This document shows positions 1-64,000 of a stretch of DNA of 64,000 bases, piece after piece. Position numbers and translations under genes: made by a program. This DNA is from Ignavibacteria bacterium. Lineage in GTDB: Bacteria; Bacteroidota; Ignavibacteria; Ignavibacteriales; Ignavibacteriaceae. The notes beneath the pieces were generated by a model. That model searched no databases, was not told the DNA's origin, and worked only from the letters and a program-made list of their open reading frames with translations. Position 1 is the stretch's first letter. Each line of letters begins with the position of its first letter. Where the stretch lies: assembly GCA_030684555.1 (NCBI GenBank), contig JAUXVN010000112.1, positions 62,001 through 126,000 on the forward strand. The letters run 5' to 3'.

Positions 1-762
1 TACAACATGTTTTTGTGGATCATCAATGGCTCGCCATATTTCATCTGAAGGATCATTAGAATATAAAGCACCGGTTGGACATCTATTAAGACATTGTCCG
101 CAATTTATGCAAATTACATCTTGAAGTGGTTTGTCATAAAATGTACTGATCTGAGTTTTATCTCCTCTATTAATTGCTTCGAGTACACCAACTTCCTGCA
201 AATCAATACACGTTCTTATACATCTTCTGCAGAGTACACATTTGTTCATATCCCTTACCAATGAGGTTGATGAAAAATCGACTTCATAAACGGGTTCTTT
301 AACGTGCCCAAAACGCATGTTATCAACTCCATACTCTTTAGAAAGAGTTTGAAGTTCGCAATTTTTGTTTTTTACACATGCATAACATTCACCATGATGT
401 TCACTAAGTAGTAGGTCAATAATATTACGTCTTGCTTTTCTAACTAATTCAGACGAAGTTTTAATCTTTATTGATGCTGTTATCGGAAAAGAACACGATG
501 CTTGCAAAGTCCTCATTCCATCAACTTCAACAACACATACTCTGCATACACCAGCAATACATAAATCGGGATGATGACATAAAGTAGGTATATGAATATG
601 GTTATCTCTGCATGCCTCTAATATGGTTGTACCAAGTGGAACCGATACTTTTTTTTCATTAATTTGAATTGAGATCATTCCACCTATGGCATTTAGATCT
701 AGTGGTTTTTCAACTTTAAATGGTTGTTGACTAATCGGTGCACGTTTAATTGTATCAGGCAT
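1..762 (-). CDS. hydA: [FeFe]-hydrogenase catalytic subunit HydA/HndD-like (partial, N-terminal 254 codons)
   Basis: Electron-transfer portion of the catalytic subunit of a multimeric NAD(P)-linked [FeFe]-hydrogenase; the H-cluster domain lies beyond the left edge. Visible in order: a ferredoxin-type [2Fe-2S] domain (Cys62, 73, 76, 90), the His-ligated cluster motif H-x3-C-x2-C-x5-C (His122, Cys126, 129, 135), and two [4Fe-4S] CxxCxxCxxxC motifs (Cys175-185, Cys218-228). The ATG at 762 overlaps the end of the NuoF-like gene by 8 bp, so the two are probably translationally coupled. The same N-terminal arrangement also occurs in NAD-dependent formate dehydrogenase alpha subunits, so the visible part alone does not prove hydrogenase. 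The sensory hydrogenase kinase in the same operon makes hydrogenase the better reading. Expected location is the cytoplasm. Confidence 0.85.
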   Translation of the reverse strand, partial: MPDTIKRAPISQQPFKVEKPLDLNAIGGMISIQINEKKVSVPLGTTILEACRDNHIHIPTLCHHPDLCIAGVCRVCVVEVDGMRTLQASCSFPITASIKIKTSSELVRKARRNIIDLLLSEHHGECYACVKNKNCELQTLSKEYGVDNMRFGHVKEPVYEVDFSSTSLVRDMNKCVLCRRCIRTCIDLQEVGVLEAINRGDKTQISTFYDKPLQDVICINCGQCLNRCPTGALYSNDPSDEIWRAIDDPQKHVV

Positions 763-1969
763 GATTTGCTCCATTTCCGTTAGAACTAAAAATTTCATCC
801 TTAAAATTTTCAAGAATTGATATAAAAGGGTTCGGACTTGATTGTCCCAATCCACATTTGGAAGCTACTTGCATTGTTTTACTCAAGTCTTTTAGTGAGT
901 TAATGTAAGAAAAAGTATAATCACCTTTTTCGATTTTTACTACTCCTTCAAGAAGTTTAATGTTACCTATTCTACACGGTGTACATTGCCCGCATGATTC
1001 TTCTACAAAAAACTCCATGAAGTTTTTTAAGACTTTCAACATTTTTCTTGATTGGTTAAAGATCATTATTGAACCACCAGTTGAAGCATCTTCATAAGAG
1101 AGCTTCCTGTCAAATTGTGATTTTGGAATACAAATTCCCGATGCACCACCAACCTGGATTGCTTTTGTGTTTGTTGCACCGACAATCTCGACCAGTTCAT
1201 TAAGTGATGTCCCCCAGGGTAATTCATAAACACCTGGTTTTTCACAGTCGCCGGAGACAGAAAATAACTTTGAACCAGTTGATTTATCTGTCCCATGTGC
1301 TTTGAACCAATCTGCACCTTTAGTAATTATCTGAGGAATTGAAGCTAATGTCTCAACATTATTCACAACTGTTGGATAACCCATGTAACCAGTATTCACA
1401 GGGTACGGTGGTCTATTCCGTGGTTCACCTCTATGACCTTCAAGCGATTCAATTAGAGCAGTTTCTTCTCCACAAACATAAGCCCCTGAACCAAGTCTTA
1501 TTGCTATATCGAAGTTAAACCCTTCTTTACCGAGAATGTTTTTACCTAACAAGTTTTGTTTGCGCATTGATTGCAGGAAGTCTTCGAGTTCTTCAAGCAT
1601 AAAAATGTATTCTCCTCGTAAATAGAGAATACCGATTTCTGAACCAATTGTATAACCGCCCACTACCATCCCATCAAAAACTAAAGCAGGATATTCGGTA
1701 AGAAGAACTCTATCTTTAAATGTACCGGGTTCTCCCTCGTCAGCGTTACATATCATATACTTTTTATCAGCTCTTGATGCTGCAACAAGCATCCATTTAG
1801 TAGCTGTCGGAAAGCCTGCACCTCCACGCCCTTTCATCTTGGACTCACGGACTTCAAATAGAATATTTTCACGTCCAATTTCAAGAGCCTTCTTAATACT
1901 ACTTCCTGATTCGTAAGGTGAGAATATTACAACTCCCTCACGTTTTGTTTTTTTAAAATTATTTTCCAT
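755..1969 (-). CDS. hydB: NADH-binding flavoprotein subunit of hydrogenase (NuoF/HndC/HydB-like)
   Basis: FMN- and NAD(H)-binding subunit that passes electrons between NAD(H) and the iron-sulfur chain of the hydrogenase. The glycine-rich NADH/FMN segment is at residues 47-53 (GRGGAGF), a second conserved stretch NADEGEPGTFKDR lies at 75-87, and the C-terminal [4Fe-4S] ligands are Cys326, 329, 332 and 372. At 404 residues it is the bare NuoF core. It has no N-terminal thioredoxin-like [2Fe-2S] domain and no C-terminal ferredoxin domain, both of which occur in the HydB subunit of classical electron-bifurcating HydABC enzymes. It sits 10 bp after the NuoE-like gene and overlaps hydA by 8 bp. The exact enzyme class (NADH-only or bifurcating) is inference. 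Confidence 0.9.
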   Translation of the reverse strand: MENNFKKTKREGVVIFSPYESGSSIKKALEIGRENILFEVRESKMKGRGGAGFPTATKWMLVAASRADKKYMICNADEGEPGTFKDRVLLTEYPALVFDGMVVGGYTIGSEIGILYLRGEYIFMLEELEDFLQSMRKQNLLGKNILGKEGFNFDIAIRLGSGAYVCGEETALIESLEGHRGEPRNRPPYPVNTGYMGYPTVVNNVETLASIPQIITKGADWFKAHGTDKSTGSKLFSVSGDCEKPGVYELPWGTSLNELVEIVGATNTKAIQVGGASGICIPKSQFDRKLSYEDASTGGSIMIFNQSRKMLKVLKNFMEFFVEESCGQCTPCRIGNIKLLEGVVKIEKGDYTFSYINSLKDLSKTMQVASKCGLGQSSPNPFISILENFKDEIFSSNGNGANHA

Positions 1970-1979
1970 GACTTTCCCC

Positions 1980-2453
1980 TTACTTCGTATCGTTTAAAAT
2001 TTTAACAGCAGTTTCAGGATCAAGCTTTGTGTAGATTTTATCATTTACAAGCATTGCAGGTCCTTGATCGCACATCCCAAGACAGCTTGTATATTCAAGC
2101 GTCCATTTTTTATCGCGAGTGGTTTCATCAAAATTAATTCCCAATTCACGTTTTAGTGCTTTTTCAATTTCCTGTTTGCCAGCCATATCACATGAGATTG
2201 TTTTGCATAAGCGAACAATATTTTTTCCTTGTGGATAGCGGTGTAGAAAATTGTAAAATGATACAACACTATAGACTTCTACGGGATGAATATCTAAAAG
2301 CCGTGCAACTTCTTGCTGAGCAAATTCAGAAATATAATTATGTCTTTTTTCGATTATTTGCAAAATCGGAAGAAGTGCAACTCTATCCTTTCCAAACCGT
2401 TCAATAAGTAATTCGATTTCTTCGGATAGTGAATTTTTTTCATAGACTAACAT
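1980..2453 (-). CDS. hydC: [2Fe-2S] thioredoxin-like subunit (NuoE/HndA/HydC-like)
   Basis: Small iron-sulfur subunit that partners the NuoF-like flavoprotein. The N-terminal half (about residues 10-75) is the helical bundle typical of NuoE, and the C-terminal half is a thioredoxin-like fold carrying the four [2Fe-2S] ligands Cys83, Cys88, Cys124 and Cys128 (pattern C-x4-C and C-x3-C). At 157 residues it has normal family length. Only 5 bp separate it from the upstream receiver gene and 10 bp from hydB, so it belongs to the same transcript. No other nuo genes are present, which argues against a complex I operon and for a trimeric hydrogenase. Confidence 0.92.
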   Translation of the reverse strand: MLVYEKNSLSEEIELLIERFGKDRVALLPILQIIEKRHNYISEFAQQEVARLLDIHPVEVYSVVSFYNFLHRYPQGKNIVRLCKTISCDMAGKQEIEKALKRELGINFDETTRDKKWTLEYTSCLGMCDQGPAMLVNDKIYTKLDPETAVKILNDTK

Positions 2454-2458
2454 TTCTT

Positions 2459-2842
2459 TTAATTCTCCGTTCTTACTTTAAGAAACTTTTCTACTTTAGC
2501 TATCAGTAATTCGGGTGATATTGGTTTTTCGATAAAATCGTCAACCGGAACTAATTCACCTATACCGAATTGCAGACCGGTACTTTTTGAAACAGAGGTA
2601 TACATAAGAATCGGGATTGTAAATCCTTCCTTACGCAAACGCTGAGCCAAAAAGAATCCATCGTCAGGCTCAACCATAATAACATCAAGAATAATGAGAT
2701 CCGGAGAGCTTTCTTTGACGAGTTTTAACCCATCTTCCGGATTCTGTGCTGTTAGAACTTCGTAACCTTTAGCTTTTAATACTAAGCTGCTGGCTTCGAG
2801 AATATCGGAATCATCATCTATAATAACGATCTTTGCTGCCAT
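2459..2842 (-). CDS. Single-domain response regulator (CheY-like receiver)
   Basis: Stand-alone receiver of 127 residues with the acidic pocket at residues 9-11 (DDD), phospho-acceptor Asp53 and the conserved Lys-Pro near residue 106. The beta3-alpha3 loop is longer than usual (VEPDDGFF after Asp53). The same kind of insertion is seen in the other lone receiver of this operon at 4460, which suggests the two are paralogues. It has no output domain of any kind. Its place directly before the hydrogenase structural genes suggests that it ends or branches a phosphorelay controlling the hydrogenase. Its target is not evident from sequence. Confidence 0.9.
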   Translation of the reverse strand: MAAKIVIIDDDSDILEASSLVLKAKGYEVLTAQNPEDGLKLVKESSPDLIILDVIMVEPDDGFFLAQRLRKEGFTIPILMYTSVSKSTGLQFGIGELVPVDDFIEKPISPELLIAKVEKFLKVRTEN

Positions 2843-2917
2843 AATGAGTCCCCTTTTTTGATTGTTTATGATTATGTTTTTTTTATTCGAACTAAACTTT
2901 ATTTAATTATTTTAATA

Positions 2918-4438
2918 TCAGTGACTATTAATAGTAGTAGTAATTTCTGTCTCTAACAGTTTCGGGAATTGAATTCTAAAGGTTGTACCAACTCCATATT
3001 CTGTATCAACTTCAATTGTCCCACTATATGAATCAACTATTCTTTTTACGATTGCCAATCCTAAACCGGTTCCATGAATATTTTTTGTGAATTCGTTCTT
3101 TGCTCTGAAAAAATCTAAAAAGAGTTTTTTCTTTTCGTTTGGTTTCATTCCGATTCCACTATCTCCTACGGTAAATATGATATATCTGGAATTCTCCTTT
3201 AATTCTATCTTAATCTCACCACCAACTTTATTATATTTTACAGAATTACTTACAAGATTTGTTACCATCCTGGTAATTTCATTAAAGTCTGCATTTATGG
3301 TTGGTAAATTATCTTCACAGTTGAAGATAACAGAAAGATTTTTTTTGTTGATATCAAGATTAAAAAGTTGGATTACATCCGTAACAATATCCTTTAATGA
3401 AATCTCTTTAATTTCTCTGACCACTGTCTGCATTTCGATTCGGGAGATGTCTAAAAGATCGTTAACTAATGAAAGGAGCGAACTTAATCTTACGTTCGAT
3501 CTCGTTAAAAAATCTGTTTTCTGTTCATCTGATATTTCAATCTCACTCTGAAGTAATAGATTTAAGAATCCTATTGTAGCTGCGATTGGGGCTTTCAGCT
3601 CGTGAGCAACCATTGATACAAATTGCGATTTTATAAACTCAACCCGTTTGAATTCAGAAATATTTTTAAGTACGAGTACAACACCGGCTAAAGTGCCATC
3701 ATGGTTTGGAATGCGTGTTGTTGTGGCTTGCACGAAAAGTTTTTCATCAGGTAAAAGTTCTATCTGTTCTGAATATGATTTACTGTCGTTATTAGGTTTA
3801 TCAAAATGAATTTCAATAACTTCTCTGATTTTGGGTGGAAGAATATCAGCGATACTTTCCCCAAGAAATATTTCGTGAAGATTTAAGTACTTCAATGCTG
3901 ATGCATTAAAATATACCGCTTGTTCATCACGATTGACAACAAGAACACCGTCATCAATAGAGTTTATGATAGTGTTTAATCTTGTCCTTTCGAAAGAAAG
4001 CTCAAGAAGTCGATTCTCGCGGTCAGCTCTTAATCTATCTGCTTCGAGAATCAGTTTACGCTTCTCATAACCCATCCGAAGATGGTTGAGTAACTCTTCG
4101 GCAGAAAACGGTTTCGGAATATATCCTTGTGACCCTATTTTTGTTGCTTGAACTGCGGAATCATAACTTGCATACGCTGTTGCAATAAAACATACAGTAT
4201 TTGGACGATGTTCACGAATATTTTTTAAGACTGTAATACCATCAATATCCGGCATTTTCAAGTCGATAATTGCTAAATCAAAATCTTCTTTAATCCCGAG
4301 TGCAATCCCTTCAGTACCGTTGGCTGCAGTTGATACGTCATAACCTTCCATCTGAAGAAGTTTTTTAACACCAAGGCGCAACGCATCCTCATCATCGATG
4401 ATGATTACTTTGGGCTTAATATTTTCAATACTATTCAT
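2918..4438 (-). CDS. Receiver-PAS-histidine kinase hybrid
   Basis: Cytoplasmic signalling protein of 506 residues with no predicted membrane segment. Domain order: N-terminal receiver (residues 8-122, phospho-acceptor Asp59, Lys109-Pro110), PAS domain (about 150-262), HisKA dimerisation domain with His279 in MVAHELKAP, and a HATPase_c domain with N-box, a DSGIGM G1 box and a GTGLGLAI G2 box. The receiver-first order suggests that it takes phosphate or a binding signal from the upstream sensor and re-emits it through its own kinase core. It lies between the two lone receivers (21 bp from the upstream one, 75 bp to the downstream one). The ligand of the PAS domain is unknown. Confidence 0.9.
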   Translation of the reverse strand: MNSIENIKPKVIIIDDEDALRLGVKKLLQMEGYDVSTAANGTEGIALGIKEDFDLAIIDLKMPDIDGITVLKNIREHRPNTVCFIATAYASYDSAVQATKIGSQGYIPKPFSAEELLNHLRMGYEKRKLILEADRLRADRENRLLELSFERTRLNTIINSIDDGVLVVNRDEQAVYFNASALKYLNLHEIFLGESIADILPPKIREVIEIHFDKPNNDSKSYSEQIELLPDEKLFVQATTTRIPNHDGTLAGVVLVLKNISEFKRVEFIKSQFVSMVAHELKAPIAATIGFLNLLLQSEIEISDEQKTDFLTRSNVRLSSLLSLVNDLLDISRIEMQTVVREIKEISLKDIVTDVIQLFNLDINKKNLSVIFNCEDNLPTINADFNEITRMVTNLVSNSVKYNKVGGEIKIELKENSRYIIFTVGDSGIGMKPNEKKKLFLDFFRAKNEFTKNIHGTGLGLAIVKRIVDSYSGTIEVDTEYGVGTTFRIQFPKLLETEITTTINSH

Positions 4439-4459
4439 TTTATTTGAATGAAATCTACT

Positions 4460-4861
4460 TTAACTTTTCTCGATGAATGAATCGAATTTTTTAATGAGAT
4501 CCTCAATATTTACAGGCTTGTTTAAAACTGCATCACATTTTAACCATTCTTTTTCTTCACTTGTTGATGAATCAAATTTATAACCCGTAACATAAGCAGC
4601 TGATGTTACAACAATTACAGGAATAGTTTTCCCGTGTGGATCTTTCTTAATTTTGTAACTGAGGATAAACCCTGTATCGTGTTCTTCCATTATTAAATCA
4701 AGAACTACTGCATCCGGTTTATGTTCTTGAAATAACTTCCAAGCATTTTCACTATTATCAGTATCAATAACAGTGTAACCTTTACTTTGAAGCATCACTT
4801 TGGTTTGCTCTAATATATCTAGGTCATCGTCAACTAATAGTATTTTATTTATCGTTTTCAT
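4460..4861 (-). CDS. Single-domain response regulator (CheY-like receiver)
   Basis: Second lone receiver of the hydrogenase operon, 133 residues, with the acidic residues DDD at 11-13, phospho-acceptor Asp55 and a Lys-Pro near residue 115. The loop after Asp55 is extended (MEEHDTGF), as in the receiver encoded at 2459. It starts 11 bp after the sensory hydrogenase kinase and is the most likely direct phosphate acceptor of that kinase. There is no DNA-binding, enzymatic or other output domain, so it probably acts by protein contact or by handing phosphate to another partner in the operon. Confidence 0.9.
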   Translation of the reverse strand: MKTINKILLVDDDLDILEQTKVMLQSKGYTVIDTDNSENAWKLFQEHKPDAVVLDLIMEEHDTGFILSYKIKKDPHGKTIPVIVVTSAAYVTGYKFDSSTSEEKEWLKCDAVLNKPVNIEDLIKKFDSFIEKS

Positions 4862-4872
4862 TTTATTACTCT

Positions 4873-6870
4873 CTAATTAAATTGATTTGAAGATAATGAA
4901 AGATTGAAAGGAAGTTTGATTGTAAAAGTCGTTCCTTTGCCGGATATACTATTAAAATAGATTTCACCTCTGTGCATTTTAATAATTCCGTAGGAAATTG
5001 CAAGTCCGAGACCGGTTCCTTTCCCCATTTCTTTTGTAGTGAAAAATGGGCTAAACACTTTTGATCTAAACTCATCCGCTATACCGCATCCGGTATCTTG
5101 AAAATCTATTACAACCATATTTGATTGTTCATATAAACGGATTTTTAATTTCTTTTCCTGAGACAGAAGCATCGCTTCACACGCATTTCCAATCACATTT
5201 GAAAACACTTGTTCGAGCTGTTCTTTATCTGCATCAATAAATTCATGCAGTAATTCATCACTAAATTTCATTTCGATATCTGAATAATTGGGATTCATCG
5301 AAATTATTTTTATTAATTTTTTTAAAATCGATGATAAATCGGTTTTAGTTATGTTTAATTTTCCTTGGCGGGCAAAATTTAAAAGATTGGCGACAATATT
5401 TTTACATCTTTTAGCTTCATTTAATATAAGCTCTAAATCATCTTTTACAGGATTTTGCCCGTTTGAAATATTACTAATTTCCTTATCAATCAATGATGTA
5501 TAAAGCATTATGGTACCGAGTGGATTATTTATTTCGTGTGCAACCCCGGCAGCTAATTGCCCGATTGAAGCAAGTTTTTCAGCATTGTGCAATTGTTCTT
5601 GAGTAGTTTTCAGATGTTCATAAGCGGTTTGCAATTCATCAATTAAATAAGGCAGACACATTTCTTTTTCAGCTAAACCTTTACCTATTGATATTGCAAA
5701 TTCTCTGCACGAAGCATAACCGCAAGCTCCACAATTAAGCTGTTCCGATTCCGATAGCTTGTTTGTTTCGGCTAAAAATTTATTTATTGTAATTTCATCG
5801 GGAACAGATCTTCGCTGATTTTTGGGAGTGAAATTTCTTCTGAGATTAAGATTTCGACTATTGTAAACATCACTTTTCCATACCTGCTTATCAGTATGAT
5901 TGATACTTTCATTTATATATTCTACAACCTTTGCACGCCGTGAATAATAATTCATATCAGTATCTATTGCAGGACCGCTTATGCAGCCTTCACAGAATAG
6001 AATATCAACAAACCGAGCATTAATTTTATTTTGTGAAAGTTCTTCAATTATTTCTACTACTTTATTTTTTCCTTCGACAACTATAATTTCCTTTTCAAGT
6101 AAATCATCCGGTAGATTTGTCGTTTTTAATAATCCCCCGGCTAACGGATAAAGTTTTCCCATATAAGCATGAGGCGGATCAAATGGTGAAGGTTCAAGAT
6201 TGTCGAGATGAATATTATATTCTTCGAATAACTCCTTTATTTCATCAAATGTAAGGACTGCATCCAGAGAGTTCTTTACTTCCTCATCCTGGAATTCATC
6301 TTTTTTGGCAATACATGGTCCAATGAAAACTATATAATATTCTTCACCTAAATTAGCTTTTATATAGCGACCGATTGCCACCATCGGTGAAACGATTTTT
6401 GCTAATTTGGGTACAAGTTCCACAAAATATTTTTGAATAAACCCGCAGACGGCAGGACAACTCGAGCTAATAATCGTCCCTCCATTATTCTTTTTCAAAT
6501 CATCAATGTAAAGGTTACTGATTAAATCAGCACCAAAAGAGGTTTCAATTACCTTTTCAAAACCAAGTTCTCTTAGTCCCGTAGTAAATTTGGAATAATT
6601 GTGGGGAAAAGATGCAGCAAATGATGGGGCAACTACAGCAATCATTTTAGCTTTTTCATTTATTTTATTTTCTACGAAAGGAATATGTGTAGTAATTATT
6701 TTAGCATTTTGTGAACAGACTTTTACACAATGTCCACAAGCAATACATCTTTCTGTAAGGACAACAGCCTGACCGTTCATCACCCTTATTGCCTTTGCAG
6801 GGCACTCCCGAATGCATGAATAACATCTTTTGCATCGGTCTTCGAGTGTATTTATAATTCCAATCGACAT
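4873..6870 (-). CDS. Sensory [FeFe]-hydrogenase-like histidine kinase (ferredoxin, H-cluster domain, FeS domain, HK)
   Basis: First gene of the operon, 665 residues, no membrane segment. Domain order: a 2x[4Fe-4S] ferredoxin domain (Cys13-23 and Cys42-52), an iron-only hydrogenase large-subunit C-terminal domain (about 75-320), a four-cysteine FeS domain of the CGxCGxxxC type (Cys380, 383, 388 and a later Cys405), a coiled linker, HisKA with His445 in GVAHEINNP, and HATPase_c with GTGLGLAI. The H-cluster region keeps Cys138 and Cys186. The residue before Cys138, which is the proton-relay cysteine in catalytic HydA, is Ser137, and the last ligand motif is C-x2-C (Cys293, Cys296) rather than C-x3-C. 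The family is known from hydrogenase gene clusters as a presumed H2 or redox sensor. The sensing role here is inference. Confidence 0.88.
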   Translation of the reverse strand: MSIGIINTLEDRCKRCYSCIRECPAKAIRVMNGQAVVLTERCIACGHCVKVCSQNAKIITTHIPFVENKINEKAKMIAVVAPSFAASFPHNYSKFTTGLRELGFEKVIETSFGADLISNLYIDDLKKNNGGTIISSSCPAVCGFIQKYFVELVPKLAKIVSPMVAIGRYIKANLGEEYYIVFIGPCIAKKDEFQDEEVKNSLDAVLTFDEIKELFEEYNIHLDNLEPSPFDPPHAYMGKLYPLAGGLLKTTNLPDDLLEKEIIVVEGKNKVVEIIEELSQNKINARFVDILFCEGCISGPAIDTDMNYYSRRAKVVEYINESINHTDKQVWKSDVYNSRNLNLRRNFTPKNQRRSVPDEITINKFLAETNKLSESEQLNCGACGYASCREFAISIGKGLAEKEMCLPYLIDELQTAYEHLKTTQEQLHNAEKLASIGQLAAGVAHEINNPLGTIMLYTSLIDKEISNISNGQNPVKDDLELILNEAKRCKNIVANLLNFARQGKLNITKTDLSSILKKLIKIISMNPNYSDIEMKFSDELLHEFIDADKEQLEQVFSNVIGNACEAMLLSQEKKLKIRLYEQSNMVVIDFQDTGCGIADEFRSKVFSPFFTTKEMGKGTGLGLAISYGIIKMHRGEIYFNSISGKGTTFTIKLPFNLSLSSNQFN

Positions 6871-7067
6871 TAGTTTACTTTTTTTTATCAGTTGGAATAG
6901 AACATATTAAGTGCCAAGAATTGGGAAAATTCTAATTCGAATTTGAGCGTTAAAGCCTATTTTTTAACGGAAATTGCAAATTTTTCTTTTTAATAAGAAG
7001 ATTTTCTTTGCAAAAAATAAAAATACTTGACGTATGGCAATTAACAGAGATAAAAAGAATATCAACC
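6871..7067 (-). promoter_or_regulatory. Upstream control region of the hydrogenase operon
   Basis: This 197-bp gap precedes the operon start at 6870. It holds a perfect dyad with 6-bp arms (AGAATT at 6917-6922, AATTCT at 6928-6933) followed directly by the palindrome AATTCGAATT at 6934-6943. Read on the minus strand, 6918-6899 gives TTGGCAC then 5 nt then ATGTT, which matches the -24 half of a sigma-54 promoter well but the -12 half poorly. Further upstream at 7027-7040 is TTGAC-N4-GGCAA, a dyad of the general Crp/FNR type. None of these sites is proven. Confidence 0.35.
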
Positions 7068-8156
7068 TTAGATTAAAGTTGCTTGAAATAACTTTAATGA
7101 ATCATAAACTTCATCTTTGGTGGCTTCAACATCTATCACAATTTCACCGACCCCCTTAACCAGAACAAATTTTATTTGTCCATTACGATTTTTCTTGTCT
7201 GATAACATTGCTCTATAAGCTGAAGACTTATCTGTTTTAAGCTTTGCAGCTTTTAAAGGAATGGATAAACTCAATGATAACAAATGGTTTAGTTCAACCT
7301 CATCAATTAAACCTTTGATAAAGGACAAGAAAAGTGAACATCGGATACCCGCTATAACAGCTTCACCATGTTTTATTCTGAAGTTAAGACTGCTCTCAAA
7401 GGCATGTGCAAAAGTATGTCCTAGATTTAATATTTTTCTTATACCTTCTTCAGTTTCATCCTGAGCTACAATTGCAGCCTTTATTTTAAGTGAAGTATGA
7501 ATTATCATCTCAATAGATTTAGAATCTAATTTCAACAAATTATTAAGATTGTTAGAAATGTATTTGAAGAGAGTTAAATCATACAAATACCCATATTTTA
7601 TTACTTCACCAATTCCACAAATTATTTCTCGTTCCGGAAGTGTTTTTAAGAATTTTGTGTCGATTAAAACATAGTCAGGCTGGAAAAATGTTCCCACAAT
7701 ATTTTTTTTATTGTTAAAATTAATCCCGGTTTTACCCCCAACCGAACTGTCTACCACCGCTAATAAAGTTGTTGGTATTTGTACAAGTTTTATTCCTCGT
7801 TTGTAAATAGAAGCTGCGAATCCGGCAATATCGCCCGTTATTCCCCCACCTATGCTAATGAGCCAGGAATCTCTTCCATAATTTTCTTTTGAAAGTTTTG
7901 TTAATATTTGCTCAATACTTTTTAATGATTTATTCTTCTCACTTGCATTTACAATATGTTTAGTTACTTTCAGAAACTCCTTATTCAAGAAATTTACAAC
8001 GTCCGGATAAAGTAACTTTACATTCTTGTCTATTACAATAAACACATTATTAATAGAATATTTGTCCTTGAGTTTTTTAATTTCTGCTTTTACAATATTT
8101 TCATCAATTAATATTTGAGAGGTTTTGTACAGAGTTTCGATTTTTAGACGTTTCAT
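7068..8156 (-). CDS. aroB: 3-dehydroquinate synthase
   Basis: Converts DAHP to 3-dehydroquinate, the second step of the shikimate pathway, using NAD and a divalent metal. At 362 residues it has normal length. The NAD/phosphate-binding glycine-rich segment GGGITGDIAGF is near residues 102-112, followed by the PTTLLAVVDSSVGGKTG block near 128-144. The metal-binding residues are a Glu in the GEVIKYG segment (about 183) and the histidines in LGHTFAHAFE (about 246-249) and in KHGEAV (about 263). It lies 7 bp downstream of aroK, so the two pathway genes are co-transcribed. No unusual residues were noticed. Confidence 0.96.
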   Translation of the reverse strand: MKRLKIETLYKTSQILIDENIVKAEIKKLKDKYSINNVFIVIDKNVKLLYPDVVNFLNKEFLKVTKHIVNASEKNKSLKSIEQILTKLSKENYGRDSWLISIGGGITGDIAGFAASIYKRGIKLVQIPTTLLAVVDSSVGGKTGINFNNKKNIVGTFFQPDYVLIDTKFLKTLPEREIICGIGEVIKYGYLYDLTLFKYISNNLNNLLKLDSKSIEMIIHTSLKIKAAIVAQDETEEGIRKILNLGHTFAHAFESSLNFRIKHGEAVIAGIRCSLFLSFIKGLIDEVELNHLLSLSLSIPLKAAKLKTDKSSAYRAMLSDKKNRNGQIKFVLVKGVGEIVIDVEATKDEVYDSLKLFQATLI

Positions 8157-8163
8157 ATTTTTC

Positions 8164-8706
8164 TCATAAAAATTTTTTATAAATCAGTTTCACAATCAAG
8201 TCGACAGCTTTACCTACATCAGTTTTTTCGACACTAAAAGTCAAATCGGCTGACGAATAGTATTTTTCTCTTTCTGATATCATTTTTTTTATTCGCTCAA
8301 TTGCTTCCTCTTTAGAGAGTAGTTTATTATCTACACCTTGAAAAAGCGGACGATTTGTTTTATGTCTTAACCTAAAATAAAGATCTTCTGGAGTACTTTT
8401 TATATAGATAGTTTTTCCGGATAACTTTATTAAATTCAGATTTTCTGGAATTGTTATAGTTCCACCTCCAAGAGAAACTACCACATCATCTGATTTAATT
8501 ACTTCTTTCAGAACCTCCGATTCAATTTCCCGAAAATACTTTTCACCATGAAGTTTAAATATTCCGGCTATTTTCAGATTTAATTTGGTTTCAATTTCTC
8601 TGTCTAAATCTACAAAGTTCCAGCCGATCGAATTTGCTAAAATTTGACCGAGCGTACTTTTACCGGAACCCATAAAGCCTGTTAGAAAAATTCTTTTACA
8701 TTTCAT
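8164..8706 (-). CDS. aroK: Shikimate kinase
   Basis: ATP-dependent phosphorylation of shikimate to shikimate 3-phosphate. The P-loop GFMGSGKST is near the N-terminus, the shikimate-binding Asp-Arg (LDREIE) follows, then the GGGT motif near residue 78 and the lid region NRPLF. I chose the ATG at 8706, which gives 180 residues and starts four residues before the first beta strand. The open frame extends to a TTG at 8763, but those 19 extra residues are unlike the family. Neither candidate has a strong Shine-Dalgarno sequence. It is the first gene of the aroK-aroB pair and is separated from the upstream PpiD-like gene by a terminator hairpin. Confidence 0.93.
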   Translation of the reverse strand: MKCKRIFLTGFMGSGKSTLGQILANSIGWNFVDLDREIETKLNLKIAGIFKLHGEKYFREIESEVLKEVIKSDDVVVSLGGGTITIPENLNLIKLSGKTIYIKSTPEDLYFRLRHKTNRPLFQGVDNKLLSKEEAIERIKKMISEREKYYSSADLTFSVEKTDVGKAVDLIVKLIYKKFL

Positions 8707-8766
8707 CAAGGTGAAGTTTATAGTTGTAAAATAATTTGGGGATTTTCGATGTGAAATATTCAATTT

Positions 8767-8804
8767 AAAATAAAAAATCCCTCTTCAAGTTAATGAAGAG
8801 GGAT
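8767..8804 (-). terminator. Rho-independent terminator of the PpiD-like gene
   Basis: Perfect 11-bp inverted repeat, ATCCCTCTTCA at 8777-8787 and TGAAGAGGGAT at 8794-8804, with a 6-nt loop. On the minus strand the stem is followed by a T-rich run (complement of 8767-8776). It starts about 16 bp after the stop codon of the gene at 8820-10901, so it ends that transcript before aroK. Confidence 0.85.
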
Positions 8805-8819
8805 AAATATTAAAAACAC

Positions 8820-10901
8820 TTATCTGCCAAAAAAGAGGTGTCTGTTATCCCTAATATTTGCTGTTTCTTTCAAATTAGCAATCCACTGCTGATAATAGGA
8901 ACTCTTTTTTTCTTGATATAAGTTATCTCTTAGTGAATTTCGCTGCATAGTAAATGTGTTATTATCAAATTCATTTCTTGATAGAGTTCTGATTAAATAA
9001 TAACCTCTTAATCCTCGCACCGGATCTGAAATAGAGTTTAACTTTTGTTCATAAGCTGCTGAACTAACTGAATATTCAACTCCCAATTTCGGGACTGAAC
9101 CGGCAGTAGTAAAATTTGCAGAAGTATCATATCTTGCGAAAGCATAAACATCTTTTGCTTTTGATAAATTACTCCCAACTTTTGCTTTAATATTTTTAGC
9201 GATTACCGATGCTTTTTCAAACTTCTTTTCACGCTTTACTAAATTTTCGACTTCTGTTTTCACTTCTTCAAAAGGTTTAACGCCTGCATTAATAATTTCA
9301 CTTACTAATACAACAGTATAACCATTTGTAGTTTTATAAACGCTGCTTACTGTATTAAGTCCGTTGTCAAATGCGAATTCGACTAAACCTTTGTTATATC
9401 CGATACCCGGAACAGCATAAACATCTTTGTTGAAAGGAGTTGATTCATTTACTTGATATTTACCTAATTCAGCTTCTTTCTCAAAACCATTTTTAGCAGC
9501 TAGAAAGGAAAAATCGGTTGCTTGATTAAAAATTTCGTCTCGTGTTGTTGCTGAATATTTTACTGAATTAGTAATTTTTTCAACTACAAACTTTTTATTA
9601 ATCTTATCTACAACTTTTATAATATGATAACCGTATGTGGTTTTAACGGGCTTTTGAACAACACTAACAGGTCCATTAAAACAAGCATCTTCAAATTCTT
9701 TTACCATTCTTCCCTTTGCAAACCATCCAAGATCACCACCATTTGCAGCACTTCCGGGATCTTTCGATTTTTGTTTTGCAATAGTTGCAAAATTTGCTCC
9801 CTTTGTTAACTCATCATAAATCTGATTGGCTTCGGCTAAATCTTTAGCATCATCACCTGTTGATTGAATCAATACATGAGATGCTTTGACTAAAACCTCT
9901 GTTGAAGGAGATGTCCCTATTAGTTTATAGATTCCGTATCCTTGTGGAGTAGTAACCGGTCCAATAATTTTTCCACTTGAAGCATTAACAATTTCAACAC
10001 TAACAGGTAGAGCTTCGATTGATACCGTATCGCGGCTGTAAGGTGTTTCGGAATAAATATCTACATAAGATTTAAAGTCGGAAGTATCTGATTTAAGTCT
10101 CTCCATAACATTTTGAAGATTTTGTAATACAGCATTACTATCTTTTCTGGAAGGTGCTAATTTGAAATTTAAATACTTTAACTTTCGTTGAGCATCAATT
10201 GTAAATTTATCAGGATTTTCCTTATAATATTTACTGAGTTCTGAGTCAGTGAAATCAACAGTAGAATCAGCTATAGAGTTAACATCAACTATAACCCAAT
10301 CAGCAGTCATTTTAATGTTTTGATCAATAAAGCGCTGTTTTATTTCTGCTTCACTAACATTTATAGTTGCGTATAAAGTATGTTCTAATTTTTGACTTAA
10401 CAATGACTGACGAACAGCTTCTTCAGCTTGTAAAAGAGCTTCTTTATTTCGCGGATCAAATAAAGCTTGCTCAAAGAACTCACGATTGAAATTTCCGGTC
10501 GAATCAATAAAATTCCTTTTTAGAAATTCGGGTGGGTTTTCACCGAGAATTACATCTCTAATTTCCTCATCAGAAACCGTTATTCCCAGTTTCTTTAATG
10601 TTTGTTCGGTTAATGTTTGGGTAATTACTGCGTCCCATACTTGATCCCGAAACTGTTCCATATTTTCTTCATCAACATCCTGACCTGTTTGAGCTTTTTG
10701 ATTTTCCCTTGCTCTGTCAATGTATGCCATGAAATCTTGATATGAAATATCTGTTCCGTTAATTGATGCAATATTGTTGGTTCTTCCTCCAAATGCCTCT
10801 AAAACATTTGAATCAGAAATAACCATAAACAATACAAACAATACTCCGACCGTAATTATAAAAGCCGGTGCTAAATCTCTCATCTTGGCCATCATAGCCA
10901 T
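8820..10901 (-). CDS. ppiD: Membrane-anchored peptidyl-prolyl cis-trans isomerase (PpiD/SurA-like)
   Basis: Periplasmic folding factor of 693 residues held in the inner membrane by one N-terminal helix (about residues 11-30, after a short Lys/Arg-containing start). A SurA_N-like chaperone region follows (about 40-200). The clear parvulin (PpiC) domain is at about 335-440, with the typical KASHVLIQ, GGDLGWFAKGRMVKEFEDA and YGYHIIKV blocks. A weaker parvulin-like segment precedes it (about 220-330) and another rotamase-like stretch follows (about 490-575). The two-arm layout resembles PpiD of E. coli, but exact orthology is uncertain. It is a single-gene unit with its own terminator and diverges from the TetR gene at 11040. 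Confidence 0.88.
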   Translation of the reverse strand: MAMMAKMRDLAPAFIITVGVLFVLFMVISDSNVLEAFGGRTNNIASINGTDISYQDFMAYIDRARENQKAQTGQDVDEENMEQFRDQVWDAVITQTLTEQTLKKLGITVSDEEIRDVILGENPPEFLKRNFIDSTGNFNREFFEQALFDPRNKEALLQAEEAVRQSLLSQKLEHTLYATINVSEAEIKQRFIDQNIKMTADWVIVDVNSIADSTVDFTDSELSKYYKENPDKFTIDAQRKLKYLNFKLAPSRKDSNAVLQNLQNVMERLKSDTSDFKSYVDIYSETPYSRDTVSIEALPVSVEIVNASSGKIIGPVTTPQGYGIYKLIGTSPSTEVLVKASHVLIQSTGDDAKDLAEANQIYDELTKGANFATIAKQKSKDPGSAANGGDLGWFAKGRMVKEFEDACFNGPVSVVQKPVKTTYGYHIIKVVDKINKKFVVEKITNSVKYSATTRDEIFNQATDFSFLAAKNGFEKEAELGKYQVNESTPFNKDVYAVPGIGYNKGLVEFAFDNGLNTVSSVYKTTNGYTVVLVSEIINAGVKPFEEVKTEVENLVKREKKFEKASVIAKNIKAKVGSNLSKAKDVYAFARYDTSANFTTAGSVPKLGVEYSVSSAAYEQKLNSISDPVRGLRGYYLIRTLSRNEFDNNTFTMQRNSLRDNLYQEKKSSYYQQWIANLKETANIRDNRHLFFGR

Positions 10902-11039
10902 AATATTATTCTCTCCAGATCTGTTGTAATAAAATTAAGAAGGTAAAAATAGACACAATAGGCAAAAAAAGCAAAGTAAATTTAAACTGATTATTACTAT
11001 TTTTAGGAATATGATTTAGTAAAATAATATGAGAACTTA

Positions 11040-11633
11040 GTGAAAAACCGAAAAAAGGAAATAATCCATGCCGCAATGAAAAGATTCGCAAAGCATGGTT
11101 TGAATAAAACAACGTTGGATGAAATTGCCCGGGATATGAGAATAGGAAAGGCAACTATCTATCACTATTTTACATCTAAACAAGAATTGTATAATGAATC
11201 GGTTACTTCTGAAATTGATTTACTGATTGAGACTATCGGCTCAATTTTTAATAAAGATGAAATTACCTTAGAAGAACGATTGAATTTGTTTATTTCAACC
11301 AAGTTTAGATTGCAACATAATTTCCCATTAATTTTTATGTTGATTAAGAATAATCTGAATGAAAATCGTCTTGATTTTGAACGTGAGTTGTTGAATGTTT
11401 TATTTTATAAAGAAGTAAGTATAGTAAGATTATTTATTTCAGCAATTACAAAAGATATTCCTGATCAAAAGAGTATCGAATTCAGTAAAATATTAGTTAT
11501 GCAAAGTTACAATATTTCGCTTATGCAAGAATTCGATTTGCTTGATGAAAACTCAATTTTGGAAGATCGAATCAACGGGTATTTTTATTTTTTTAAACGC
11601 TTATTCCCTGTGATCGAAAATCCGGTTAATTAA
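11040..11633 (+). CDS. TetR/AcrR family transcriptional regulator
   Basis: DNA-binding regulator of 197 residues starting with GTG at 11040. The N-terminal TetR helix-turn-helix is clear: KKEIIHAAMKRFAKHG, then TTLDEIARDMRIGKATIYHYF at about residues 23-44. The C-terminal ligand domain (about 55-195) is divergent, as usual, and gives no hint of the effector. It is divergent from the PpiD-like gene, with 138 bp between the starts, and convergent with phoU. Its stop codon shares bases with the phoU stop inside the tetranucleotide TTAA at 11630-11633. No adjacent efflux genes are present, so the target is unknown. Confidence 0.93.
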   Translation: MKNRKKEIIHAAMKRFAKHGLNKTTLDEIARDMRIGKATIYHYFTSKQELYNESVTSEIDLLIETIGSIFNKDEITLEERLNLFISTKFRLQHNFPLIFMLIKNNLNENRLDFERELLNVLFYKEVSIVRLFISAITKDIPDQKSIEFSKILVMQSYNISLMQEFDLLDENSILEDRINGYFYFFKRLFPVIENPVN

Positions 11634-12325
11634 TCCTCATCCTCTTTCTCGTCACCATTGAAAATAAATTTTTCATAATTGTGTTTAATCATTTGAGCTT
11701 CAACAATAAAATAGACATCCTCCGCAATATTGGTTGCATGATCCCCCATTCTTTCCATCATTCTAGTAATCACTAAAAATGCAACTGCAGGTTCAATATT
11801 ATTTTTATCCTCTTTCATTATTTCGATTAAAACTTTATGATTGTAAGCATTCATTTCATCAAGGGCGTCATCTGTTGATATAACTTTTTGTGCTAATTTA
11901 GCATTATTCTCAATAAAAGAATCGATGGCATTTTTTATCATATCTTTTACAATAATTGACATCTCATTGATTTTTAAACGCGAATAAAATTCTGGTTTTT
12001 TACCGGAGATTAAAAAATTCTCTGCAATATTAACAGCAATATCACCTATACGTTCAAGATTGTTGTTAATTGTTAAAGCTGACATTATCAAACGAAGATC
12101 CATTGCTACCGGTTGATTGAGTGCAAATATTTTCTGGCATATTCTATCAATTTTCAGATCGTATTTATCAACTTTAGCATCACGTTCAATTACAATTTTT
12201 GCTAAATCACTATTTTCTTCTTCAACTGCTTTTATTACAAACTCAACTTGTTCATCAACAAGACTGCACATTTTAATAATTTTAGTTTTAAGCTTTTCCA
12301 GCTGTTGGTCGAAATGACGTTCCAT
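11630..12325 (-). CDS. phoU: Phosphate transport system regulatory protein PhoU
   Basis: Negative modulator of the Pst transporter and of the phosphate two-component system. At 231 residues it has two PhoU three-helix repeats, each carrying the metal-binding signature: ERIGDIAVNIAEN at about residue 87-99 and ERMGDHATNIAED at about 192-204. It is the last gene of the pst operon, 27 bp after pstB. No PhoR/PhoB pair is encoded in this window. Confidence 0.96.
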   Translation of the reverse strand: MERHFDQQLEKLKTKIIKMCSLVDEQVEFVIKAVEEENSDLAKIVIERDAKVDKYDLKIDRICQKIFALNQPVAMDLRLIMSALTINNNLERIGDIAVNIAENFLISGKKPEFYSRLKINEMSIIVKDMIKNAIDSFIENNAKLAQKVISTDDALDEMNAYNHKVLIEIMKEDKNNIEPAVAFLVITRMMERMGDHATNIAEDVYFIVEAQMIKHNYEKFIFNGDEKEDED

Positions 12326-12352
12326 TTTTTAATCCTTTTGCATTTATAATAT

Positions 12353-13111
12353 TTAACCGAATCTGCCTGTTACATAATCCTCAGTCTGTTTAAAAGAAGG
12401 ATTCGTAAATATTTTTGTTGTTTTATCGTATTCAATTAATTCGCCAATATAGAAGAACGCTGTTAAATCACTAACCCGTGCGGCTTGCTGCATGTTATGA
12501 GTTACTATCACAATTGTGTATTTAGTTTTTAAATCGTGAATTAACTCTTCTATTTTAGCAGTAGAAATTGGATCGAGTGCACTCGCAGGTTCATCCATTA
12601 ATAAAATTTCAGGTTTAACCGCAAGCGCCCTTGCAATGCATAACCTTTGCTGTTGACCACCTGATAAACTCAATGCAGGTTCATTTAATCTGTCCTTAAC
12701 TTCATCCCATATAGCAGCTTGCTTACAAGTTGTTTCTGCAGTTTCTAAGAGAATATTTTTGTCCCTAATTCCGTTAAGTCTTAAACCAAAAACTAAATTT
12801 TCAAAAACCGATTTTGGAAATAAGTTTGATTTTTGAAAAACCATCCCAACTCGTTTTCTTAGATTTACAACATCAAGAGATTTATCATAAATATCAATCC
12901 CATCAATTAAAACTTCTCCAGTAATATTAACAGAATCAATTAAATCATTCATTCGATTTAATGTTCTTAAGAATGTTGATTTACCGCATCCTGAAGGACC
13001 GATAAATGCTGTTACTTGTTTAGATGGAATATTTAATGAAATATTCTTTAAAGCTTGTTTGGTGCCGTAATAAAGATTAAGGTTCTTAATTGATATTTTT
13101 ACATCTTTCAT
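12353..13111 (-). CDS. pstB: Phosphate ABC transporter ATP-binding protein PstB
   Basis: ATPase of the high-affinity phosphate importer, 252 residues. Walker A is GPSGCGKST (about 38-46), the Q-loop is in [13 protein letters not shown], the ABC signature is LSGGQQQRL (about 149-157), Walker B is ILLMDEP, and the switch His is in VTHN. The N-terminal FYGTKQAL-type start is typical of PstB (here LYYGTKQAL). It follows pstA by 22 bp in the pstSCAB-phoU operon. Expression is probably induced by phosphate limitation from the Pho box upstream of pstS. Confidence 0.97.
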
Positions 13112-13133
13112 AGTTTTTTAAAATCCATTCGAA

Positions 13134-14081
13134 TCAATTTCTCCCAAGAGATTTTCTAAATTTATATCTAAATAAAATTGCTGTAATATTTAATAGTATT
13201 GTCAATGCTATCAATACCAACGTTGCCCCATATTGCAAAGGTAGAGATTTAGTTGGATTAGACGATTGTGTAGCCAATATAAATATATGATACGCAAGAT
13301 ACATAAATTGTTCGGTTGGATTAATCATCGGGATACAATACCCCCAGATACAAAGATCAGCTACAGGTAAACTTGGGAGGAAAAATGCACAACCGAGAAA
13401 TAAGATAGGTGCAGTTTCACCAACACCACGACTTATCGCTAAAATGGTTCCGGTCAGAATGCCGGGTCTAGCTTGAGGTAACACAACGCTTTTAATTGTT
13501 TGCCACTTAGATGCTCCTAAACCATATGATGCATCTCGATGACTTTTAGGAACTGAATTTAATGCTTCCAATGTTGAAATAATCACTATCGGTAAAACCA
13601 AAACTGCAAGAGTTGAAGATGCCCAAAGCAAAGCAGGCTGTCCGAATAAAAGACCTGTTTCAAGTACTTCATCTAAATTTTTTCCGATAAAAAGGATGAA
13701 GAAACCTAATCCAAATAGTCCAAAAACTATTGAAGGAATACCAGCAAGATTATTAATTGATGTTCTAATTATTCTATAGAAAAAAGAGTCTTTTGCATAT
13801 TCACTTAAATATATAGCTGCGAATACTCCTAAAGGAACTGCAAACAACACCATCACAACAGTTACTGCAATTGTGCCAAAAATTGCTGGACCAATTCCCC
13901 CCTCTGTCATATTATTTTTTGGTTCATCAAAAATGAATTCTAAACTTATTATCCCTATTCCTTCAATAAATATTTTCCCAATCAAAACTAGAAGGATTAA
14001 AATGAGAAAAAAGAAAAGAATTCTGGTAGAACTGATCAGAAGAAATCCGGATACATCACGTTTTTTTTTGGTTAGTTCCAA
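13134..14081 (-). CDS. pstA: Phosphate ABC transporter permease PstA
   Basis: Second membrane subunit of the Pst importer, 315 residues, with about six hydrophobic helices and the BPD_transp_1 EAA-type loop (about 183-202: DASYGLGASKWQTIKSVVLP). The first helix follows a short basic N-terminus. It lies 14 bp after pstC and is homologous to it, as expected for the PstC/PstA pair. The C-terminus ends in a basic cytoplasmic tail. No anomalies seen. Confidence 0.96.
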   Translation of the reverse strand: MELTKKKRDVSGFLLISSTRILFFFLILILLVLIGKIFIEGIGIISLEFIFDEPKNNMTEGGIGPAIFGTIAVTVVMVLFAVPLGVFAAIYLSEYAKDSFFYRIIRTSINNLAGIPSIVFGLFGLGFFILFIGKNLDEVLETGLLFGQPALLWASSTLAVLVLPIVIISTLEALNSVPKSHRDASYGLGASKWQTIKSVVLPQARPGILTGTILAISRGVGETAPILFLGCAFFLPSLPVADLCIWGYCIPMINPTEQFMYLAYHIFILATQSSNPTKSLPLQYGATLVLIALTILLNITAILFRYKFRKSLGRN

Positions 14082-14095
14082 TTCAATTCCTGTTA

Positions 14096-15088
14096 TTAAA
14101 ACGTATTTTTCTTACGCATTTTGAAAATAATAATTTCAGCAAAAAGATTTAGCACAAATGTGATTATAAATAAAACTATACCGATAAAGAATAAAGCATA
14201 ATAATGATCTGATCCCTGTGATACCTCACCCATTTCAGCAGCAATAGTGGCTGTCATCGTCCTTACACTTTTGAAAATATCAAGTGTCATATTAGACGCA
14301 TTTCCCGAAGCCATCAGAACTATCATCGTTTCACCGACAGCTCTTCCAAAACCGAGAATAATACTGGCTGAAACACCACTGAATGCAGCCGGAAGAATAA
14401 CTTTACTTATAGTTTGCCATTTTGTTGCTCCCATTCCGTAAGAAGCCATTCGTAAATCGACAGGAATTGATCTTAAAGCATCTTCAGTTAACGAGGCGAT
14501 AATCGGAATTATTACAATAGATAAACCCATCGAAGCTACAAAAGCATTTAATCTATTTGAAGGGTGCAGAAGTTCTTGAAAAAAAGTTGCTCCAATAGCC
14601 AGCATGATAAACCCGATTACAACAGTCGGAATGGCTGCAAACAACTCAATCGCCGGTTTTAAAAATTCTCTAAACCTTGGATGTGCAATTTCAGAAAGAT
14701 AAATACCAGCAGCCACTCCGAATATTGTTGAAATAATTGTTGCAGGTATAGCGGTCAATAATGTCCCGCCTAATAATGGAACAAGTGAATATCTTGCCAG
14801 TTCAGATGTTGGATACCATTCATAAACCCGTTGAACAACATTATTAATATCAAGTCTATCTGTGTATATAAAATCGAGTAATCCGATGTGAGAAAAAGCT
14901 TTAATTCCTTCTTTGAATAAAAAGATAAAAATTAGGATTATAAAAATTAAAGCCGTTAAACCATTTAGGGTAAAGAATAATTTTATCAACGACTCTTTAT
15001 ATCGTGAAAACCTCGTGGTCTTTTTACCAAAACTCGAGTCTGAGGGAAGAGTTTCAAAAACAATACTGTCTTTACCGTTTAGTTCCAT
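14096..15088 (-). CDS. pstC: Phosphate ABC transporter permease PstC
   Basis: First membrane subunit of the Pst importer, 330 residues with an N-terminal cytoplasmic extension of about 35 residues before the first helix. The EAA-type loop MASYGMGATKWQTISKVILP lies at about residues 213-232, just before the conserved GFGRAVGETM segment. It lies 13 bp after pstS and 14 bp before pstA. The large periplasmic loop after the first helix (about 75-105) is typical of PstC. Function is assigned with high confidence from family and gene order. Confidence 0.96.
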   Translation of the reverse strand: MELNGKDSIVFETLPSDSSFGKKTTRFSRYKESLIKLFFTLNGLTALIFIILIFIFLFKEGIKAFSHIGLLDFIYTDRLDINNVVQRVYEWYPTSELARYSLVPLLGGTLLTAIPATIISTIFGVAAGIYLSEIAHPRFREFLKPAIELFAAIPTVVIGFIMLAIGATFFQELLHPSNRLNAFVASMGLSIVIIPIIASLTEDALRSIPVDLRMASYGMGATKWQTISKVILPAAFSGVSASIILGFGRAVGETMIVLMASGNASNMTLDIFKSVRTMTATIAAEMGEVSQGSDHYYALFFIGIVLFIITFVLNLFAEIIIFKMRKKNTF

Positions 15089-15101
15089 TAGTTTTAGAAC
15101 T

Positions 15102-16016
15102 TTATTTATTTTCTTTTAAAGGAAGAGGAATATATTCCATTTCTTCAACTAGTTTTTGTCCTTGTGTTGAAACAACAAATGAAATAAAATCTTTCACTGT
15201 TTTATTATTTGTAGATGCTACATACATATATAATGAACGTGAAATTGAATAATCTCCACTCCATATTGCAGTATAATTTACTACTTTATTTTCTGAAGGA
15301 GAAATTCCAACTGACTCACTATTTTTCTTCACATGTAAAATTTTAACATCATCACGATGAGCAAAATAACCAACTCCGCCGTATGCAATTCCGTTTTTAT
15401 CTTTCGCGACTGCTTCAGCTAATGATGCTGTTCCTTGAAGCACCTGGGTTGAAGTAGCATAATCAAATGGATTACCATTTGCATCTTTTCCGAGCACATG
15501 GTCCTTGAAAAACTCATATGTTCCGCTGCTATTCTCACGCCCATACAGATTAATTTTTTGATTCTCACCTTTCAACTGTTGAAAGTTAGAAATTTTTCCG
15601 ACAAACACATCTCTTATTTCTTCCATAGTTATATTATCTATCGGATTGGAGGGATGAACAATTACTGCTAATCCGTCAAGAGCAACTGCAATTTCTTCAT
15701 AATTAATATTTTTTGATTTGGCTAATTCAACTTCCTTTGGTTTTAATTCACGGCTTGAAGTAGCAATATCGGTAGTACCATTGAGTAATGCAGCAACTCC
15801 TGTCCCCGATCCACCACCGGTAACTTGTATTGATACGTTAGGAGTTTGTTGCATATAAACTTCTGCCCATTTTTGAGCAAGATTAACCATTGTATCAGAA
15901 CCTTTAATCGAGATTACCGATTTTGCTGAATCCTCTTTCTTTTTACAAGAAAAAAACACCATTGAGGTAACAACTAATATTACAATTAAACTATAATATG
16001 AGACTTGATTTCTCAT
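15102..16016 (-). CDS. pstS: Phosphate-binding lipoprotein PstS
   Basis: Periplasmic phosphate receptor of the Pst importer, 304 residues. A lipoprotein signal peptide ends at Cys24 (FFSC, followed by a KKKEDS linker). Phosphate-binding segments are visible: IKGSDTM at about 39-45, GGGSGTG at about 68-74, a TSSREL segment, and the GRENSSGT loop. It is the first gene of pstSCAB-phoU. Upstream lies a three-repeat Pho box (16111-16138) placed 10 bp from a TAACTTTG -7 element, so phosphate-starvation control is likely. Confidence 0.97.
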   Translation of the reverse strand: MRNQVSYYSLIVILVVTSMVFFSCKKKEDSAKSVISIKGSDTMVNLAQKWAEVYMQQTPNVSIQVTGGGSGTGVAALLNGTTDIATSSRELKPKEVELAKSKNINYEEIAVALDGLAVIVHPSNPIDNITMEEIRDVFVGKISNFQQLKGENQKINLYGRENSSGTYEFFKDHVLGKDANGNPFDYATSTQVLQGTASLAEAVAKDKNGIAYGGVGYFAHRDDVKILHVKKNSESVGISPSENKVVNYTAIWSGDYSISRSLYMYVASTNNKTVKDFISFVVSTQGQKLVEEMEYIPLPLKENK

Positions 16017-16092
16017 GATCTATTCCCTTTCATTTTAATTTGAATGCTGAAGAATTATACCTCATCTAGCATAACTCAAACATATCAGAAAA

Positions 16093-16100
16093 CAAAGTTA
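16093..16100 (-). promoter_or_regulatory. Bacteroidota-type -7 promoter element of pstS
   Basis: On the minus strand this reads TAACTTTG, an exact match to the TAnnTTTG -7 element of Bacteroidota promoters. It lies exactly 10 bp downstream of the Pho box and 77 nt upstream of the pstS start codon. A TATAAT-like sequence also occurs on the minus strand near 16059-16054. The -7 element is preferred because of its fixed distance to the Pho box. Confidence 0.5.
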
Positions 16101-16110
16101 AATGATTTCA

Positions 16111-16138
16111 CATTAACCCAATGTTAATAAATTGTTAA
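16111..16138 (-). promoter_or_regulatory. Pho box (three direct repeats, 11-bp period) upstream of pstS
   Basis: On the minus strand three hexamers lie at an exact 11-bp period: TTAACA (16138-16133), TTAACA (16127-16122) and TTAATG (16116-16111). This is the layout bound by PhoB/PhoP-type response regulators, and the hexamer matches the TTAACA half-site known from Bacillus PhoP. It sits about 95 bp upstream of pstS. Binding by a PhoB homologue is inferred; none is encoded in the window. Confidence 0.7.
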
Positions 16139-16237
16139 GTTTTTGAGTTTCAGGGAAACAGAGCCGATTTTATTTGGATTAGACCTCAAGCCTTATTAAA
16201 ATTGAAAACTTAATCTATCATTATTTGGTGACAAATT

Positions 16238-16450
16238 ATGCCTTCAATACTAAATACCTGGATACCGTTTCTTTACCTATATGGTGTCGGGGGAATTTTC
16301 TTTTTTATAGGAATGTACATAGTGAGAAAAAGTGGATCATTAGACATGACAAGGAAAAGTCATAAACGATGGTCTAAAATCCTGTATCTTGGTTTTTTTT
16401 ACTTTATGTTCATTCACTTTATTTTAACAATCGCAGCATTATATTGGTGA
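16238..16450 (+). CDS. Small two-helix membrane protein paired with the symporter
   Basis: Protein of 70 residues with two hydrophobic segments (about 10-27 and 48-66) separated by a basic loop (KSHKRWSK near 41-48), so both termini probably face the same side of the inner membrane. I do not recognise a named family. It ends only 3 bp before the sodium:solute symporter gene, and the two are surely co-transcribed. Small membrane partners of symporter-family transporters are known (for example the YhdT/DUF4212-type subunits), and this protein may play such a role. That is inference from position and topology only. Confidence 0.8.
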   Translation: MPSILNTWIPFLYLYGVGGIFFFIGMYIVRKSGSLDMTRKSHKRWSKILYLGFFYFMFIHFILTIAALYW

Positions 16451-16453
16451 AAA

Positions 16454-18550
16454 ATGGAAAATTATCATAATATCGGAACTACAATAGACTGGATCATAAT
16501 GGCAGCCTACTTCATCATTGTGATGTTGTTTGGAAGTTACTTTGGAAAATACAATCGAACAACTTCTGATTTCTTTTTTGGAGGAAGAAGGTTTTCTTGG
16601 TGGTTGATTGCATTTTCAATAGTAGCAACCGGAGTGGGCAGCCATAGTTTTATAAAATACTCAGCAAAAGGATTTGAACACGGTTTATCATCTTCAATGG
16701 CATACATGAATGATTGGTTCTTTGTCCCCTTTTTTCTATTCGGATGGCTGCCAATTATAGTTTATACAAAAATTCGTTCGATTCCGGAATATTTCGAGAA
16801 AAGATTCAGCCCTTCCGCGCGGTTTATTGCGACAGTTCTTCTGATGTTCTATATGATAGGATATATCGGGATTGGATTTTTAACTCTCGGAAAAGCCGCA
16901 TTACCACTACTACCGGAACACTTTACATTACTTGGCTCTACTTATGATGTAACTCTGATGGGAGTTGTAATATTAATTGCAATAATAACTGGATTCTATA
17001 TTACTTTCGGTGGACAGACTGCAGTTATTTTTACAGATTTGTTGCAAGGATTTATATTACTCTTTGCCGGACTTTTCTTGTTCGTCTTGGGAATCGATTA
17101 CCTAGGAGGATTTCATGTATTTTGGAATCTGCTTCCTCCCGAATGGAAACTTCCGCTTGCACATTTTAATGAGCCTGCCAGTTTTAATTTTATCGGAATA
17201 TTTTGGCAGGATGGTGTGGCTGGATCAATTGGATTTTTATTTATGAACATGGGATTGATAATGCGGTTTATGGCAACAAAGAGTGTAGACGAAGGTAGAA
17301 AAGCCGCAACTTTTAATATACTTTTTATGCTTCCGATTTCGGCAATTGTGGTCTCAAATGCAGGATGGCTTGGGAAAGCACTCTCAATTGCTGATCCCGG
17401 TTTAGTAAGCCCAAATACTAATCCCGATCAAATATTTGTTGTTGTCGCTAACATTGTTTCTCATCCCGGAGTTTTTGGTTTTATAATGGCTGCACTGACG
17501 GCAGCACTAATGTCAACTGTAGATACCCTCATTAATGCGACAGCCGCTATTTATATCAATGATGTTCATCGACCTCTAAAAAAGTATTATAAAGAAAAAG
17601 TTAGAACTGTTCGTGAATATGAGAAGAAAGAACTTTCAGCGGCAAGATATTCATCTGCTGTAATAACCATTTTAGGGGTACTCGCAGTATTAGTATTCAA
17701 AGATTTTCCAACTGTTTATGAAGCACATGGATTCTTTCATTCCACGCTTACACCCCCTTTAGTTGTTGCAATATTTCTTGGAGTGTTTTGGCGAAAGTTT
17801 ACTCCGGCTGCAGTCATTACTTCATTTATTGGTGGAGTTGCGCTAATGATTCTCGGTGCAAAATATCCCGCAATTTTAGTTGCACCTTTTGATCATGGAA
17901 CGCCGATGGATGCAAAATATCCATACACATATATTCAAGCTCTGTACAATACTTTGGTTTGTTCAATCGTTGCAGTTGTTATAACACTAACAACTAATAC
18001 TCAAAAATCGATTGTCAATAAAATTAGAGAGAATGATAATTCTAAAATGATTTTCGGAAGCTTTACTGTTATTTCAATTGTTCTGTTTTTTATGATAATT
18101 CTAAATATTGGGACTGTTTGGACATTGGTAATTATGTCTTTAATAGTCAGTTCTTTGGTTGCAATTGTTACTACACATTATGTTAAATATGATGAAGTTT
18201 CACAAACATTAGGACTAACTTCCTGGTCACTTGATAAAGCAAAAGAATTCTTCAAGGGAAGTAAAATTAATAATCGTGAGGGAGATAAGATTTTAGTCAA
18301 TTGGAAAATAAAAGAGGGAGAAGATGATATTATTAATTTCTCTCAAAATGATCTCAATAAAATGGCTGCTGATGTTGGAGATTTAGTTTATATCACAGAC
18401 CTAAGATGGTATCTTGGTGGTTTAAAATCTATCCACTCAAAAATTGGTGAACCACACAACGAAGACGGTGTTGTTTATTTAACGCGGGAGCATGAAGATT
18501 CAGGTTTATTCATAAAAGGAAAAATGTTAAGAGCAGAAAAAGAAATGTAA
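16454..18550 (+). CDS. Sodium:solute symporter (SSS) family transporter
   Basis: Inner-membrane transporter of 698 residues with the LeuT-like SSS fold and about 13 hydrophobic helices over residues 12-560. Typical landmarks are a GGRRFSWW segment near 43-50, ATGVGSHSFI in the first core helix, and the sodium-site-like AALMSTVDTLINATAA region at about 350-365. Substrate cannot be told from sequence. The C-terminus is unusual: after the last helix about 120 soluble residues follow (roughly 580-698) with no domain I can name. It is preceded at 3 bp by a small membrane protein that may be a subunit. The nearby sensor kinase is encoded on the opposite strand. Confidence 0.9.
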   Translation: MENYHNIGTTIDWIIMAAYFIIVMLFGSYFGKYNRTTSDFFFGGRRFSWWLIAFSIVATGVGSHSFIKYSAKGFEHGLSSSMAYMNDWFFVPFFLFGWLPIIVYTKIRSIPEYFEKRFSPSARFIATVLLMFYMIGYIGIGFLTLGKAALPLLPEHFTLLGSTYDVTLMGVVILIAIITGFYITFGGQTAVIFTDLLQGFILLFAGLFLFVLGIDYLGGFHVFWNLLPPEWKLPLAHFNEPASFNFIGIFWQDGVAGSIGFLFMNMGLIMRFMATKSVDEGRKAATFNILFMLPISAIVVSNAGWLGKALSIADPGLVSPNTNPDQIFVVVANIVSHPGVFGFIMAALTAALMSTVDTLINATAAIYINDVHRPLKKYYKEKVRTVREYEKKELSAARYSSAVITILGVLAVLVFKDFPTVYEAHGFFHSTLTPPLVVAIFLGVFWRKFTPAAVITSFIGGVALMILGAKYPAILVAPFDHGTPMDAKYPYTYIQALYNTLVCSIVAVVITLTTNTQKSIVNKIRENDNSKMIFGSFTVISIVLFFMIILNIGTVWTLVIMSLIVSSLVAIVTTHYVKYDEVSQTLGLTSWSLDKAKEFFKGSKINNREGDKILVNWKIKEGEDDIINFSQNDLNKMAADVGDLVYITDLRWYLGGLKSIHSKIGEPHNEDGVVYLTREHEDSGLFIKGKMLRAEKEM

Positions 18551-18605
18551 ATATTTCATTCATGGGTTTGAAATAAAAGATAGAATTGATTTAATTGATC
18601 ATTTT

Positions 18606-19904
18606 TTATTTACTATAATCAAATGTATTAACTTGAGGGAATGTTAGTCTGAATTCAGTTCCCTCTTTACTGTTATGTGAAATATCTCCGTTTAACTGTT
18701 TAGACATCGACTCAATTAATTTTAATCCTAAACTTCTGCTTTGAGTTATATCAAAATTAGCAGGGAGACCAATTCCGTTATCTTTCACCATTAAACAATT
18801 CATTCCCATACTTCTTTCAAAATTAATTGTGATTATTCCCTCCCGATTATCCGGAAAAGCATATTTGAATATGTTGGATACAAGCTCATTAAATATTAGT
18901 CCTAAATGAATAAATTGATTTACCGGAAGTACTACATCTTCAGGTATATTAAAATTAATTACGATTTTTTTATTAGGAACTTGATAACTCTTTTCGATAT
19001 TATCAAGAAGTCTCTGAAAATAAATCATCAGATTCACATTTGAAACATCATCCGATTCCTGCAATTTTTGATGAATGATCGCTAAGGAATGTACTCTGTT
19101 ACGGCTTACATTAAGGATTTCTTTAAGATTTTCATCTGATAACATACTTGCCTGCAAATATAGCATAGATGAAACTGATTGAAAATTGTTCTTCACCCTA
19201 TGATGAATTTCCTTAATAAGAATCTTCTTCTCCTCAACAAGTTGTGAGAGTTTTGTTTGTGTTTCCTTTAGCTCACTTATATCTCTGGAATTAAGTACTA
19301 TTCCATCAACAAGTTCATTGTGAAGAAGATTTCTACCTGAGACACTTAAATTAGCCCACGTTCCGTTTCGCTTCAAAAATCTTATATCAACTGTTACTGA
19401 CGAATTATATTCGCTGATTTTTTCCTTAAATATTTTGTAAAGATAATCATGCTCATCCGGATGAAGGAAATCAAATACATTCTTACCAATCATTTCACCC
19501 GGCTGATAATCAAGCATTTTTTCAATTGAAGGGCTTTCATATTTAATAAAACCATTTTTATCCAACACAGTCACAATATCAAGAGCATTTTCAATATAGT
19601 GACGGTATTTTTGTTCAGATTGGGTCTCTTTTCTATATTCTTCAAAGCGAGTAATTTGCGATGCCAAATAAACTAAGGCAGGTCCCAATACTACTACAAT
19701 AATTGCGGCATCAATTGAACCGATGTAAAGAAGTTCAACGTTTAAATATCCCCACCACAAATAACTCTGAATTGCATTCAAACTAAATGCCATGACTTCT
19801 GTAAGAATAAATAAATAGAGTATTAACTGCCATCTCTTCATTCTAATGAATTTTGAGAATGCTTTAGAGGATTTTTGGAGAAGATATAATTTATTCATTT
19901 TCAA
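18606..19904 (-). CDS. PAS-domain sensor histidine kinase (HisKA_2 type)
   Basis: Membrane-attached sensor kinase of 432 residues. Two hydrophobic helices lie at about 25-85, followed by a PAS domain with PAC motif (about 100-215: DIVTVLDKNGFIKYESPS through LNSRDISELKE) and a HisKA_2 phospho-acceptor region with His in EIHHRVKNNFQ (about 235). A HATPase_c domain follows, with NELVSNIFKYAF and DNGIGLP. This kinase subfamily often works with lone receivers or non-DNA-binding regulators. No response regulator is adjacent. It converges with the symporter gene, 55 bp apart, and a role in sensing the transported solute is only a guess. Confidence 0.9.
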   Translation of the reverse strand: MKMNKLYLLQKSSKAFSKFIRMKRWQLILYLFILTEVMAFSLNAIQSYLWWGYLNVELLYIGSIDAAIIVVVLGPALVYLASQITRFEEYRKETQSEQKYRHYIENALDIVTVLDKNGFIKYESPSIEKMLDYQPGEMIGKNVFDFLHPDEHDYLYKIFKEKISEYNSSVTVDIRFLKRNGTWANLSVSGRNLLHNELVDGIVLNSRDISELKETQTKLSQLVEEKKILIKEIHHRVKNNFQSVSSMLYLQASMLSDENLKEILNVSRNRVHSLAIIHQKLQESDDVSNVNLMIYFQRLLDNIEKSYQVPNKKIVINFNIPEDVVLPVNQFIHLGLIFNELVSNIFKYAFPDNREGIITINFERSMGMNCLMVKDNGIGLPANFDITQSRSLGLKLIESMSKQLNGDISHNSKEGTEFRLTFPQVNTFDYSK

Positions 19905-20074
19905 ATTAATCTTTTAATTAATTAGCGTATTTAATCGAATATTTTAAAGAGGAATTAATTTATATTTGAAAACTAACAAAACTTAATGATTGGACAAAAC
20001 TATTAAAAAGTTATTAAAATACTTCAGTAGTGAGATTTTGGATGGAAAGAATAAGTGGGTGAAGACTAGAAAAA

Positions 20075-20311
20075 CTAATCGTCGCTGGTTGTTTCTTGAG
20101 AATCATCCAAAGAGATGAATAATTTTGAACAAATCTCTCCCTTGAATTTACCTGCATCTTTACAACCATTAAAGTGAAGTTTTAAAGCTTTTCTATCTGT
20201 TACAATTGGATTAAGAAAAAACTTATCCAATTCTTTTTCACATTCTGTACAGAACTGAACTTCGCTTTTTTCTTCTAACGATTTTTCGATATTAAGAGAC
20301 TGTTTTTTCAT
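20075..20311 (-). CDS. Small cysteine-containing hypothetical protein
   Basis: Protein of 78 residues that I do not recognise. It has Cys21-x2-Cys24, then His46, Cys50 and Cys61, and an acidic C-terminus (SLDDSQETTSDD). The CxxC plus later Cys/His residues look like a small zinc-ribbon or other metal-binding fold, but the spacing matches no family I can name. It stands alone, 170 bp from the sensor kinase and 345 bp from the next exported-protein gene, all on the minus strand. It is probably a real gene because composition and codon use look normal and no better frame overlaps it. Confidence 0.65.
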   Translation of the reverse strand: MKKQSLNIEKSLEEKSEVQFCTECEKELDKFFLNPIVTDRKALKLHFNGCKDAGKFKGEICSKLFISLDDSQETTSDD

Positions 20312-20656
20312 CTATCTGTTTTATTTCTTATTTGAAAATTAGTTAAACTGCAAATTATTACAAAATTGATTCAAAGTTTTATGAGATAAATTAAAACATA
20401 ATTTCAACATAACCCCATATACGTAGTCCTAATTCAAATTTCTTTGCTTTTCCCTATTCAGAAACGAATTGACGGACTATATTATAAATTCAAATATTTA
20501 TCCGGGATTATTAAAGTATAAGCATTTACTTCGGGATTGTTGGGTGTAATTCAAAGAGATTGGAAATTTTTCTTTGGTATAACAACAGTCTATTTCTCAG
20601 GAATTGGTTTTCAATAATTTAAGAAATAGACTGTAGTTAAGATTATTTACTTTTCA
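20312..20656. other. Intergenic stretch without a gene (345 bp)
   Basis: AT-rich spacer between two minus-strand genes. I see no open frame with protein-like composition and no RNA gene. The only structure is the inverted repeat at 20585-20634, close to the end of the downstream-reading gene at 20657. Confidence 0.6.
20585..20634. repeat. 13-bp inverted repeat downstream of the CxCH exported protein gene
   Basis: ACAGTCTATTTCT at 20585-20597 pairs perfectly with AGAAATAGACTGT at 20622-20634, with a 24-nt loop. It starts about 22 bp after the stop of the minus-strand gene at 20657. It could act as a transcript-end hairpin, but there is no clear T-run after it on either strand. Confidence 0.6.
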
Positions 20657-21154
20657 TCAACCTTCAATTAATACTTTTTTATTCGGTGCGAAATTCCACA
20701 TATCCCCTTTTTTAGAATCATTCCCGTTACCGCTATTTCCGGCTGCATAAATTGTTATTTCACTGACATTTGATGGCGCAGTAAATTTAAAATCAAAAGC
20801 GAGTTTTCCATCTACGGATTTCTGTGGCTCAATATGAGTAAGTTCTTTTTTTGATAACTTCAAACCTTTTCCTGCAATTAAAATTCCGGAGGAAACCGCA
20901 ATATTAACACCTCCATTTACCGATGGACCTCCTTCTATTATAACTTTGAAATCAGCAGTTGAACCGGTTTTCATAGATTCAGGTCCTTCTATCTTAACCA
21001 TTACCGATTTTGATTGATCACCGTGGCAATCACAACCCTCACCGTTTTTTAGTGTAGCTCCGGTCATACCTTTATTCTTAGCATAAAGCAAAAAACTGAC
21101 TGCTATAAAAAATAAAAGAATCGTGTAAATATTTTTGGTTGAAAACAACTTCAT
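20657..21154 (-). CDS. Exported protein with CxCH motif (choice-of-anchor V / Reelin-like domain)
   Basis: Protein of 165 residues with a signal peptide or N-terminal anchor (hydrophobic 9-25), then the segment GCDCHG (Cys41, Cys43, His44) and a beta-rich domain with GGVNIAVSSG (about 77-86), which resembles the choice-of-anchor V domain found in Bacteroidota secreted proteins. A paralogue lies at 28044-28865. That one carries a T9SS tail; this one does not, so it may stay in the periplasm or membrane. The C-x-C-H spacing is not the canonical haem c motif. Metal or haem binding is open. Confidence 0.72.
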   Translation of the reverse strand: MKLFSTKNIYTILLFFIAVSFLLYAKNKGMTGATLKNGEGCDCHGDQSKSVMVKIEGPESMKTGSTADFKVIIEGGPSVNGGVNIAVSSGILIAGKGLKLSKKELTHIEPQKSVDGKLAFDFKFTAPSNVSEITIYAAGNSGNGNDSKKGDMWNFAPNKKVLIEG

Positions 21155-21181
21155 AATAGTCGGTCCTAATTTTCTAAATTT

Positions 21182-23542
21182 TTATTTCAACAATATCATT
21201 TTACGAATTTGATTAAGTTTTCCCGCCTGAATTTTATAAAAATAAATTCCACTTGGAATTAATTTATCATCAGTTGTAAATGTTGAAGTATATACACCCG
21301 GATTTTTATATTCATCTTCTAAAGTGACAATTTCATTTCCAAGTAAATCATAAACTTTTAAAGTTACATGTGCAGCATCAGCGATTTCCCATTTAATTAC
21401 GGTAGATGGGTTAAAAGGATTCGGGAAATTTTGATGAAGTAAAAATTCACTCGGAATATGGGACTCCCCCACATCACCCGGATTTTCCGTTCTAAAACCG
21501 AAAACTGTTGACCAGATTGATGCACCAAATTCGTTTACTCCCCTAACTCTCCAATAATACAATTTATTTCCGAGAAGATTTGAAAGTTGATACGTTGTAT
21601 CTGAAATATTGTCTACAGTAAGCAATATCGTTTGATCATTAAATGTTAAACTTGAGGAGATTTGAAGATTATATGATGAGGCAGCCGATACTGTCCCCCA
21701 TTTTAAGTCAACACTTAATGGCACATTAGTAGTCGCATGAGCCGGCACCATTAACACTGGCTGAATTGGAAAACCTGTGGTGAAACTATTAACTGATGAG
21801 AAGTTACTAATTCCCGCTCCATTTTCTGCTTTGGTGCGCCAGTAGTAAGTTGATTGTCCGGTTACGTTTGTGAGGAGATAAAAAGTATCAGTAACCGAAG
21901 TTGAATTTACAATAAGGTTTGAAGAAAAAGTTGGGTCACTTGATACTTGTAGATGATAATTACCCGCTCCAGGAGTAAACGACCATTTAAAAATAATTGT
22001 ATCTCTCTGATTTATTGCTTGATTAACAGGAACAGAAAGCGTTGGGGCTAACGGAATAACCAACTCCAACACATTACTTAATTCACTTTCATTAGAATTT
22101 TGATCAACGGCTGTTATTACGAAATATTTATAATCTGAACTTGGAGGTGCAGTGGGAGTATAATAATTATTTCCCTCTATTGTAAGCATTTTACTTGCAT
22201 CTTCAATACTTGCTGAAGTGATGTTATTAGTATTGAAGCGATAAACAACATATCGAGATGCTGTATCACCGTCAATTGCTAAAGTCGGCTTATCCCATAC
22301 AATATGTGAAACTCCTGTACCTGGTTTTCTTTCTAACCTAACATTTATTGGGTTATTCGGTGGTATCATTTCTTTCCAATTCATAACAGGAGTTAATGCT
22401 GGATAACGATAAAAATCATTTAGCAGTGAATCTAAAAAACCCTTAGGATTTCCTAATAGATAAGTAGTATTATAAAATATACTCCCCTGACATTTAGGAT
22501 TAGTACGGTTAAGTCTTATTTGATTAGGCATCTCACTACTCGATGTCCAGATTGAAATTCTATAAGCAGCTTGTCCTACATAAAGATGACGGTTATTTCT
22601 GGCAGCAGAATCAGCCCACCACGGCATCAGTTTACCATAATCTTGACCTCCGCCAAAAGGCCAATATAACTGAGGATTTATGTAATCAAGCGCCTTGTTT
22701 TGAAGCCAGTTTATTGCATCACAATAGATAGTGCTATAATTATCGTTACCGATAATTCCAGGAGGAACTCCATTTCTCCATATCCCTCGTGGACTCACAC
22801 CCCATTTTACATTTGGTTTAACGGATTTAATACTGTCATCAATAGCTTTGATCAAAATATTTACATTATCTCTTCTCCAATCGAAAAGATTTGTAAATCC
22901 TCGCGGATAATTTGCAAATGTTGTTGCATCTTGAGTCGTAATTCCTTCAACATAAAAATAATCATCAATATGAATACCATCTACATTGTAGCGGCGCGTA
23001 ATATCCATAAACACTTTTAAAATGAATTCTCTAACTTGAGGTAAGCCGGGATCAAGTATTTTAGTACCGCTTACACTCATTACCCAGTCCGGATTTTGAT
23101 TTGTAACATGTGTAGCCGAATTACCGTAAGTGCTGCTTGAATGTTTTGCGCGATAAGGATTCAGCCATGCATGAAGTTCCATTCCACGCTTATGTGCTTC
23201 TTCAATTGCGAATGATAAAGGATCATAGTAAGGTTCTGGCGCTCTACCCTGTTGACCTGTTAACCAATATGACCAGGGTTCATATGGGGAATCATAAAGG
23301 GCGTCACATTCGGGTCTAACTTGAAAGACAACTGCATTAATATTAGCAGCCTTAAACTGGTCAAATTGGTTAATTAATTGTTGTTTTTGAACGGCAACAT
23401 TACCGATGCTTGTTGGCCAATCAAGATTTAAAACAGTTGCAACCCAAACACCACGAAATTCTCTTTTTACAGGGGGGCTTTGAGAAAAAACTGATTGTAT
23501 CACAAATACTAATAAAGCAAAAAGTATAATTATTCTTTTCAT
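21182..23542 (-). CDS. Secreted GHL10 (DUF187) glycoside hydrolase-like protein with FN3 domains and T9SS tail
   Basis: Secreted protein of 786 residues. A signal peptide (1-20) is followed by a TIM-barrel-like domain of the glycosyl hydrolase-like 10 family (about 26-345), with FRGVWVATVLNLDWP at its start, the HAWLNPYRA segment, and the DGIHIDDYFY acidic motif that probably holds catalytic residues. Three fibronectin type III-like domains follow (about 390-490, 495-590, 595-690). The C-terminus (about 700-786) is a T9SS type A sorting domain with NFPNPFNPST and the final KMILLK. It is expected at the cell surface or released, acting on a polysaccharide or peptidoglycan-like substrate that cannot be named from sequence. 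It lies 27 bp before the CxCH protein gene. Confidence 0.9.
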   Translation of the reverse strand: MKRIIILFALLVFVIQSVFSQSPPVKREFRGVWVATVLNLDWPTSIGNVAVQKQQLINQFDQFKAANINAVVFQVRPECDALYDSPYEPWSYWLTGQQGRAPEPYYDPLSFAIEEAHKRGMELHAWLNPYRAKHSSSTYGNSATHVTNQNPDWVMSVSGTKILDPGLPQVREFILKVFMDITRRYNVDGIHIDDYFYVEGITTQDATTFANYPRGFTNLFDWRRDNVNILIKAIDDSIKSVKPNVKWGVSPRGIWRNGVPPGIIGNDNYSTIYCDAINWLQNKALDYINPQLYWPFGGGQDYGKLMPWWADSAARNNRHLYVGQAAYRISIWTSSSEMPNQIRLNRTNPKCQGSIFYNTTYLLGNPKGFLDSLLNDFYRYPALTPVMNWKEMIPPNNPINVRLERKPGTGVSHIVWDKPTLAIDGDTASRYVVYRFNTNNITSASIEDASKMLTIEGNNYYTPTAPPSSDYKYFVITAVDQNSNESELSNVLELVIPLAPTLSVPVNQAINQRDTIIFKWSFTPGAGNYHLQVSSDPTFSSNLIVNSTSVTDTFYLLTNVTGQSTYYWRTKAENGAGISNFSSVNSFTTGFPIQPVLMVPAHATTNVPLSVDLKWGTVSAASSYNLQISSSLTFNDQTILLTVDNISDTTYQLSNLLGNKLYYWRVRGVNEFGASIWSTVFGFRTENPGDVGESHIPSEFLLHQNFPNPFNPSTVIKWEIADAAHVTLKVYDLLGNEIVTLEDEYKNPGVYTSTFTTDDKLIPSGIYFYKIQAGKLNQIRKMILLK

Positions 23543-23706
23543 TTATATTTCTTTCATAATAAAAATTTAGCTGATGAAAGATATATGAATTGAGGCTTTA
23601 TATCAATCAATTTAATCATAAAGAGGAAGTAACAATTCACGCACTTTTGTTCTTCTGTTTATTGCTTCAGATAAAATTGCCTGGAAATCTTCAAGTTTTA
23701 ATAAAC

Positions 23707-23913
23707 TTATTCTGTTATTTTTTTCTTTCTTTCTCTGTAATGAAGCCAGGAAAATACAATTCCTAAAACGATTGCTAAACGAAAAGAAGTTGCCCAATCA
23801 AAAGTTCCACTTGAGTGAACTAATAAACCATATAAGTATGTAACTAACGAAACTACCACGAATGTAATAACGAATACCAGAAAAAAATCCTTTATCAATT
23901 CTATAGGTTTCAT
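23707..23913 (-). CDS. Small two-helix membrane protein
   Basis: Protein of 68 residues with two hydrophobic segments (about 9-32 and 44-58), ending in a basic tail (HYRERKKKITE). I recognise no family. The reading frame ends just after an A7 run in the mRNA (T7 at 23718-23724 on the plus strand). A one-base slip there would add a protein-like tail that ends at 23612. The start at 23913 is an ATG, and the gene lies 60 bp after kamA. Function unknown. Confidence 0.68.
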   Translation of the reverse strand: MKPIELIKDFFLVFVITFVVVSLVTYLYGLLVHSSGTFDWATSFRLAIVLGIVFSWLHYRERKKKITE

Positions 23914-23973
23914 TTTATCCCCACTATAAAAAATATTGAATTCCTTAATTCGTGTCTCATGATAATAATTCTT

Positions 23974-25347
23974 TTATCTTCTTAACTTCGAATGATAATT
24001 GAAATCATTTTCAATCTTAACATCTCTACTTTTTCTTTGTGCCATAAATTTCATTTCATCTTCATAAAAGAATTTGTTCAGACCGAAAGCCGGTTCAAGA
24101 TGATTAAGCCATGTAGCTGTTTCAGAATATTTTGCAAAAAATGGTCTCTTAACCCATGAAGAGTTTCTTCCTTGAATAAAATTCAATACAAATACTTTTT
24201 CGCCATTAACTTCAGTTATTCCATCCACAACAACTTTTCCGGGTGTTGCAGACATTGAGGGTCCCCTTACAGTACGCGCTAATCCGGAAACTTTAGTATA
24301 TGCAGTTCTGAAAATTTCAAACGCTTTGAAAATTGGAACCGCAAAATAAGCATGTGCTCCTGTATCTCTTTCCATGAACATATAATAAGGGATTATCCCC
24401 ATGCTTACCTGTGTCTTCCACATTCTAATCCAAATTGAAGAATCATCATTTATATGCTTTACGAGAGGAGACTGTGCTCTTATAGTCGCACCAGAATTTC
24501 TGATTCGTCTGATTGCTTCTTTTACAACCGGAGTTGATAGTTCCACCCAATGATTAAAATGTGCCATTATTGCCAAACTTTTTCCTGCCTTAACTACTTT
24601 CTCAAAAAGTTTTAGGATTTGATCAGAATCAGGATCAGTAATAAATCTGTAAGGCCAGTATGCAAGAGATTTGGTACCGATTCTGATTGTGTGAATATGT
24701 TCAAATCCGGGTTGAAGCAAGGGTAGAAGATATTTTTCGAGACGGGATGCGGTCATAATCATCGGGTCACCACCGGTGATAAGGACATTTGTTAGTTCTT
24801 TATGAGATTTAATATATTCTTGAAACCGATTTGATTCATCAGTTGCGAACTTTAAATCCGCATTCCCGATAAATTGAGGCCATCTAAAGCAAAAAGTACA
24901 GTATGCATGGCACGTTTGACCTTGAGCGGGGAAAATTAAGCATGTCTCTTTATATTTGTGTTGGATTCCATTGACAACTTCACCTTCATAATACGGAACA
25001 TTAGCTGTAAGCTGCCCTGCGGGGTGGGGATTTAATTCAGTTCGAATTTCTGCAATTATTTGATTTAATTCTGGCGGGGCATGATTACCGTTTAACGCTC
25101 TTGACATCCTCTCAAACAATGATTCTTCAAGCATTTCTTTCTGAAGAAATGTAAGTTGAAAAATCGGATCATTCGGAATATTATCCCAGTCAATCAGTTC
25201 TTCAATTAAATAATTATTTGTTCTGAATGGCAGGATATGAGAAATAACCTGCATCGCATATTTTTGATCAGAAGACAAATGTTCAAGTTGCGGAATTTGA
25301 TTAATGTCTTTGATACCATAAAATTTTAACTTTTTCTTGAGTATCAT
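23974..25347 (-). CDS. kamA: KamA-family radical SAM protein (lysine 2,3-aminomutase-like)
   Basis: Radical SAM and PLP enzyme of the lysine 2,3-aminomutase family, 457 residues from the start chosen here. The [4Fe-4S] motif C-x3-C-x2-C is Cys146, Cys150, Cys153 (CHAYCTFC), the GGDP motif is at about 192-195, and a Lys at about 371 (TPGK) matches the position of the PLP lysine in the family. I chose ATG 25347 because AAGGAGA stands a few bases upstream. The frame stays open to 25428, but that extension has no ribosome site. The QSPLVK and PYYMF segments fit the family in looser form than true lysine mutase, so a different amino acid substrate is possible. No lysine-fermentation genes are adjacent. 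Confidence 0.85.
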   Translation of the reverse strand: MILKKKLKFYGIKDINQIPQLEHLSSDQKYAMQVISHILPFRTNNYLIEELIDWDNIPNDPIFQLTFLQKEMLEESLFERMSRALNGNHAPPELNQIIAEIRTELNPHPAGQLTANVPYYEGEVVNGIQHKYKETCLIFPAQGQTCHAYCTFCFRWPQFIGNADLKFATDESNRFQEYIKSHKELTNVLITGGDPMIMTASRLEKYLLPLLQPGFEHIHTIRIGTKSLAYWPYRFITDPDSDQILKLFEKVVKAGKSLAIMAHFNHWVELSTPVVKEAIRRIRNSGATIRAQSPLVKHINDDSSIWIRMWKTQVSMGIIPYYMFMERDTGAHAYFAVPIFKAFEIFRTAYTKVSGLARTVRGPSMSATPGKVVVDGITEVNGEKVFVLNFIQGRNSSWVKRPFFAKYSETATWLNHLEPAFGLNKFFYEDEMKFMAQRKSRDVKIENDFNYHSKLRR

Positions 25348-25518
25348 GGTATGTCTCCTTATTGATTTACATGTTTTTTTTTGAATATAGGTATAATGGT
25401 TTAAGAATTCAAGACTATTCCAGTTCAATTTAAAGAAAAAGAAAAAAAATCGTAATATTTTTATTCCTAATTAAAGTTTTTTAACTTGCAGTCCTTCAAA
25501 TCGAAAAGAGGCGCAATT

Positions 25519-28026
25519 TTGAGAACAACAGTTTTTGTTTGTTTGGTTATTTTTATGTTTAAAATCTCATTGGCACAATCGTACTCATGGAGTCAGGTTG
25601 TACCGGGCAATAGTCTCGGTAACCCAATTGTAGTTGATGCTAATAATAATGATATAGTCTATTATGGTACTAATGATAGAATATATAAAAGTTGGAATCG
25701 TGGGAATTCCTTTACTCAAATAGGAACATCTATTTCTGGTTCAACAAGGATTAAAAATATAATCCTTAATCCGAAAGATTCACTATTAATTTTTGTTGCA
25801 ATTGAAGGAAGCCCCCAAAGGACTGTAAAGAGTACGGATGGAGGTAATACATGGACTTCAACCGGAAGTTTTTCTTTTTCATATTTTGGAATACCAACGA
25901 CCCAAGACCCTCAACATCCCGACACTATTTATACAATGAGTGGAAGTCAATTTTTAATTAGTACCGATTTCGGTTCTACCTGGAATGTAAAAGCAACAGT
26001 TAGTGGTTTTGGAACTCCCTGCGATATTGAAGTTTTTCCTGACAGCAGTAATATTATCCTTATTGGTGATAATGGAACCGGAATTTTTAGAAGTTCAGAT
26101 TATGGAGTTAACTGGTCACAAGTATTTTCTACCGGCGGTGAAATTCCAACAATAGGTATGCAAAAAAACAGCAGCGGAATTGCATGGGCTACAAGATGGG
26201 GCGGCGGGGGCGGTTTTCTGAGGTCAACTGATTATGGTAAATCATGGCAATTAATAAATTATTTTAATAATCTTAATATGTGGGGAGTTGATGTATCTCC
26301 GCAAGATTCCAATTTTGTTGTTACCGGTCAGTATTCAGGAAATAGAATCTATATCTCAAAAGATTTTGGACAAACATGGATTCCCACTACTATTGCAGGA
26401 AGTAATTATGCAGTTTATGTTGTCGACTCATTAACGGTTTTTGCTGCACAGTCAACCGGATTTTACAAACTACAAACTCCAACTATTGTAACAAGTCGAC
26501 CAGTTCGAGTAGTATTCTCAATAAATATTAACAGAGCACTTGACTACCATACTGGAGAACGAATCGATTCAATTGCGGATGGAGTTTGGTTAAAAGGAAG
26601 TTTAAATGCTCTCGGGGCAAATCAAGGAAATTGGACTTTCGCAGACTCAGTAAATGGTAGAATAAAAAAATTATACGATAACGGTGAAGGTGCTGATTCT
26701 ATTGCAGGAGATAATATTTGGTCTGCATCTTTTACCATTCCTGTCGGAACACCTGTCTCATCGTTTACATATCGTTATGGGATATCATACCCGGGTATTG
26801 ATAATTTATCTTCTCAGTTTCCGGATTATTTAAATAATGAAAACGCTCCAAACTTATCGAGAACAGCTATTTTCTCTGATCAAGATACTATTATTTATTT
26901 GAATGATGATAAATGGTCATATCTGGCAATGCCACAAGCAAATATTAGTCCTGAATATATTTCTGTCGGTGTAACTCAGGGAGATACTGCATATTTTTCA
27001 ATCGATATAGAAAATATTCAAGGGAAAGATAATTTATTGTTTTCATTAGCGTCTTTCTCTGATTCGATTTTGACAGAAACCTTCGGGTTACAATCAAATA
27101 TTTTTTCAGACTCTACCGATAGAAGCAATAAATACTTTGTGACCACGACTGTTACTTTGACAGAAATTCAACAATACTTTGAAATCCCCAAAACGACAGA
27201 AGTTTATTTCTTTGTTTATGAAGGGGAAGCAATGAGAGGTGAATTTTCAAATGTTTTCTCAACTAGAGTAACATTTGATCAAGGTCAAGGTTTCATGAGC
27301 AGTGGACCAATAAATGTTCAATTGCATGAAGGAAAATATTACGCCATTGGTGCAAGCTGGACAAATAAATTAAATTTTTATAGAGGAGGCTCAGTTCCCA
27401 TCAATACTGGATTCGGCTCATTAATCTCCGGACAAGTAGCGGGAGCATCTTATCCTCCAACGGATATTGCAACTTTCAGAAGTTCAAACCTACCGGTTTA
27501 TTTGCAGAAATTATCAGTTACCTCACCAGTTCAATGGATTACTGCATCCGAAACTCAAGGATTAATTCCACCGGGAAGTTCTAATTCTATTAATTTCGAA
27601 GTCACAACTGATTCCCTTAAAATTGGACGTAATTTTGCCAATCTATTGATTGGAACAAATGATACAGCTTTGGTTTCAATGATAATTCCTATTCAAATAA
27701 GAGTCCGTGAAATTGTTCTTTCGGTTGATCCTGAATTAAACATAAGGGACTATTCACTTTCGCAAAATTATCCTAATCCATTTAATCCATCAACAAGAAT
27801 TAGTTATTCTCTTCCGGAAAAAAGTAGTGTGTATATAACTATTTATAACTCATTGGGCGAAATTGTGGATAAATTCCAGTTTTCTGAACAGACTCAAGGC
27901 ATTTATAGTTATGATTGGAATGCCTCAAGATTGGCATCCGGGGTTTACATTTTACAATTGAAAGCTATTTCACTTGAATCAACAAAAGAATTTTTAAGCA
28001 ATAAGAAAATGCTTCTACTCCATTAA
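25519..28026 (+). CDS. Secreted Asp-box (sialidase-like) propeller protein with T9SS tail
   Basis: Large exported protein. I prefer the TTG at 25519, preceded by AAGAGG, which gives 835 residues beginning LRTTVFVCLV as a signal peptide; the open frame starts at another TTG at 25486. The N-terminal third is a beta-propeller with five Asp-box repeats (STDGGNTW, STDFGSTW, SSDYGVNW, STDYGKSW, SKDFGQTW). A middle domain (about 330-420) with WLKGSLN and GDNIWSASF resembles a starch-binding or Ig-like module. The last 85 residues are a T9SS type A sorting domain with NYPNPFNPST. Catalytic residues are not identifiable, so a binding or photosystem-like repeat role is as likely as hydrolysis. The next gene follows 17 bp later. 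Confidence 0.82.
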   Translation: MRTTVFVCLVIFMFKISLAQSYSWSQVVPGNSLGNPIVVDANNNDIVYYGTNDRIYKSWNRGNSFTQIGTSISGSTRIKNIILNPKDSLLIFVAIEGSPQRTVKSTDGGNTWTSTGSFSFSYFGIPTTQDPQHPDTIYTMSGSQFLISTDFGSTWNVKATVSGFGTPCDIEVFPDSSNIILIGDNGTGIFRSSDYGVNWSQVFSTGGEIPTIGMQKNSSGIAWATRWGGGGGFLRSTDYGKSWQLINYFNNLNMWGVDVSPQDSNFVVTGQYSGNRIYISKDFGQTWIPTTIAGSNYAVYVVDSLTVFAAQSTGFYKLQTPTIVTSRPVRVVFSININRALDYHTGERIDSIADGVWLKGSLNALGANQGNWTFADSVNGRIKKLYDNGEGADSIAGDNIWSASFTIPVGTPVSSFTYRYGISYPGIDNLSSQFPDYLNNENAPNLSRTAIFSDQDTIIYLNDDKWSYLAMPQANISPEYISVGVTQGDTAYFSIDIENIQGKDNLLFSLASFSDSILTETFGLQSNIFSDSTDRSNKYFVTTTVTLTEIQQYFEIPKTTEVYFFVYEGEAMRGEFSNVFSTRVTFDQGQGFMSSGPINVQLHEGKYYAIGASWTNKLNFYRGGSVPINTGFGSLISGQVAGASYPPTDIATFRSSNLPVYLQKLSVTSPVQWITASETQGLIPPGSSNSINFEVTTDSLKIGRNFANLLIGTNDTALVSMIIPIQIRVREIVLSVDPELNIRDYSLSQNYPNPFNPSTRISYSLPEKSSVYITIYNSLGEIVDKFQFSEQTQGIYSYDWNASRLASGVYILQLKAISLESTKEFLSNKKMLLLH

Positions 28027-28043
28027 TTTTACAGGGAATGGTT

Positions 28044-28865
28044 ATGAAAACAAATGTTATTCTTTTTGCAATATTTTTAGGATTTATTTCTTACGGATTT
28101 GCAGTTTTTAAATTTGGGAAAATAAATAGTACAAAGAAAAATGGGAATGGGTGTGTTTGCCATAACATTTCCCCCGCTGAAGATGTTATTGTCTGGGTTG
28201 ACGGACCAGATTCTGTTGAAGCAGGAAAAAGTCAAGTTTACAAAATGTATATGATTGGTGGTCCCGCAGTTGCCGGTGGTTATAATGTTGCAGTAAGTGA
28301 AGGATTATTATCGTTAGCTGATACAAATTCAATCTTAATTGAGAATGAAATTACTCAAAGTTCACCTCTTCCTTTTTTGGGTGACACAGTTCATTGGTCA
28401 TTCATTTATACAGCACCTGATTCACCTAATTCATTCGATACAATTTATTCCACCGGTTTAAGTGTTAATTTTGATGGGATTCCGAATGAATTTGACCTGT
28501 GGGCTTATGGAGATAATTTTGTAGTGAAGATTATAGATACGAATTCGGTTACTTCTTCAAGAAGTCAAATAATACCGGAAAATTTTTCGTTAAGTCAAAA
28601 TTACCCGAATCCATTTAATCCAACCACAATTATTTCCTATTCGGTTGGAATTACATCTTCAGTTAGATTGGATGTATTTGATACTCGCGGCAAATTAATT
28701 TTGAATTTAGAAAATGGAATTAAATCAGCCGGAAGTTACAATGTAAAATTGAACGGAGTTGCACTTTCAAGTGGAGTTTATTTGTATAAGCTAACTGCTT
28801 TTTCTACGGATGGATTAACAAAACAATTATTTACCCAAACAAAAAAATTACTTCTTATTAAATAA
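28044..28865 (+). CDS. Secreted CxCH (choice-of-anchor V-like) protein with T9SS tail
   Basis: Exported protein of 273 residues from ATG 28044, which has AGGGA six bases upstream; an ATG at 28038 has no room for a ribosome site. A signal peptide (1-20) is followed by GCVCHN (Cys37, Cys39, His40), then a beta-rich domain with GGYNVAVSEG (about 73-82) that is clearly paralogous to the protein at 20657. The C-terminal 80 residues are a T9SS sorting domain with NYPNPFNPTT. It is 17 bp after the Asp-box protein and co-transcribed with it. The ligand of the CxCH site (metal, haem or disulfide) cannot be decided by eye. Confidence 0.8.
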   Translation: MKTNVILFAIFLGFISYGFAVFKFGKINSTKKNGNGCVCHNISPAEDVIVWVDGPDSVEAGKSQVYKMYMIGGPAVAGGYNVAVSEGLLSLADTNSILIENEITQSSPLPFLGDTVHWSFIYTAPDSPNSFDTIYSTGLSVNFDGIPNEFDLWAYGDNFVVKIIDTNSVTSSRSQIIPENFSLSQNYPNPFNPTTIISYSVGITSSVRLDVFDTRGKLILNLENGIKSAGSYNVKLNGVALSSGVYLYKLTAFSTDGLTKQLFTQTKKLLLIK

Positions 28866-28891
28866 TTTTTTGGTTAATAATTATAAATAAT

Positions 28892-29626
28892 TCAGAACTG
28901 TAACTGAAAATTTACAGATAAATTTGAAGGTGAATATTCATCAAGCGAATAATTTACATTCATGTTCCACGAATTATTTGCTTGTTGACTTTTATTATAT
29001 GCGGTAACTAATCGCACTGCATTAATAATACTCGCTATCCGGTTGAGTATCATTCCACCAACTACAAATCGTAAATTATTATATGAAACTTGACTGGAAA
29101 CCCACATTGATCTGTAAGTTCTTCTTTCGCTGGTAGTAGCCCAGTTCCAATAGTGTGATTCAGAATTATACATTGCTTTGAAATTTCGTTGTGCTGACAT
29201 TTCTTCATTATACTGAACAATATCTCTGTAGTCAGCAATCTTAGCAAAATACTCTTCATTTTTATTTGTTAAATCAACCCCACCAGCACTCTTTGCATAA
29301 CTTTGATAACTCTCTTTTTTCCAATCCCCATATTTTTCAATACCTATATAAGTTCCCCACAATACAGCCTCTGTAATCGTCAGGTATTGCCCGAGTGAAT
29401 AATTACCGGCATATAATTCACCCATTCCCGGTAATAGTGCCGAATATAAAATTGCTAAAGCCGGACTTTTCTTTTCAAAGTTAAATTGTACACCTTGGGA
29501 TTGTTGAATTTCTTCTTTTTGAAAATCAGTTCCCTTTAATTCCATTTTCATTTGAGAGATGGATTGCGGAAAAGTTAGTTGTGAGACCATTAAAAACAGA
29601 AGTAAATGCAGAGTTGAAAATTTCAT
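28892..29626 (-). CDS. Exported membrane protein of unknown function (DUF5683-like)
   Basis: Protein of 244 residues with a signal peptide (1-20, ending near FPQS). It has a hydrophobic stretch with SALLPGMGELYAG (about 57-69) and a second hydrophobic region near 75-95. The Leu-Pro-Gly-hydrophobic-Gly pattern resembles the LPG-x-GQ motif of small Bacteroidota membrane proteins such as DUF5683. The rest is polar, with Tyr and Asn, and ends NFQLQF, which would suit an outer-membrane strand. It lies 25 bp after mtaB and may share that transcript. Function is unknown and the family call is tentative. Confidence 0.7.
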   Translation of the reverse strand: MKFSTLHLLLFLMVSQLTFPQSISQMKMELKGTDFQKEEIQQSQGVQFNFEKKSPALAILYSALLPGMGELYAGNYSLGQYLTITEAVLWGTYIGIEKYGDWKKESYQSYAKSAGGVDLTNKNEEYFAKIADYRDIVQYNEEMSAQRNFKAMYNSESHYWNWATTSERRTYRSMWVSSQVSYNNLRFVVGGMILNRIASIINAVRLVTAYNKSQQANNSWNMNVNYSLDEYSPSNLSVNFQLQF

Positions 29627-29651
29627 ATTTTTTTTATTTGAAAGTTATTAA

Positions 29652-30980
29652 TTAAACATTAACTGTGTCAACCGAATATTTTTGCCCTATTATCTCCCCT
29701 TTTGCAAAAGGATCACTGATTTTATTGATTAATACTTCGGTAAATTTATTAATCAGGGTTTCGTCATATTCGTGAACAATACGAACATAGTTAGACGAAA
29801 AACCTTTCATCATTCCATTCACATTATCATTTTCAAAAAGAACCTCAACTTTTTTCCCGATTAAAGATTCATAAAACTCATGCCGTTTTTTTTCACTTAA
29901 AATTCTTAACATGTTGTTACGCTTTCGACGAATATTTATCGGAACTTGTCCTTCCATTGTAATTGCTTTTGTATCGGGTCTTTCTGAATATGTGAAAACA
30001 TGTAAATAAGAGATGGGAAGTTCTTTTAAGAAATTATAAGTTTCAAGAAACTCCTCCTCCCCTTCCCCGGGGAATCCGACAATTACATCAACACCAATTC
30101 CTACATTCGGTATTTCTGATTTTACTTTATGAATCAAATCAAAATAATATTCTTTGGTATATCTTCGCTGCATCAGTTTAAGAATTTTAGCACTTCCACT
30201 TTGCAAAGGAATATGAAAATGCTTGGTGAGTTTATTACTATTTTTAGTCAGAGTTAAAATTTCATCTGTTAATAAATTTGGTTCGATTGAACTGATTCTT
30301 AATCGGTAATCACCTTCAAGTGCAATCAACTTTAATAGAAGTTTATATAAATTAGTATCTAATGCTTTTCCGTAATCTCCGACGTTCACTCCGGTTAAAA
30401 TTATCTCTTTATAATTCTGGCTTAGAATATCTTGAAACTGATTAATCAGTTCAGATTCGTTCAAGCTTCTGCTGAGTCCACGCGCAAGCGGTATTGTACA
30501 GAATGAGCATTTATAATCACAACCATCCTGAATCTTGAAATAAGCTCGAGTTCGGCTGTCGGCATCTGAAGAAGCAGCTAAACCAAATTGATTTAATTCC
30601 TCGGTTGATGATACATAAATACAAGCTAATTCTTTTTTCTGAAATGAATCAACGTAAGAAAAGAGATTAAATTTTTCATTACTGCCGAGTACCAAATCAA
30701 CTCCGTTTATATTGCTGATTTCTTCCGGACGAAGTTGAGCATAACAGCCGGTAACAACAATAAACGCATTTGGGTTATTTCGTAATGCTCTTCTAACTAT
30801 TTGACGGCATTCTTTTTCAGCATTCGCAGTGACTGTGCAAGTATTAATTACAAATACATCAGCCTTCTCCGAAAATTCAACAACTTCAAATCCATTCTGT
30901 TTGAATTGTTTTCCAATAGTCGATGTTTCGGAAAAATTTAACTTACACCCGAGCGTATGTAATGCAACTTTTTGATTCAT
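29652..30980 (-). CDS. mtaB: tRNA t6A37 methylthiotransferase MtaB
   Basis: Radical SAM enzyme that adds a methylthio group to t6A at position 37 of tRNAs reading ANN codons. At 442 residues it has the family domain order: UPF0004 N-terminal domain with its three cluster cysteines (in TLGCKLN, NTCTVT and TGCYAQ), the radical SAM motif CDYKCSFC (about 154-161), and a C-terminal TRAM domain (about 370-435). The IPLQSGS and GFPGEGEEEF segments are typical of this clan. The LGCKLN start favours MtaB over MiaB or RimO. It follows rpsA but lies beyond the rpsA terminator. Confidence 0.94.
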   Translation of the reverse strand: MNQKVALHTLGCKLNFSETSTIGKQFKQNGFEVVEFSEKADVFVINTCTVTANAEKECRQIVRRALRNNPNAFIVVTGCYAQLRPEEISNINGVDLVLGSNEKFNLFSYVDSFQKKELACIYVSSTEELNQFGLAASSDADSRTRAYFKIQDGCDYKCSFCTIPLARGLSRSLNESELINQFQDILSQNYKEIILTGVNVGDYGKALDTNLYKLLLKLIALEGDYRLRISSIEPNLLTDEILTLTKNSNKLTKHFHIPLQSGSAKILKLMQRRYTKEYYFDLIHKVKSEIPNVGIGVDVIVGFPGEGEEEFLETYNFLKELPISYLHVFTYSERPDTKAITMEGQVPINIRRKRNNMLRILSEKKRHEFYESLIGKKVEVLFENDNVNGMMKGFSSNYVRIVHEYDETLINKFTEVLINKISDPFAKGEIIGQKYSVDTVNV

Positions 30981-31006
30981 TAAAATTTTATCATATTAAA
31001 AATAAA

Positions 31007-31025
31007 GGCGAGGATAAACCTCGCC
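31007..31025 (-). terminator. Rho-independent terminator of rpsA
   Basis: Seven-bp GC-rich stem, GGCGAGG at 31007-31013 and CCTCGCC at 31019-31025, with loop ATAAA. On the minus strand it is followed by TTTATTTTT. It stands 26 bp after the rpsA stop codon and separates rpsA from mtaB. Confidence 0.88.
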
Positions 31026-31051
31026 CTGTTAAATCAGATCACTGAATTATA

Positions 31052-32887
31052 TTATTCAGATTCGTTGTCGTTTTTATCTCTTGATGATTTTGACGGCATG
31101 TCTTCCGGCAATTCAAAGATAGAAAAATCTGATGATTCAACATTACCCGTATCAGCATTTTTAATGTCCTGAACAGTAACTTTTTCAAGTTTATGTTTTG
31201 TTATATAATCTTGAATATTATCTTCAGATAAATCTTTCAAAGCGCCTGTTGCGCTTAAAACGATTTTTTTATTTTCTTTATCGAATTCAATTACCTTTAA
31301 TGAAAGTTCATCATCAATCGGGAATAAAAGTGCAAGATTTTTTACTTTTCCAGTAGATAATTGATTCGTTGGAACAAAACCGTCAACTCCGTGAGGTAAT
31401 TCAGCAATCAATCCTTTTTCTATAATGCGAACTACTTTACCAGAAACAATTTTGCCTGTTGCGTATTCGGTTTCAAAACCATCCCATGGGTTATCCTGGA
31501 TTTGTTTGTGTCCCAAAGATATTTTTCTTTGATCAACATCTACACCAAGAACAACAACATCAAGTCTTTCACCTTTTTTAACAACTTCACCGGGGTGGCG
31601 TATTTTTTTAGTCCATGATAAATCACTAATATGAACTAATCCATCAACGCCGGGTTCAAGTTCAATAAATACACCGAAGTTGGTCAAATTGCGAGCAATT
31701 CCTTGATGTTTTGAACCGACCGGATACTTTTGCATCAACTCTTGCCATGGATCCGGCTCAAGTTGTTTAATGCCAAGAGAGATTTTCTTTTCATCTTTAT
31801 CAAGGCTTAAAACTATTGCTTCTATAACTTGTCCCATCGCAACCATTTGAGATGGATGTTTAATATGTTGAGTCCAGCTCATTTCAGAATTGTGGATAAG
31901 TCCTTCAATTCCTTTTTCAATTTCGATGAAAGCACCATACTCGGTTAATGAAACAACTTTACCGGAGACTTTATCGCCGATATTAAGTTTAGCTTCAATA
32001 TTTTCCCAGGGATGAGCCAATAATTTTTTAAGACTTAATGAAATTCTTCGTTTTTCTTCATCAAAATCTGTAACAACAACATTAATTGTTTGATCGAGTT
32101 TAACAACTTCATTTGGATGGTTAATTCTTCCCCAACTTAAATCAGTGATGTGAATTAAACCGTCGACACCGCCCAAGTCAACGAAAACACCGAAATCGGT
32201 GATAGCTTTAACCGTACCTTGTAAAATCTGTCCTTTTTCAAGTTTATCAAGAATAGCTTGACGTTGGTCAGCCATTTCTTCTTCAACAAGAACTTTATGG
32301 GAAACAACAACATTTTCAGTTGGAATGTTTACTTTAACAACCTTGAAGTCCATATCACGTCCGACAAAAGCATCAAAATCACGAATAGGACGAACATCAA
32401 TTTGTGAACCTGGTAAGAATGCTTCCATTCCCATAAGGTCAACAACCATACCGCCTTTAATTCTGCGAACAATTTTTCCGGTAAGAATTTCGCCAGTTTC
32501 GTAAGAACGTGTAACTTTGCCCCAAATTCTGAGGAAATCAGCACGTCTTTTGCTTAGAACTAGATTACCTTCTTGATCTTCTACACTTTCGAGAACAACT
32601 TCAATTTCTTGACCAATTTTTAGGCTTTCGAAATTAGTAAATTCATCTTTAGACAAAGAGCCTTCAGATTTGAAGCCAACGTCAACGATAACACCATCAG
32701 GTACTATTCGTACAATTCTGGCTGTGATAGGTTCTCCTTCTTTCACATCGCGGAAAGAATCGGAATAAAGTTTTGATAATGCAGAAAATTCCTCCTGGGA
32801 ATATTCTTCTTCATGGAAAAACTTCTGTGCTTTTTGATAATCATCGTTAGCTGAATCGTTTTTCACGAATTTAGTCTTTTCAGACAT
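31052..32887 (-). CDS. rpsA: 30S ribosomal protein S1
   Basis: mRNA-binding ribosomal protein of 611 residues with six S1 (OB-fold) domains starting near residues 53, 135, 220, 306, 393 and 480. Repeats 3 to 5 carry the full GVFVDL / GLIHISDLSW pattern; repeats 1, 2 and 6 are more divergent, as is usual. An acidic tail of about 30 residues ends the protein. The start ATG has a strong GGAGG five bases upstream. The gene order cmk then rpsA is the same as in E. coli. A 108-bp leader with a long inverted repeat lies between the two genes. Confidence 0.97.
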   Translation of the reverse strand: MSEKTKFVKNDSANDDYQKAQKFFHEEEYSQEEFSALSKLYSDSFRDVKEGEPITARIVRIVPDGVIVDVGFKSEGSLSKDEFTNFESLKIGQEIEVVLESVEDQEGNLVLSKRRADFLRIWGKVTRSYETGEILTGKIVRRIKGGMVVDLMGMEAFLPGSQIDVRPIRDFDAFVGRDMDFKVVKVNIPTENVVVSHKVLVEEEMADQRQAILDKLEKGQILQGTVKAITDFGVFVDLGGVDGLIHITDLSWGRINHPNEVVKLDQTINVVVTDFDEEKRRISLSLKKLLAHPWENIEAKLNIGDKVSGKVVSLTEYGAFIEIEKGIEGLIHNSEMSWTQHIKHPSQMVAMGQVIEAIVLSLDKDEKKISLGIKQLEPDPWQELMQKYPVGSKHQGIARNLTNFGVFIELEPGVDGLVHISDLSWTKKIRHPGEVVKKGERLDVVVLGVDVDQRKISLGHKQIQDNPWDGFETEYATGKIVSGKVVRIIEKGLIAELPHGVDGFVPTNQLSTGKVKNLALLFPIDDELSLKVIEFDKENKKIVLSATGALKDLSEDNIQDYITKHKLEKVTVQDIKNADTGNVESSDFSIFELPEDMPSKSSRDKNDNESE

Positions 32888-32923
32888 TAATCCTCCAATA
32901 AGTACTTTTTGTTTTTATCTTCC

Positions 32924-32986
32924 AAAGCCATTAAATGAAAATAAAAACAACAAAATTAGTTTAACATATTTTGTTTTTATGGCTTT
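32924..32986 (-). repeat. Interrupted inverted repeat in the cmk-rpsA gap
   Basis: AAAGCCAT at 32924-32931 pairs with ATGGCTTT at 32979-32986, and the inner arms ATAAAAACAA (32941-32950) and TTGTTTTTAT (32971-32980) also pair, sharing the last two bases of the outer right arm. It begins 9 bp after the cmk stop and ends 36 bp before the rpsA start. It may be a cmk transcript end or an rpsA leader structure. Confidence 0.5.
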
Positions 32987-32995
32987 AAATTTTAT

Positions 32996-33673
32996 CTATT
33001 TGGTACTGGTTTGAAAATTTCTAATTATTTCTAAAATTTCTGTTACCTGTTCATCTATGCTTAAAAAAGATGTATCAATTTCAACCGCATCTTCAGCTTT
33101 TGCTAACGGACTTACATCTCTTGTGGAATCAATAATATCTCTGTTGACTAAATTCTCTTTTACATCATCATAGAATACTTTTTTCCCATTGTCTTCAAAT
33201 TCTTTTAATCTTCTATCAACTCTTTTATCTATTGAGGCAGTTAGAAAAATCTTTACACTTGCATTCGGGAAAACTACAGTGCCAATATCTCTGCCTTCCA
33301 TTACGCAATTTCCTTGTTGTCCCATTAATCTTTGTTTAGCAACCAGCTCTTCCCGCACTTCAATTATTTTACTTATGTCACTTACTTTAGAATTTACTAA
33401 TGGGGATCTTATTTCATCTGTAATTTCAACTTCATTAAGGAATACTTTTGTATCTCCATTATACTTTAAAGAAAGGTTTGATTCTTTCGTAAATTTGACG
33501 ATTGCTTCTTTGTTCTCTAAAATGTCATTCGTAATGGCTGAGTAGGTAATTGCTCTATACATCGCACCTGTGTCAATATATAAAAATCCGAGACGCTGAG
33601 CAAGTAAACGGGCAGTAGTACTTTTACCTGATCCGGCGGGACCATCTATTGCAATTATTAGATTTTCTGACAT
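32996..33673 (-). CDS. cmk: Cytidylate kinase
   Basis: Phosphorylates CMP and dCMP with ATP. At 225 residues it has family length. The P-loop GPAGSGKST is at about 10-18, followed by the DTGAMYRAI segment (about 34-42), the EGRDIGTVVFP block (about 126-136) that binds CMP, and the lid region with REVxPLAKA-like DVSPLAKAEDAVEIDTS near 187-203. It lies upstream of rpsA, an arrangement kept in many bacteria. A terminator-like hairpin separates it from dnaX upstream. Confidence 0.96.
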   Translation of the reverse strand: MSENLIIAIDGPAGSGKSTTARLLAQRLGFLYIDTGAMYRAITYSAITNDILENKEAIVKFTKESNLSLKYNGDTKVFLNEVEITDEIRSPLVNSKVSDISKIIEVREELVAKQRLMGQQGNCVMEGRDIGTVVFPNASVKIFLTASIDKRVDRRLKEFEDNGKKVFYDDVKENLVNRDIIDSTRDVSPLAKAEDAVEIDTSFLSIDEQVTEILEIIRNFQTSTK

Positions 33674-33718
33674 AGTTTACAAAAATAAGTAAATAAATAA
33701 AATAATCACAATTTTAAC

Positions 33719-33753
33719 AAGGAATTACCGAAAATATTTTGTCGTAATTCCTT
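33719..33753 (-). terminator. Probable terminator downstream of dnaX
   Basis: Ten-bp stem, AAGGAATTAC at 33719-33728 and GTAATTCCTT at 33744-33753, with an AT-rich loop that can extend the pairing. On the minus strand a TTAAAAT run follows. It stands 25 bp after the dnaX stop. Confidence 0.7.
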
Positions 33754-33777
33754 CATATTTAAGAGATTAAGTGAAAA

Positions 33778-35463
33778 TCAATTAAACTCTTCACCCCCTA
33801 ATTCTTCTTTAATTGCGATAATCAATGGATCATCATCAGCGGATTTATCAAATTGAATTTTAGGGATTGTAACTGAAGAATTAGCAACTTCATTACTGAA
33901 TGAACTAACAATATTTCCCTCAACAAAGTTTAAATGAAATTTTTTACCAAAATGTTCAATTATCTTCTTATCAAAATATTCCTGGTGAGTTGAATACATT
34001 ACTTTTCCCGAATCATCTCCGAATTGTACATTAATCCTATTTCTATCAACTCCAATTGGAGAAAGTTTACTTACCATCGGACCAAGAACAAGAGCTTTTT
34101 CTGAATTGATCGATTTAACAAAACCTTCCCATTTTTTAATTACACTTTCAAAATTGAAAAGTGAATCAGGTTCATTTATAGTTGACTTTTGAATCGGTTT
34201 AATCTCTCTTTTTTCTTCTTGTTTAACCTCCGTTGATTGCTGATAGAAATTTCGATTATCGCTGACGGTAGAAGTTTCTAATTCTGTTTTTTTAGAAGAA
34301 GGTTTTAAAACTTTTTCTGATTTTACCTCAGGTTCATCAATATCAATATTCGAGAGGAGTGAAGAAATTGTAATACTTCTTTCAAGCCCGATAATATGAC
34401 AAAGAGCAACCTCAATTTTCAATTTGTGGTTTTGAGAAAAACGTAATTCCGATTGTAAATTATTCAAATAACTTAATATTCTTAGAAGGTCACTTTCGGT
34501 AAAACTTTTTTGGTAGTTCAAATATGCCTGATTGTAAACCTCTGATGTTTCAATAAAATCAGTAGTTCCCGAAACAACTACAGTCATAATATTTCTGAAA
34601 TGCTCAACCAAACCTTCGGTAAAATCGATAAAGTTCCAACCATTATCATAATTTAATTTTGATACTGAAAATGGAATCGAATAATCTTTCTGAAGAATTG
34701 CATCCGATATTTTAAAATAGACTTCATCATCAATTAGATTTAAGATTTTTACGACAGTCTCATAATCTACTGTATCACCGCAAAATGCAACCGCTTGATC
34801 GAAAAAACTTTCTGCATCACGAAGACCACCATCAGCTTTTTTTGCAATAATTGTTAAAGTTTTATCGTCAATTTTGATACCTTCTTTATTGGCAATTTCC
34901 TGTAATAGAGTTTTAGTAATAGTTAGATTTATTCTTCTGAAATCATATCGTTGACATCGTGAAATAATTGTAGAAGGCACCTTCTGAATATCTGTAGTTG
35001 CAAAAATAAATACTGTATGGGACGGTGGTTCTTCTAATGTTTTTAAAAAAGCGTTAAACGAATCCTTAGTCAACATGTGAACTTCATCTATGATATAAAC
35101 TTTATACTTCCCTTTTGTTGGAGAATATTTTACAGATTCGCGCAACATTCTAATTTCGTCTATACCACGATTAGAGGCTGCATCAATTTCAATAATATCC
35201 ATTAATTGAGAAGATTGGATTGATAAACACATTTCGCATTTATTACATGGTTCAAAATCTTGAGGGTTTAGACAATTAAGTGATTTTGCTAATATTCTTG
35301 CAGAGGTTGTTTTTCCTACTCCGCGTGGACCCGTAAAAAGATAAGCATGAGCTACTCTTCCACTTTTGAGTGAATTGATTAAGGTTGTAGTAATATGTTC
35401 CTGCCCAACAACTTCATCAAAACGTTGTGGTCTGTATTTCCGAGCAGTGACTAAAAAAGCCAT
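33778..35463 (-). CDS. dnaX: DNA polymerase III subunit gamma/tau
   Basis: Clamp-loader ATPase of 561 residues. Walker A GPRGVGKTTSAR is at about 45-56, the zinc module uses the four cysteines between CLNPQ and CEMC (about 65-82), Walker B is IIDEVHML (about 123-130), and the SRC sensor 1 region is TIISRCQRYDF. Domain III ends near residue 370 and is followed by a low-complexity charged linker (375-425) and a C-terminal tau-like domain. An A7 run encodes Lys391-Lys392 at the start of the linker. A -1 slip there would stop after 10 more codons, giving a product of about 402 residues. It follows the fRMsr gene by 11 bp. Confidence 0.95.
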   Translation of the reverse strand: MAFLVTARKYRPQRFDEVVGQEHITTTLINSLKSGRVAHAYLFTGPRGVGKTTSARILAKSLNCLNPQDFEPCNKCEMCLSIQSSQLMDIIEIDAASNRGIDEIRMLRESVKYSPTKGKYKVYIIDEVHMLTKDSFNAFLKTLEEPPSHTVFIFATTDIQKVPSTIISRCQRYDFRRINLTITKTLLQEIANKEGIKIDDKTLTIIAKKADGGLRDAESFFDQAVAFCGDTVDYETVVKILNLIDDEVYFKISDAILQKDYSIPFSVSKLNYDNGWNFIDFTEGLVEHFRNIMTVVVSGTTDFIETSEVYNQAYLNYQKSFTESDLLRILSYLNNLQSELRFSQNHKLKIEVALCHIIGLERSITISSLLSNIDIDEPEVKSEKVLKPSSKKTELETSTVSDNRNFYQQSTEVKQEEKREIKPIQKSTINEPDSLFNFESVIKKWEGFVKSINSEKALVLGPMVSKLSPIGVDRNRINVQFGDDSGKVMYSTHQEYFDKKIIEHFGKKFHLNFVEGNIVSSFSNEVANSSVTIPKIQFDKSADDDPLIIAIKEELGGEEFN

Positions 35464-35474
35464 TTTGAATTTCC

Positions 35475-35957
35475 TTAAAAGATTTCGTTAACTAAATAAT
35501 CGACCAGTTCTTCTAATTGAGTTAAATCAGTATTATCAAAGGTATTATATTCATAACTATCAATATCCAACACACCTAAAATACCTTCGTCATCAAAAAG
35601 TGGGATGACAATTTCAGACTTGGTTTGAGTATCACATGTAATATGTCCTTCAAATTCATTTACATCGGGGACGATTAAACTCTCCATTTTTTCTGCAGCA
35701 AATCCGCAAACGCCTTTACCAATTTCAATCTTCGTACAGGCAACTTTTCCTTGGAATGGACCGAGAAAAAGTTTTTCACCATCAAACATATAAAAGCCAA
35801 CCCAACTGAATTTGGGAAAAGATTCCTTTAAAGCGGCAGTGACATTTGCCAAATTAGAGATTAAACTATCTTCAGCATCCAGCAAATTTTTAATTTGTGG
35901 AAATAAGGATTCATAAATTTCTTTTTTACTACCACCACTAACTTTTATTTGATTCAT
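35475..35957 (-). CDS. msrC: Free methionine-(R)-sulfoxide reductase (GAF domain, fRMsr)
   Basis: GAF-domain enzyme that reduces free methionine R-sulfoxide, 160 residues. The three cysteines of the family are all present in their usual context: one in the KVACTKI segment, one in GKGVCGFAA, and one in HITCDTQTKSEIV, with the WVGFYM start of the fold upstream. I chose the ATG at 35957, which leaves 4 bp to the end of lon. The open frame runs back to 35999 and would overlap lon, but the first 14 residues do not belong to the fold. It is placed in a lon-msrC-dnaX transcript, which suggests a stress-linked role beside Lon. Confidence 0.9.
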   Translation of the reverse strand: MNQIKVSGGSKKEIYESLFPQIKNLLDAEDSLISNLANVTAALKESFPKFSWVGFYMFDGEKLFLGPFQGKVACTKIEIGKGVCGFAAEKMESLIVPDVNEFEGHITCDTQTKSEIVIPLFDDEGILGVLDIDSYEYNTFDNTDLTQLEELVDYLVNEIF

Positions 35958-35961
35958 TTTG

Positions 35962-38424
35962 TTATTTCTTCTTTCTTTTAGATGCTGATTTGATAACACT
36001 TCTCGACCTTACTTTTTTAGTTATATCTTCAAAAGCATATGGAATTGCCTCTTCGACTGTGGAAATTGGAATGATTCTTAAACCGTCAGTGACAGCCGCT
36101 TGAATTTCTTTCAAATCTGATTCATTCTCTCTCGGAATTAAAACCGTATTTATTTCATTTCTTTTAGCAGCTAATAGCTTTTCTGTCAGACCGCCAATAG
36201 CTAAAACCTTTCCTCTCAATGTTATTTCACCTGTCATTGCAACATCACCGCGTGTTGGTTTTCCGGTGATAGCTGAAAGCATTGCTAAAGTCATTGCAAC
36301 ACCTGCCGAAGGTCCATCTTTCGGTATCGCCCCCTCAGGAAGATGAATATGAATCTCTTTCCCTTTGAAAAAATTCTCTTCAATATGTAATTTTTTTGCG
36401 TTTGATCTCAGATAACTTAAAGCAGCTTGTGCAGATTCTTTCATAACATTTCCGATTTGCCCTGTGAGCGTAAGTTTTTCGGAACCACTCATTACTGAAA
36501 CATCAACAACAAGTAATTCACCTCCTACGCTTGTCCATGCGAGACCGGTAATGCTTCCTACCCTGTTCGATTTATCAAACTTACTATTTTTATATTTCGA
36601 AACACCGAGATATTTTTCGATATCTACTTCATCAACTACGAATTCTTTTTTCTTTTTCTTAACCGAGCCATTCTGAGAATCTCTGAGTACAATCTCTTTA
36701 GCAAGCTTGCGACAGATTGATGCAAGTTCTCTCTCAAGGTTTCTTACTCCCGCCTCACGTGTATAGTGAGTAATAATCTTTCTGATTGCTTCATCATTGA
36801 ATTTTACATTTTTATTATCAAGTCCGTGTGCTTTGATTTGCTTTGGCATAATATGTCTTTTAGCAATTTCTATTTTATCATACTCAAGGTATCCGGATAA
36901 TTCAATTATTTCCATACGATCCTGTAGAGGAGCAGGAATTGAATATCTCACATTTGCGGTTGTTATGAACATCACTTGTGATAAATCATAATCGACTTCA
37001 AGGTAATGATCTTGAAATGTATTGTTTTGTTCGGGGTCCAGAACTTCTAACATTGCAGATGATGGATCACCTCGAAAATCAGCACTAAGTTTATCTATTT
37101 CATCAAGCAGGATAACAGGGTTGATTGTTGATGCTCTTTTCATTGATTGAATAATTTTCCCCGGCATTGAACCGATATATGTTCTTCGATGACCTCTAAT
37201 TTCGGCTTCATCACGAACTCCACCTAAGCTTATTCGAACAAATTCCCGGCCAAGTGCACGAGCTATTGATCTTCCTAAAGACGTTTTACCAACCCCGGGA
37301 GGTCCAACAAAACACAAAATTTGTCCCCGTATTTGTTTAACCAAATTTAGAACCGCAATGTGTTCAATAATTCTTTCCTTCGGTTTCTCTAATCCGAAAT
37401 GATCCTGATCTAAAATTGTTTGAACATGTTTAATTTCAAGATTATCGTTCGATTTTTTGTTCCAGGGTACATCAAGTAACCAATCCAAATAATTTCGAAT
37501 AACTGTAAACTCAGGAGATAGTGTAGGAATTTTCTTTAGTTTGTTTAATTCCTCTATAGCTTTTTCATTAGCCATTTTCGGCATTTTTGCTTTTTTAATT
37601 CGATCTTTTAATTTTAAATATTCGGGTGAACCATCGTCTTCCTCACCTAATTCATCCTGAAGAATTTTAATCTGTTCTTGAATTATAAATTTTCTTTGAG
37701 TTTTAGCAATGTTGTCCTGTACTTTATTATCAATCTCTTTTTCGATTTTCAGAATATCAATTTCAGAATTTAAGAGTGCAATAATCTCATAATACTGTTC
37801 CTTAATTGTGAACTTTTGAAGGATTTTCTGTTTCGTTTCAATCGATTGATTAATATTAGCTGCTGCATAAAACAATTTTCTGTCTGGTTCTTCAATGCTG
37901 TCAAACGCAACAATAGCTTCTGAAGGAATATTTCTGTTAATCTTAACGTAGTCTTTGAAAAGATGAACCATTTGTCTAATCAATGCATTCATTTCATGAT
38001 CGTTTTCCGGCATTGATACAATAGTTTCAATCTCAGCTTCAAAAAATTCTTTTCTCTCTGTAAACTCAGTTATTTTGCCATGAAGGACACCATCCACCAA
38101 AATTTTTAAAAGTCCATTCGGTAGTTTCAAGATTTGAACAATTTTGGCAATAGTTCCCTCGAAATAAATATCTGCTTTTTTGGGATCTTCAAGATTTGAT
38201 TTTTTCTGGGTAGCAAGGAAAATATATTTTCCGTTATCAAGTGCATAGTTAGCAGCTCTAATCGATTGTTCTCTCCCAACGAGAACAGGAAAAATCATGT
38301 ACGGGAAAATTACAATATCTCTTAAAGGCAGTACCGGAAGTATCGCTGGTATATCTTCTATTAAAGTTTTTTCTTGATGTTTTTCTTCGGTTTGAATAGC
38401 CACGAAATCCTCTTTCTGAAACAT
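35962..38424 (-). CDS. lon: ATP-dependent protease Lon
   Basis: Cytoplasmic AAA+ protease of 820 residues. The LON substrate-binding domain (about 28-230: LPVLPLRDIVIFPYMIFP) is followed by a coiled region, the AAA+ module with Walker A GPPGVGKTSLG (about 369-379) and Walker B LLDEIDKL, and the protease domain with the catalytic Ser in PKDGPSAG (about 692-699) and Lys about 43 residues later (TLRGKVLAIGG). A lysine- and arginine-rich tail ends the protein. It is the first gene of the lon-msrC-dnaX unit. No heat-shock inverted repeat (CIRCE) was seen upstream. Confidence 0.97.
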   Translation of the reverse strand: MFQKEDFVAIQTEEKHQEKTLIEDIPAILPVLPLRDIVIFPYMIFPVLVGREQSIRAANYALDNGKYIFLATQKKSNLEDPKKADIYFEGTIAKIVQILKLPNGLLKILVDGVLHGKITEFTERKEFFEAEIETIVSMPENDHEMNALIRQMVHLFKDYVKINRNIPSEAIVAFDSIEEPDRKLFYAAANINQSIETKQKILQKFTIKEQYYEIIALLNSEIDILKIEKEIDNKVQDNIAKTQRKFIIQEQIKILQDELGEEDDGSPEYLKLKDRIKKAKMPKMANEKAIEELNKLKKIPTLSPEFTVIRNYLDWLLDVPWNKKSNDNLEIKHVQTILDQDHFGLEKPKERIIEHIAVLNLVKQIRGQILCFVGPPGVGKTSLGRSIARALGREFVRISLGGVRDEAEIRGHRRTYIGSMPGKIIQSMKRASTINPVILLDEIDKLSADFRGDPSSAMLEVLDPEQNNTFQDHYLEVDYDLSQVMFITTANVRYSIPAPLQDRMEIIELSGYLEYDKIEIAKRHIMPKQIKAHGLDNKNVKFNDEAIRKIITHYTREAGVRNLERELASICRKLAKEIVLRDSQNGSVKKKKKEFVVDEVDIEKYLGVSKYKNSKFDKSNRVGSITGLAWTSVGGELLVVDVSVMSGSEKLTLTGQIGNVMKESAQAALSYLRSNAKKLHIEENFFKGKEIHIHLPEGAIPKDGPSAGVAMTLAMLSAITGKPTRGDVAMTGEITLRGKVLAIGGLTEKLLAAKRNEINTVLIPRENESDLKEIQAAVTDGLRIIPISTVEEAIPYAFEDITKKVRSRSVIKSASKRKKK

Positions 38425-38530
38425 ATTTTATCTAAATTAATATAACTTTAAATATAATAAAAAAGGAGAGAGTCATTCAAGGCACTTTGACTGGAATTCT
38501 AAAAGATTCAAACAAACTAAAACGGCTAAT

Positions 38531-41500
38531 TTATGCGGGTAGATACTTGCGCTTTAATTGTCCTAATTCAATTATAACTTTTAAGAAAAGTTCTTCTAAT
38601 TCAACATACATCTGATGTGCTCCATCAGTTGTTCCCGATTTACCAATCTGCTCCAGATCAGAGGAAATTTGGTAAATACGCTCTATTCCGAGCATAACAC
38701 TACTTCCCTTCAATTTATGTGATACAAATGCAAGATCCCTCGCACTTTGATTTTCAATTGACTCACGAATCTTTAGTAACATTTTTGGGGTTTCAACAAT
38801 ATAAATATCTATCAATTCAGCAAAGAATTCAAGATCTTCTTCTGACTGTAAATCTTTAAAGAAGGATATTTTTGATTCATCGATAAACTTTGTGGGAAGT
38901 TTATCCATTTGGAGAGATTCAATAATATTCTGTTTATGTGAATATATTTTTTGACCCCATTTGGAGAGCATTTCCTGCAGTTCCTCAATACGTACGGGTT
39001 TACCTAAATAATCATTCATACCAGCAGCCAAACAAAGTTCCCGATCTCCCTGCATGGCGTTTGCAGTCATTGCAATAATTATCGGTCTTCTACCTTCAGG
39101 AATTTCTTCTACAATTATTCTGGAAGCTTCCAATCCGTCCAGTTCCGGCATATGCACGTCCATGAAAACAATATCATAATTAATTGTTTTAACAGCTTCG
39201 ACAGCCTCAAGCCCATTACTTGCAATATCAGATCTAAATCCGAGTTTTTCTAAAATTCGTGAAGCAACTTTTTGGTTAATAACATTATCTTCTGCGAGTA
39301 ATATTCTGAGAGGATATTTTTCAGCAAGATTTTTATCAATTGTTAATGATCTCTCGTGACGCGGTTTGTATTGAACATGTCCACCTAAAACGACAGAGAT
39401 TGCATCTAATAATTGAGACTGTTTTACAGGTTTGAAGATGTATTTTGATATTTTCAGTTTCTCAATAACAGAATCATCTTCTTTTCTTCCCATTGAAGTT
39501 AGTATTATTATAGGAAGATTTTCACCAACTGGTAACTTTCTAATTTCAGTGGTGAGATCTATTCCACTAAGGTCAGGCATTTGATAGTCAAGAATGGCTA
39601 GATCATATTTAGTCCCATCGCTTACCGTCTTTAGGGCTTCAAGTGGTTTCTCAAAAAGAATTGGAACCATTCCCCAATTTTTAGTTTGTATCTCTAAGAT
39701 TCTTCTATTTGTTGAGTTATCATCAACAACTAATACTTTTTTCCCTTCAAGTTGTGAGATAACCCCTTTAACAAATATTCTTGGCAATGCGGGTACTGTT
39801 TCGGCAACTATGGTAAAATGGAAAGTTGATCCTTTGCCGGGAACACTTTCAACCCACATATTACCTCCCATAAGTTCAGTTAATCTTTTTGAGATAACCA
39901 AACCTAAACCGGTTCCTCCATATATTCTTGTTGTTGAAGAATCTACTTGGCTAAAAGGTTGAAATAATCTATTGAGTTTATCTTCTGGAATTCCGATCCC
40001 CGTATCCTTCACAGAGAAAGTAATTTTGTTAAAATTATTTTCAACCGGAGTCGATTTAACTTCAATAAATACTTCACCTGTCTCTGTAAACTTAATTGCA
40101 TTATTAACGAGGTTAGTTAATATCTGTCTTAATCTTGTTACATCACCTTTAATTGTACCGGGAGTGTTTGCTCTTAAAAGATATAGTAGATCAATCCCCT
40201 TTTCTGCTGCTTTTGAAGCAAGTAAATCAAGAGCATCTTCTATACATTCTCTTATTTCAAATGGTTGACTTTCGAGGTCTAATTTTTCAGATTCAATTTT
40301 GGAGAAATCTAATATATCATTAATAATAACTAATAATTGTTCTCCTGAAAGACGTATTGTTTCAACAAATTCTCTTTGAATTTCGCTAAGTTGAGAATCG
40401 AGTAAAAGTCCGGTCATCCCTATAACCGCATTCATGGGGGTACGAATCTCATGACTCATTAGTGCAAGAAATTCACTTTTTGCTTTTGCAGCTTGATGTG
40501 CTTGTTTAAGAGCTATATCTAATTCACTATTTTTTTCTATTAATTTTGACTGAGCTGCTTTTCGGTTTACTGCTCCGCCAATACTTGAAGCAATAGTCTC
40601 AAGCACTTGTTTATCATTTGTTGTCCAATTTCTAGGTTTTTTACATGCATCGAATCCAAGGAATCCCCAAAACTGACCACTAAAAATTATTGGCGCCAAT
40701 AAAATGGATTTAATGTCTGAATCGATAAAAGATTTGATTTGTTCTTCACTCATATCTTCAATGTTGAGATGAAGCATTTCACCTTTGCTCAATTTTTCAT
40801 ACATTGCTACCGCTTCAAAACGGCTGTAGGGAATTACCTCACCCTGCCAAACATCAAGTTGTAGAATTGTCCCTTCATTTGCCCATTCATATCTTTCGAT
40901 AAGGCAATCATTTCCTTTGAAGGGAATATTCTCATAAATATAAACACGATCAACTTCTGTGGACTCACCTAATATTTTTAGAACTTTTTCAGCCGCAACA
41001 TCAAAATCATCCTCACTAATTAATATTTTTGAAGCTTCAGCAATTCCTTCAAGTATTTTATCTTTTTTCTTTAACTCTAATTCAGATTTTTTTCTTTCTG
41101 AGACGTCTCTAAAAATGCTCAGAATTAGTTCAGAAAAATTTCCTATTGAGAGTTTGGAATTAGTTATTTCGAAATATTTCTTGTCCCCTGATTTAAGCGA
41201 TAAGTAGGTTTCATATTTTTGAGTTATCTTATTTGTTTGGTAGTTTATTTTATATCTTTCAAGAATACCGGAGCTAATTTCTTCTGCATATGATTCAACA
41301 AAACTATTTCCGATTATATCTTCTTTTGGCTGCATTACCATTTCTGCATAAGCGGAATTACACAAATGAACTTTTCCTTCACTATCAATAATTCGCATTC
41401 CATCGCTTGATTTTTCCCAGACCTCTCTAAAAAAAAGTTCTGAGGATCGCAGTGATTCTTCAACTTGAATCCGGCTGCTAATATCACGCATTGTTCCCTG

Positions 41501-42145
41501 ACCAACATACTTCCCATCAATTTCAATAAGCATCGCATTGATCTCAACATCCAAAAAAGTCCCATCTTTTTTAATGATTTGAGTGCGATATTCTTTTAGA
41601 GTTTTTGCTTTGAAGAATTGAGTTATGATGGTGAGTGTATCACGCATTTTATCTTTTGGAATAAAATTTATTAGCGATTTACCAATAACTTCAGAAACTT
41701 GATAACCGAAAGTCATAAAAACTGATGGGCTTATGTAAAGCATTTTTCCGGTAGCTGATAACCTAAAGATTACATCAACTGAAGTTTCTATTAGAATATG
41801 AAAATCATCTTCTTTATTGAGAAGTGATTTGAATTCGGATTCTTTTTGTTTAAGGAGCGCTGTAAGTTTGGTAAATTCTTCAATAGAAACTGAATTAATG
41901 TCTTCCAAATCAGAATTGGAATCAGTTAAACATCTTCTTAACCCATTTAGAATATTTAGAATTTCCTTCTCTTTACTATATGAGTATTTAAAACCAACTT
42001 TTTTGTTTAAGGATCCTAAAAAATCAGAAATAAACGAAATCTGATCTTGGCTAAGTTCTGAAATATCAGATTTAATTAAATTCAAAAACTCAGTAGTTTC
42101 CGCGTCGGAAAATTCATTGATATTTCGGTTGATAGATGTTGACAT
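38531..42145 (-). CDS. Large hybrid histidine kinase (PAS-PAS-GAF-HK-REC-REC-HPt)
   Basis: Multidomain phosphorelay protein of about 1204 residues from ATG 42145; an earlier start at 42208 would add 21 hydrophobic residues. Domain order with rough positions: PAS (110-225), PAS (235-350), GAF (362-525), HisKA with MSHEIRTPMNAV (His about 563), HATPase_c (665-785), receiver 1 (800-915, acidic pair DD and DYQMPD), receiver 2 (943-1060, MDVHMPELDG), and an HPt domain with SHKLKGSS (His about 1137). No membrane helix is seen from the chosen start, so sensing is probably cytoplasmic. No partner regulator or obvious target gene is adjacent. It diverges from pruA. A BarA/GacS-like logic is plausible, but nothing shows the output. 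Confidence 0.92.
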   Translation of the reverse strand: MSTSINRNINEFSDAETTEFLNLIKSDISELSQDQISFISDFLGSLNKKVGFKYSYSKEKEILNILNGLRRCLTDSNSDLEDINSVSIEEFTKLTALLKQKESEFKSLLNKEDDFHILIETSVDVIFRLSATGKMLYISPSVFMTFGYQVSEVIGKSLINFIPKDKMRDTLTIITQFFKAKTLKEYRTQIIKKDGTFLDVEINAMLIEIDGKYVGQGTMRDISSRIQVEESLRSSELFFREVWEKSSDGMRIIDSEGKVHLCNSAYAEMVMQPKEDIIGNSFVESYAEEISSGILERYKINYQTNKITQKYETYLSLKSGDKKYFEITNSKLSIGNFSELILSIFRDVSERKKSELELKKKDKILEGIAEASKILISEDDFDVAAEKVLKILGESTEVDRVYIYENIPFKGNDCLIERYEWANEGTILQLDVWQGEVIPYSRFEAVAMYEKLSKGEMLHLNIEDMSEEQIKSFIDSDIKSILLAPIIFSGQFWGFLGFDACKKPRNWTTNDKQVLETIASSIGGAVNRKAAQSKLIEKNSELDIALKQAHQAAKAKSEFLALMSHEIRTPMNAVIGMTGLLLDSQLSEIQREFVETIRLSGEQLLVIINDILDFSKIESEKLDLESQPFEIRECIEDALDLLASKAAEKGIDLLYLLRANTPGTIKGDVTRLRQILTNLVNNAIKFTETGEVFIEVKSTPVENNFNKITFSVKDTGIGIPEDKLNRLFQPFSQVDSSTTRIYGGTGLGLVISKRLTELMGGNMWVESVPGKGSTFHFTIVAETVPALPRIFVKGVISQLEGKKVLVVDDNSTNRRILEIQTKNWGMVPILFEKPLEALKTVSDGTKYDLAILDYQMPDLSGIDLTTEIRKLPVGENLPIIILTSMGRKEDDSVIEKLKISKYIFKPVKQSQLLDAISVVLGGHVQYKPRHERSLTIDKNLAEKYPLRILLAEDNVINQKVASRILEKLGFRSDIASNGLEAVEAVKTINYDIVFMDVHMPELDGLEASRIIVEEIPEGRRPIIIAMTANAMQGDRELCLAAGMNDYLGKPVRIEELQEMLSKWGQKIYSHKQNIIESLQMDKLPTKFIDESKISFFKDLQSEEDLEFFAELIDIYIVETPKMLLKIRESIENQSARDLAFVSHKLKGSSVMLGIERIYQISSDLEQIGKSGTTDGAHQMYVELEELFLKVIIELGQLKRKYLPA

Positions 42146-42284
42146 AACTTCATAATTTGTTAATAAGTTAATTGTACTCAAAATTAAGACTATATGACTA
42201 AATATCAAACCTTAAACGAAAATTGATATTCTTGATTAAAAAGAGTAATTTTTGCAACTCATTTTTTAAAATCAGGAGATCGAG

Positions 42285-43832
42285 ATGAAAATTAATCCAT
42301 TCCGAAATGAACAAATTATAGATTTTTCAAAAGCGAAAAATGTTCAACTTCAAAAAGAAGCAATTGATAAAGTAAGAAAAAAATTAGGTAAAACTTATGA
42401 ACTAATAATCGGCGGGAAAAAAGTTAGAACTGAAAAAACTTTTGGTTCTTTTAATCCTTCTAATAAAGATGAATTAATCGCAGCTTTCTATAAAGGGACA
42501 GCGGAATTAGCAGATAAAGCAATATTGGAGGCTGAAAAAGCGTTTCAAACTTGGCGTTATGTCCCGGCTGAACAAAGAGCAAATTTGCTTTTCAAAGCGG
42601 TTGAAATAGCAAGAAGACGAAGATTTGAAATTAATTCCTACATGATACTTGAAGCAGGTAAAAACTTTACAGAAGCTGATGCCGATACTGCTGAAGCGAT
42701 TGATTTTATTGAGTTTTATGCACGTGAAATGATTCGCTATGCTTCCAAGCAGCCTATTACTCCAATCAAAGGAGAAAAAAATGAACTTGTTTATATCCCA
42801 TTAGGAGTTGGAGTTGTGATTCCACCCTGGAATTTCCCCTTTGCCATTCTGGTTGGAATGTCATCAGCTGCTATTGTAACAGGTAATACCGTGGTTTTAA
42901 AACCATCAAGCGATGCACCAATGATGGGCAGGTTGTTTTATGAAATTATGGAAGAAGCCGGAATTCCAAAAGGTGTCCTTAACTTCTTACCCGGTTCCGG
43001 TGGTGAAGTTGGTGATACTCTTGTTGCTCATCCAAAAACAAGATTTATTTCGTTCACAGGTTCAATGGAAGTTGGAATTCATATTTATGAATTAGCTGCA
43101 AAAGTTCAACCCGGACAAATTTGGTTAAAACGTGTAGTAGCTGAAATGGGTGGAAAAGATAGTATCATTGTAGACAGTGAAACAAATATTGATGTTGCCG
43201 TAAAAGGTGTTGTTGCAGCAGCTTTTGGTTATCAGGGACAAAAATGTTCGGCATGTTCACGTGCAATTGTGGATCAATCAGTTTATAAAGAATTTGTAAC
43301 AAAACTGAAAGCTGAAGTTGAAAAAATTCAAATTGGACCAGGTGAAGAAAATTATTTTATGGGACCGGTAATTAATGAATCAGCAAGACAAAATACATTG
43401 GGCTATATTGAAATCGGGAAAAAGGAAGGTAAATTATTAAGCGGTGGAAGTATTGCTGAAGGTAATGGTTTTTATTTACAGCCAACTGTTTTTACAGATA
43501 TAAAACCAATGGCAAGACTTTCTCAAGAAGAAATTTTCGCTCCGGTTTTGGCTGTAATTAAAGCTAAAAACTTTGATGATGCATTAAAGATCGCTAATAA
43601 TACTAAGTTCGGTTTAACCGGTGCGGTTTACTCAAACAACCGAAAAAAATTAGATAAAGCAAAAAAAGAATTATTAATCGGTAATCTCTATTTTAATAGA
43701 AAATGTACCGGTGCATTAGTTGGTGTTCACCCATTTGGTGGATTCAATATGTCAGGCACCGATTCTAAAGCCGGTGGAAGAGATTATCTACTTCTCTTTT
43801 TACAAGCTAAATTAATGAGTGAAAAAGTTTAA
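42285..43832 (+). CDS. pruA: L-glutamate gamma-semialdehyde dehydrogenase (1-pyrroline-5-carboxylate dehydrogenase)
   Basis: NAD-dependent oxidation of glutamate semialdehyde to glutamate, the second step of proline breakdown. At 515 residues it matches the stand-alone RocA/PruA form rather than the bifunctional PutA. The catalytic Cys is in GQKCSACSRA (about 322-331), the general base Glu is in AEMGGKDS (about 286-293), and the PPWNFPFAI segment (about 183-191) lines the cofactor site. The start ATG has AGGAGA upstream. sucC follows 32 bp later on the same strand. No proline dehydrogenase gene is in the window. Confidence 0.94.
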   Translation: MKINPFRNEQIIDFSKAKNVQLQKEAIDKVRKKLGKTYELIIGGKKVRTEKTFGSFNPSNKDELIAAFYKGTAELADKAILEAEKAFQTWRYVPAEQRANLLFKAVEIARRRRFEINSYMILEAGKNFTEADADTAEAIDFIEFYAREMIRYASKQPITPIKGEKNELVYIPLGVGVVIPPWNFPFAILVGMSSAAIVTGNTVVLKPSSDAPMMGRLFYEIMEEAGIPKGVLNFLPGSGGEVGDTLVAHPKTRFISFTGSMEVGIHIYELAAKVQPGQIWLKRVVAEMGGKDSIIVDSETNIDVAVKGVVAAAFGYQGQKCSACSRAIVDQSVYKEFVTKLKAEVEKIQIGPGEENYFMGPVINESARQNTLGYIEIGKKEGKLLSGGSIAEGNGFYLQPTVFTDIKPMARLSQEEIFAPVLAVIKAKNFDDALKIANNTKFGLTGAVYSNNRKKLDKAKKELLIGNLYFNRKCTGALVGVHPFGGFNMSGTDSKAGGRDYLLLFLQAKLMSEKV

Positions 43833-43864
43833 TAAATAATAAATCAATTAACAAAGGAACTTGA

Positions 43865-45079
43865 ATGAAATTACACGAATATCAGGCAAAGGAAATCCTA
43901 AAAGGATTTGGGGTTCCGGTTCAAGATGGAATCGCTATTACCAAAATGAAAGACTTTGATAAAGCGATTAAAGCCCTCAATTCAAAAGGTGTTTTCCAGT
44001 ATGTTGTAAAATCTCAAATACATGCCGGTGGTAGAGGCAAAGGAAAAGTGTTTGATCCTAAAAACCGTGAAAATCTAATTTTAGAAGGTGGAGTAAAATT
44101 TACAACATCTGTTGAAAAAGCTAAAGATTATGCACAGAAAATTTTAGGAAATTTATTAGTTACCCACCAAACCGGTGATGAAGGGAAAATAGTCAAAACA
44201 CTTTTTATAGCAGAAGGATTGGATTATAAAAAGGAGCTTTATCTTGGTATTCTACTTGATCGTTCAGTCTCAAAAAATGTAATTATGGCTTCCACCGAGG
44301 GAGGAGTAGAAATAGAAAAAGTTGCAGAAGAAACTCCCGAAAAAATAATTAAAGAGTGGATTGATCCGGCAGTTGGTTTTCAATCATTTCAAGCAAGAAA
44401 ATTAGCATTTGCATTAGGGTTGGAAGGAGAAGTTTTTAAATATTTTGTTCCTTTCATAATGAACCTTTACAAAGCGTATGAAAATTCTGATTCATCTTTA
44501 TTAGAAATTAATCCGCTGGTAATTACTAATGACAATAAAGTTATTGCCCTAGATGCCAAAGTTACAATTGATGATAATGCTTTATACAGAAAAAAATCAT
44601 ACGAAGCATTAAGAGATCTTAACGAAGAAGATCCATTAGAAATTGAAGCATCTAAGTTTAACTTGAACTATATCAAACTTGACGGAAATGTTGGTTGTAT
44701 GGTGAACGGTGCAGGATTAGCAATGGGTACGATGGATATTATTAAACTTGCCGGTGGTGAACCTGCTAATTTCCTTGATGTTGGCGGCGGAGCTAATAAA
44801 GAAACAGTTGCTAATGGATTTAAAATAATTTTGTCAGACCCTAACGTTAAAGCTATTCTGATAAATATTTTTGGCGGTATTGTTCGTTGCGATCGTGTTG
44901 CACAAGGTGTTATTGATGCAGCTAATGAGATAAAAGTGCAAATCCCTATAGTTGTTAGATTAGAAGGAACTAATGCAAAAGAAGCCGGTATCCTTTTAGA
45001 GAAATCCGATTTACACTTTGAAGTTGCACAGACACTTAAAGATGCAGCCGAAAAAGTAACCGCAGTTCTAAAAAAATAG
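43865..45079 (+). CDS. sucC: Succinate-CoA ligase (ADP-forming) subunit beta
   Basis: Beta subunit of succinyl-CoA synthetase, which makes ATP or GTP from succinyl-CoA in the TCA cycle. At 404 residues it is slightly longer than usual. The ATP-grasp domain begins MKLHEYQAKEIL, with KSQIHAGGRGKGKVF at about 49-63. The NPLV metal segment is near 219, and the C-terminal CoA-ligase domain has GGGANKETV and the power-helix region GGIVRCDRVAQG (about 338-349). It is followed by a terminator, and the alpha subunit gene sucD is not adjacent, so the partner must be encoded elsewhere. Confidence 0.95.
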   Translation: MKLHEYQAKEILKGFGVPVQDGIAITKMKDFDKAIKALNSKGVFQYVVKSQIHAGGRGKGKVFDPKNRENLILEGGVKFTTSVEKAKDYAQKILGNLLVTHQTGDEGKIVKTLFIAEGLDYKKELYLGILLDRSVSKNVIMASTEGGVEIEKVAEETPEKIIKEWIDPAVGFQSFQARKLAFALGLEGEVFKYFVPFIMNLYKAYENSDSSLLEINPLVITNDNKVIALDAKVTIDDNALYRKKSYEALRDLNEEDPLEIEASKFNLNYIKLDGNVGCMVNGAGLAMGTMDIIKLAGGEPANFLDVGGGANKETVANGFKIILSDPNVKAILINIFGGIVRCDRVAQGVIDAANEIKVQIPIVVRLEGTNAKEAGILLEKSDLHFEVAQTLKDAAEKVTAVLKK

Positions 45080-45090
45080 TATTATTTAAT

Positions 45091-45125
45091 CCCGCTGTAT
45101 TTTTACCAATCAGCGGGGTTTTTCT
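45091..45125 (+). terminator. Rho-independent terminator of sucC
   Basis: GC-rich stem CCCGCTG at 45091-45097 and CAGCGGG at 45111-45117 with a 13-nt loop, followed by GTTTTTC. It begins 11 bp after the sucC stop and closes the pruA-sucC unit. Confidence 0.9.
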
Positions 45126-45247
45126 TAATTTTAGTCAAAAATTATTCTTATAATATCTCTTAAAAAAAACGACTTCAAAATCAACTTGATTTTCTATTCT
45201 TTTAGAGATAGATTTTTAATAAGAATAAAATAAATATTTGGAGAATG

Positions 45248-46663
45248 ATGTCATATTTCGATTCTGAATTTTTCGGAGAAAACGAAAATGATTCTTTTAC
45301 CCGCAATGATCTTTTTAATAACATCAACGCAAGTAAAGAAATTATTATTGAAGGAAGAACTTTCCTTAGTGTAAGTTTTCTTGAAGATGTGGTCGAACAA
45401 TGTATGCAGAACTTCAAGTATAAAGAAGCTTTATATATAATTGAGAATTTGCTTCAATTTTCACCATATGACTCCGATTTGTGGTATCAAAAGAGCATCT
45501 GTCATAATCATCTCGGCCAAAAGAAACGTGCTCTTAAAGCCGTTGAACGATCACTTTCCCTTAATCCCGTTGACTCTGAAATTTTACTTGAAAAAGCAGT
45601 AATTCTAATTCATCTTAAAAAATATTCAGAAGCTAAAAGAGTTTTACTCGAAGCACTTGGTTATGATCCCAATAATGAAAATATATATTATAGGCTCGGA
45701 CGCCTATACCAGAGGAAGGGATATAATTCTAAAGCAATTCGTTACTTTAAAAAATCAATTGAAATTGATCCCGAATATGTAGATGCAATTTTTCAACTGA
45801 GTGTTTGTTACGAAACAATTGACGATTTAGATTTAGCACTTACCTCTTATGACAGATACCAGGAATTAGAACCCAATTGTGAAATCGGGTGGTTTAATAA
45901 AGCCATTGTGTTTGAAAAACTGTTGCGTTTTGAAGAAGCTATAAATCATTATGAAGTTGCAATCGCTTTAAATCAATATTTTACTGATGCTATTTTTAAT
46001 CTTGGCAATCTTTATGCTGATCTAAATAAAATGGATAAAGCACTTGAATCATTTATAAGAGTTACGGAACTTGATCCGAATGATGATGCGTCCTTTTTTA
46101 ATATTGCGACTATACATGAAGAGCTTGGAAATTTTCCCGAAGCTATTAAAAATTATACTAAAGCTATTAGTCTTAATGAAAATTATTTAACTGCTTATCT
46201 TGGAAGAGGACTTTGTAATTTCTTTTCCGGTAATACCAATAATGCTCTGTTAGATCTTCAATCTGCTATGACTATTTACAATTTAGACATTGATAATTCG
46301 GTTGATTCCGAAAGTGCAGATTCAGCAGATAAAGAGACACTTAGAAATGTGAAAGATTATTTAGAAAAGATTACTAATAAAAATAATTTTGATCCAAACA
46401 AAGAGGTTTCAAATAGTCTTGAAGATTTTCAGATCCCCGAATTGAAAACTGAATCAGATTTTAGCTTATTGCTTTATAAAATGGCAAAAATATTCTATAA
46501 GTTTAAGTTTGAAAAAGAGGGGTTATATCTGCTTAAAACATCAATTAAATCTTGCAGTAAAGTATCAGAACTGTTTTCAAAAGAATATCCGGAGATCAAT
46601 GAATCCAAGCTTTTTATGATTCTTTTAGAAGATGAAGATTTTGATCTTAATAAAGAAGTTTAA
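45248..46663 (+). CDS. Tetratricopeptide repeat protein
   Basis: Cytoplasmic protein of 471 residues built of about nine TPR units from roughly residue 50 to 350, with repeat cores such as SLNPVDSE, EIDPEYVDA and ELDPNDDAS spaced 34 residues apart. There is no signal peptide. The acidic N-terminus (about 1-40) and the mixed C-terminal region (about 375-471) hold no domain I recognise. The second ATG (45248) is the better start because GGAG lies four bases upstream; the first at 45245 is too close to it. It precedes aroE by 39 bp. Such proteins are scaffolds; the partner is not evident. Confidence 0.88.
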   Translation: MSYFDSEFFGENENDSFTRNDLFNNINASKEIIIEGRTFLSVSFLEDVVEQCMQNFKYKEALYIIENLLQFSPYDSDLWYQKSICHNHLGQKKRALKAVERSLSLNPVDSEILLEKAVILIHLKKYSEAKRVLLEALGYDPNNENIYYRLGRLYQRKGYNSKAIRYFKKSIEIDPEYVDAIFQLSVCYETIDDLDLALTSYDRYQELEPNCEIGWFNKAIVFEKLLRFEEAINHYEVAIALNQYFTDAIFNLGNLYADLNKMDKALESFIRVTELDPNDDASFFNIATIHEELGNFPEAIKNYTKAISLNENYLTAYLGRGLCNFFSGNTNNALLDLQSAMTIYNLDIDNSVDSESADSADKETLRNVKDYLEKITNKNNFDPNKEVSNSLEDFQIPELKTESDFSLLLYKMAKIFYKFKFEKEGLYLLKTSIKSCSKVSELFSKEYPEINESKLFMILLEDEDFDLNKEV

Positions 46664-46702
46664 ATACTTTGTTCAACATTATACTACTTTTTTAGGGGCA
46701 CA

Positions 46703-47575
46703 ATGGAAAATACGTTTCATCAAAATACACAAATACTCGGTTTAATAGGACATCCGATTAAGCAGTCCTATTCCCCATTTATACAGAATGTAAGTTTTAC
46801 TCTATTAGATATGGATTACATTTATCTTCCATTTGATGTTCCCCAATCAAATTTAAGAAACGCATTAAAGGGAATGCTTGCGCTTGGAATAAAAGGTTTT
46901 AATGTGACAATCCCCCACAAAGAATCATTAGTATCTTTTCTCTCAACAGTTTCAGAGGAAGCAGGTATTGTTGGTTCTGTAAATACTGTTGTTAATGATA
47001 TGGGACGATTAATTGGGTATAATACTGATGTTCATGGCGTTTATGAAACATTAGCCCCATATAAAGATGAAATTGCCGGGAATGAAGTTTCCGTTATAGG
47101 TGCCGGAGGGGCAGCAAGAGCAGTAATCTATTCTTTAATCAGACATTTCAAACCATCATCAATCAATATTATAAATCGAACTGAACAGAGAGCTGAATCT
47201 TTAAAAAATTATTTTTCTACAAAAATGAAATTTGGAAATTTTAGAACATTTGAATTATTCCCGCCTGATTTGATTTCCCTTCTACAGTCTTCAAAAGTAA
47301 TTATCAATGCAACTTCAGTCGGTATGTTTCCGGATATAGAAGATAGTGTTATTAACCTGCCAAGTGCGTTTACAAAAGGACAAATCGTTTTTGATATGGT
47401 TTATAATCCACCTAAAACTACCCTTCTAAAAATTGCTGAAGCAGAAGGGGCTATTATTTTGAATGGGATTAATATGCTCGTACATCAAGCAGCAAAAGCT
47501 TTTGAACTTTGGACTAACAAACAAATGCCAATTGATGAAATCAGAAATTCATTGATTCAATACATAGCAGAATAA
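46703..47575 (+). CDS. aroE: Shikimate dehydrogenase
   Basis: NADPH-dependent reduction of 3-dehydroshikimate to shikimate. At 290 residues the N-terminal substrate domain shows IGHPIKQSYSPFIQN (about 13-27) and the catalytic Lys in NVTIPHKESL (about 68-77). The NADP-binding loop GAGGAARAV lies at about 134-142. The C-terminal part has the GMFPD and LVHQAAKAFELW blocks of the family. It is separated from aroB and aroK, which lie 38 kb away in this window. It is probably co-transcribed with the TPR gene. Confidence 0.95.
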   Translation: MENTFHQNTQILGLIGHPIKQSYSPFIQNVSFTLLDMDYIYLPFDVPQSNLRNALKGMLALGIKGFNVTIPHKESLVSFLSTVSEEAGIVGSVNTVVNDMGRLIGYNTDVHGVYETLAPYKDEIAGNEVSVIGAGGAARAVIYSLIRHFKPSSINIINRTEQRAESLKNYFSTKMKFGNFRTFELFPPDLISLLQSSKVIINATSVGMFPDIEDSVINLPSAFTKGQIVFDMVYNPPKTTLLKIAEAEGAIILNGINMLVHQAAKAFELWTNKQMPIDEIRNSLIQYIAE

Positions 47576-47609
47576 TCAACACTACATTTAATTTTCTATT
47601 TGCAATATT

Positions 47610-48806
47610 TTACTTTTCTAGTTTTTTTAAGCCTTGTTGAATTCTCTTAAATCCTTCTTGAAGATCATTAACCGAACAAGCATAAGACATTCTTACACAA
47701 TTATCATTTCCAAATGCTGACCCGGGTACTAAACCGACGCTAACTTCATCCAAAAGATAATGGCAAAACGAGGCTGAATCTTTTATCTGATATCCGTTAA
47801 CATGAGTTCCATAATATGAGTGAACATCAAAAAAAACATAAAAAGCTCCTTTGGGAAGAGGACAAACTATTCCCTGAATTTCATTTAATTCCTGAACAAT
47901 AATATTTCTGCGTTCATGGAATCCGGCAACCATTTCTTGAATTTCTTCTGCATGTTCTGTAAGTGCAGAGATAGCGGCTGCCTGTGAAATAGAACATGCA
48001 TTTGATGTAGAATGACTTTGCAAATTTCTTGCTAACCGGATTACCTCTTTAGGACCGCCTGCATAACCAATCCTCCAACCTGTCATCGCGTAAGATTTGC
48101 TTACACCATTTACTGTAATTGTTTTATCTTTCATAAAATCAATTGAACCAATCGCAAAATGCTTTTCTCCATCGAAAGTAATTTTTTCATAAATCTCATC
48201 TGAAATAACATATATATCTTCTTCTTTTAAAACTTCGGCTAAGGCTAATATTTCCGCTTTTGAATAAACTGCGCCAGTAGGATTTGAAGGAGTATTAAAA
48301 ATAAATGCTTTTGTATTTTTAGTGATAGAGTTTTTCAATTGTTCCGGAGTGATTTTAAAACTTTGAGATGTCCCGGCTTCAATAATAACCGGTTTTGCTT
48401 GAACTAATTTTACCATCTCCGGGTAACTTACCCAATACGGTGTTTGAAATATTACTTCATCGCCGGGATTACAAATTGCGTTAAGTATATTATATAGAGA
48501 GTGTTTTGCCCCGCTTGAAACTAAAATGTTTTCTTCTGAAAAGTGTAAATCGTTTTCTGTCTTAAACTTTTTGAGTATGGCTTTTATCAAACTCGGATGC
48601 CCTTCATTTGCAGTATAGCGCGTAAAGTTTTCGTTAATAGCTTTCATGGCAGCTATTTTTATAAATTCAGGTGTATTATAATCTGGCTCACCTGCATTAA
48701 AGTTTAATACATTTTTACCTTCAGATTTTAATCGGTTTACAAGGGCAGATAATGCCATTGTAGGACTTTCTTCAATTGAAGACAATAAAATTGAATTAGT
48801 AGGCAG
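47610..48806 (-). CDS. Pyridoxal-phosphate aspartate aminotransferase (class I/II), probable CTG start
   Basis: PLP-dependent transaminase that most likely exchanges aspartate and 2-oxoglutarate for oxaloacetate and glutamate. The fold-type I motifs are complete: NFNAGEPDYNTP, SSGAKHSLYN, TPYWVSYPEM, FNTPSNPTGAVY, DEIYEKI, and the PLP Lys in VNGVSKSYAMTGWRIGY. The open frame has a TTG at 48785, but a perfect AGGAGG (48818-48813) lies six bases before a CTG at 48806, which adds seven residues that fit the family N-terminus. An in-frame stop lies three codons before the AGGAGG and no ATG or GTG is available. It diverges from another aminotransferase at 49014. Confidence 0.92.
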   Translation of the reverse strand: MPTNSILLSSIEESPTMALSALVNRLKSEGKNVLNFNAGEPDYNTPEFIKIAAMKAINENFTRYTANEGHPSLIKAILKKFKTENDLHFSEENILVSSGAKHSLYNILNAICNPGDEVIFQTPYWVSYPEMVKLVQAKPVIIEAGTSQSFKITPEQLKNSITKNTKAFIFNTPSNPTGAVYSKAEILALAEVLKEEDIYVISDEIYEKITFDGEKHFAIGSIDFMKDKTITVNGVSKSYAMTGWRIGYAGGPKEVIRLARNLQSHSTSNACSISQAAAISALTEHAEEIQEMVAGFHERRNIIVQELNEIQGIVCPLPKGAFYVFFDVHSYYGTHVNGYQIKDSASFCHYLLDEVSVGLVPGSAFGNDNCVRMSYACSVNDLQEGFKRIQQGLKKLEK

Positions 48807-49013
48807 TGGAATCCTCCTGACTTAAAAATTACATCACATTTTGGTTAATTTGGTTTGAACTTTTAGGAAACAAAGATAGTATTGAAATCAGATTAAAATC
48901 AATGCCAGAGCAAATTTTATTTTCATTTAAAACAGATTTAACTTGCTTCAATTCGATACTAAAAATAAGTTGTATATGTAAATATTATAACTTTAAATAA
49001 TGGGAAAAAATAA

Positions 49014-50231
49014 ATGAGTTTAAGTTTAATCGCCCGCTCGATTAGTGCTTCACCAACTCTAAAGTTGAATGAAAAAGCTGCTTTACTTAGGGAAAAAGGT
49101 GATCCGGTTATTCATCTTGGTGGAGGTGAACCAAAAAGCATGGCACCGCTTGATGCAGTTATGGCTGCTGTTACTTCACTCAATACCGGTGAAGTTCGCT
49201 ACACTCCTGCAGATGGAATTCCGGCACTGAAAAAATCTATAATTCGTTATACAGAAGAATTTTATAATCGCAAAGTTTCACCCGAAAATGTAATGGCTTC
49301 CGGTGGTGCAAAACAAGCTATCATGGTTGCTCTTCAAGCAATTCTAAATCCTCAAGAAGAAGTATTGTACCCTGCTCCCTACTGGGTTAGCTACCCCGAT
49401 ATGGCTAAACTTTGTGGTGCAAATGGAATTCCTGTTTATGCAGAGGATGGCACTTTTTATCCAAACATTAAAGATATTGAACAAAAAGTTGGAAGTTACA
49501 CTAAAGCAATAATTATTAACAGTCCAAACAATCCATCCGGTGCAATGTATTCGGAGGAATTTATTTCCGATGTTGTTGATTATTGTGAACGTAAAGATAT
49601 TTATTTAATAATGGATGATATTTATCACCGATTAATTTTTGACGGACGCAAACCGATCAATTGTTATAATTACGCAAAAGACCAATCAGAAAAATCGAAG
49701 CTAATAGTTATAAATGGAGTTTCTAAACAATATGCGATGACCGGATTCAGAATAGGCTGGGCTGTAGCAAATAAAAAATTAATTGAAGCAATGACCAATA
49801 TTCAAGGACATCAAACTTCGGGTCCATCAGTACTATTGCAAAAAGCTGCGGTTGGGGCACTGAATGGAATTCAATCCGGAGTTGAAAATTTACGGGTCAC
49901 TTTGGAAAATAACAGAAATGTTTTAATTGATTTATTAAATTCTTTCGAAGGGGTAAAAGTTACAATTCCGGATGGTACATTTTATTGTTTTGCTGATTTT
50001 AGTAATTACGAAAAAGATTCAAATAAACTTTCAGCATTTTTAATCGACAAAGTAATGGTATTAACCGTTCCGGGAAAAGAATTTGGAATGGAAGGATATC
50101 TAAGAATTAGTTACTGTGGTTCAATTAAAGATATTACAGAAGGAATTGAACGTATTAAATGGGCACTCGATCCTAATTCACCAAATGAACTTTACATAGG
50201 CGATAGAAAATTAGTGAGGGACTGGTTATGA
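49014..50231 (+). CDS. PLP-dependent aminotransferase (class I/II, aspartate type)
   Basis: Transaminase of 405 residues, paralogous to the divergent gene at 47610. Motifs are HLGGGEPKSM near the N-terminus, ASGGAKQAIM, PAPYWVSYPDM, NSPNNPSGAMYS, DDIYHRLIF, and the PLP Lys in INGVSKQYAMTGFRIGWA (about 240-257). An aspartate aminotransferase role is the best guess, because the gene overlaps pckA by 4 bp (ATGA), so the oxaloacetate it would make is the substrate of the next enzyme. The ATG at 49014 has only a weak ribosome site. Substrate is inferred from context. Confidence 0.9.
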   Translation: MSLSLIARSISASPTLKLNEKAALLREKGDPVIHLGGGEPKSMAPLDAVMAAVTSLNTGEVRYTPADGIPALKKSIIRYTEEFYNRKVSPENVMASGGAKQAIMVALQAILNPQEEVLYPAPYWVSYPDMAKLCGANGIPVYAEDGTFYPNIKDIEQKVGSYTKAIIINSPNNPSGAMYSEEFISDVVDYCERKDIYLIMDDIYHRLIFDGRKPINCYNYAKDQSEKSKLIVINGVSKQYAMTGFRIGWAVANKKLIEAMTNIQGHQTSGPSVLLQKAAVGALNGIQSGVENLRVTLENNRNVLIDLLNSFEGVKVTIPDGTFYCFADFSNYEKDSNKLSAFLIDKVMVLTVPGKEFGMEGYLRISYCGSIKDITEGIERIKWALDPNSPNELYIGDRKLVRDWL

Positions 50232-51874
50232 GCAAATATTTAGAGTTTAACACCCCCGCAAGTAAAGAAGCTATGGAACTTGCTTCTGATTTTAGATTGA
50301 AAAATCAAGGTTTAACACATTTAGATAAAGTCTACTGGAATCTTCCAACTTCAGCACTCCACGAAGAAATTATTTTTCGGAATGAAGGAAAACTTTCAGC
50401 ATACGGTTCCCTTCTTGTAAACACCGGAAAACATACAGCACGTGCAGCAGCAGATAAATTCATTGTTAAAGAAGATTCTACTGAAGATAAAATATGGTGG
50501 GGAGTTTATAACCGTCCTTATTCATTAGAAAAATTTAATTCTCTATTTGCACGACTTCAGGCTTGGGCTCAAGGTGAAGAATTGTTTGTCCAGGATTGTT
50601 ATGCAGGTGCAGATCCGGATTATAAAATGCCGGTTAGAATAATAACTGAAAAAGCATGGCATAGTCTATTCGCAAGAAACATGTTCATAACAACCGATAA
50701 CCGTGATGAATTAAAACGATTTCTTCCTGAATTTACGATAATTGCAGTCCCCGGTTTTAAAGTTGACCCTGTTATTGATGGAACAAGAACCGAGACAGCC
50801 ATCATCCTAAATTTTGCTCAACGAACTGCAATAATTGCTAATTCATTATATGGTGGAGAAATTAAAAAATCTGTTTTTACTGTTCTTAATTATCTACTTA
50901 CATTTAGAGATGTACTACCAATGCATTGTTCTGCAAATATTGGTTCTGAAGGAGATGTAGCTTTGTTTTTCGGGTTAAGTGGAACCGGTAAAACCACACT
51001 ATCTGCCGATCCAAAACGAAATTTAATTGGTGATGATGAACATGGTTGGAGCAATGACGGAGTATTCAATTTTGAAGGAGGCTGTTACGCAAAAGTGATA
51101 AGACTTTCTTCCGAAAGTGAACCGGAAATTTATGCATGCACGCGAAAATTTGGAACAATATTGGAAAATGTTGTATTTGATCCCATCAGTAGAAAAATTG
51201 ATCTTGATGATGATATAATTACTGAAAATACACGTGCTTCATACCCGCTAAATTTTATTCCTAATGTAGTGAAAGATGGTTATGTAAGAAAACATCCCAA
51301 AAACATTATCTTTTTAACGTGTGATGCAAGTGGAGTTTTACCACCTATCGCTAAATTAAACCCGGAGCAGGCTCAATATCATTTTATTAGTGGTTATACT
51401 TCCAAAATTGCAGGAACTGAAATTGGACTTGGAATTGAACCACAAATAACATTTAGTGCATGTTTTGGCGCACCATTCATGGTTCGACAACCTTCGGCTT
51501 ATGCTGAAATGCTTAAACAAAGAATGTTAAAGCATAATGCAAATGTTTGGTTAGTGAATACCGGCTGGGTTGGCGGAAGATTCGGAGTCGGGAAAAGAAT
51601 CTCCATTAGACATACACGTAACCTATTAAACGCAGCTCTCGAAGGAAAACTTGACAATGTAGAATATCGAAAAGATAAAATTTTCGGATTTGAAGTTCCA
51701 CTTTCATGTCCAGAAGTTCCACAAGATGTTCTTGAACCATCAAACTCATGGGGAAATAAGGAAGAATACTGGAACAAGTATGATGCACTTGCTGCAAGAT
51801 TTATTGAGAATTTCAAAGTGTTCAAAAAGGTTTGTTCGCAAGAAGTTATAAACGCAGGACCTAAGAGATTATAG
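50228..51874 (+). CDS. pckA: Phosphoenolpyruvate carboxykinase (ATP)
   Basis: Converts oxaloacetate and ATP to PEP, the entry step of gluconeogenesis. At 548 residues it is the ATP-dependent bacterial type. The kinase P-loop GLSGTGKTTLS is at about 246-256, followed by GDDEHGWSNDGVFNFEGGCYAK, which holds the metal and substrate residues. The oxaloacetate-binding region with TGKHTARAA lies near residue 66-74. The start codon overlaps the stop of the aminotransferase (ATGA at 50228-50231), which implies coupled translation and a shared amino-acid-to-PEP function. A long inverted repeat lies just after the stop. Confidence 0.96.
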   Translation: MSKYLEFNTPASKEAMELASDFRLKNQGLTHLDKVYWNLPTSALHEEIIFRNEGKLSAYGSLLVNTGKHTARAAADKFIVKEDSTEDKIWWGVYNRPYSLEKFNSLFARLQAWAQGEELFVQDCYAGADPDYKMPVRIITEKAWHSLFARNMFITTDNRDELKRFLPEFTIIAVPGFKVDPVIDGTRTETAIILNFAQRTAIIANSLYGGEIKKSVFTVLNYLLTFRDVLPMHCSANIGSEGDVALFFGLSGTGKTTLSADPKRNLIGDDEHGWSNDGVFNFEGGCYAKVIRLSSESEPEIYACTRKFGTILENVVFDPISRKIDLDDDIITENTRASYPLNFIPNVVKDGYVRKHPKNIIFLTCDASGVLPPIAKLNPEQAQYHFISGYTSKIAGTEIGLGIEPQITFSACFGAPFMVRQPSAYAEMLKQRMLKHNANVWLVNTGWVGGRFGVGKRISIRHTRNLLNAALEGKLDNVEYRKDKIFGFEVPLSCPEVPQDVLEPSNSWGNKEEYWNKYDALAARFIENFKVFKKVCSQEVINAGPKRL

Positions 51875-51886
51875 TTAATCATAAAA

Positions 51887-51951
51887 AAGAGGTTGTTTCA
51901 AAACTGTTAACAAAGAATTGTTTAAAATAATTTCGATTGAAACAGCCTCTT
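51887..51951. repeat. 15-bp inverted repeat after pckA (MITE-like or terminator)
   Basis: AAGAGGTTGTTTCAA at 51887-51901 pairs with TTGAAACAGCCTCTT at 51937-51951 with a single G-U type mismatch and a 35-nt loop. The ends resemble the GAGGCTGTxTCAA termini of some insertion sequences, so a 65-bp remnant is possible. It starts 13 bp after the pckA stop, so it may also act as a transcript end, although no T-run follows on the plus strand. Confidence 0.55.
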
Positions 51952-52133
51952 CCCTATTCAAACCTTACAACTTGTAATAAATAAAAAAGTTGTAAGAATT
52001 TAAATGATGATTTTAAAGTTGTTCGCTTAGACTTTTAAACGTGACTCAAAACTTTAGATTTATTATCTTACTCCATCTCATTATTACAATTATCGTATTA
52101 AAATAAATCGGTTTAGAGGGGATTAAATATCGT

Positions 52134-52847
52134 ATGTTTAAAAATTTCTTGTTTAGTTTGTTTTTTCTTCTTAGCACATTTGTAGCTGCTCAAAATTTAA
52201 CTGTCACACCACTCCACAGCACACTTAGTGATACACTTAATTCTGAGATGGTTTTCAAAACGATAGTTACAAACATATCACAATCAAATCAGGATGTATT
52301 TGTAGTCAGAGCAATTAATGACATCCCTCAAACATGGTATTCAGCACTCTGTTTTGAATCATGTTTTCCAACTGAAATGGACAGTGTTGCAACAACTGCT
52401 TCTTTTAACAGTACTTCATTTTTACCAGGGGAATCACGTGAAATAGCACTTCATGTTTTTCCATTGGTTTCCGGTGGAACCGGCAATATTCAGCTTCAGG
52501 TCGGTGATTTCAATTCAACAGTAAGAACTATAATTGATTTGGTTGCAAATGTTAATACAGTATCAATAAAAGATGATAAGCCGTTTGAGTTTTATTTATC
52601 CAACAATTATCCAAATCCGTTTAACCCTTCAACAAAAATCAAATTTGGAATTAGAACTACAGGTCATGTTTCATTAAGTGTTTATAATATTCAAGGAATT
52701 GAAGTAACAAGACTTGTTGATGGAATAATTCAATCAGGTAATTATGAAGTTTCATTTGATTCCGGAACTTTATCAAGTGGAATCTACTTTTATAAACTAA
52801 TTACCGACGGTTTTACTGCCAACGGCAAAATGATTTTGGAGAAATAA
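52134..52847 (+). CDS. Secreted protein with C-x3-C segment and T9SS tail
   Basis: Exported protein of 237 residues. A signal peptide (1-19, cut near AAQ) is followed by an Ig-like beta domain (about 22-145) carrying WYSALCFESC (Cys73, Cys77), with no other cysteines visible. The C-terminal 80 residues are a T9SS type A sorting domain with NYPNPFNPST and the final KMILEK. The TlpA-like thioredoxin gene begins at the very next base, so the two are coupled and the cysteine pair could be its substrate. That link is inference. No enzymatic motif is visible. Confidence 0.82.
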   Translation: MFKNFLFSLFFLLSTFVAAQNLTVTPLHSTLSDTLNSEMVFKTIVTNISQSNQDVFVVRAINDIPQTWYSALCFESCFPTEMDSVATTASFNSTSFLPGESREIALHVFPLVSGGTGNIQLQVGDFNSTVRTIIDLVANVNTVSIKDDKPFEFYLSNNYPNPFNPSTKIKFGIRTTGHVSLSVYNIQGIEVTRLVDGIIQSGNYEVSFDSGTLSSGIYFYKLITDGFTANGKMILEK

Positions 52848-53354
52848 TTGAAAAAAATGATTTTATTCTTAACCATCATTGTTCTATTTACAAACGTATT
52901 TCCTCAAGGCGAGGATTCTCATCAAGGGAAAAAAGCTTTCAATTTTAAAGGGACAGATCTTGACGGCAAATCTATTGAACTAAATAAGCTTTTAGGCAAA
53001 GGTCCAACACTCGTCTCATTTTGGGCAACATGGTGTAAACCGTGCATGGAAGAATTAGATGAGTATCAAAAAATTTATTCGGAATTTAAAGATAAAGGCT
53101 TCAATTTTATTGCTATCTCGACTGACAATGAAAAGACAATTGCCAAAGTAAAACCATTCGTTAAATCGAAGCAGTTTAGTTTTACTGTTATTACAGATTC
53201 AAATTCCGAAATAGCCCGTAAATATTATGCTTACCAAATCCCCTATTCTTTGATAATAGATAAAACAGGTACCATCATCTATTCTCACACAGGTTTTATG
53301 AAGGGGGATGAAAAAAAAGTAAAGAATATTATTGAAAATCTTTTAGCTAATTAA
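52848..53354 (+). CDS. TlpA/ResA-family thioredoxin-like protein
   Basis: Periplasmic thiol-disulfide oxidoreductase of 168 residues. A signal peptide (about 1-20) is followed by an AhpC/TSA-Redoxin-type thioredoxin fold with the active site WCKPC (Cys63, Cys66) and the cis-proline region IPYSLIIDK near 140. I keep the TTG start at 52848, because GGAG lies six bases upstream; the ATG three codons later is further from it. It starts on the base after the stop of the secreted Cys-pair protein and 6 bp before the DUF6029 gene, which points to a dedicated partner among these exported proteins. Confidence 0.9.
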   Translation: MKKMILFLTIIVLFTNVFPQGEDSHQGKKAFNFKGTDLDGKSIELNKLLGKGPTLVSFWATWCKPCMEELDEYQKIYSEFKDKGFNFIAISTDNEKTIAKVKPFVKSKQFSFTVITDSNSEIARKYYAYQIPYSLIIDKTGTIIYSHTGFMKGDEKKVKNIIENLLAN

Positions 53355-53360
53355 TTTCAG

Positions 53361-54902
53361 ATGAACATGAATAAATTTAATCTCATTATAACAATTACCT
53401 TAATTTCTGTTTGTGTCGAAATTAAAGCTCAATCAGATGAAATTGTATTACCTCAAGGTTTAAGTATTTCAAATCAATTAGATTACGCATATTATACAGA
53501 TGCCAAAGAACCAACACTTGAAAATTGGTTTAATCTTGATTACACAAATGGCATTTTTTCAACCGGTTTTCGTTTAGATATATTTCAACCTAATAATCCC
53601 GATCCCTCTATAAATAAGGGTAAGTTTAGATATTCTGATATCGCTTTTAAATTTGTAAAGTTAGATTTAGACTATAAAGAACTTAATTCCTCAATAACAC
53701 TCGGTAATTTTTATGGAATGTTCGGAAGAGGAATGGTCTTTAAAAGTTATGAAGATAGGAATGTAAGAGTCGATAATAATTTGATGGGGATTAAACTTTC
53801 GGCTGAGTATAAAGGATTCACAATAACAGCACTTTCCGGTATGCCTGAGAAATTTAATGGAGTAAGAGCAGATATTCTTCATGCGTTTGATATTGAATAT
53901 AAAGGATTAAGTAAATTACCATTTGGTTTCAGTTATGCCTCAAGTTTACCGGACGTACCGAATTCATTAGTAACATCGCTAAGTTCTATAAGGATTCAAC
54001 CCTCAATCGGAAATTTTGATATCTATTTTGAATATGGTATCAAACAAAATGATGAAATAAAAGAGAATATTTTTAATAATGAACGATCAATTATTGGGCG
54101 TGGTTTTTATGGAAATCTAAGTTATTATTATTCATCTTTTTCAATTTTGGGTGAGGTAAAATACTATGACAATTTTGCATTAGTGAACAGTGATGGAACC
54201 GTATTTTATAACACCCCTCCTTCTTTAAGAAAAGAATATACTTATGTTCTACTAAACCGTCACCCTTCGCCACTTGATCAGGCAAATGAAAAAGGTTTTC
54301 AGTTTGAAGCTAATTACAATTATAGTGATAATTCTTTTGTAACTCTGAATTTTGGAATGACCGAAACTCTACCTAAAAATTCTTTCCATCAATTGGTAAA
54401 TAAATTGAATCTTGATGTTGTTACACAACAAAAGGAATTTTTCATGCAAGTAAATCACAAATGGAATGAAGGTTATACTTCAATTGTTTCATTCGGTTAT
54501 AATAAAGAATTGCAGACGAACACAATCAGTTATACACCGATTTTAGAAAACCGATTCTATTTTGGTGGAACGAATACTATTAAAGTTGTTGTTGAACATC
54601 AGCAAAACCAAAATCAAATAACCGGTGAAGAATATTATTCTGACGTTTTGGAAATTGAATACTTAAAATCACCCAATTGGAGTCTTTCTCTCATAACAGA
54701 AATCGAATCAAAAGAGCCGACTCCTGATAGGATCGTAAGAAAAGTCTGGTCATTTATTCAATTCGGATATCAAATAAATGAACAAATGAACGCATCCATT
54801 TTAGTTGGTACACGTCAAGCCGGAAATATTTGTATAGGCGGGGTATGCAGATATGAACCTGAATTCCGCGGTATTGAATTTTCTTTAATGACAAGAATTT
54901 AA
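53361..54902 (+). CDS. DUF6029-like outer-membrane beta-barrel protein
   Basis: Exported protein of 513 residues with a signal peptide (1-22). The body is made of alternating strands rich in Tyr and Asn with aromatic girdle residues, as in an outer-membrane barrel, and it ends in Met-Thr-Arg-Ile. The GNFYGMFGRGMVFKSYEDR segment (about 113-131) and the early FRLDIFQPNNP segment recall the DUF6029 family of Bacteroidota. Its function is not known. It lies 6 bp after the TlpA gene and 26 bp before a membrane protein gene, in one operon. A few cysteines near the C-terminus (CIGGVC) could be handled by the thioredoxin next door. Confidence 0.82.
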   Translation: MNMNKFNLIITITLISVCVEIKAQSDEIVLPQGLSISNQLDYAYYTDAKEPTLENWFNLDYTNGIFSTGFRLDIFQPNNPDPSINKGKFRYSDIAFKFVKLDLDYKELNSSITLGNFYGMFGRGMVFKSYEDRNVRVDNNLMGIKLSAEYKGFTITALSGMPEKFNGVRADILHAFDIEYKGLSKLPFGFSYASSLPDVPNSLVTSLSSIRIQPSIGNFDIYFEYGIKQNDEIKENIFNNERSIIGRGFYGNLSYYYSSFSILGEVKYYDNFALVNSDGTVFYNTPPSLRKEYTYVLLNRHPSPLDQANEKGFQFEANYNYSDNSFVTLNFGMTETLPKNSFHQLVNKLNLDVVTQQKEFFMQVNHKWNEGYTSIVSFGYNKELQTNTISYTPILENRFYFGGTNTIKVVVEHQQNQNQITGEEYYSDVLEIEYLKSPNWSLSLITEIESKEPTPDRIVRKVWSFIQFGYQINEQMNASILVGTRQAGNICIGGVCRYEPEFRGIEFSLMTRI

Positions 54903-54928
54903 AGTACTCATTTAATTTTATTAAAATC

Positions 54929-55780
54929 ATGAACAAAAACATCACACTATGGATATTAGCCTTAATTATTACTCTTGCAAGCGCCTATTATCAAAGATTA
55001 ACCGGACCTACTTATCCCATTTCAAACCGAATTAATATCGATGGTAAACTTATCACTTACAAATTAGATAGAACTCATGGCGGTAAAAACGACCACAAAA
55101 TATCAATGGATGTTGAAGACCAAACTATTGAAGGACAGCTTTTATGGAAAAGATATAAGACTAAAGATGAATGGACTTATGTTAAAATGCAAAAGGATGG
55201 GAGTTTTTTAACATCTTATCTTCCCCACCAACCACCGGCAGGAAAACTAATGTATAAAATTATTTTTTCAAGTAACGGAAAAAATTATCCACTAAATAAT
55301 AATCATCCGGTAGTTATAAGATTCAAAGGTGATGTTCCGAAAGGTATTTTAATCCCTCATATTATTTTTATTTTCTTGGCAATGTTATTTTCAACCAGAA
55401 CAGGATTACAAATCTTTTGGGACTCATTCAACTTAAAAAAGTATACTGTTTGGACTGTAGTTATATTAACATTTGGCGGAATGATTTTTGGACCACTAAC
55501 TCAATTTTATGCTTTCGGAGCACTCTGGACAGGTTTTCCTTTCGGTTATGATTTAACGGATAATAAAACCCTAATTGCTTTAGTCGGTTGGTTGATTGCT
55601 TTATTTGCAGTTTTTAAATTAGTTAGACCAAAGTGGTGGGTTTTTGGTGCTGCAGTTTTAATGTTGATTATCTTCCTAATTCCACACAGTGTTTTAGGTT
55701 CTGAACTTGATTATGAAAAATTGGATAAAGAAAAATCAAAAAGCAATGTAAGTGCCTTAATTTATACAAACAACAAATAG
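54929..55780 (+). CDS. Membrane protein with extracytoplasmic domain, unknown function
   Basis: Protein of 283 residues. An N-terminal helix (about 6-20) is followed by a soluble extracytoplasmic domain (about 25-140) with an Ig/beta character and a GGKNDHK stretch. Four further hydrophobic helices (about 143-158, 172-192, 208-226, 230-248) are followed by a short charged cytoplasmic tail. I do not recognise the family by name, although similar proteins occur as hypothetical proteins in Bacteroidota. It sits between the DUF6029 barrel gene and glmM (29 bp apart), so it probably belongs to the same transcript. Confidence 0.78.
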   Translation: MNKNITLWILALIITLASAYYQRLTGPTYPISNRINIDGKLITYKLDRTHGGKNDHKISMDVEDQTIEGQLLWKRYKTKDEWTYVKMQKDGSFLTSYLPHQPPAGKLMYKIIFSSNGKNYPLNNNHPVVIRFKGDVPKGILIPHIIFIFLAMLFSTRTGLQIFWDSFNLKKYTVWTVVILTFGGMIFGPLTQFYAFGALWTGFPFGYDLTDNKTLIALVGWLIALFAVFKLVRPKWWVFGAAVLMLIIFLIPHSVLGSELDYEKLDKEKSKSNVSALIYTNNK

Positions 55781-55809
55781 TTTTATATTTTTTTTTGAAG
55801 GAGTTATGA

Positions 55810-57162
55810 ATGTCTACATTGATGGTAAGTATTTCCGGAATAAGAGGAATAGTCGGTTCCGGATTAGAGCCTGAGATATTGGTAAAGTATACATCAGCGT
55901 ACGCTGATTTTATTAAAACCGGAAAAGTTGTTGTCGGTCGTGATTCAAGAATTTCAGGCGAAATGGTCTCTTCAATAGTTATCGGGACTCTACTTGCGAA
56001 AGGATTAGACGTAGTCGATATCGGGATTTGTCCAACACCTACAGTTCAATATACAGTTAAAACACTTAATGCGAATGGTGGAATTGCTATCTCTGCAAGT
56101 CACAATCCAAATGAATGGAATGCATTAAAACTACTCAATTCTACCGGACAGTTTATGACTCAGGATGAAAACTTAGAATTAATTGAAATCGTTAATAAAA
56201 AAGAATCTAATTACAAAAAGTGGAACGAACTTGGTAAATATACCTTATACACTGATGGGCTTGAGAGACACAAAAATGATGTACTTAAACTAAAGTTTAT
56301 TGATGTGAAGGCAATTCAAAATAGAAAATTTAAGGTACTTGTCGATTGTGTGAATGGTGCCGGCGTATATGTTATTCCTCAAATGTTAAGAGAACTTGGC
56401 TGTGAAGTGATTGAATTCAATTGTGAAACTTCCGGAATATTCCCCCGTTTGCCAGAACCTCTTCCAGAAAATTTGATTGAGACGATGGAAGCAGTTAAAA
56501 AAAATAATTGTGACTTCGGAATTGTTGTAGATCCTGATGTTGACCGCTTAGTTCTAATCACCGAAAAAGGTGAACCGTTCAGTGAGGAAAATACAATAAC
56601 ACAAGCTGTACGTTTTATTTTATCAAAAGAAAAAGGAAATTCTGTTGTCAACCTATCTACAACCCGTGCAGTTGAAGATGTTGCATCAGAATATGGTTGT
56701 AAACTATTTCGGTCACCTGTTGGTGAAGCAAATGTTGTTGCAAAGATGAAAGAAGTAAATGCAATTATTGGTGGAGAAGGAAGCGGCGGTGTAATACTGC
56801 CTGAATTGCATTATGGAAGAGATGCCCTGGTAGGAGTTGTAATTACGTTACAACATCTTTTAGATTTTGGTGGAACTCTCAGCCAATTGAAAGAACTTCT
56901 TCCAAATTATTTTATTGCTAAAAAGAAGATTGCTCTCGGCAATTCAAATCCCGATCAAATAATCGATAAATTAAAAGTAAAATATCTTTCAGGAAAACAA
57001 AATACTGATGATGGCTTAAGAATTGATTTTGAAGATCATTGGGTTCACTTTAGAAAATCCAACACAGAACCAATTATTCGCTGTATCGTTGAGGCTAAAT
57101 CAGAAGAATCAGCAAATAAGTATATAAATGATTATTTTTCATGCGTTCAAGAATTATTCTAA
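55810..57162 (+). CDS. glmM: Phosphoglucosamine mutase
   Basis: Interconverts glucosamine 6-phosphate and glucosamine 1-phosphate on the way to UDP-GlcNAc. At 450 residues it is an alpha-D-phosphohexomutase with SISGIRGIVGSG at the start, the phosphoserine loop SASHNPNEWNALK (about 97-109), the metal loop DPDVDRL (about 239-245), the sugar loop GEGSGG (about 320-325) and the phosphate loop RKSNTEPIIR near the C-terminus. The W-N-A-L-K ending of the serine loop is the form used in Bacteroidota. A phosphomannomutase or phosphoglucomutase activity cannot be excluded. GGAG lies about 8 bases upstream of the chosen ATG. Confidence 0.9.
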   Translation: MSTLMVSISGIRGIVGSGLEPEILVKYTSAYADFIKTGKVVVGRDSRISGEMVSSIVIGTLLAKGLDVVDIGICPTPTVQYTVKTLNANGGIAISASHNPNEWNALKLLNSTGQFMTQDENLELIEIVNKKESNYKKWNELGKYTLYTDGLERHKNDVLKLKFIDVKAIQNRKFKVLVDCVNGAGVYVIPQMLRELGCEVIEFNCETSGIFPRLPEPLPENLIETMEAVKKNNCDFGIVVDPDVDRLVLITEKGEPFSEENTITQAVRFILSKEKGNSVVNLSTTRAVEDVASEYGCKLFRSPVGEANVVAKMKEVNAIIGGEGSGGVILPELHYGRDALVGVVITLQHLLDFGGTLSQLKELLPNYFIAKKKIALGNSNPDQIIDKLKVKYLSGKQNTDDGLRIDFEDHWVHFRKSNTEPIIRCIVEAKSEESANKYINDYFSCVQELF

Positions 57163-57277
57163 ATGATTTTCAATCAGCATTATTTTTTGTTGTTTAACAT
57201 TTTTTGTATAGATTTATCCGTGTTATAAAAAACTATTCAACATAATTAATTAGACACTCTCTTACTTTATTATATAA

Positions 57278-60200
57278 ATGGACAATACCCGATCCCAACT
57301 TGAACTTGAAGCGATGCTGGATGAAGCATTTGATAATCTCAACAATGGGAGAGAAAGAGTTGCACTTAGTTTAGCTGAAAAAGTTTATGAAAATATGAAT
57401 GAAGATTCTCATGCTATTTGCTGTCTTGCGTGGGCACATCTCGAAAATGGCAATCCGACTCAAGCGATGGAGTATTCCGATCTTGCAGTAAAAATAGATG
57501 AGGATGCTACTGAACCACGGTTATATCGTGGATTCATCCTAATGAGGATGGGTATTTTTGACGGTGCACTTCAAGATCTAAATTATGTAATTGGTAAGGC
57601 TGATCAATCCCTCGCTCAAGCACACCACCTCAAAGCAAGTTGTCTCGCCGGTGCGAGCAGATGCGATGAAGCTTTAGCTGAATTTGAAAATGCTATAATT
57701 GCTGATAACGGACAAAGTAAACATTATCTTAAACTTCGTGAATGGTTCAGAAAAACTGCGGGAATAAAAACTTCCTTCTTAAAGAAATTAAAAGGTAAAG
57801 ATAAACCATTAATCGATGAAGCTGAAGAAGCTTTCAAAGCAAGAGAATTCTGGTTTTCACTTTGGGCTGTTCGAAAAATTCTTACCGATGCTTCTCTTTC
57901 CGACTTACACCAAAGAGCAATTCTACTTGAGTTAGAAACAATGTTTGCAATGTTTCAATATAAACCGGCACTAAATAAAGCTGAAGAATTAAAAAATACT
58001 TTCGGTGGTGTCGATAGATTTGAAGTGATATATCATAAGTTATCGCAAACTAATCGCCCTAAAAAATCTTCAACAGATATTCGTGCGACTCAAGAAAAAT
58101 CACAATCAGAAAACAAAATAATTACATTAAAGCGAAGAACAGATTTTCAGGTAATTGAAAAAGCATCTGCAAAAACAATCTATGCAAAGACTTTTGATTT
58201 GATTGAGCAGATGAGTACCGGTAATAAAACCTATATCTTACAATTTGTTGAATCGGAAATACAGTACATTGGCGTTGAAGTTGTAATTCAAAATCCATTT
58301 GCTAAACAAGGAAATATAACTATTAACGGTTCTGCAGTTTGGTCATTGAATAATGAAGAAGTCGGACGACATAATTTTGCATTGAATGTTGAAAGTGATT
58401 GGGGGACTGTAATTTTTTCTCAAAGCTGGGGAACAGATGAACCCGGTTTTTGGAAACGCGGACAGGGTAAAGTTGATATTTATATTAATGGTGAAAAAAC
58501 CGTTGAGAAGTGGTTTCTTGTTGGCAATTCAGTAATTGTCGATTACGAATCGCCGGAGATTTACTTTGCCGATCTTGAAACAAATGCACAACAGGACATG
58601 AAAACTGTAGCTGTTCAAGCTTCTGAAGGAAATAAGGATGCAGTACCGGATATGTCTGTTGACGAAATCTTAGCCGAGTTAGATAAGTTTACCGGTTTGA
58701 AAGCAGTTAAACAGGCAATGAGGGATTTTGTCGATTACCTCGAATTCATAAAAGAACGAAAAAAACTTGGACTCAAAACTCAAGAAGGAATTTCACTTCA
58801 TACAGTATTCTTAGGAAATCCAGGTACCGGAAAAACTACAATCGCACGCTTACTAGGAAAAGTTTTTAAGGCGATGGGATTATTACCAAGCGGACATTTA
58901 GTTGAAGTCGATAGATCGTCACTCGTCGGTCAGTATATTGGTGAAACGGCTCAGAAAACTGAAAAAATAATTACCGATTCAATTGGTGGATTATTATTCA
59001 TTGATGAAGCTTATACACTTGTCAAAAAAGGAGGAAGCGGTCAAGATTTTGGTCAAGAAGCAATTGATACTTTATTAAAAAGAATGGAAGATAGAGGAAG
59101 TGAATTTGCTGTGATTGCTGCCGGTTATCCTGACGAAATGAATACGTTTCTCGAATCTAATCCTGGAATGAAATCTCGTTTCACACACTTCTTTGATTTT
59201 GAAGATTTTACTCCTGATGAGATGATTGAGATTTTCAAACAAATGGCAAAGAAGGAAGATTATAACATTGCTGATGCAGCAGTTGAATTCCTAAAAAAAG
59301 AATTAATTCTTCTATATAGAAAAAGAGATAAAACATTTGGAAATGCTCGTCTCGTTCGAAATCTTTTTAACGACGCCAAAATGAAATTAGGGAAACGGTA
59401 TCTCAAACTTCCTGAAAAAATGAGAGATAAAAATGCTCTTTCTACTTTATCAGTTGCTGATATTGAAGAACTATTCAAAGGACAATCAGGTAAAACATAT
59501 AAACTTGTTATAGATGAGGAAAACCTAAAAATTGCACTTGATAAACTAAATACCTTCACCGGACTTGCGAGTGTCAAAAAAGAGATACGCGAATTGGTAA
59601 AACTTGCCCGTTACTATGTTGAGCAAGGCGAAGATATACAAAGTCGATTCTCAGACCACATAGTTTTTACCGGAAACCCCGGCACAGGAAAAACTACTCT
59701 CGCAAGATTATTTTCACAGATTTATTCTGCACTCGGTATTCTTCCCAAAGGTCATCTTGTTGAAGCCGATAGGCAATCTCTTGTGGCAAGTTATGTTGGA
59801 AAAACTGCTGAGAAAACTACTGAAATAATAAATCGAGCTTTGGGTGGAACTTTATTTATTGATGAGGCTTACGCACTTGTAAAAGCAGGTGATAATTCCG
59901 GAAGTGATTTCGGCAAAGAAGCAATTGATACATTACTCAAACGTATGGAAGATGACCGCGGCAAATTTATTGTTATCGCTGCCGGTTATACAGACGATAT
60001 GAAAACTTTTCTTGATAGTAATGTCGGGCTTCAATCGAGATTTACAAAATTTATTAACTTCGAAGATTTTAATCCCGATGAATTAATGTTAATGACAATC
60101 AATTCACTTAAAGAAAAAGAATTGGTATTAGAAGAAAATGCTAAAGAACTTCTCAAAAAACATTTTAACGAAATTTATAGAACAAGAGATAAAACTTTCG

Positions 60201-61204
60201 GTAATGCAAGACTTATTAGAAACTTAGTCGGTGCAATGATTAAAAATCAAGTACTGAGAATCGTTGAAATTAGTCAAGATGATTTATCAGAAGACATAAC
60301 AAAAACGATTACTGTTGATGATATTAAACCAATAGTTTCAGCCGCACCGGTTAAGAAACAAGCCCGTGTTGAAGGGAATAAGGAATTACTTGATCAGTAT
60401 CTATTGGAATTAAAAGAATTAACCGGACTTGAATCTGTTAAAAGATCTGTAGAAAAATTAATAACCGGTTTGAAAGTTTCAAAACTTCGAGAGGAACGTG
60501 GATTAAAAGTTATCAGCAAAAATTTGCATGCAGTTTTTCTTGGGAATCCGGGTACAGGCAAAACAACTATTGCACGATTAATAAGTCAAATTTATAAAGA
60601 ATTAGGTCTTCTCCAAAAAGGGCATTTGGTTGAAGTTGATCGCTCTGCTTTGGTCGCAGGTTACTCCGGACAAACATCCAAAAAAACGGACCAGGTTATT
60701 GAACAAGCACTCGGAGGAACTCTCTTCATTGATGAGGCTTATACGCTGTCAAGAGGTAGCGGCGACTTTGGTCAAGAAGCAATTGATACATTACTTAAAA
60801 GAATGGAAGACTACAGAGATCAATTGGTTGTGATTGTTGCAGGTTATCCAAACGAAATGAAAGACTTCATCGACTCAAACCCGGGATTACAATCTCGTTT
60901 TACCAACTATTTTAATTTTGAAGATTACAACCCGAGAGAAATGTTGGAAATTGCTACAATGATCAGTGAAAAAAATGGGTATAATCTTGATGAAGGTGCT
61001 TTGCAAATGTTATTAGGTAAGTTTACTGAACTCTATCAAAATCGAGACATGAACTTTGGTAATGCCAGAACTGTAAGAAACATTCTTTATAAAGCTATTA
61101 ACAATCAAGAAGAAAGAATTCTTGTCGTTCATAATCCTACTAATGAAGTTCTTACTTCAATTACTTATGAAGATATTGAGAATATTGATATGCGAGAATT
61201 TTAA
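57278..61204 (+). CDS. TPR protein with three tandem CbxX/CfxQ-type AAA+ ATPase modules
   Basis: Cytoplasmic protein of 1308 residues. The N-terminus is TPR-like (about 1-250). A beta-sandwich domain of unknown family follows (about 290-435), and then three AAA+ modules of the CbbX/EccA clan. Walker A motifs GNPGTGKTT start near residues 513, 799 and 1089, each followed by Walker B LLFIDEAY or TLFIDEAY and a GNARLVRN or GNARTVRN sensor 2 motif; all look intact. CbbX family members are Rubisco activases or ESX secretion ATPases, but neither system is present here. The three copies suggest a fused ring subunit. It precedes an ABC exporter on the same strand. The client is unknown. Confidence 0.9.
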   Translation: MDNTRSQLELEAMLDEAFDNLNNGRERVALSLAEKVYENMNEDSHAICCLAWAHLENGNPTQAMEYSDLAVKIDEDATEPRLYRGFILMRMGIFDGALQDLNYVIGKADQSLAQAHHLKASCLAGASRCDEALAEFENAIIADNGQSKHYLKLREWFRKTAGIKTSFLKKLKGKDKPLIDEAEEAFKAREFWFSLWAVRKILTDASLSDLHQRAILLELETMFAMFQYKPALNKAEELKNTFGGVDRFEVIYHKLSQTNRPKKSSTDIRATQEKSQSENKIITLKRRTDFQVIEKASAKTIYAKTFDLIEQMSTGNKTYILQFVESEIQYIGVEVVIQNPFAKQGNITINGSAVWSLNNEEVGRHNFALNVESDWGTVIFSQSWGTDEPGFWKRGQGKVDIYINGEKTVEKWFLVGNSVIVDYESPEIYFADLETNAQQDMKTVAVQASEGNKDAVPDMSVDEILAELDKFTGLKAVKQAMRDFVDYLEFIKERKKLGLKTQEGISLHTVFLGNPGTGKTTIARLLGKVFKAMGLLPSGHLVEVDRSSLVGQYIGETAQKTEKIITDSIGGLLFIDEAYTLVKKGGSGQDFGQEAIDTLLKRMEDRGSEFAVIAAGYPDEMNTFLESNPGMKSRFTHFFDFEDFTPDEMIEIFKQMAKKEDYNIADAAVEFLKKELILLYRKRDKTFGNARLVRNLFNDAKMKLGKRYLKLPEKMRDKNALSTLSVADIEELFKGQSGKTYKLVIDEENLKIALDKLNTFTGLASVKKEIRELVKLARYYVEQGEDIQSRFSDHIVFTGNPGTGKTTLARLFSQIYSALGILPKGHLVEADRQSLVASYVGKTAEKTTEIINRALGGTLFIDEAYALVKAGDNSGSDFGKEAIDTLLKRMEDDRGKFIVIAAGYTDDMKTFLDSNVGLQSRFTKFINFEDFNPDELMLMTINSLKEKELVLEENAKELLKKHFNEIYRTRDKTFGNARLIRNLVGAMIKNQVLRIVEISQDDLSEDITKTITVDDIKPIVSAAPVKKQARVEGNKELLDQYLLELKELTGLESVKRSVEKLITGLKVSKLREERGLKVISKNLHAVFLGNPGTGKTTIARLISQIYKELGLLQKGHLVEVDRSALVAGYSGQTSKKTDQVIEQALGGTLFIDEAYTLSRGSGDFGQEAIDTLLKRMEDYRDQLVVIVAGYPNEMKDFIDSNPGLQSRFTNYFNFEDYNPREMLEIATMISEKNGYNLDEGALQMLLGKFTELYQNRDMNFGNARTVRNILYKAINNQEERILVVHNPTNEVLTSITYEDIENIDMREF

Positions 61205-61238
61205 TTTATAAATTTTAATCTGATTGAAATCCCACCAG

Positions 61239-61958
61239 ATGATAAAAGTAACAAACTTATCTAAATCCTTTGGAAACTTTAAAGCACTTGATAATATTTC
61301 ATTTCAACTTGAAGCCGGTGATTTCGCAGCTTTTTTAGGTCCTAACGGTGCCGGAAAAACAACTGCTATAAAAATTATTGCAGGACTTCTCTCCCCTCTT
61401 TCAGGGAATGTAAGCATTAAAGGATTTGATATAAAATCCAACCCTTTGGAAACAAAACGTTTAATTGGATATATCCCTGACCAACCTTTTCTTTATGATA
61501 AACTTTCAGGATTAGAATTTTTAAAATTTACAGGAGGATTATTCGGATTATCGAAACATGATATAAAGATCCGAATTGAGGAAACTATTGATTTACTTCA
61601 GCTTGGTGAATGGATTTCAAGGAGAACTGAAACATATTCTCAAGGTATGAAACAAAGAGTTTCAATAGCTTCTTCATTATTGAGTGATCCCGATTTCATT
61701 CTGGTCGATGAACCAATGGTTGGACTTGACCCACAAAGTGCGAACATAGTTAAAACAGCATTCAGAAAAAAAGTAAATGAAGGTAAAACCATTTTGATGT
61801 CCACTCATAGTCTTCATATTGCAGAAGAAATCTGTTCTCATATTATAATTTTGAACGAAGGAAAAATTATTTTTGATGATCTCATCGATTCATTCAAATC
61901 TTTTCAAGAAAAAGAATTCCATAATTTAGAATCTTTCTTTTTAGAGATAACCAGGTAA
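61239..61958 (+). CDS. ABC transporter ATP-binding protein (ABC-2 exporter type)
   Basis: ATPase subunit of 239 residues from ATG 61239. The open frame begins at a TTG at 61224, but the start MIKVTNLSKSFG is the family norm. Walker A GPNGAGKTT is at about 35-43, the Q-loop is in YIPDQPFLYDKLSG, the signature is YSQGMKQR (about 134-141), Walker B is FILVDEPMVGLDP, and the switch His is in STHSLH. The last codon overlaps the start of the permease gene by one base (TAATG). It belongs to the DrrA/CcmA-type export subfamily; the exported substrate is not evident. Confidence 0.94.
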   Translation: MIKVTNLSKSFGNFKALDNISFQLEAGDFAAFLGPNGAGKTTAIKIIAGLLSPLSGNVSIKGFDIKSNPLETKRLIGYIPDQPFLYDKLSGLEFLKFTGGLFGLSKHDIKIRIEETIDLLQLGEWISRRTETYSQGMKQRVSIASSLLSDPDFILVDEPMVGLDPQSANIVKTAFRKKVNEGKTILMSTHSLHIAEEICSHIIILNEGKIIFDDLIDSFKSFQEKEFHNLESFFLEITR

Positions 61959-63652
61959 TGTATAAAGAACTATTTCATCTCGGTTACTATAAAATTAAAA
62001 CACTTCTTTACCTTGATTTGGAGTTTAAATTTTCATCAATAATAAAAAATATCGGTTCATTTTTTGTTTATTCACTTTTTATAATCGCCTTCTATTTAAT
62101 ATCACAAACTGCCATTGAGTTGGTACTTGTAAAATATCGATTAGGCTTATTCTTACTTCATCGGTTTTTAGGAATCGGGTTCTTCATGTTCGGGTTAGCA
62201 GTTACAACAGGTAATCTGATTGTTTCTTTTTCAACGCTTTACAAATCACCTGAAATTGACTTTCTACTTTCCAAACCAATCCGATTCGAGAGTATTTTTA
62301 TAATCAAGTTTCTCGATAATTTTTTTTACAGTTCCTCAACCCTTTTTATTTTTTTATTAGCGGGTTTAGCCGGATATGGCAAGTATTTCGATTTATCGAT
62401 CGGATTTTATCTTTGGTCTTTTTTCATTGTAGTACTCCCATTTGTTTTTACTCATGCTGTGATAGGAGTTCTAACTTTATTTTTGTTTATAAAAATATCC
62501 ACTAAAATAGGTGTTAAACTAACGATTTTAATTATTGCATTCTTTTATAGTTTATCAATTATTTATTTTTTCAATGCGAGTAGTCCTCTGAATATGGTCA
62601 TGGAGGTTTTGCCTTACTATCCAAATATTGATATTGATTTTAGTTTTCTGCAATCTCCAATTATTAGTTACCTGCCAAATTTTCTAGCTTCAGATTCTTT
62701 TTTTGCATTCGTTCGTGGTGATAATTTGAGAGTAATTATTAACTCACTTCTTATTTTTCTATTGATGAGCGGGGTGTTTACTCTTGCCGTGATTGTTGCA
62801 GAAAGGTATTATTATAAAAGTTATTTGGATGTGTTGAACTTAAAGTTTTCTAAAAAAGATAAATCTGTTGATCACACTAAATCAATATTTGATAGAACTA
62901 CCATAATGAATCCACAATTTAATTCTCTTATTAAAAAAGAGATTATAATATTTACTCGAGAACCAAGTCAAATTATTCACCTCGCGATAATGATATTACT
63001 GATATTACTTTTTATAAGTGGAATTGGTAGTACTCAATTAATAATATTAAAAGCTGTTTCCCCTCAAATACAAACGATAATTTACCTATCAATTCTGGTT
63101 TTCATATTATTTATGATCATCGCTTTATCACTTCGTTTTGTTTTTCCGATGTTGAGTTTAGAAGGAGAAACTTATTGGAGGTTAAGAACCTCACCAATCG
63201 ATATCAACAAAATTGTAAGAATTAAATTTATTATAATTTTGATGACAACAGGTAGTATCGGTTTCTTTTTGATGAAATTTTCGCATCGTTATTTGTCTGA
63301 TATTTTATACACACAGTCATTGCTGCTTTTACTCTTTACAGTTTTAACAATAGTACCATTAGTTTTTTCAATGGGAACGGTCTATGTCAATTTCAAAGAA
63401 AAAAATCCGATAAGGATTTCATCCTCACAAGGAGCAACCGTCACATTTCTATTATGTCTGGTTTTTCTGACTTTAGTAATTGCTTTAATGTATATTCCGA
63501 TTAATGATTTTTTTGATGCACGGTTTTATGGTAGAATCCCAAATTTTGAGACGCGTGTAAAATCAGTAAATATTATACTTGGAGTGATTGCGTTCTTTAC
63601 ATTTTTTATTTCTTATTTGATCAGCATTAAACAATTTAAAAAAGATATCTAA
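61958..63652 (+). CDS. ABC exporter permease (ABC_tran_2-type, large)
   Basis: Inner-membrane permease of 564 residues with about 12 to 14 hydrophobic helices in two halves separated by a basic cytoplasmic segment (about 285-325: KFSKKDKSVDHTKS and following). The layout and the SKPIRFESIF and EIDFLLSK segments resemble the putative ABC exporter family (PF16949) rather than the usual 250-residue ABC-2 permease. The start ATG overlaps the stop of the ATPase gene by one base. Substrate unknown. Nothing in the neighbourhood indicates one, unless the triple-AAA protein upstream is connected. Confidence 0.86.
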   Translation: MYKELFHLGYYKIKTLLYLDLEFKFSSIIKNIGSFFVYSLFIIAFYLISQTAIELVLVKYRLGLFLLHRFLGIGFFMFGLAVTTGNLIVSFSTLYKSPEIDFLLSKPIRFESIFIIKFLDNFFYSSSTLFIFLLAGLAGYGKYFDLSIGFYLWSFFIVVLPFVFTHAVIGVLTLFLFIKISTKIGVKLTILIIAFFYSLSIIYFFNASSPLNMVMEVLPYYPNIDIDFSFLQSPIISYLPNFLASDSFFAFVRGDNLRVIINSLLIFLLMSGVFTLAVIVAERYYYKSYLDVLNLKFSKKDKSVDHTKSIFDRTTIMNPQFNSLIKKEIIIFTREPSQIIHLAIMILLILLFISGIGSTQLIILKAVSPQIQTIIYLSILVFILFMIIALSLRFVFPMLSLEGETYWRLRTSPIDINKIVRIKFIIILMTTGSIGFFLMKFSHRYLSDILYTQSLLLLLFTVLTIVPLVFSMGTVYVNFKEKNPIRISSSQGATVTFLLCLVFLTLVIALMYIPINDFFDARFYGRIPNFETRVKSVNIILGVIAFFTFFISYLISIKQFKKDI

Positions 63653-63674
63653 CTAAAATTTAATGGAGAGCATT

Positions 63675-64000
63675 ATGGATGAATTTTTGGTCGAAGCGAT
63701 TAACGAAGCTAAAAAGGGATTATCTGAAGGGGGAATTCCGATTGGTTCAGTACTAATTAAAGATAACACAATTATTGGAAGAGGTCACAATAAGCGTGTT
63801 CAGGAAGCAAATCCAATGATTCATGCAGAAATTGATTGCTTAATGAATGCAGGTAGAATCGGCAGTTATAAAGATACAATACTATACTCAACTTTGATGC
63901 CGTGTTACCTTTGTGCCGGAGCTGCAGTTCAGTTCGGAATAAAAAAAGTTATTGTCGGAGAATCTGTCACTTTTCCAGGAGCAAAGGAATTTATGGAATC
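63675..64000 (+). CDS. Cytosine/nucleoside deaminase, FCY1-like (partial)
   Basis: First 108 codons of a zinc-dependent deaminase of the CDA superfamily; the gene runs off the right edge. The zinc-binding HAE motif is at His56 (MIHAEIDCL), and PCYLC near residue 79-83 provides the two cysteine ligands. The surrounding residues (GIPIGSVLIKD, GRGHNKR, GIKKVIVGESVTF) are closer to yeast-type cytosine deaminase FCY1 than to TadA. ATG 63675 has GGAG six bases upstream. Cytosine or guanine deaminase activity is a prediction; the missing C-terminus would help to decide. Confidence 0.85.
   Translation, partial: MDEFLVEAINEAKKGLSEGGIPIGSVLIKDNTIIGRGHNKRVQEANPMIHAEIDCLMNAGRIGSYKDTILYSTLMPCYLCAGAAVQFGIKKVIVGESVTFPGAKEFME

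What the first reader, a model, noticed from the sequence alone, without database searches (positions are those of the whole stretch)
57278..61204. One protein with three intact CbxX-type AAA+ modules, TPRs and a beta-sandwich
CbxX/EccA proteins normally carry one AAA+ module and act as hexamers. Here three complete modules, each with Walker A, Walker B and sensor motifs, are fused behind a TPR region and an unassigned beta domain, with no Rubisco or ESX genes near. It may form a ring of two chains and remodel an unknown target, possibly linked to the ABC exporter downstream.
Basis: partly seen in the sequence, partly recalled or inferred. Interest (0 to 1): 0.6.

Follow-up and report, generated by a model that had tools for sequence, protein, structure and literature searches.

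The report
Three-module CbxX-type AAA+ remodelling ATPase
A large protein-remodelling motor, found across one order of bacteria (Ignavibacteriales), carries three ATPase engines in a row; the way individual engines have died in its relatives suggests that six chains stack into a three-storey ring machine, not the two-chain single ring first proposed, and what it remodels is still unknown.

Summary
The 1308-aa ORF at 57278-61204 is TPR + an all-beta domain + three full CbxX/CbbX-type AAA+ modules, with Walker A, Walker B, pore-loop tyrosine, sensor and arginine-finger motifs intact in all three. It is not a one-off: 50 of 59 relatives have a three-module ortholog. M1, M2 and M3 form separate old clades, and beta-beta-M1-M2 cousins occur elsewhere in the phylum. 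No Rubisco, EccA N-domain or WXG100 hit was found in the genome.

The 'ring of two chains' idea is not supported. In 60 orthologs, 22 modules have lost the catalytic Walker B pair. In 21 the arginine finger of the same module is gone too, while none of 158 live modules has lost its finger, and there is no coupling to a neighbouring module. One ortholog keeps M1 alive between two fingerless modules. This fits homotypic rings, most likely a three-tier hexamer.

The ABC exporter downstream is a real operon neighbour (26 loci), but each gene occurs without the other at chance rates, and the ATPase gene has been lost from the locus with the exporter left, so the exporter is no obligate client. Client unknown. 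SiaC-linked paralogs hint at phosphorylation control. New variant of a known kind.

The parts
57278..61204 (+). CDS, 1308 aa, TPR - all-beta domain - three CbxX-clade AAA+ modules
57299..58063 (+). TPR region (residues 8-262)
   Evidence: Pfam ANAPC3 over its cut-off when scanned alone, other TPR models below theirs; conserved in 31 orthologs
58121..58573 (+). All-beta domain (residues 282-432); no Pfam match of its own, a distant homolog matches DUF3859 weakly
   Evidence: also found as double domain fused to one or two CbxX modules in other families
58649..59473 (+). AAA+ module M1 (residues 458-732); catalytic motifs intact in 59 of 60 orthologs
59507..60334 (+). AAA+ module M2 (residues 744-1019); intact here, dead in 2 of 60 orthologs
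60377..61189 (+). AAA+ module M3 (residues 1034-1304); intact here, degenerate in 19 of 60 orthologs
61224..61958 (+). ABC-2-type exporter ATPase, operon neighbour (short gap, no terminator); the listed TTG start may really be ATG 61239
61958..63652 (+). Exporter permease, PF16949, operon neighbour

Best explanation
The protein is a cytosolic protein-remodelling ATPase of the SpoVK-CbbX-EccA clade. Six chains most likely assemble into a hexamer in which all M1 modules form one ring, all M2 a second and all M3 a third, stacked on one axis. The TPR and beta domains sit at the N-terminal (M1) end and recruit a dedicated client. Pore-loop-1 tyrosines, as in CbbX, then pull on an exposed tail or loop of the client so as to activate or disassemble it; there is no protease domain. 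Shown here: the domain string, intact motifs, separate ancestry of the three modules, within-module coupling of catalytic and finger loss, the exporter operon. Inferred: hexamer, tier order, threading. Unknown: the client.
For: Three modules match CbbX and EccA; an AlphaFold model of the AAA part aligns M1 with CbbX crystal structures at Z 28.6, 3.9 A over 275 residues. The pore tyrosine aligns with CbbX Y114, the Walker B glutamate with E138 and the finger with residue 194 of CbbX; Y114A leaves CbbX ATPase working but kills remodelling (PMC5437159). In 60 three-module orthologs, Walker B loss goes with finger loss in the same module (21 of 22; 0 of 158 live modules lost the finger) and not with the next or previous module (Fisher p = 0.48). 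L053 has live M1 with M2 and M3 both lacking Walker B and finger. The tree needs 5-7 changes for M3 death, and the dead modules are still retained as recognisable domains, like the D1 tier of Pex1/6, which also lacks Walker B and fingers (PMC4490564). M1, M2 and M3 are separate clades across the order, and beta-beta-M1-M2 cousins branch with M1 and M2. Clade members are dedicated chaperones without peptidases (PMC10659427).
Against: No direct oligomer data. Whole-module decay under relaxed selection would also remove both motifs together; the argument rests on the neighbours staying intact. Related counts are not independent and the Fisher p ignores phylogeny. One ortholog (L207) has lost M1, so M1 is not strictly essential. 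One dead M3 (L218) keeps an arginine at the finger position.
Confidence: 0.6

Rival explanations
1. One reading: two chains make one pseudo-hexameric ring, M1-M2-M3-M1'-M2'-M3', like dynein or Rea1 but split in two halves.
For: Three modules per chain divide six; short inter-module linkers (about 12-15 residues) would allow it; two-module variants L070 and L194 (M1+M3 by the tree) could make a trimer ring.
Against: In either ring direction a dead, fingerless M3 would starve M1 or M2 of its finger, yet M1 and M2 stay intact in the M3-dead orthologs except L053, where M2 is dead too. L053's M1 would have no finger from either side. Relatives with 1, 2, 4, 5 and 6 modules show no fixed stoichiometry.
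Confidence: 0.15
2. It is a dedicated chaperone or regulator of the ABC exporter encoded downstream.
For: Directly downstream, same strand, in 26 of 69 loci, usually 0-60 bp, no convincing terminator in 25 of 26 gaps; adjacency in 22 of the 29 relatives that have both.
Against: 22 of 51 genomes with the ATPase lack this exporter; 5 of 8 without the ATPase have it. In L236-L238 the exporter follows groESL with the ATPase gene gone. Outside the order the exporter occurs with other neighbours.
Confidence: 0.2
3. It is a general protein-quality-control unfoldase cooperating with GroEL, whose genes often lie just upstream.
For: groES-groEL directly upstream on the same strand in several family-f1 loci (10 by strict adjacency).
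Against: 9 of the 10 groEL-to-ATPase gaps hold a strong hairpin with a U-run (-13 to -19 kcal/mol), so the genes are probably not co-transcribed; in families f2 and f3 the upstream neighbours differ. Known clade members act on dedicated clients (PMC10659427).
Confidence: 0.12
4. It is the output arm of a phosphorylation-controlled partner switch: a SiaC-like protein docks on the N-terminal domains and switches the motor on or off. This could hold together with the three-tier model.
For: A paralogous TPR-beta-AAAx3 subfamily sits in an operon with response regulator, SpoIIE phosphatase, DUF6272 (SiaB-like), SiaC and an 85-aa protein (L058, L059, L211, L213); L070 has SpoIIE and SiaC upstream. 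SiaC-type proteins are proposed to modulate adjacent proteins (PMC8457831).
Against: No Sia genes next to the window copy; the beta domain of that subfamily is diverged (14-17% identity for L058 and L059).
Confidence: 0.25

Closest known systems
CbbX / red-type Rubisco activase (3SYK, 3SYL, 3ZUH)
   Same: AAA+ module fold and motifs; best structural and sequence match of M1
   Different: CbbX has one module and a Rubisco operon; here three modules, TPR and beta domains, no Rubisco in the genome
EccA (type VII secretion) and Streptomyces beta-helix EccA-like proteins
   Same: TPR or other N-terminal adaptor plus CbxX-clade AAA+; the two Streptomyces plasmid proteins examined match the query over about two modules
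   Different: EccA has one module; the EccA N-domain family PF21545 and WXG100 are not found in this genome; the Streptomyces proteins lie beside T7SS genes
SpoVK (stage V sporulation protein K; activates MurG)
   Same: Same higher-order clade; highest NCBIfam score (782.9 bits, three stretches)
   Different: SpoVK is short, single-module and confined to sporulating Firmicutes (PMC10659427)
CDC48/p97 and Pex1/6 type II AAA+ ATPases
   Same: Tandem AAA+ modules, one tier of which can be dead while retained; Pex1/6 D1 also lacks Walker B and fingers (PMC4490564)
   Different: Two tiers of another AAA subgroup; here three CbxX-clade modules
4-6-module CbxX protein family, with a member in the same genome (G000:C29, locus L034)
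   Same: Tandem CbxX modules, first one degenerate
   Different: No TPR or beta domain; operon with Ser/Thr kinase, FHA-zinc ribbon and PP2C-like genes

Membership tests
SpoVK-CbbX-EccA (CbxX) clade of AAA+ ATPases | GY in the sensor-1 region | tested here: met
   AGY in all three modules
SpoVK-CbbX-EccA (CbxX) clade of AAA+ ATPases | Conserved Asn a few residues upstream of the arginine finger | tested here: met
   SN-x-G-x-x-SRF in all three
SpoVK-CbbX-EccA (CbxX) clade of AAA+ ATPases | Sensor-2 arginine retained | tested here: met
   GNARxxRN in all three
SpoVK-CbbX-EccA (CbxX) clade of AAA+ ATPases | AAA_lid_6 C-terminal lid | tested here: met
   PF17866, three stretches
CbbX (red-type Rubisco activase) | Rubisco client / Rubisco operon | tested here: not met
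   No PF00016 match in the genome (99.97% complete)
EccA (type VII secretion) | EccA N-terminal domain and WXG100 substrates | tested here: not met
   No PF21545 or PF06013 match in the genome
SpoVK | Single module in a sporulating Firmicute | tested here: not met
   Three modules; nearest named relative is an Ignavibacteriaceae MAG at 86%
Type II (stacked tandem) AAA+ ATPase | Each module forms its own homotypic ring | tested here: inconclusive
   Loss pattern supports it; no oligomer structure; model arrangement unreliable
DUF3859 (for the beta domain) | Match to PF12975 over its cut-off | tested here: inconclusive
   Only the distant homolog L184 matches, 21.2 bits against 24; window domain has no match

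The most novel reading that the evidence does not exclude
A homohexameric AAA+ machine with three stacked rings of the CbxX clade: a three-storey remodeller with a TPR-beta crown, in which any storey can be switched off in evolution while kept as scaffold, and whose 4-6-module paralogs would be taller still.
Probability: 0.5. Interest if true: 0.65.

Novelty: new variant of a known kind. Interest (0 to 1): 0.48.

Why it matters
Tandem AAA+ machines with a known mechanism have two stacked rings (CDC48, Pex1/6) or six modules in one chain and ring (dynein, Rea1; own knowledge). A protein with three intact modules of a clade otherwise known from single rings, with a natural series of 1-, 2- and 3-module relatives and of dead modules at each position, makes the question 'what does an extra ring do' directly testable. 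It would also give a client-search target in an order where the gene is nearly universal.

Tried and rejected
AlphaFold of the three-module part: usable modules (pLDDT 79.6) but pTM 0.38, so its arrangement was not used; p97-like hits over two modules had rmsd 12-18 A. AlphaFold of the beta domain with two sequences: pLDDT 45, only the all-beta content is used; not searched for folds. Viral scans for beta-domain relatives found none. Profile of the beta domain against PDB sequences: only chance-level myrosinase hits, E 0.27. groESL linkage as evidence of function: set aside because terminators separate the genes. Exporter as dedicated partner: weakened by independent gain and loss. PADLOC hits to IetA/TRIP13 and the NCBIfam IteA hit (82.6 bits against a cut-off of 510) reflect the shared AAA fold and are not taken as defence. 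Literature: no paper found describing this TPR-beta-AAAx3 architecture in five searches; [quoted passage not shown] A coevolution test between module faces was not run: too few sequences.

Full report
What is there. The ORF at 57278-61204 encodes 1308 aa. Residues 8-262 are TPR-like, 282-432 a conserved all-beta domain with no Pfam match of its own, and 458-732, 744-1019 and 1034-1304 are three CbxX-clade AAA+ modules, 49-50% identical to each other, all with intact Walker A, pore loop, Walker B, sensor-1, arginine finger and sensor-2 motifs. NCBIfam models for SpoVK, EccA and CbbX each match three times above cut-off. The AlphaFold model of the AAA part (pLDDT 79.6) aligns M1 with CbbX at Z 28.6, rmsd 3.9 A over 275 residues. 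The window lies in an Ignavibacteriaceae-type genome of 4.34 Mb; the nearest named relative is MAG contig JAHBUO010000068 with an 86% ortholog.

How widespread. Three-module orthologs occur in 50 of 59 relatives of the same order, and a shortened two-module one in G026 (count made from its list). The beta domain was found in 43 of 395 genomes of the phylum: all but seven in this order, the others with double beta domains. Five of these seven carry beta-beta-AAA-AAA (870-897 aa) and one beta-beta-AAA; the seventh (L184) has no AAA, and double-beta proteins without AAA also occur within the order (L190-L192), some with apparent signal peptides. In a tree of 81 modules, M1, M2 and M3 are separate position-specific groups; beta-beta-AAA-AAA module 1 groups with M1 and its module 2 with M2; two-module TPR-beta variants L070 and L194 keep M1 and M3. 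So a beta-M1-M2 core looks old, and TPR and M3 additions (or ancient losses elsewhere) mark this order.

How the modules are arranged. AAA+ sites are completed by an arginine finger from the neighbouring module (established knowledge). If one chain's three modules sat side by side in a ring, the finger for a site would lie in a different module type; if each type makes its own ring, it lies in the same type. Among 60 three-module orthologs, 22 of 180 modules have lost the Walker B Asp-Glu pair (1 M1, 2 M2, 19 M3). In 21 of them the finger of the same module is lost, and none of the 158 live modules lacks its finger; there is no association with the next or previous module (Fisher p = 0.48 for both; p about 1e-26 within the module, not corrected for phylogeny). 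The tree needs 5-7 changes for M3 death. L053 is the sharpest case: only M1 is alive, with both other modules lacking Walker B and finger. This argues for homotypic rings, so for a stacked three-tier hexamer, and against a ring of two chains. Pex1/6 is a precedent: its retained D1 tier lacks Walker B, fingers and (in Pex1) the pore aromatic (PMC4490564). The AlphaFold monomer cannot decide (pTM 0.38).

What it probably does. CbbX pulls the Rubisco C-terminal tail with pore-loop tyrosine Y114 (PMC5437159); that tyrosine aligns with Y553 in M1 and has counterparts in M2 and M3. The clade consists of dedicated chaperones with variable N-terminal recruiting domains and no peptidases (PMC10659427). 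By analogy, this protein most likely pulls on a specific client recruited by TPR and beta domains. The client is not Rubisco or an ESX substrate: no PF00016, PF21545 or PF06013 match in the genome.

Neighbours. The exporter pair (61224-61958 ATPase; 61958-63652 PF16949 permease) follows the gene in 26 of 69 loci, mostly with 0-60 bp and no convincing terminator in 25 of 26 gaps. However, 22 of 51 genomes with the ATPase lack this exporter and 5 of 8 without the ATPase have it; in three of the latter (G002, G015, G029) the order is groES-groEL-exporter, the same locus without the ATPase gene. The link is best read as co-transcription by shared ancestry and not obligate partnership. groESL lies directly upstream in many family-f1 loci, but a hairpin with a U-run stands between groEL and the ATPase gene in 9 of 10 cases. 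A paralogous subfamily (L058, L059, L211, L213; L070 more loosely) sits with SpoIIE phosphatase, DUF6272 and SiaC genes, which suggests, for those, control by a phosphorylation partner switch.

Verdict. A real, conserved, nearly order-wide new architecture of a known AAA+ clade; the likely three-ring assembly is the interesting part, the client is unknown.

Noticed in passing
L034 (G000:C29:15000-34999), 6662-16291: Same genome: 1391-aa protein with five CbxX modules (first degenerate) in an operon with zinc-ribbon protein, 1025-aa Ser/Thr kinase, FHA-zinc-ribbon protein and a PP2C-like gene; relatives have four to six modules.
   Followed up: partly
L058 8272-14432, L059 5719-11866, L211, L213, L070: Paralogous TPR-beta-AAA proteins (three modules; two in L070) linked to SpoIIE phosphatase and SiaC genes, with DUF6272 (SiaB-like) and an unassigned 85-aa protein in most.
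   Followed up: partly
L190 7475-8308, L191, L192, L184 7116-9098: Proteins with two copies of the beta domain and no AAA module; L190 and L184 begin with an apparent signal peptide, so the domain may also work outside the cytoplasm.
   Followed up: no
L236, L237, L238: groES-groEL-exporter loci with the AAA gene absent, an apparent in-place loss.
   Followed up: yes
L229-L235: Outside the order the same exporter pair is followed by a large, apparently TPR-rich protein and a RadC-like gene (identified by eye from sequence).
   Followed up: no
L224, L225: Streptomyces plasmid proteins annotated as beta-helix repeat proteins match the query over about two CbxX modules and lie next to type VII secretion genes.
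   Followed up: no
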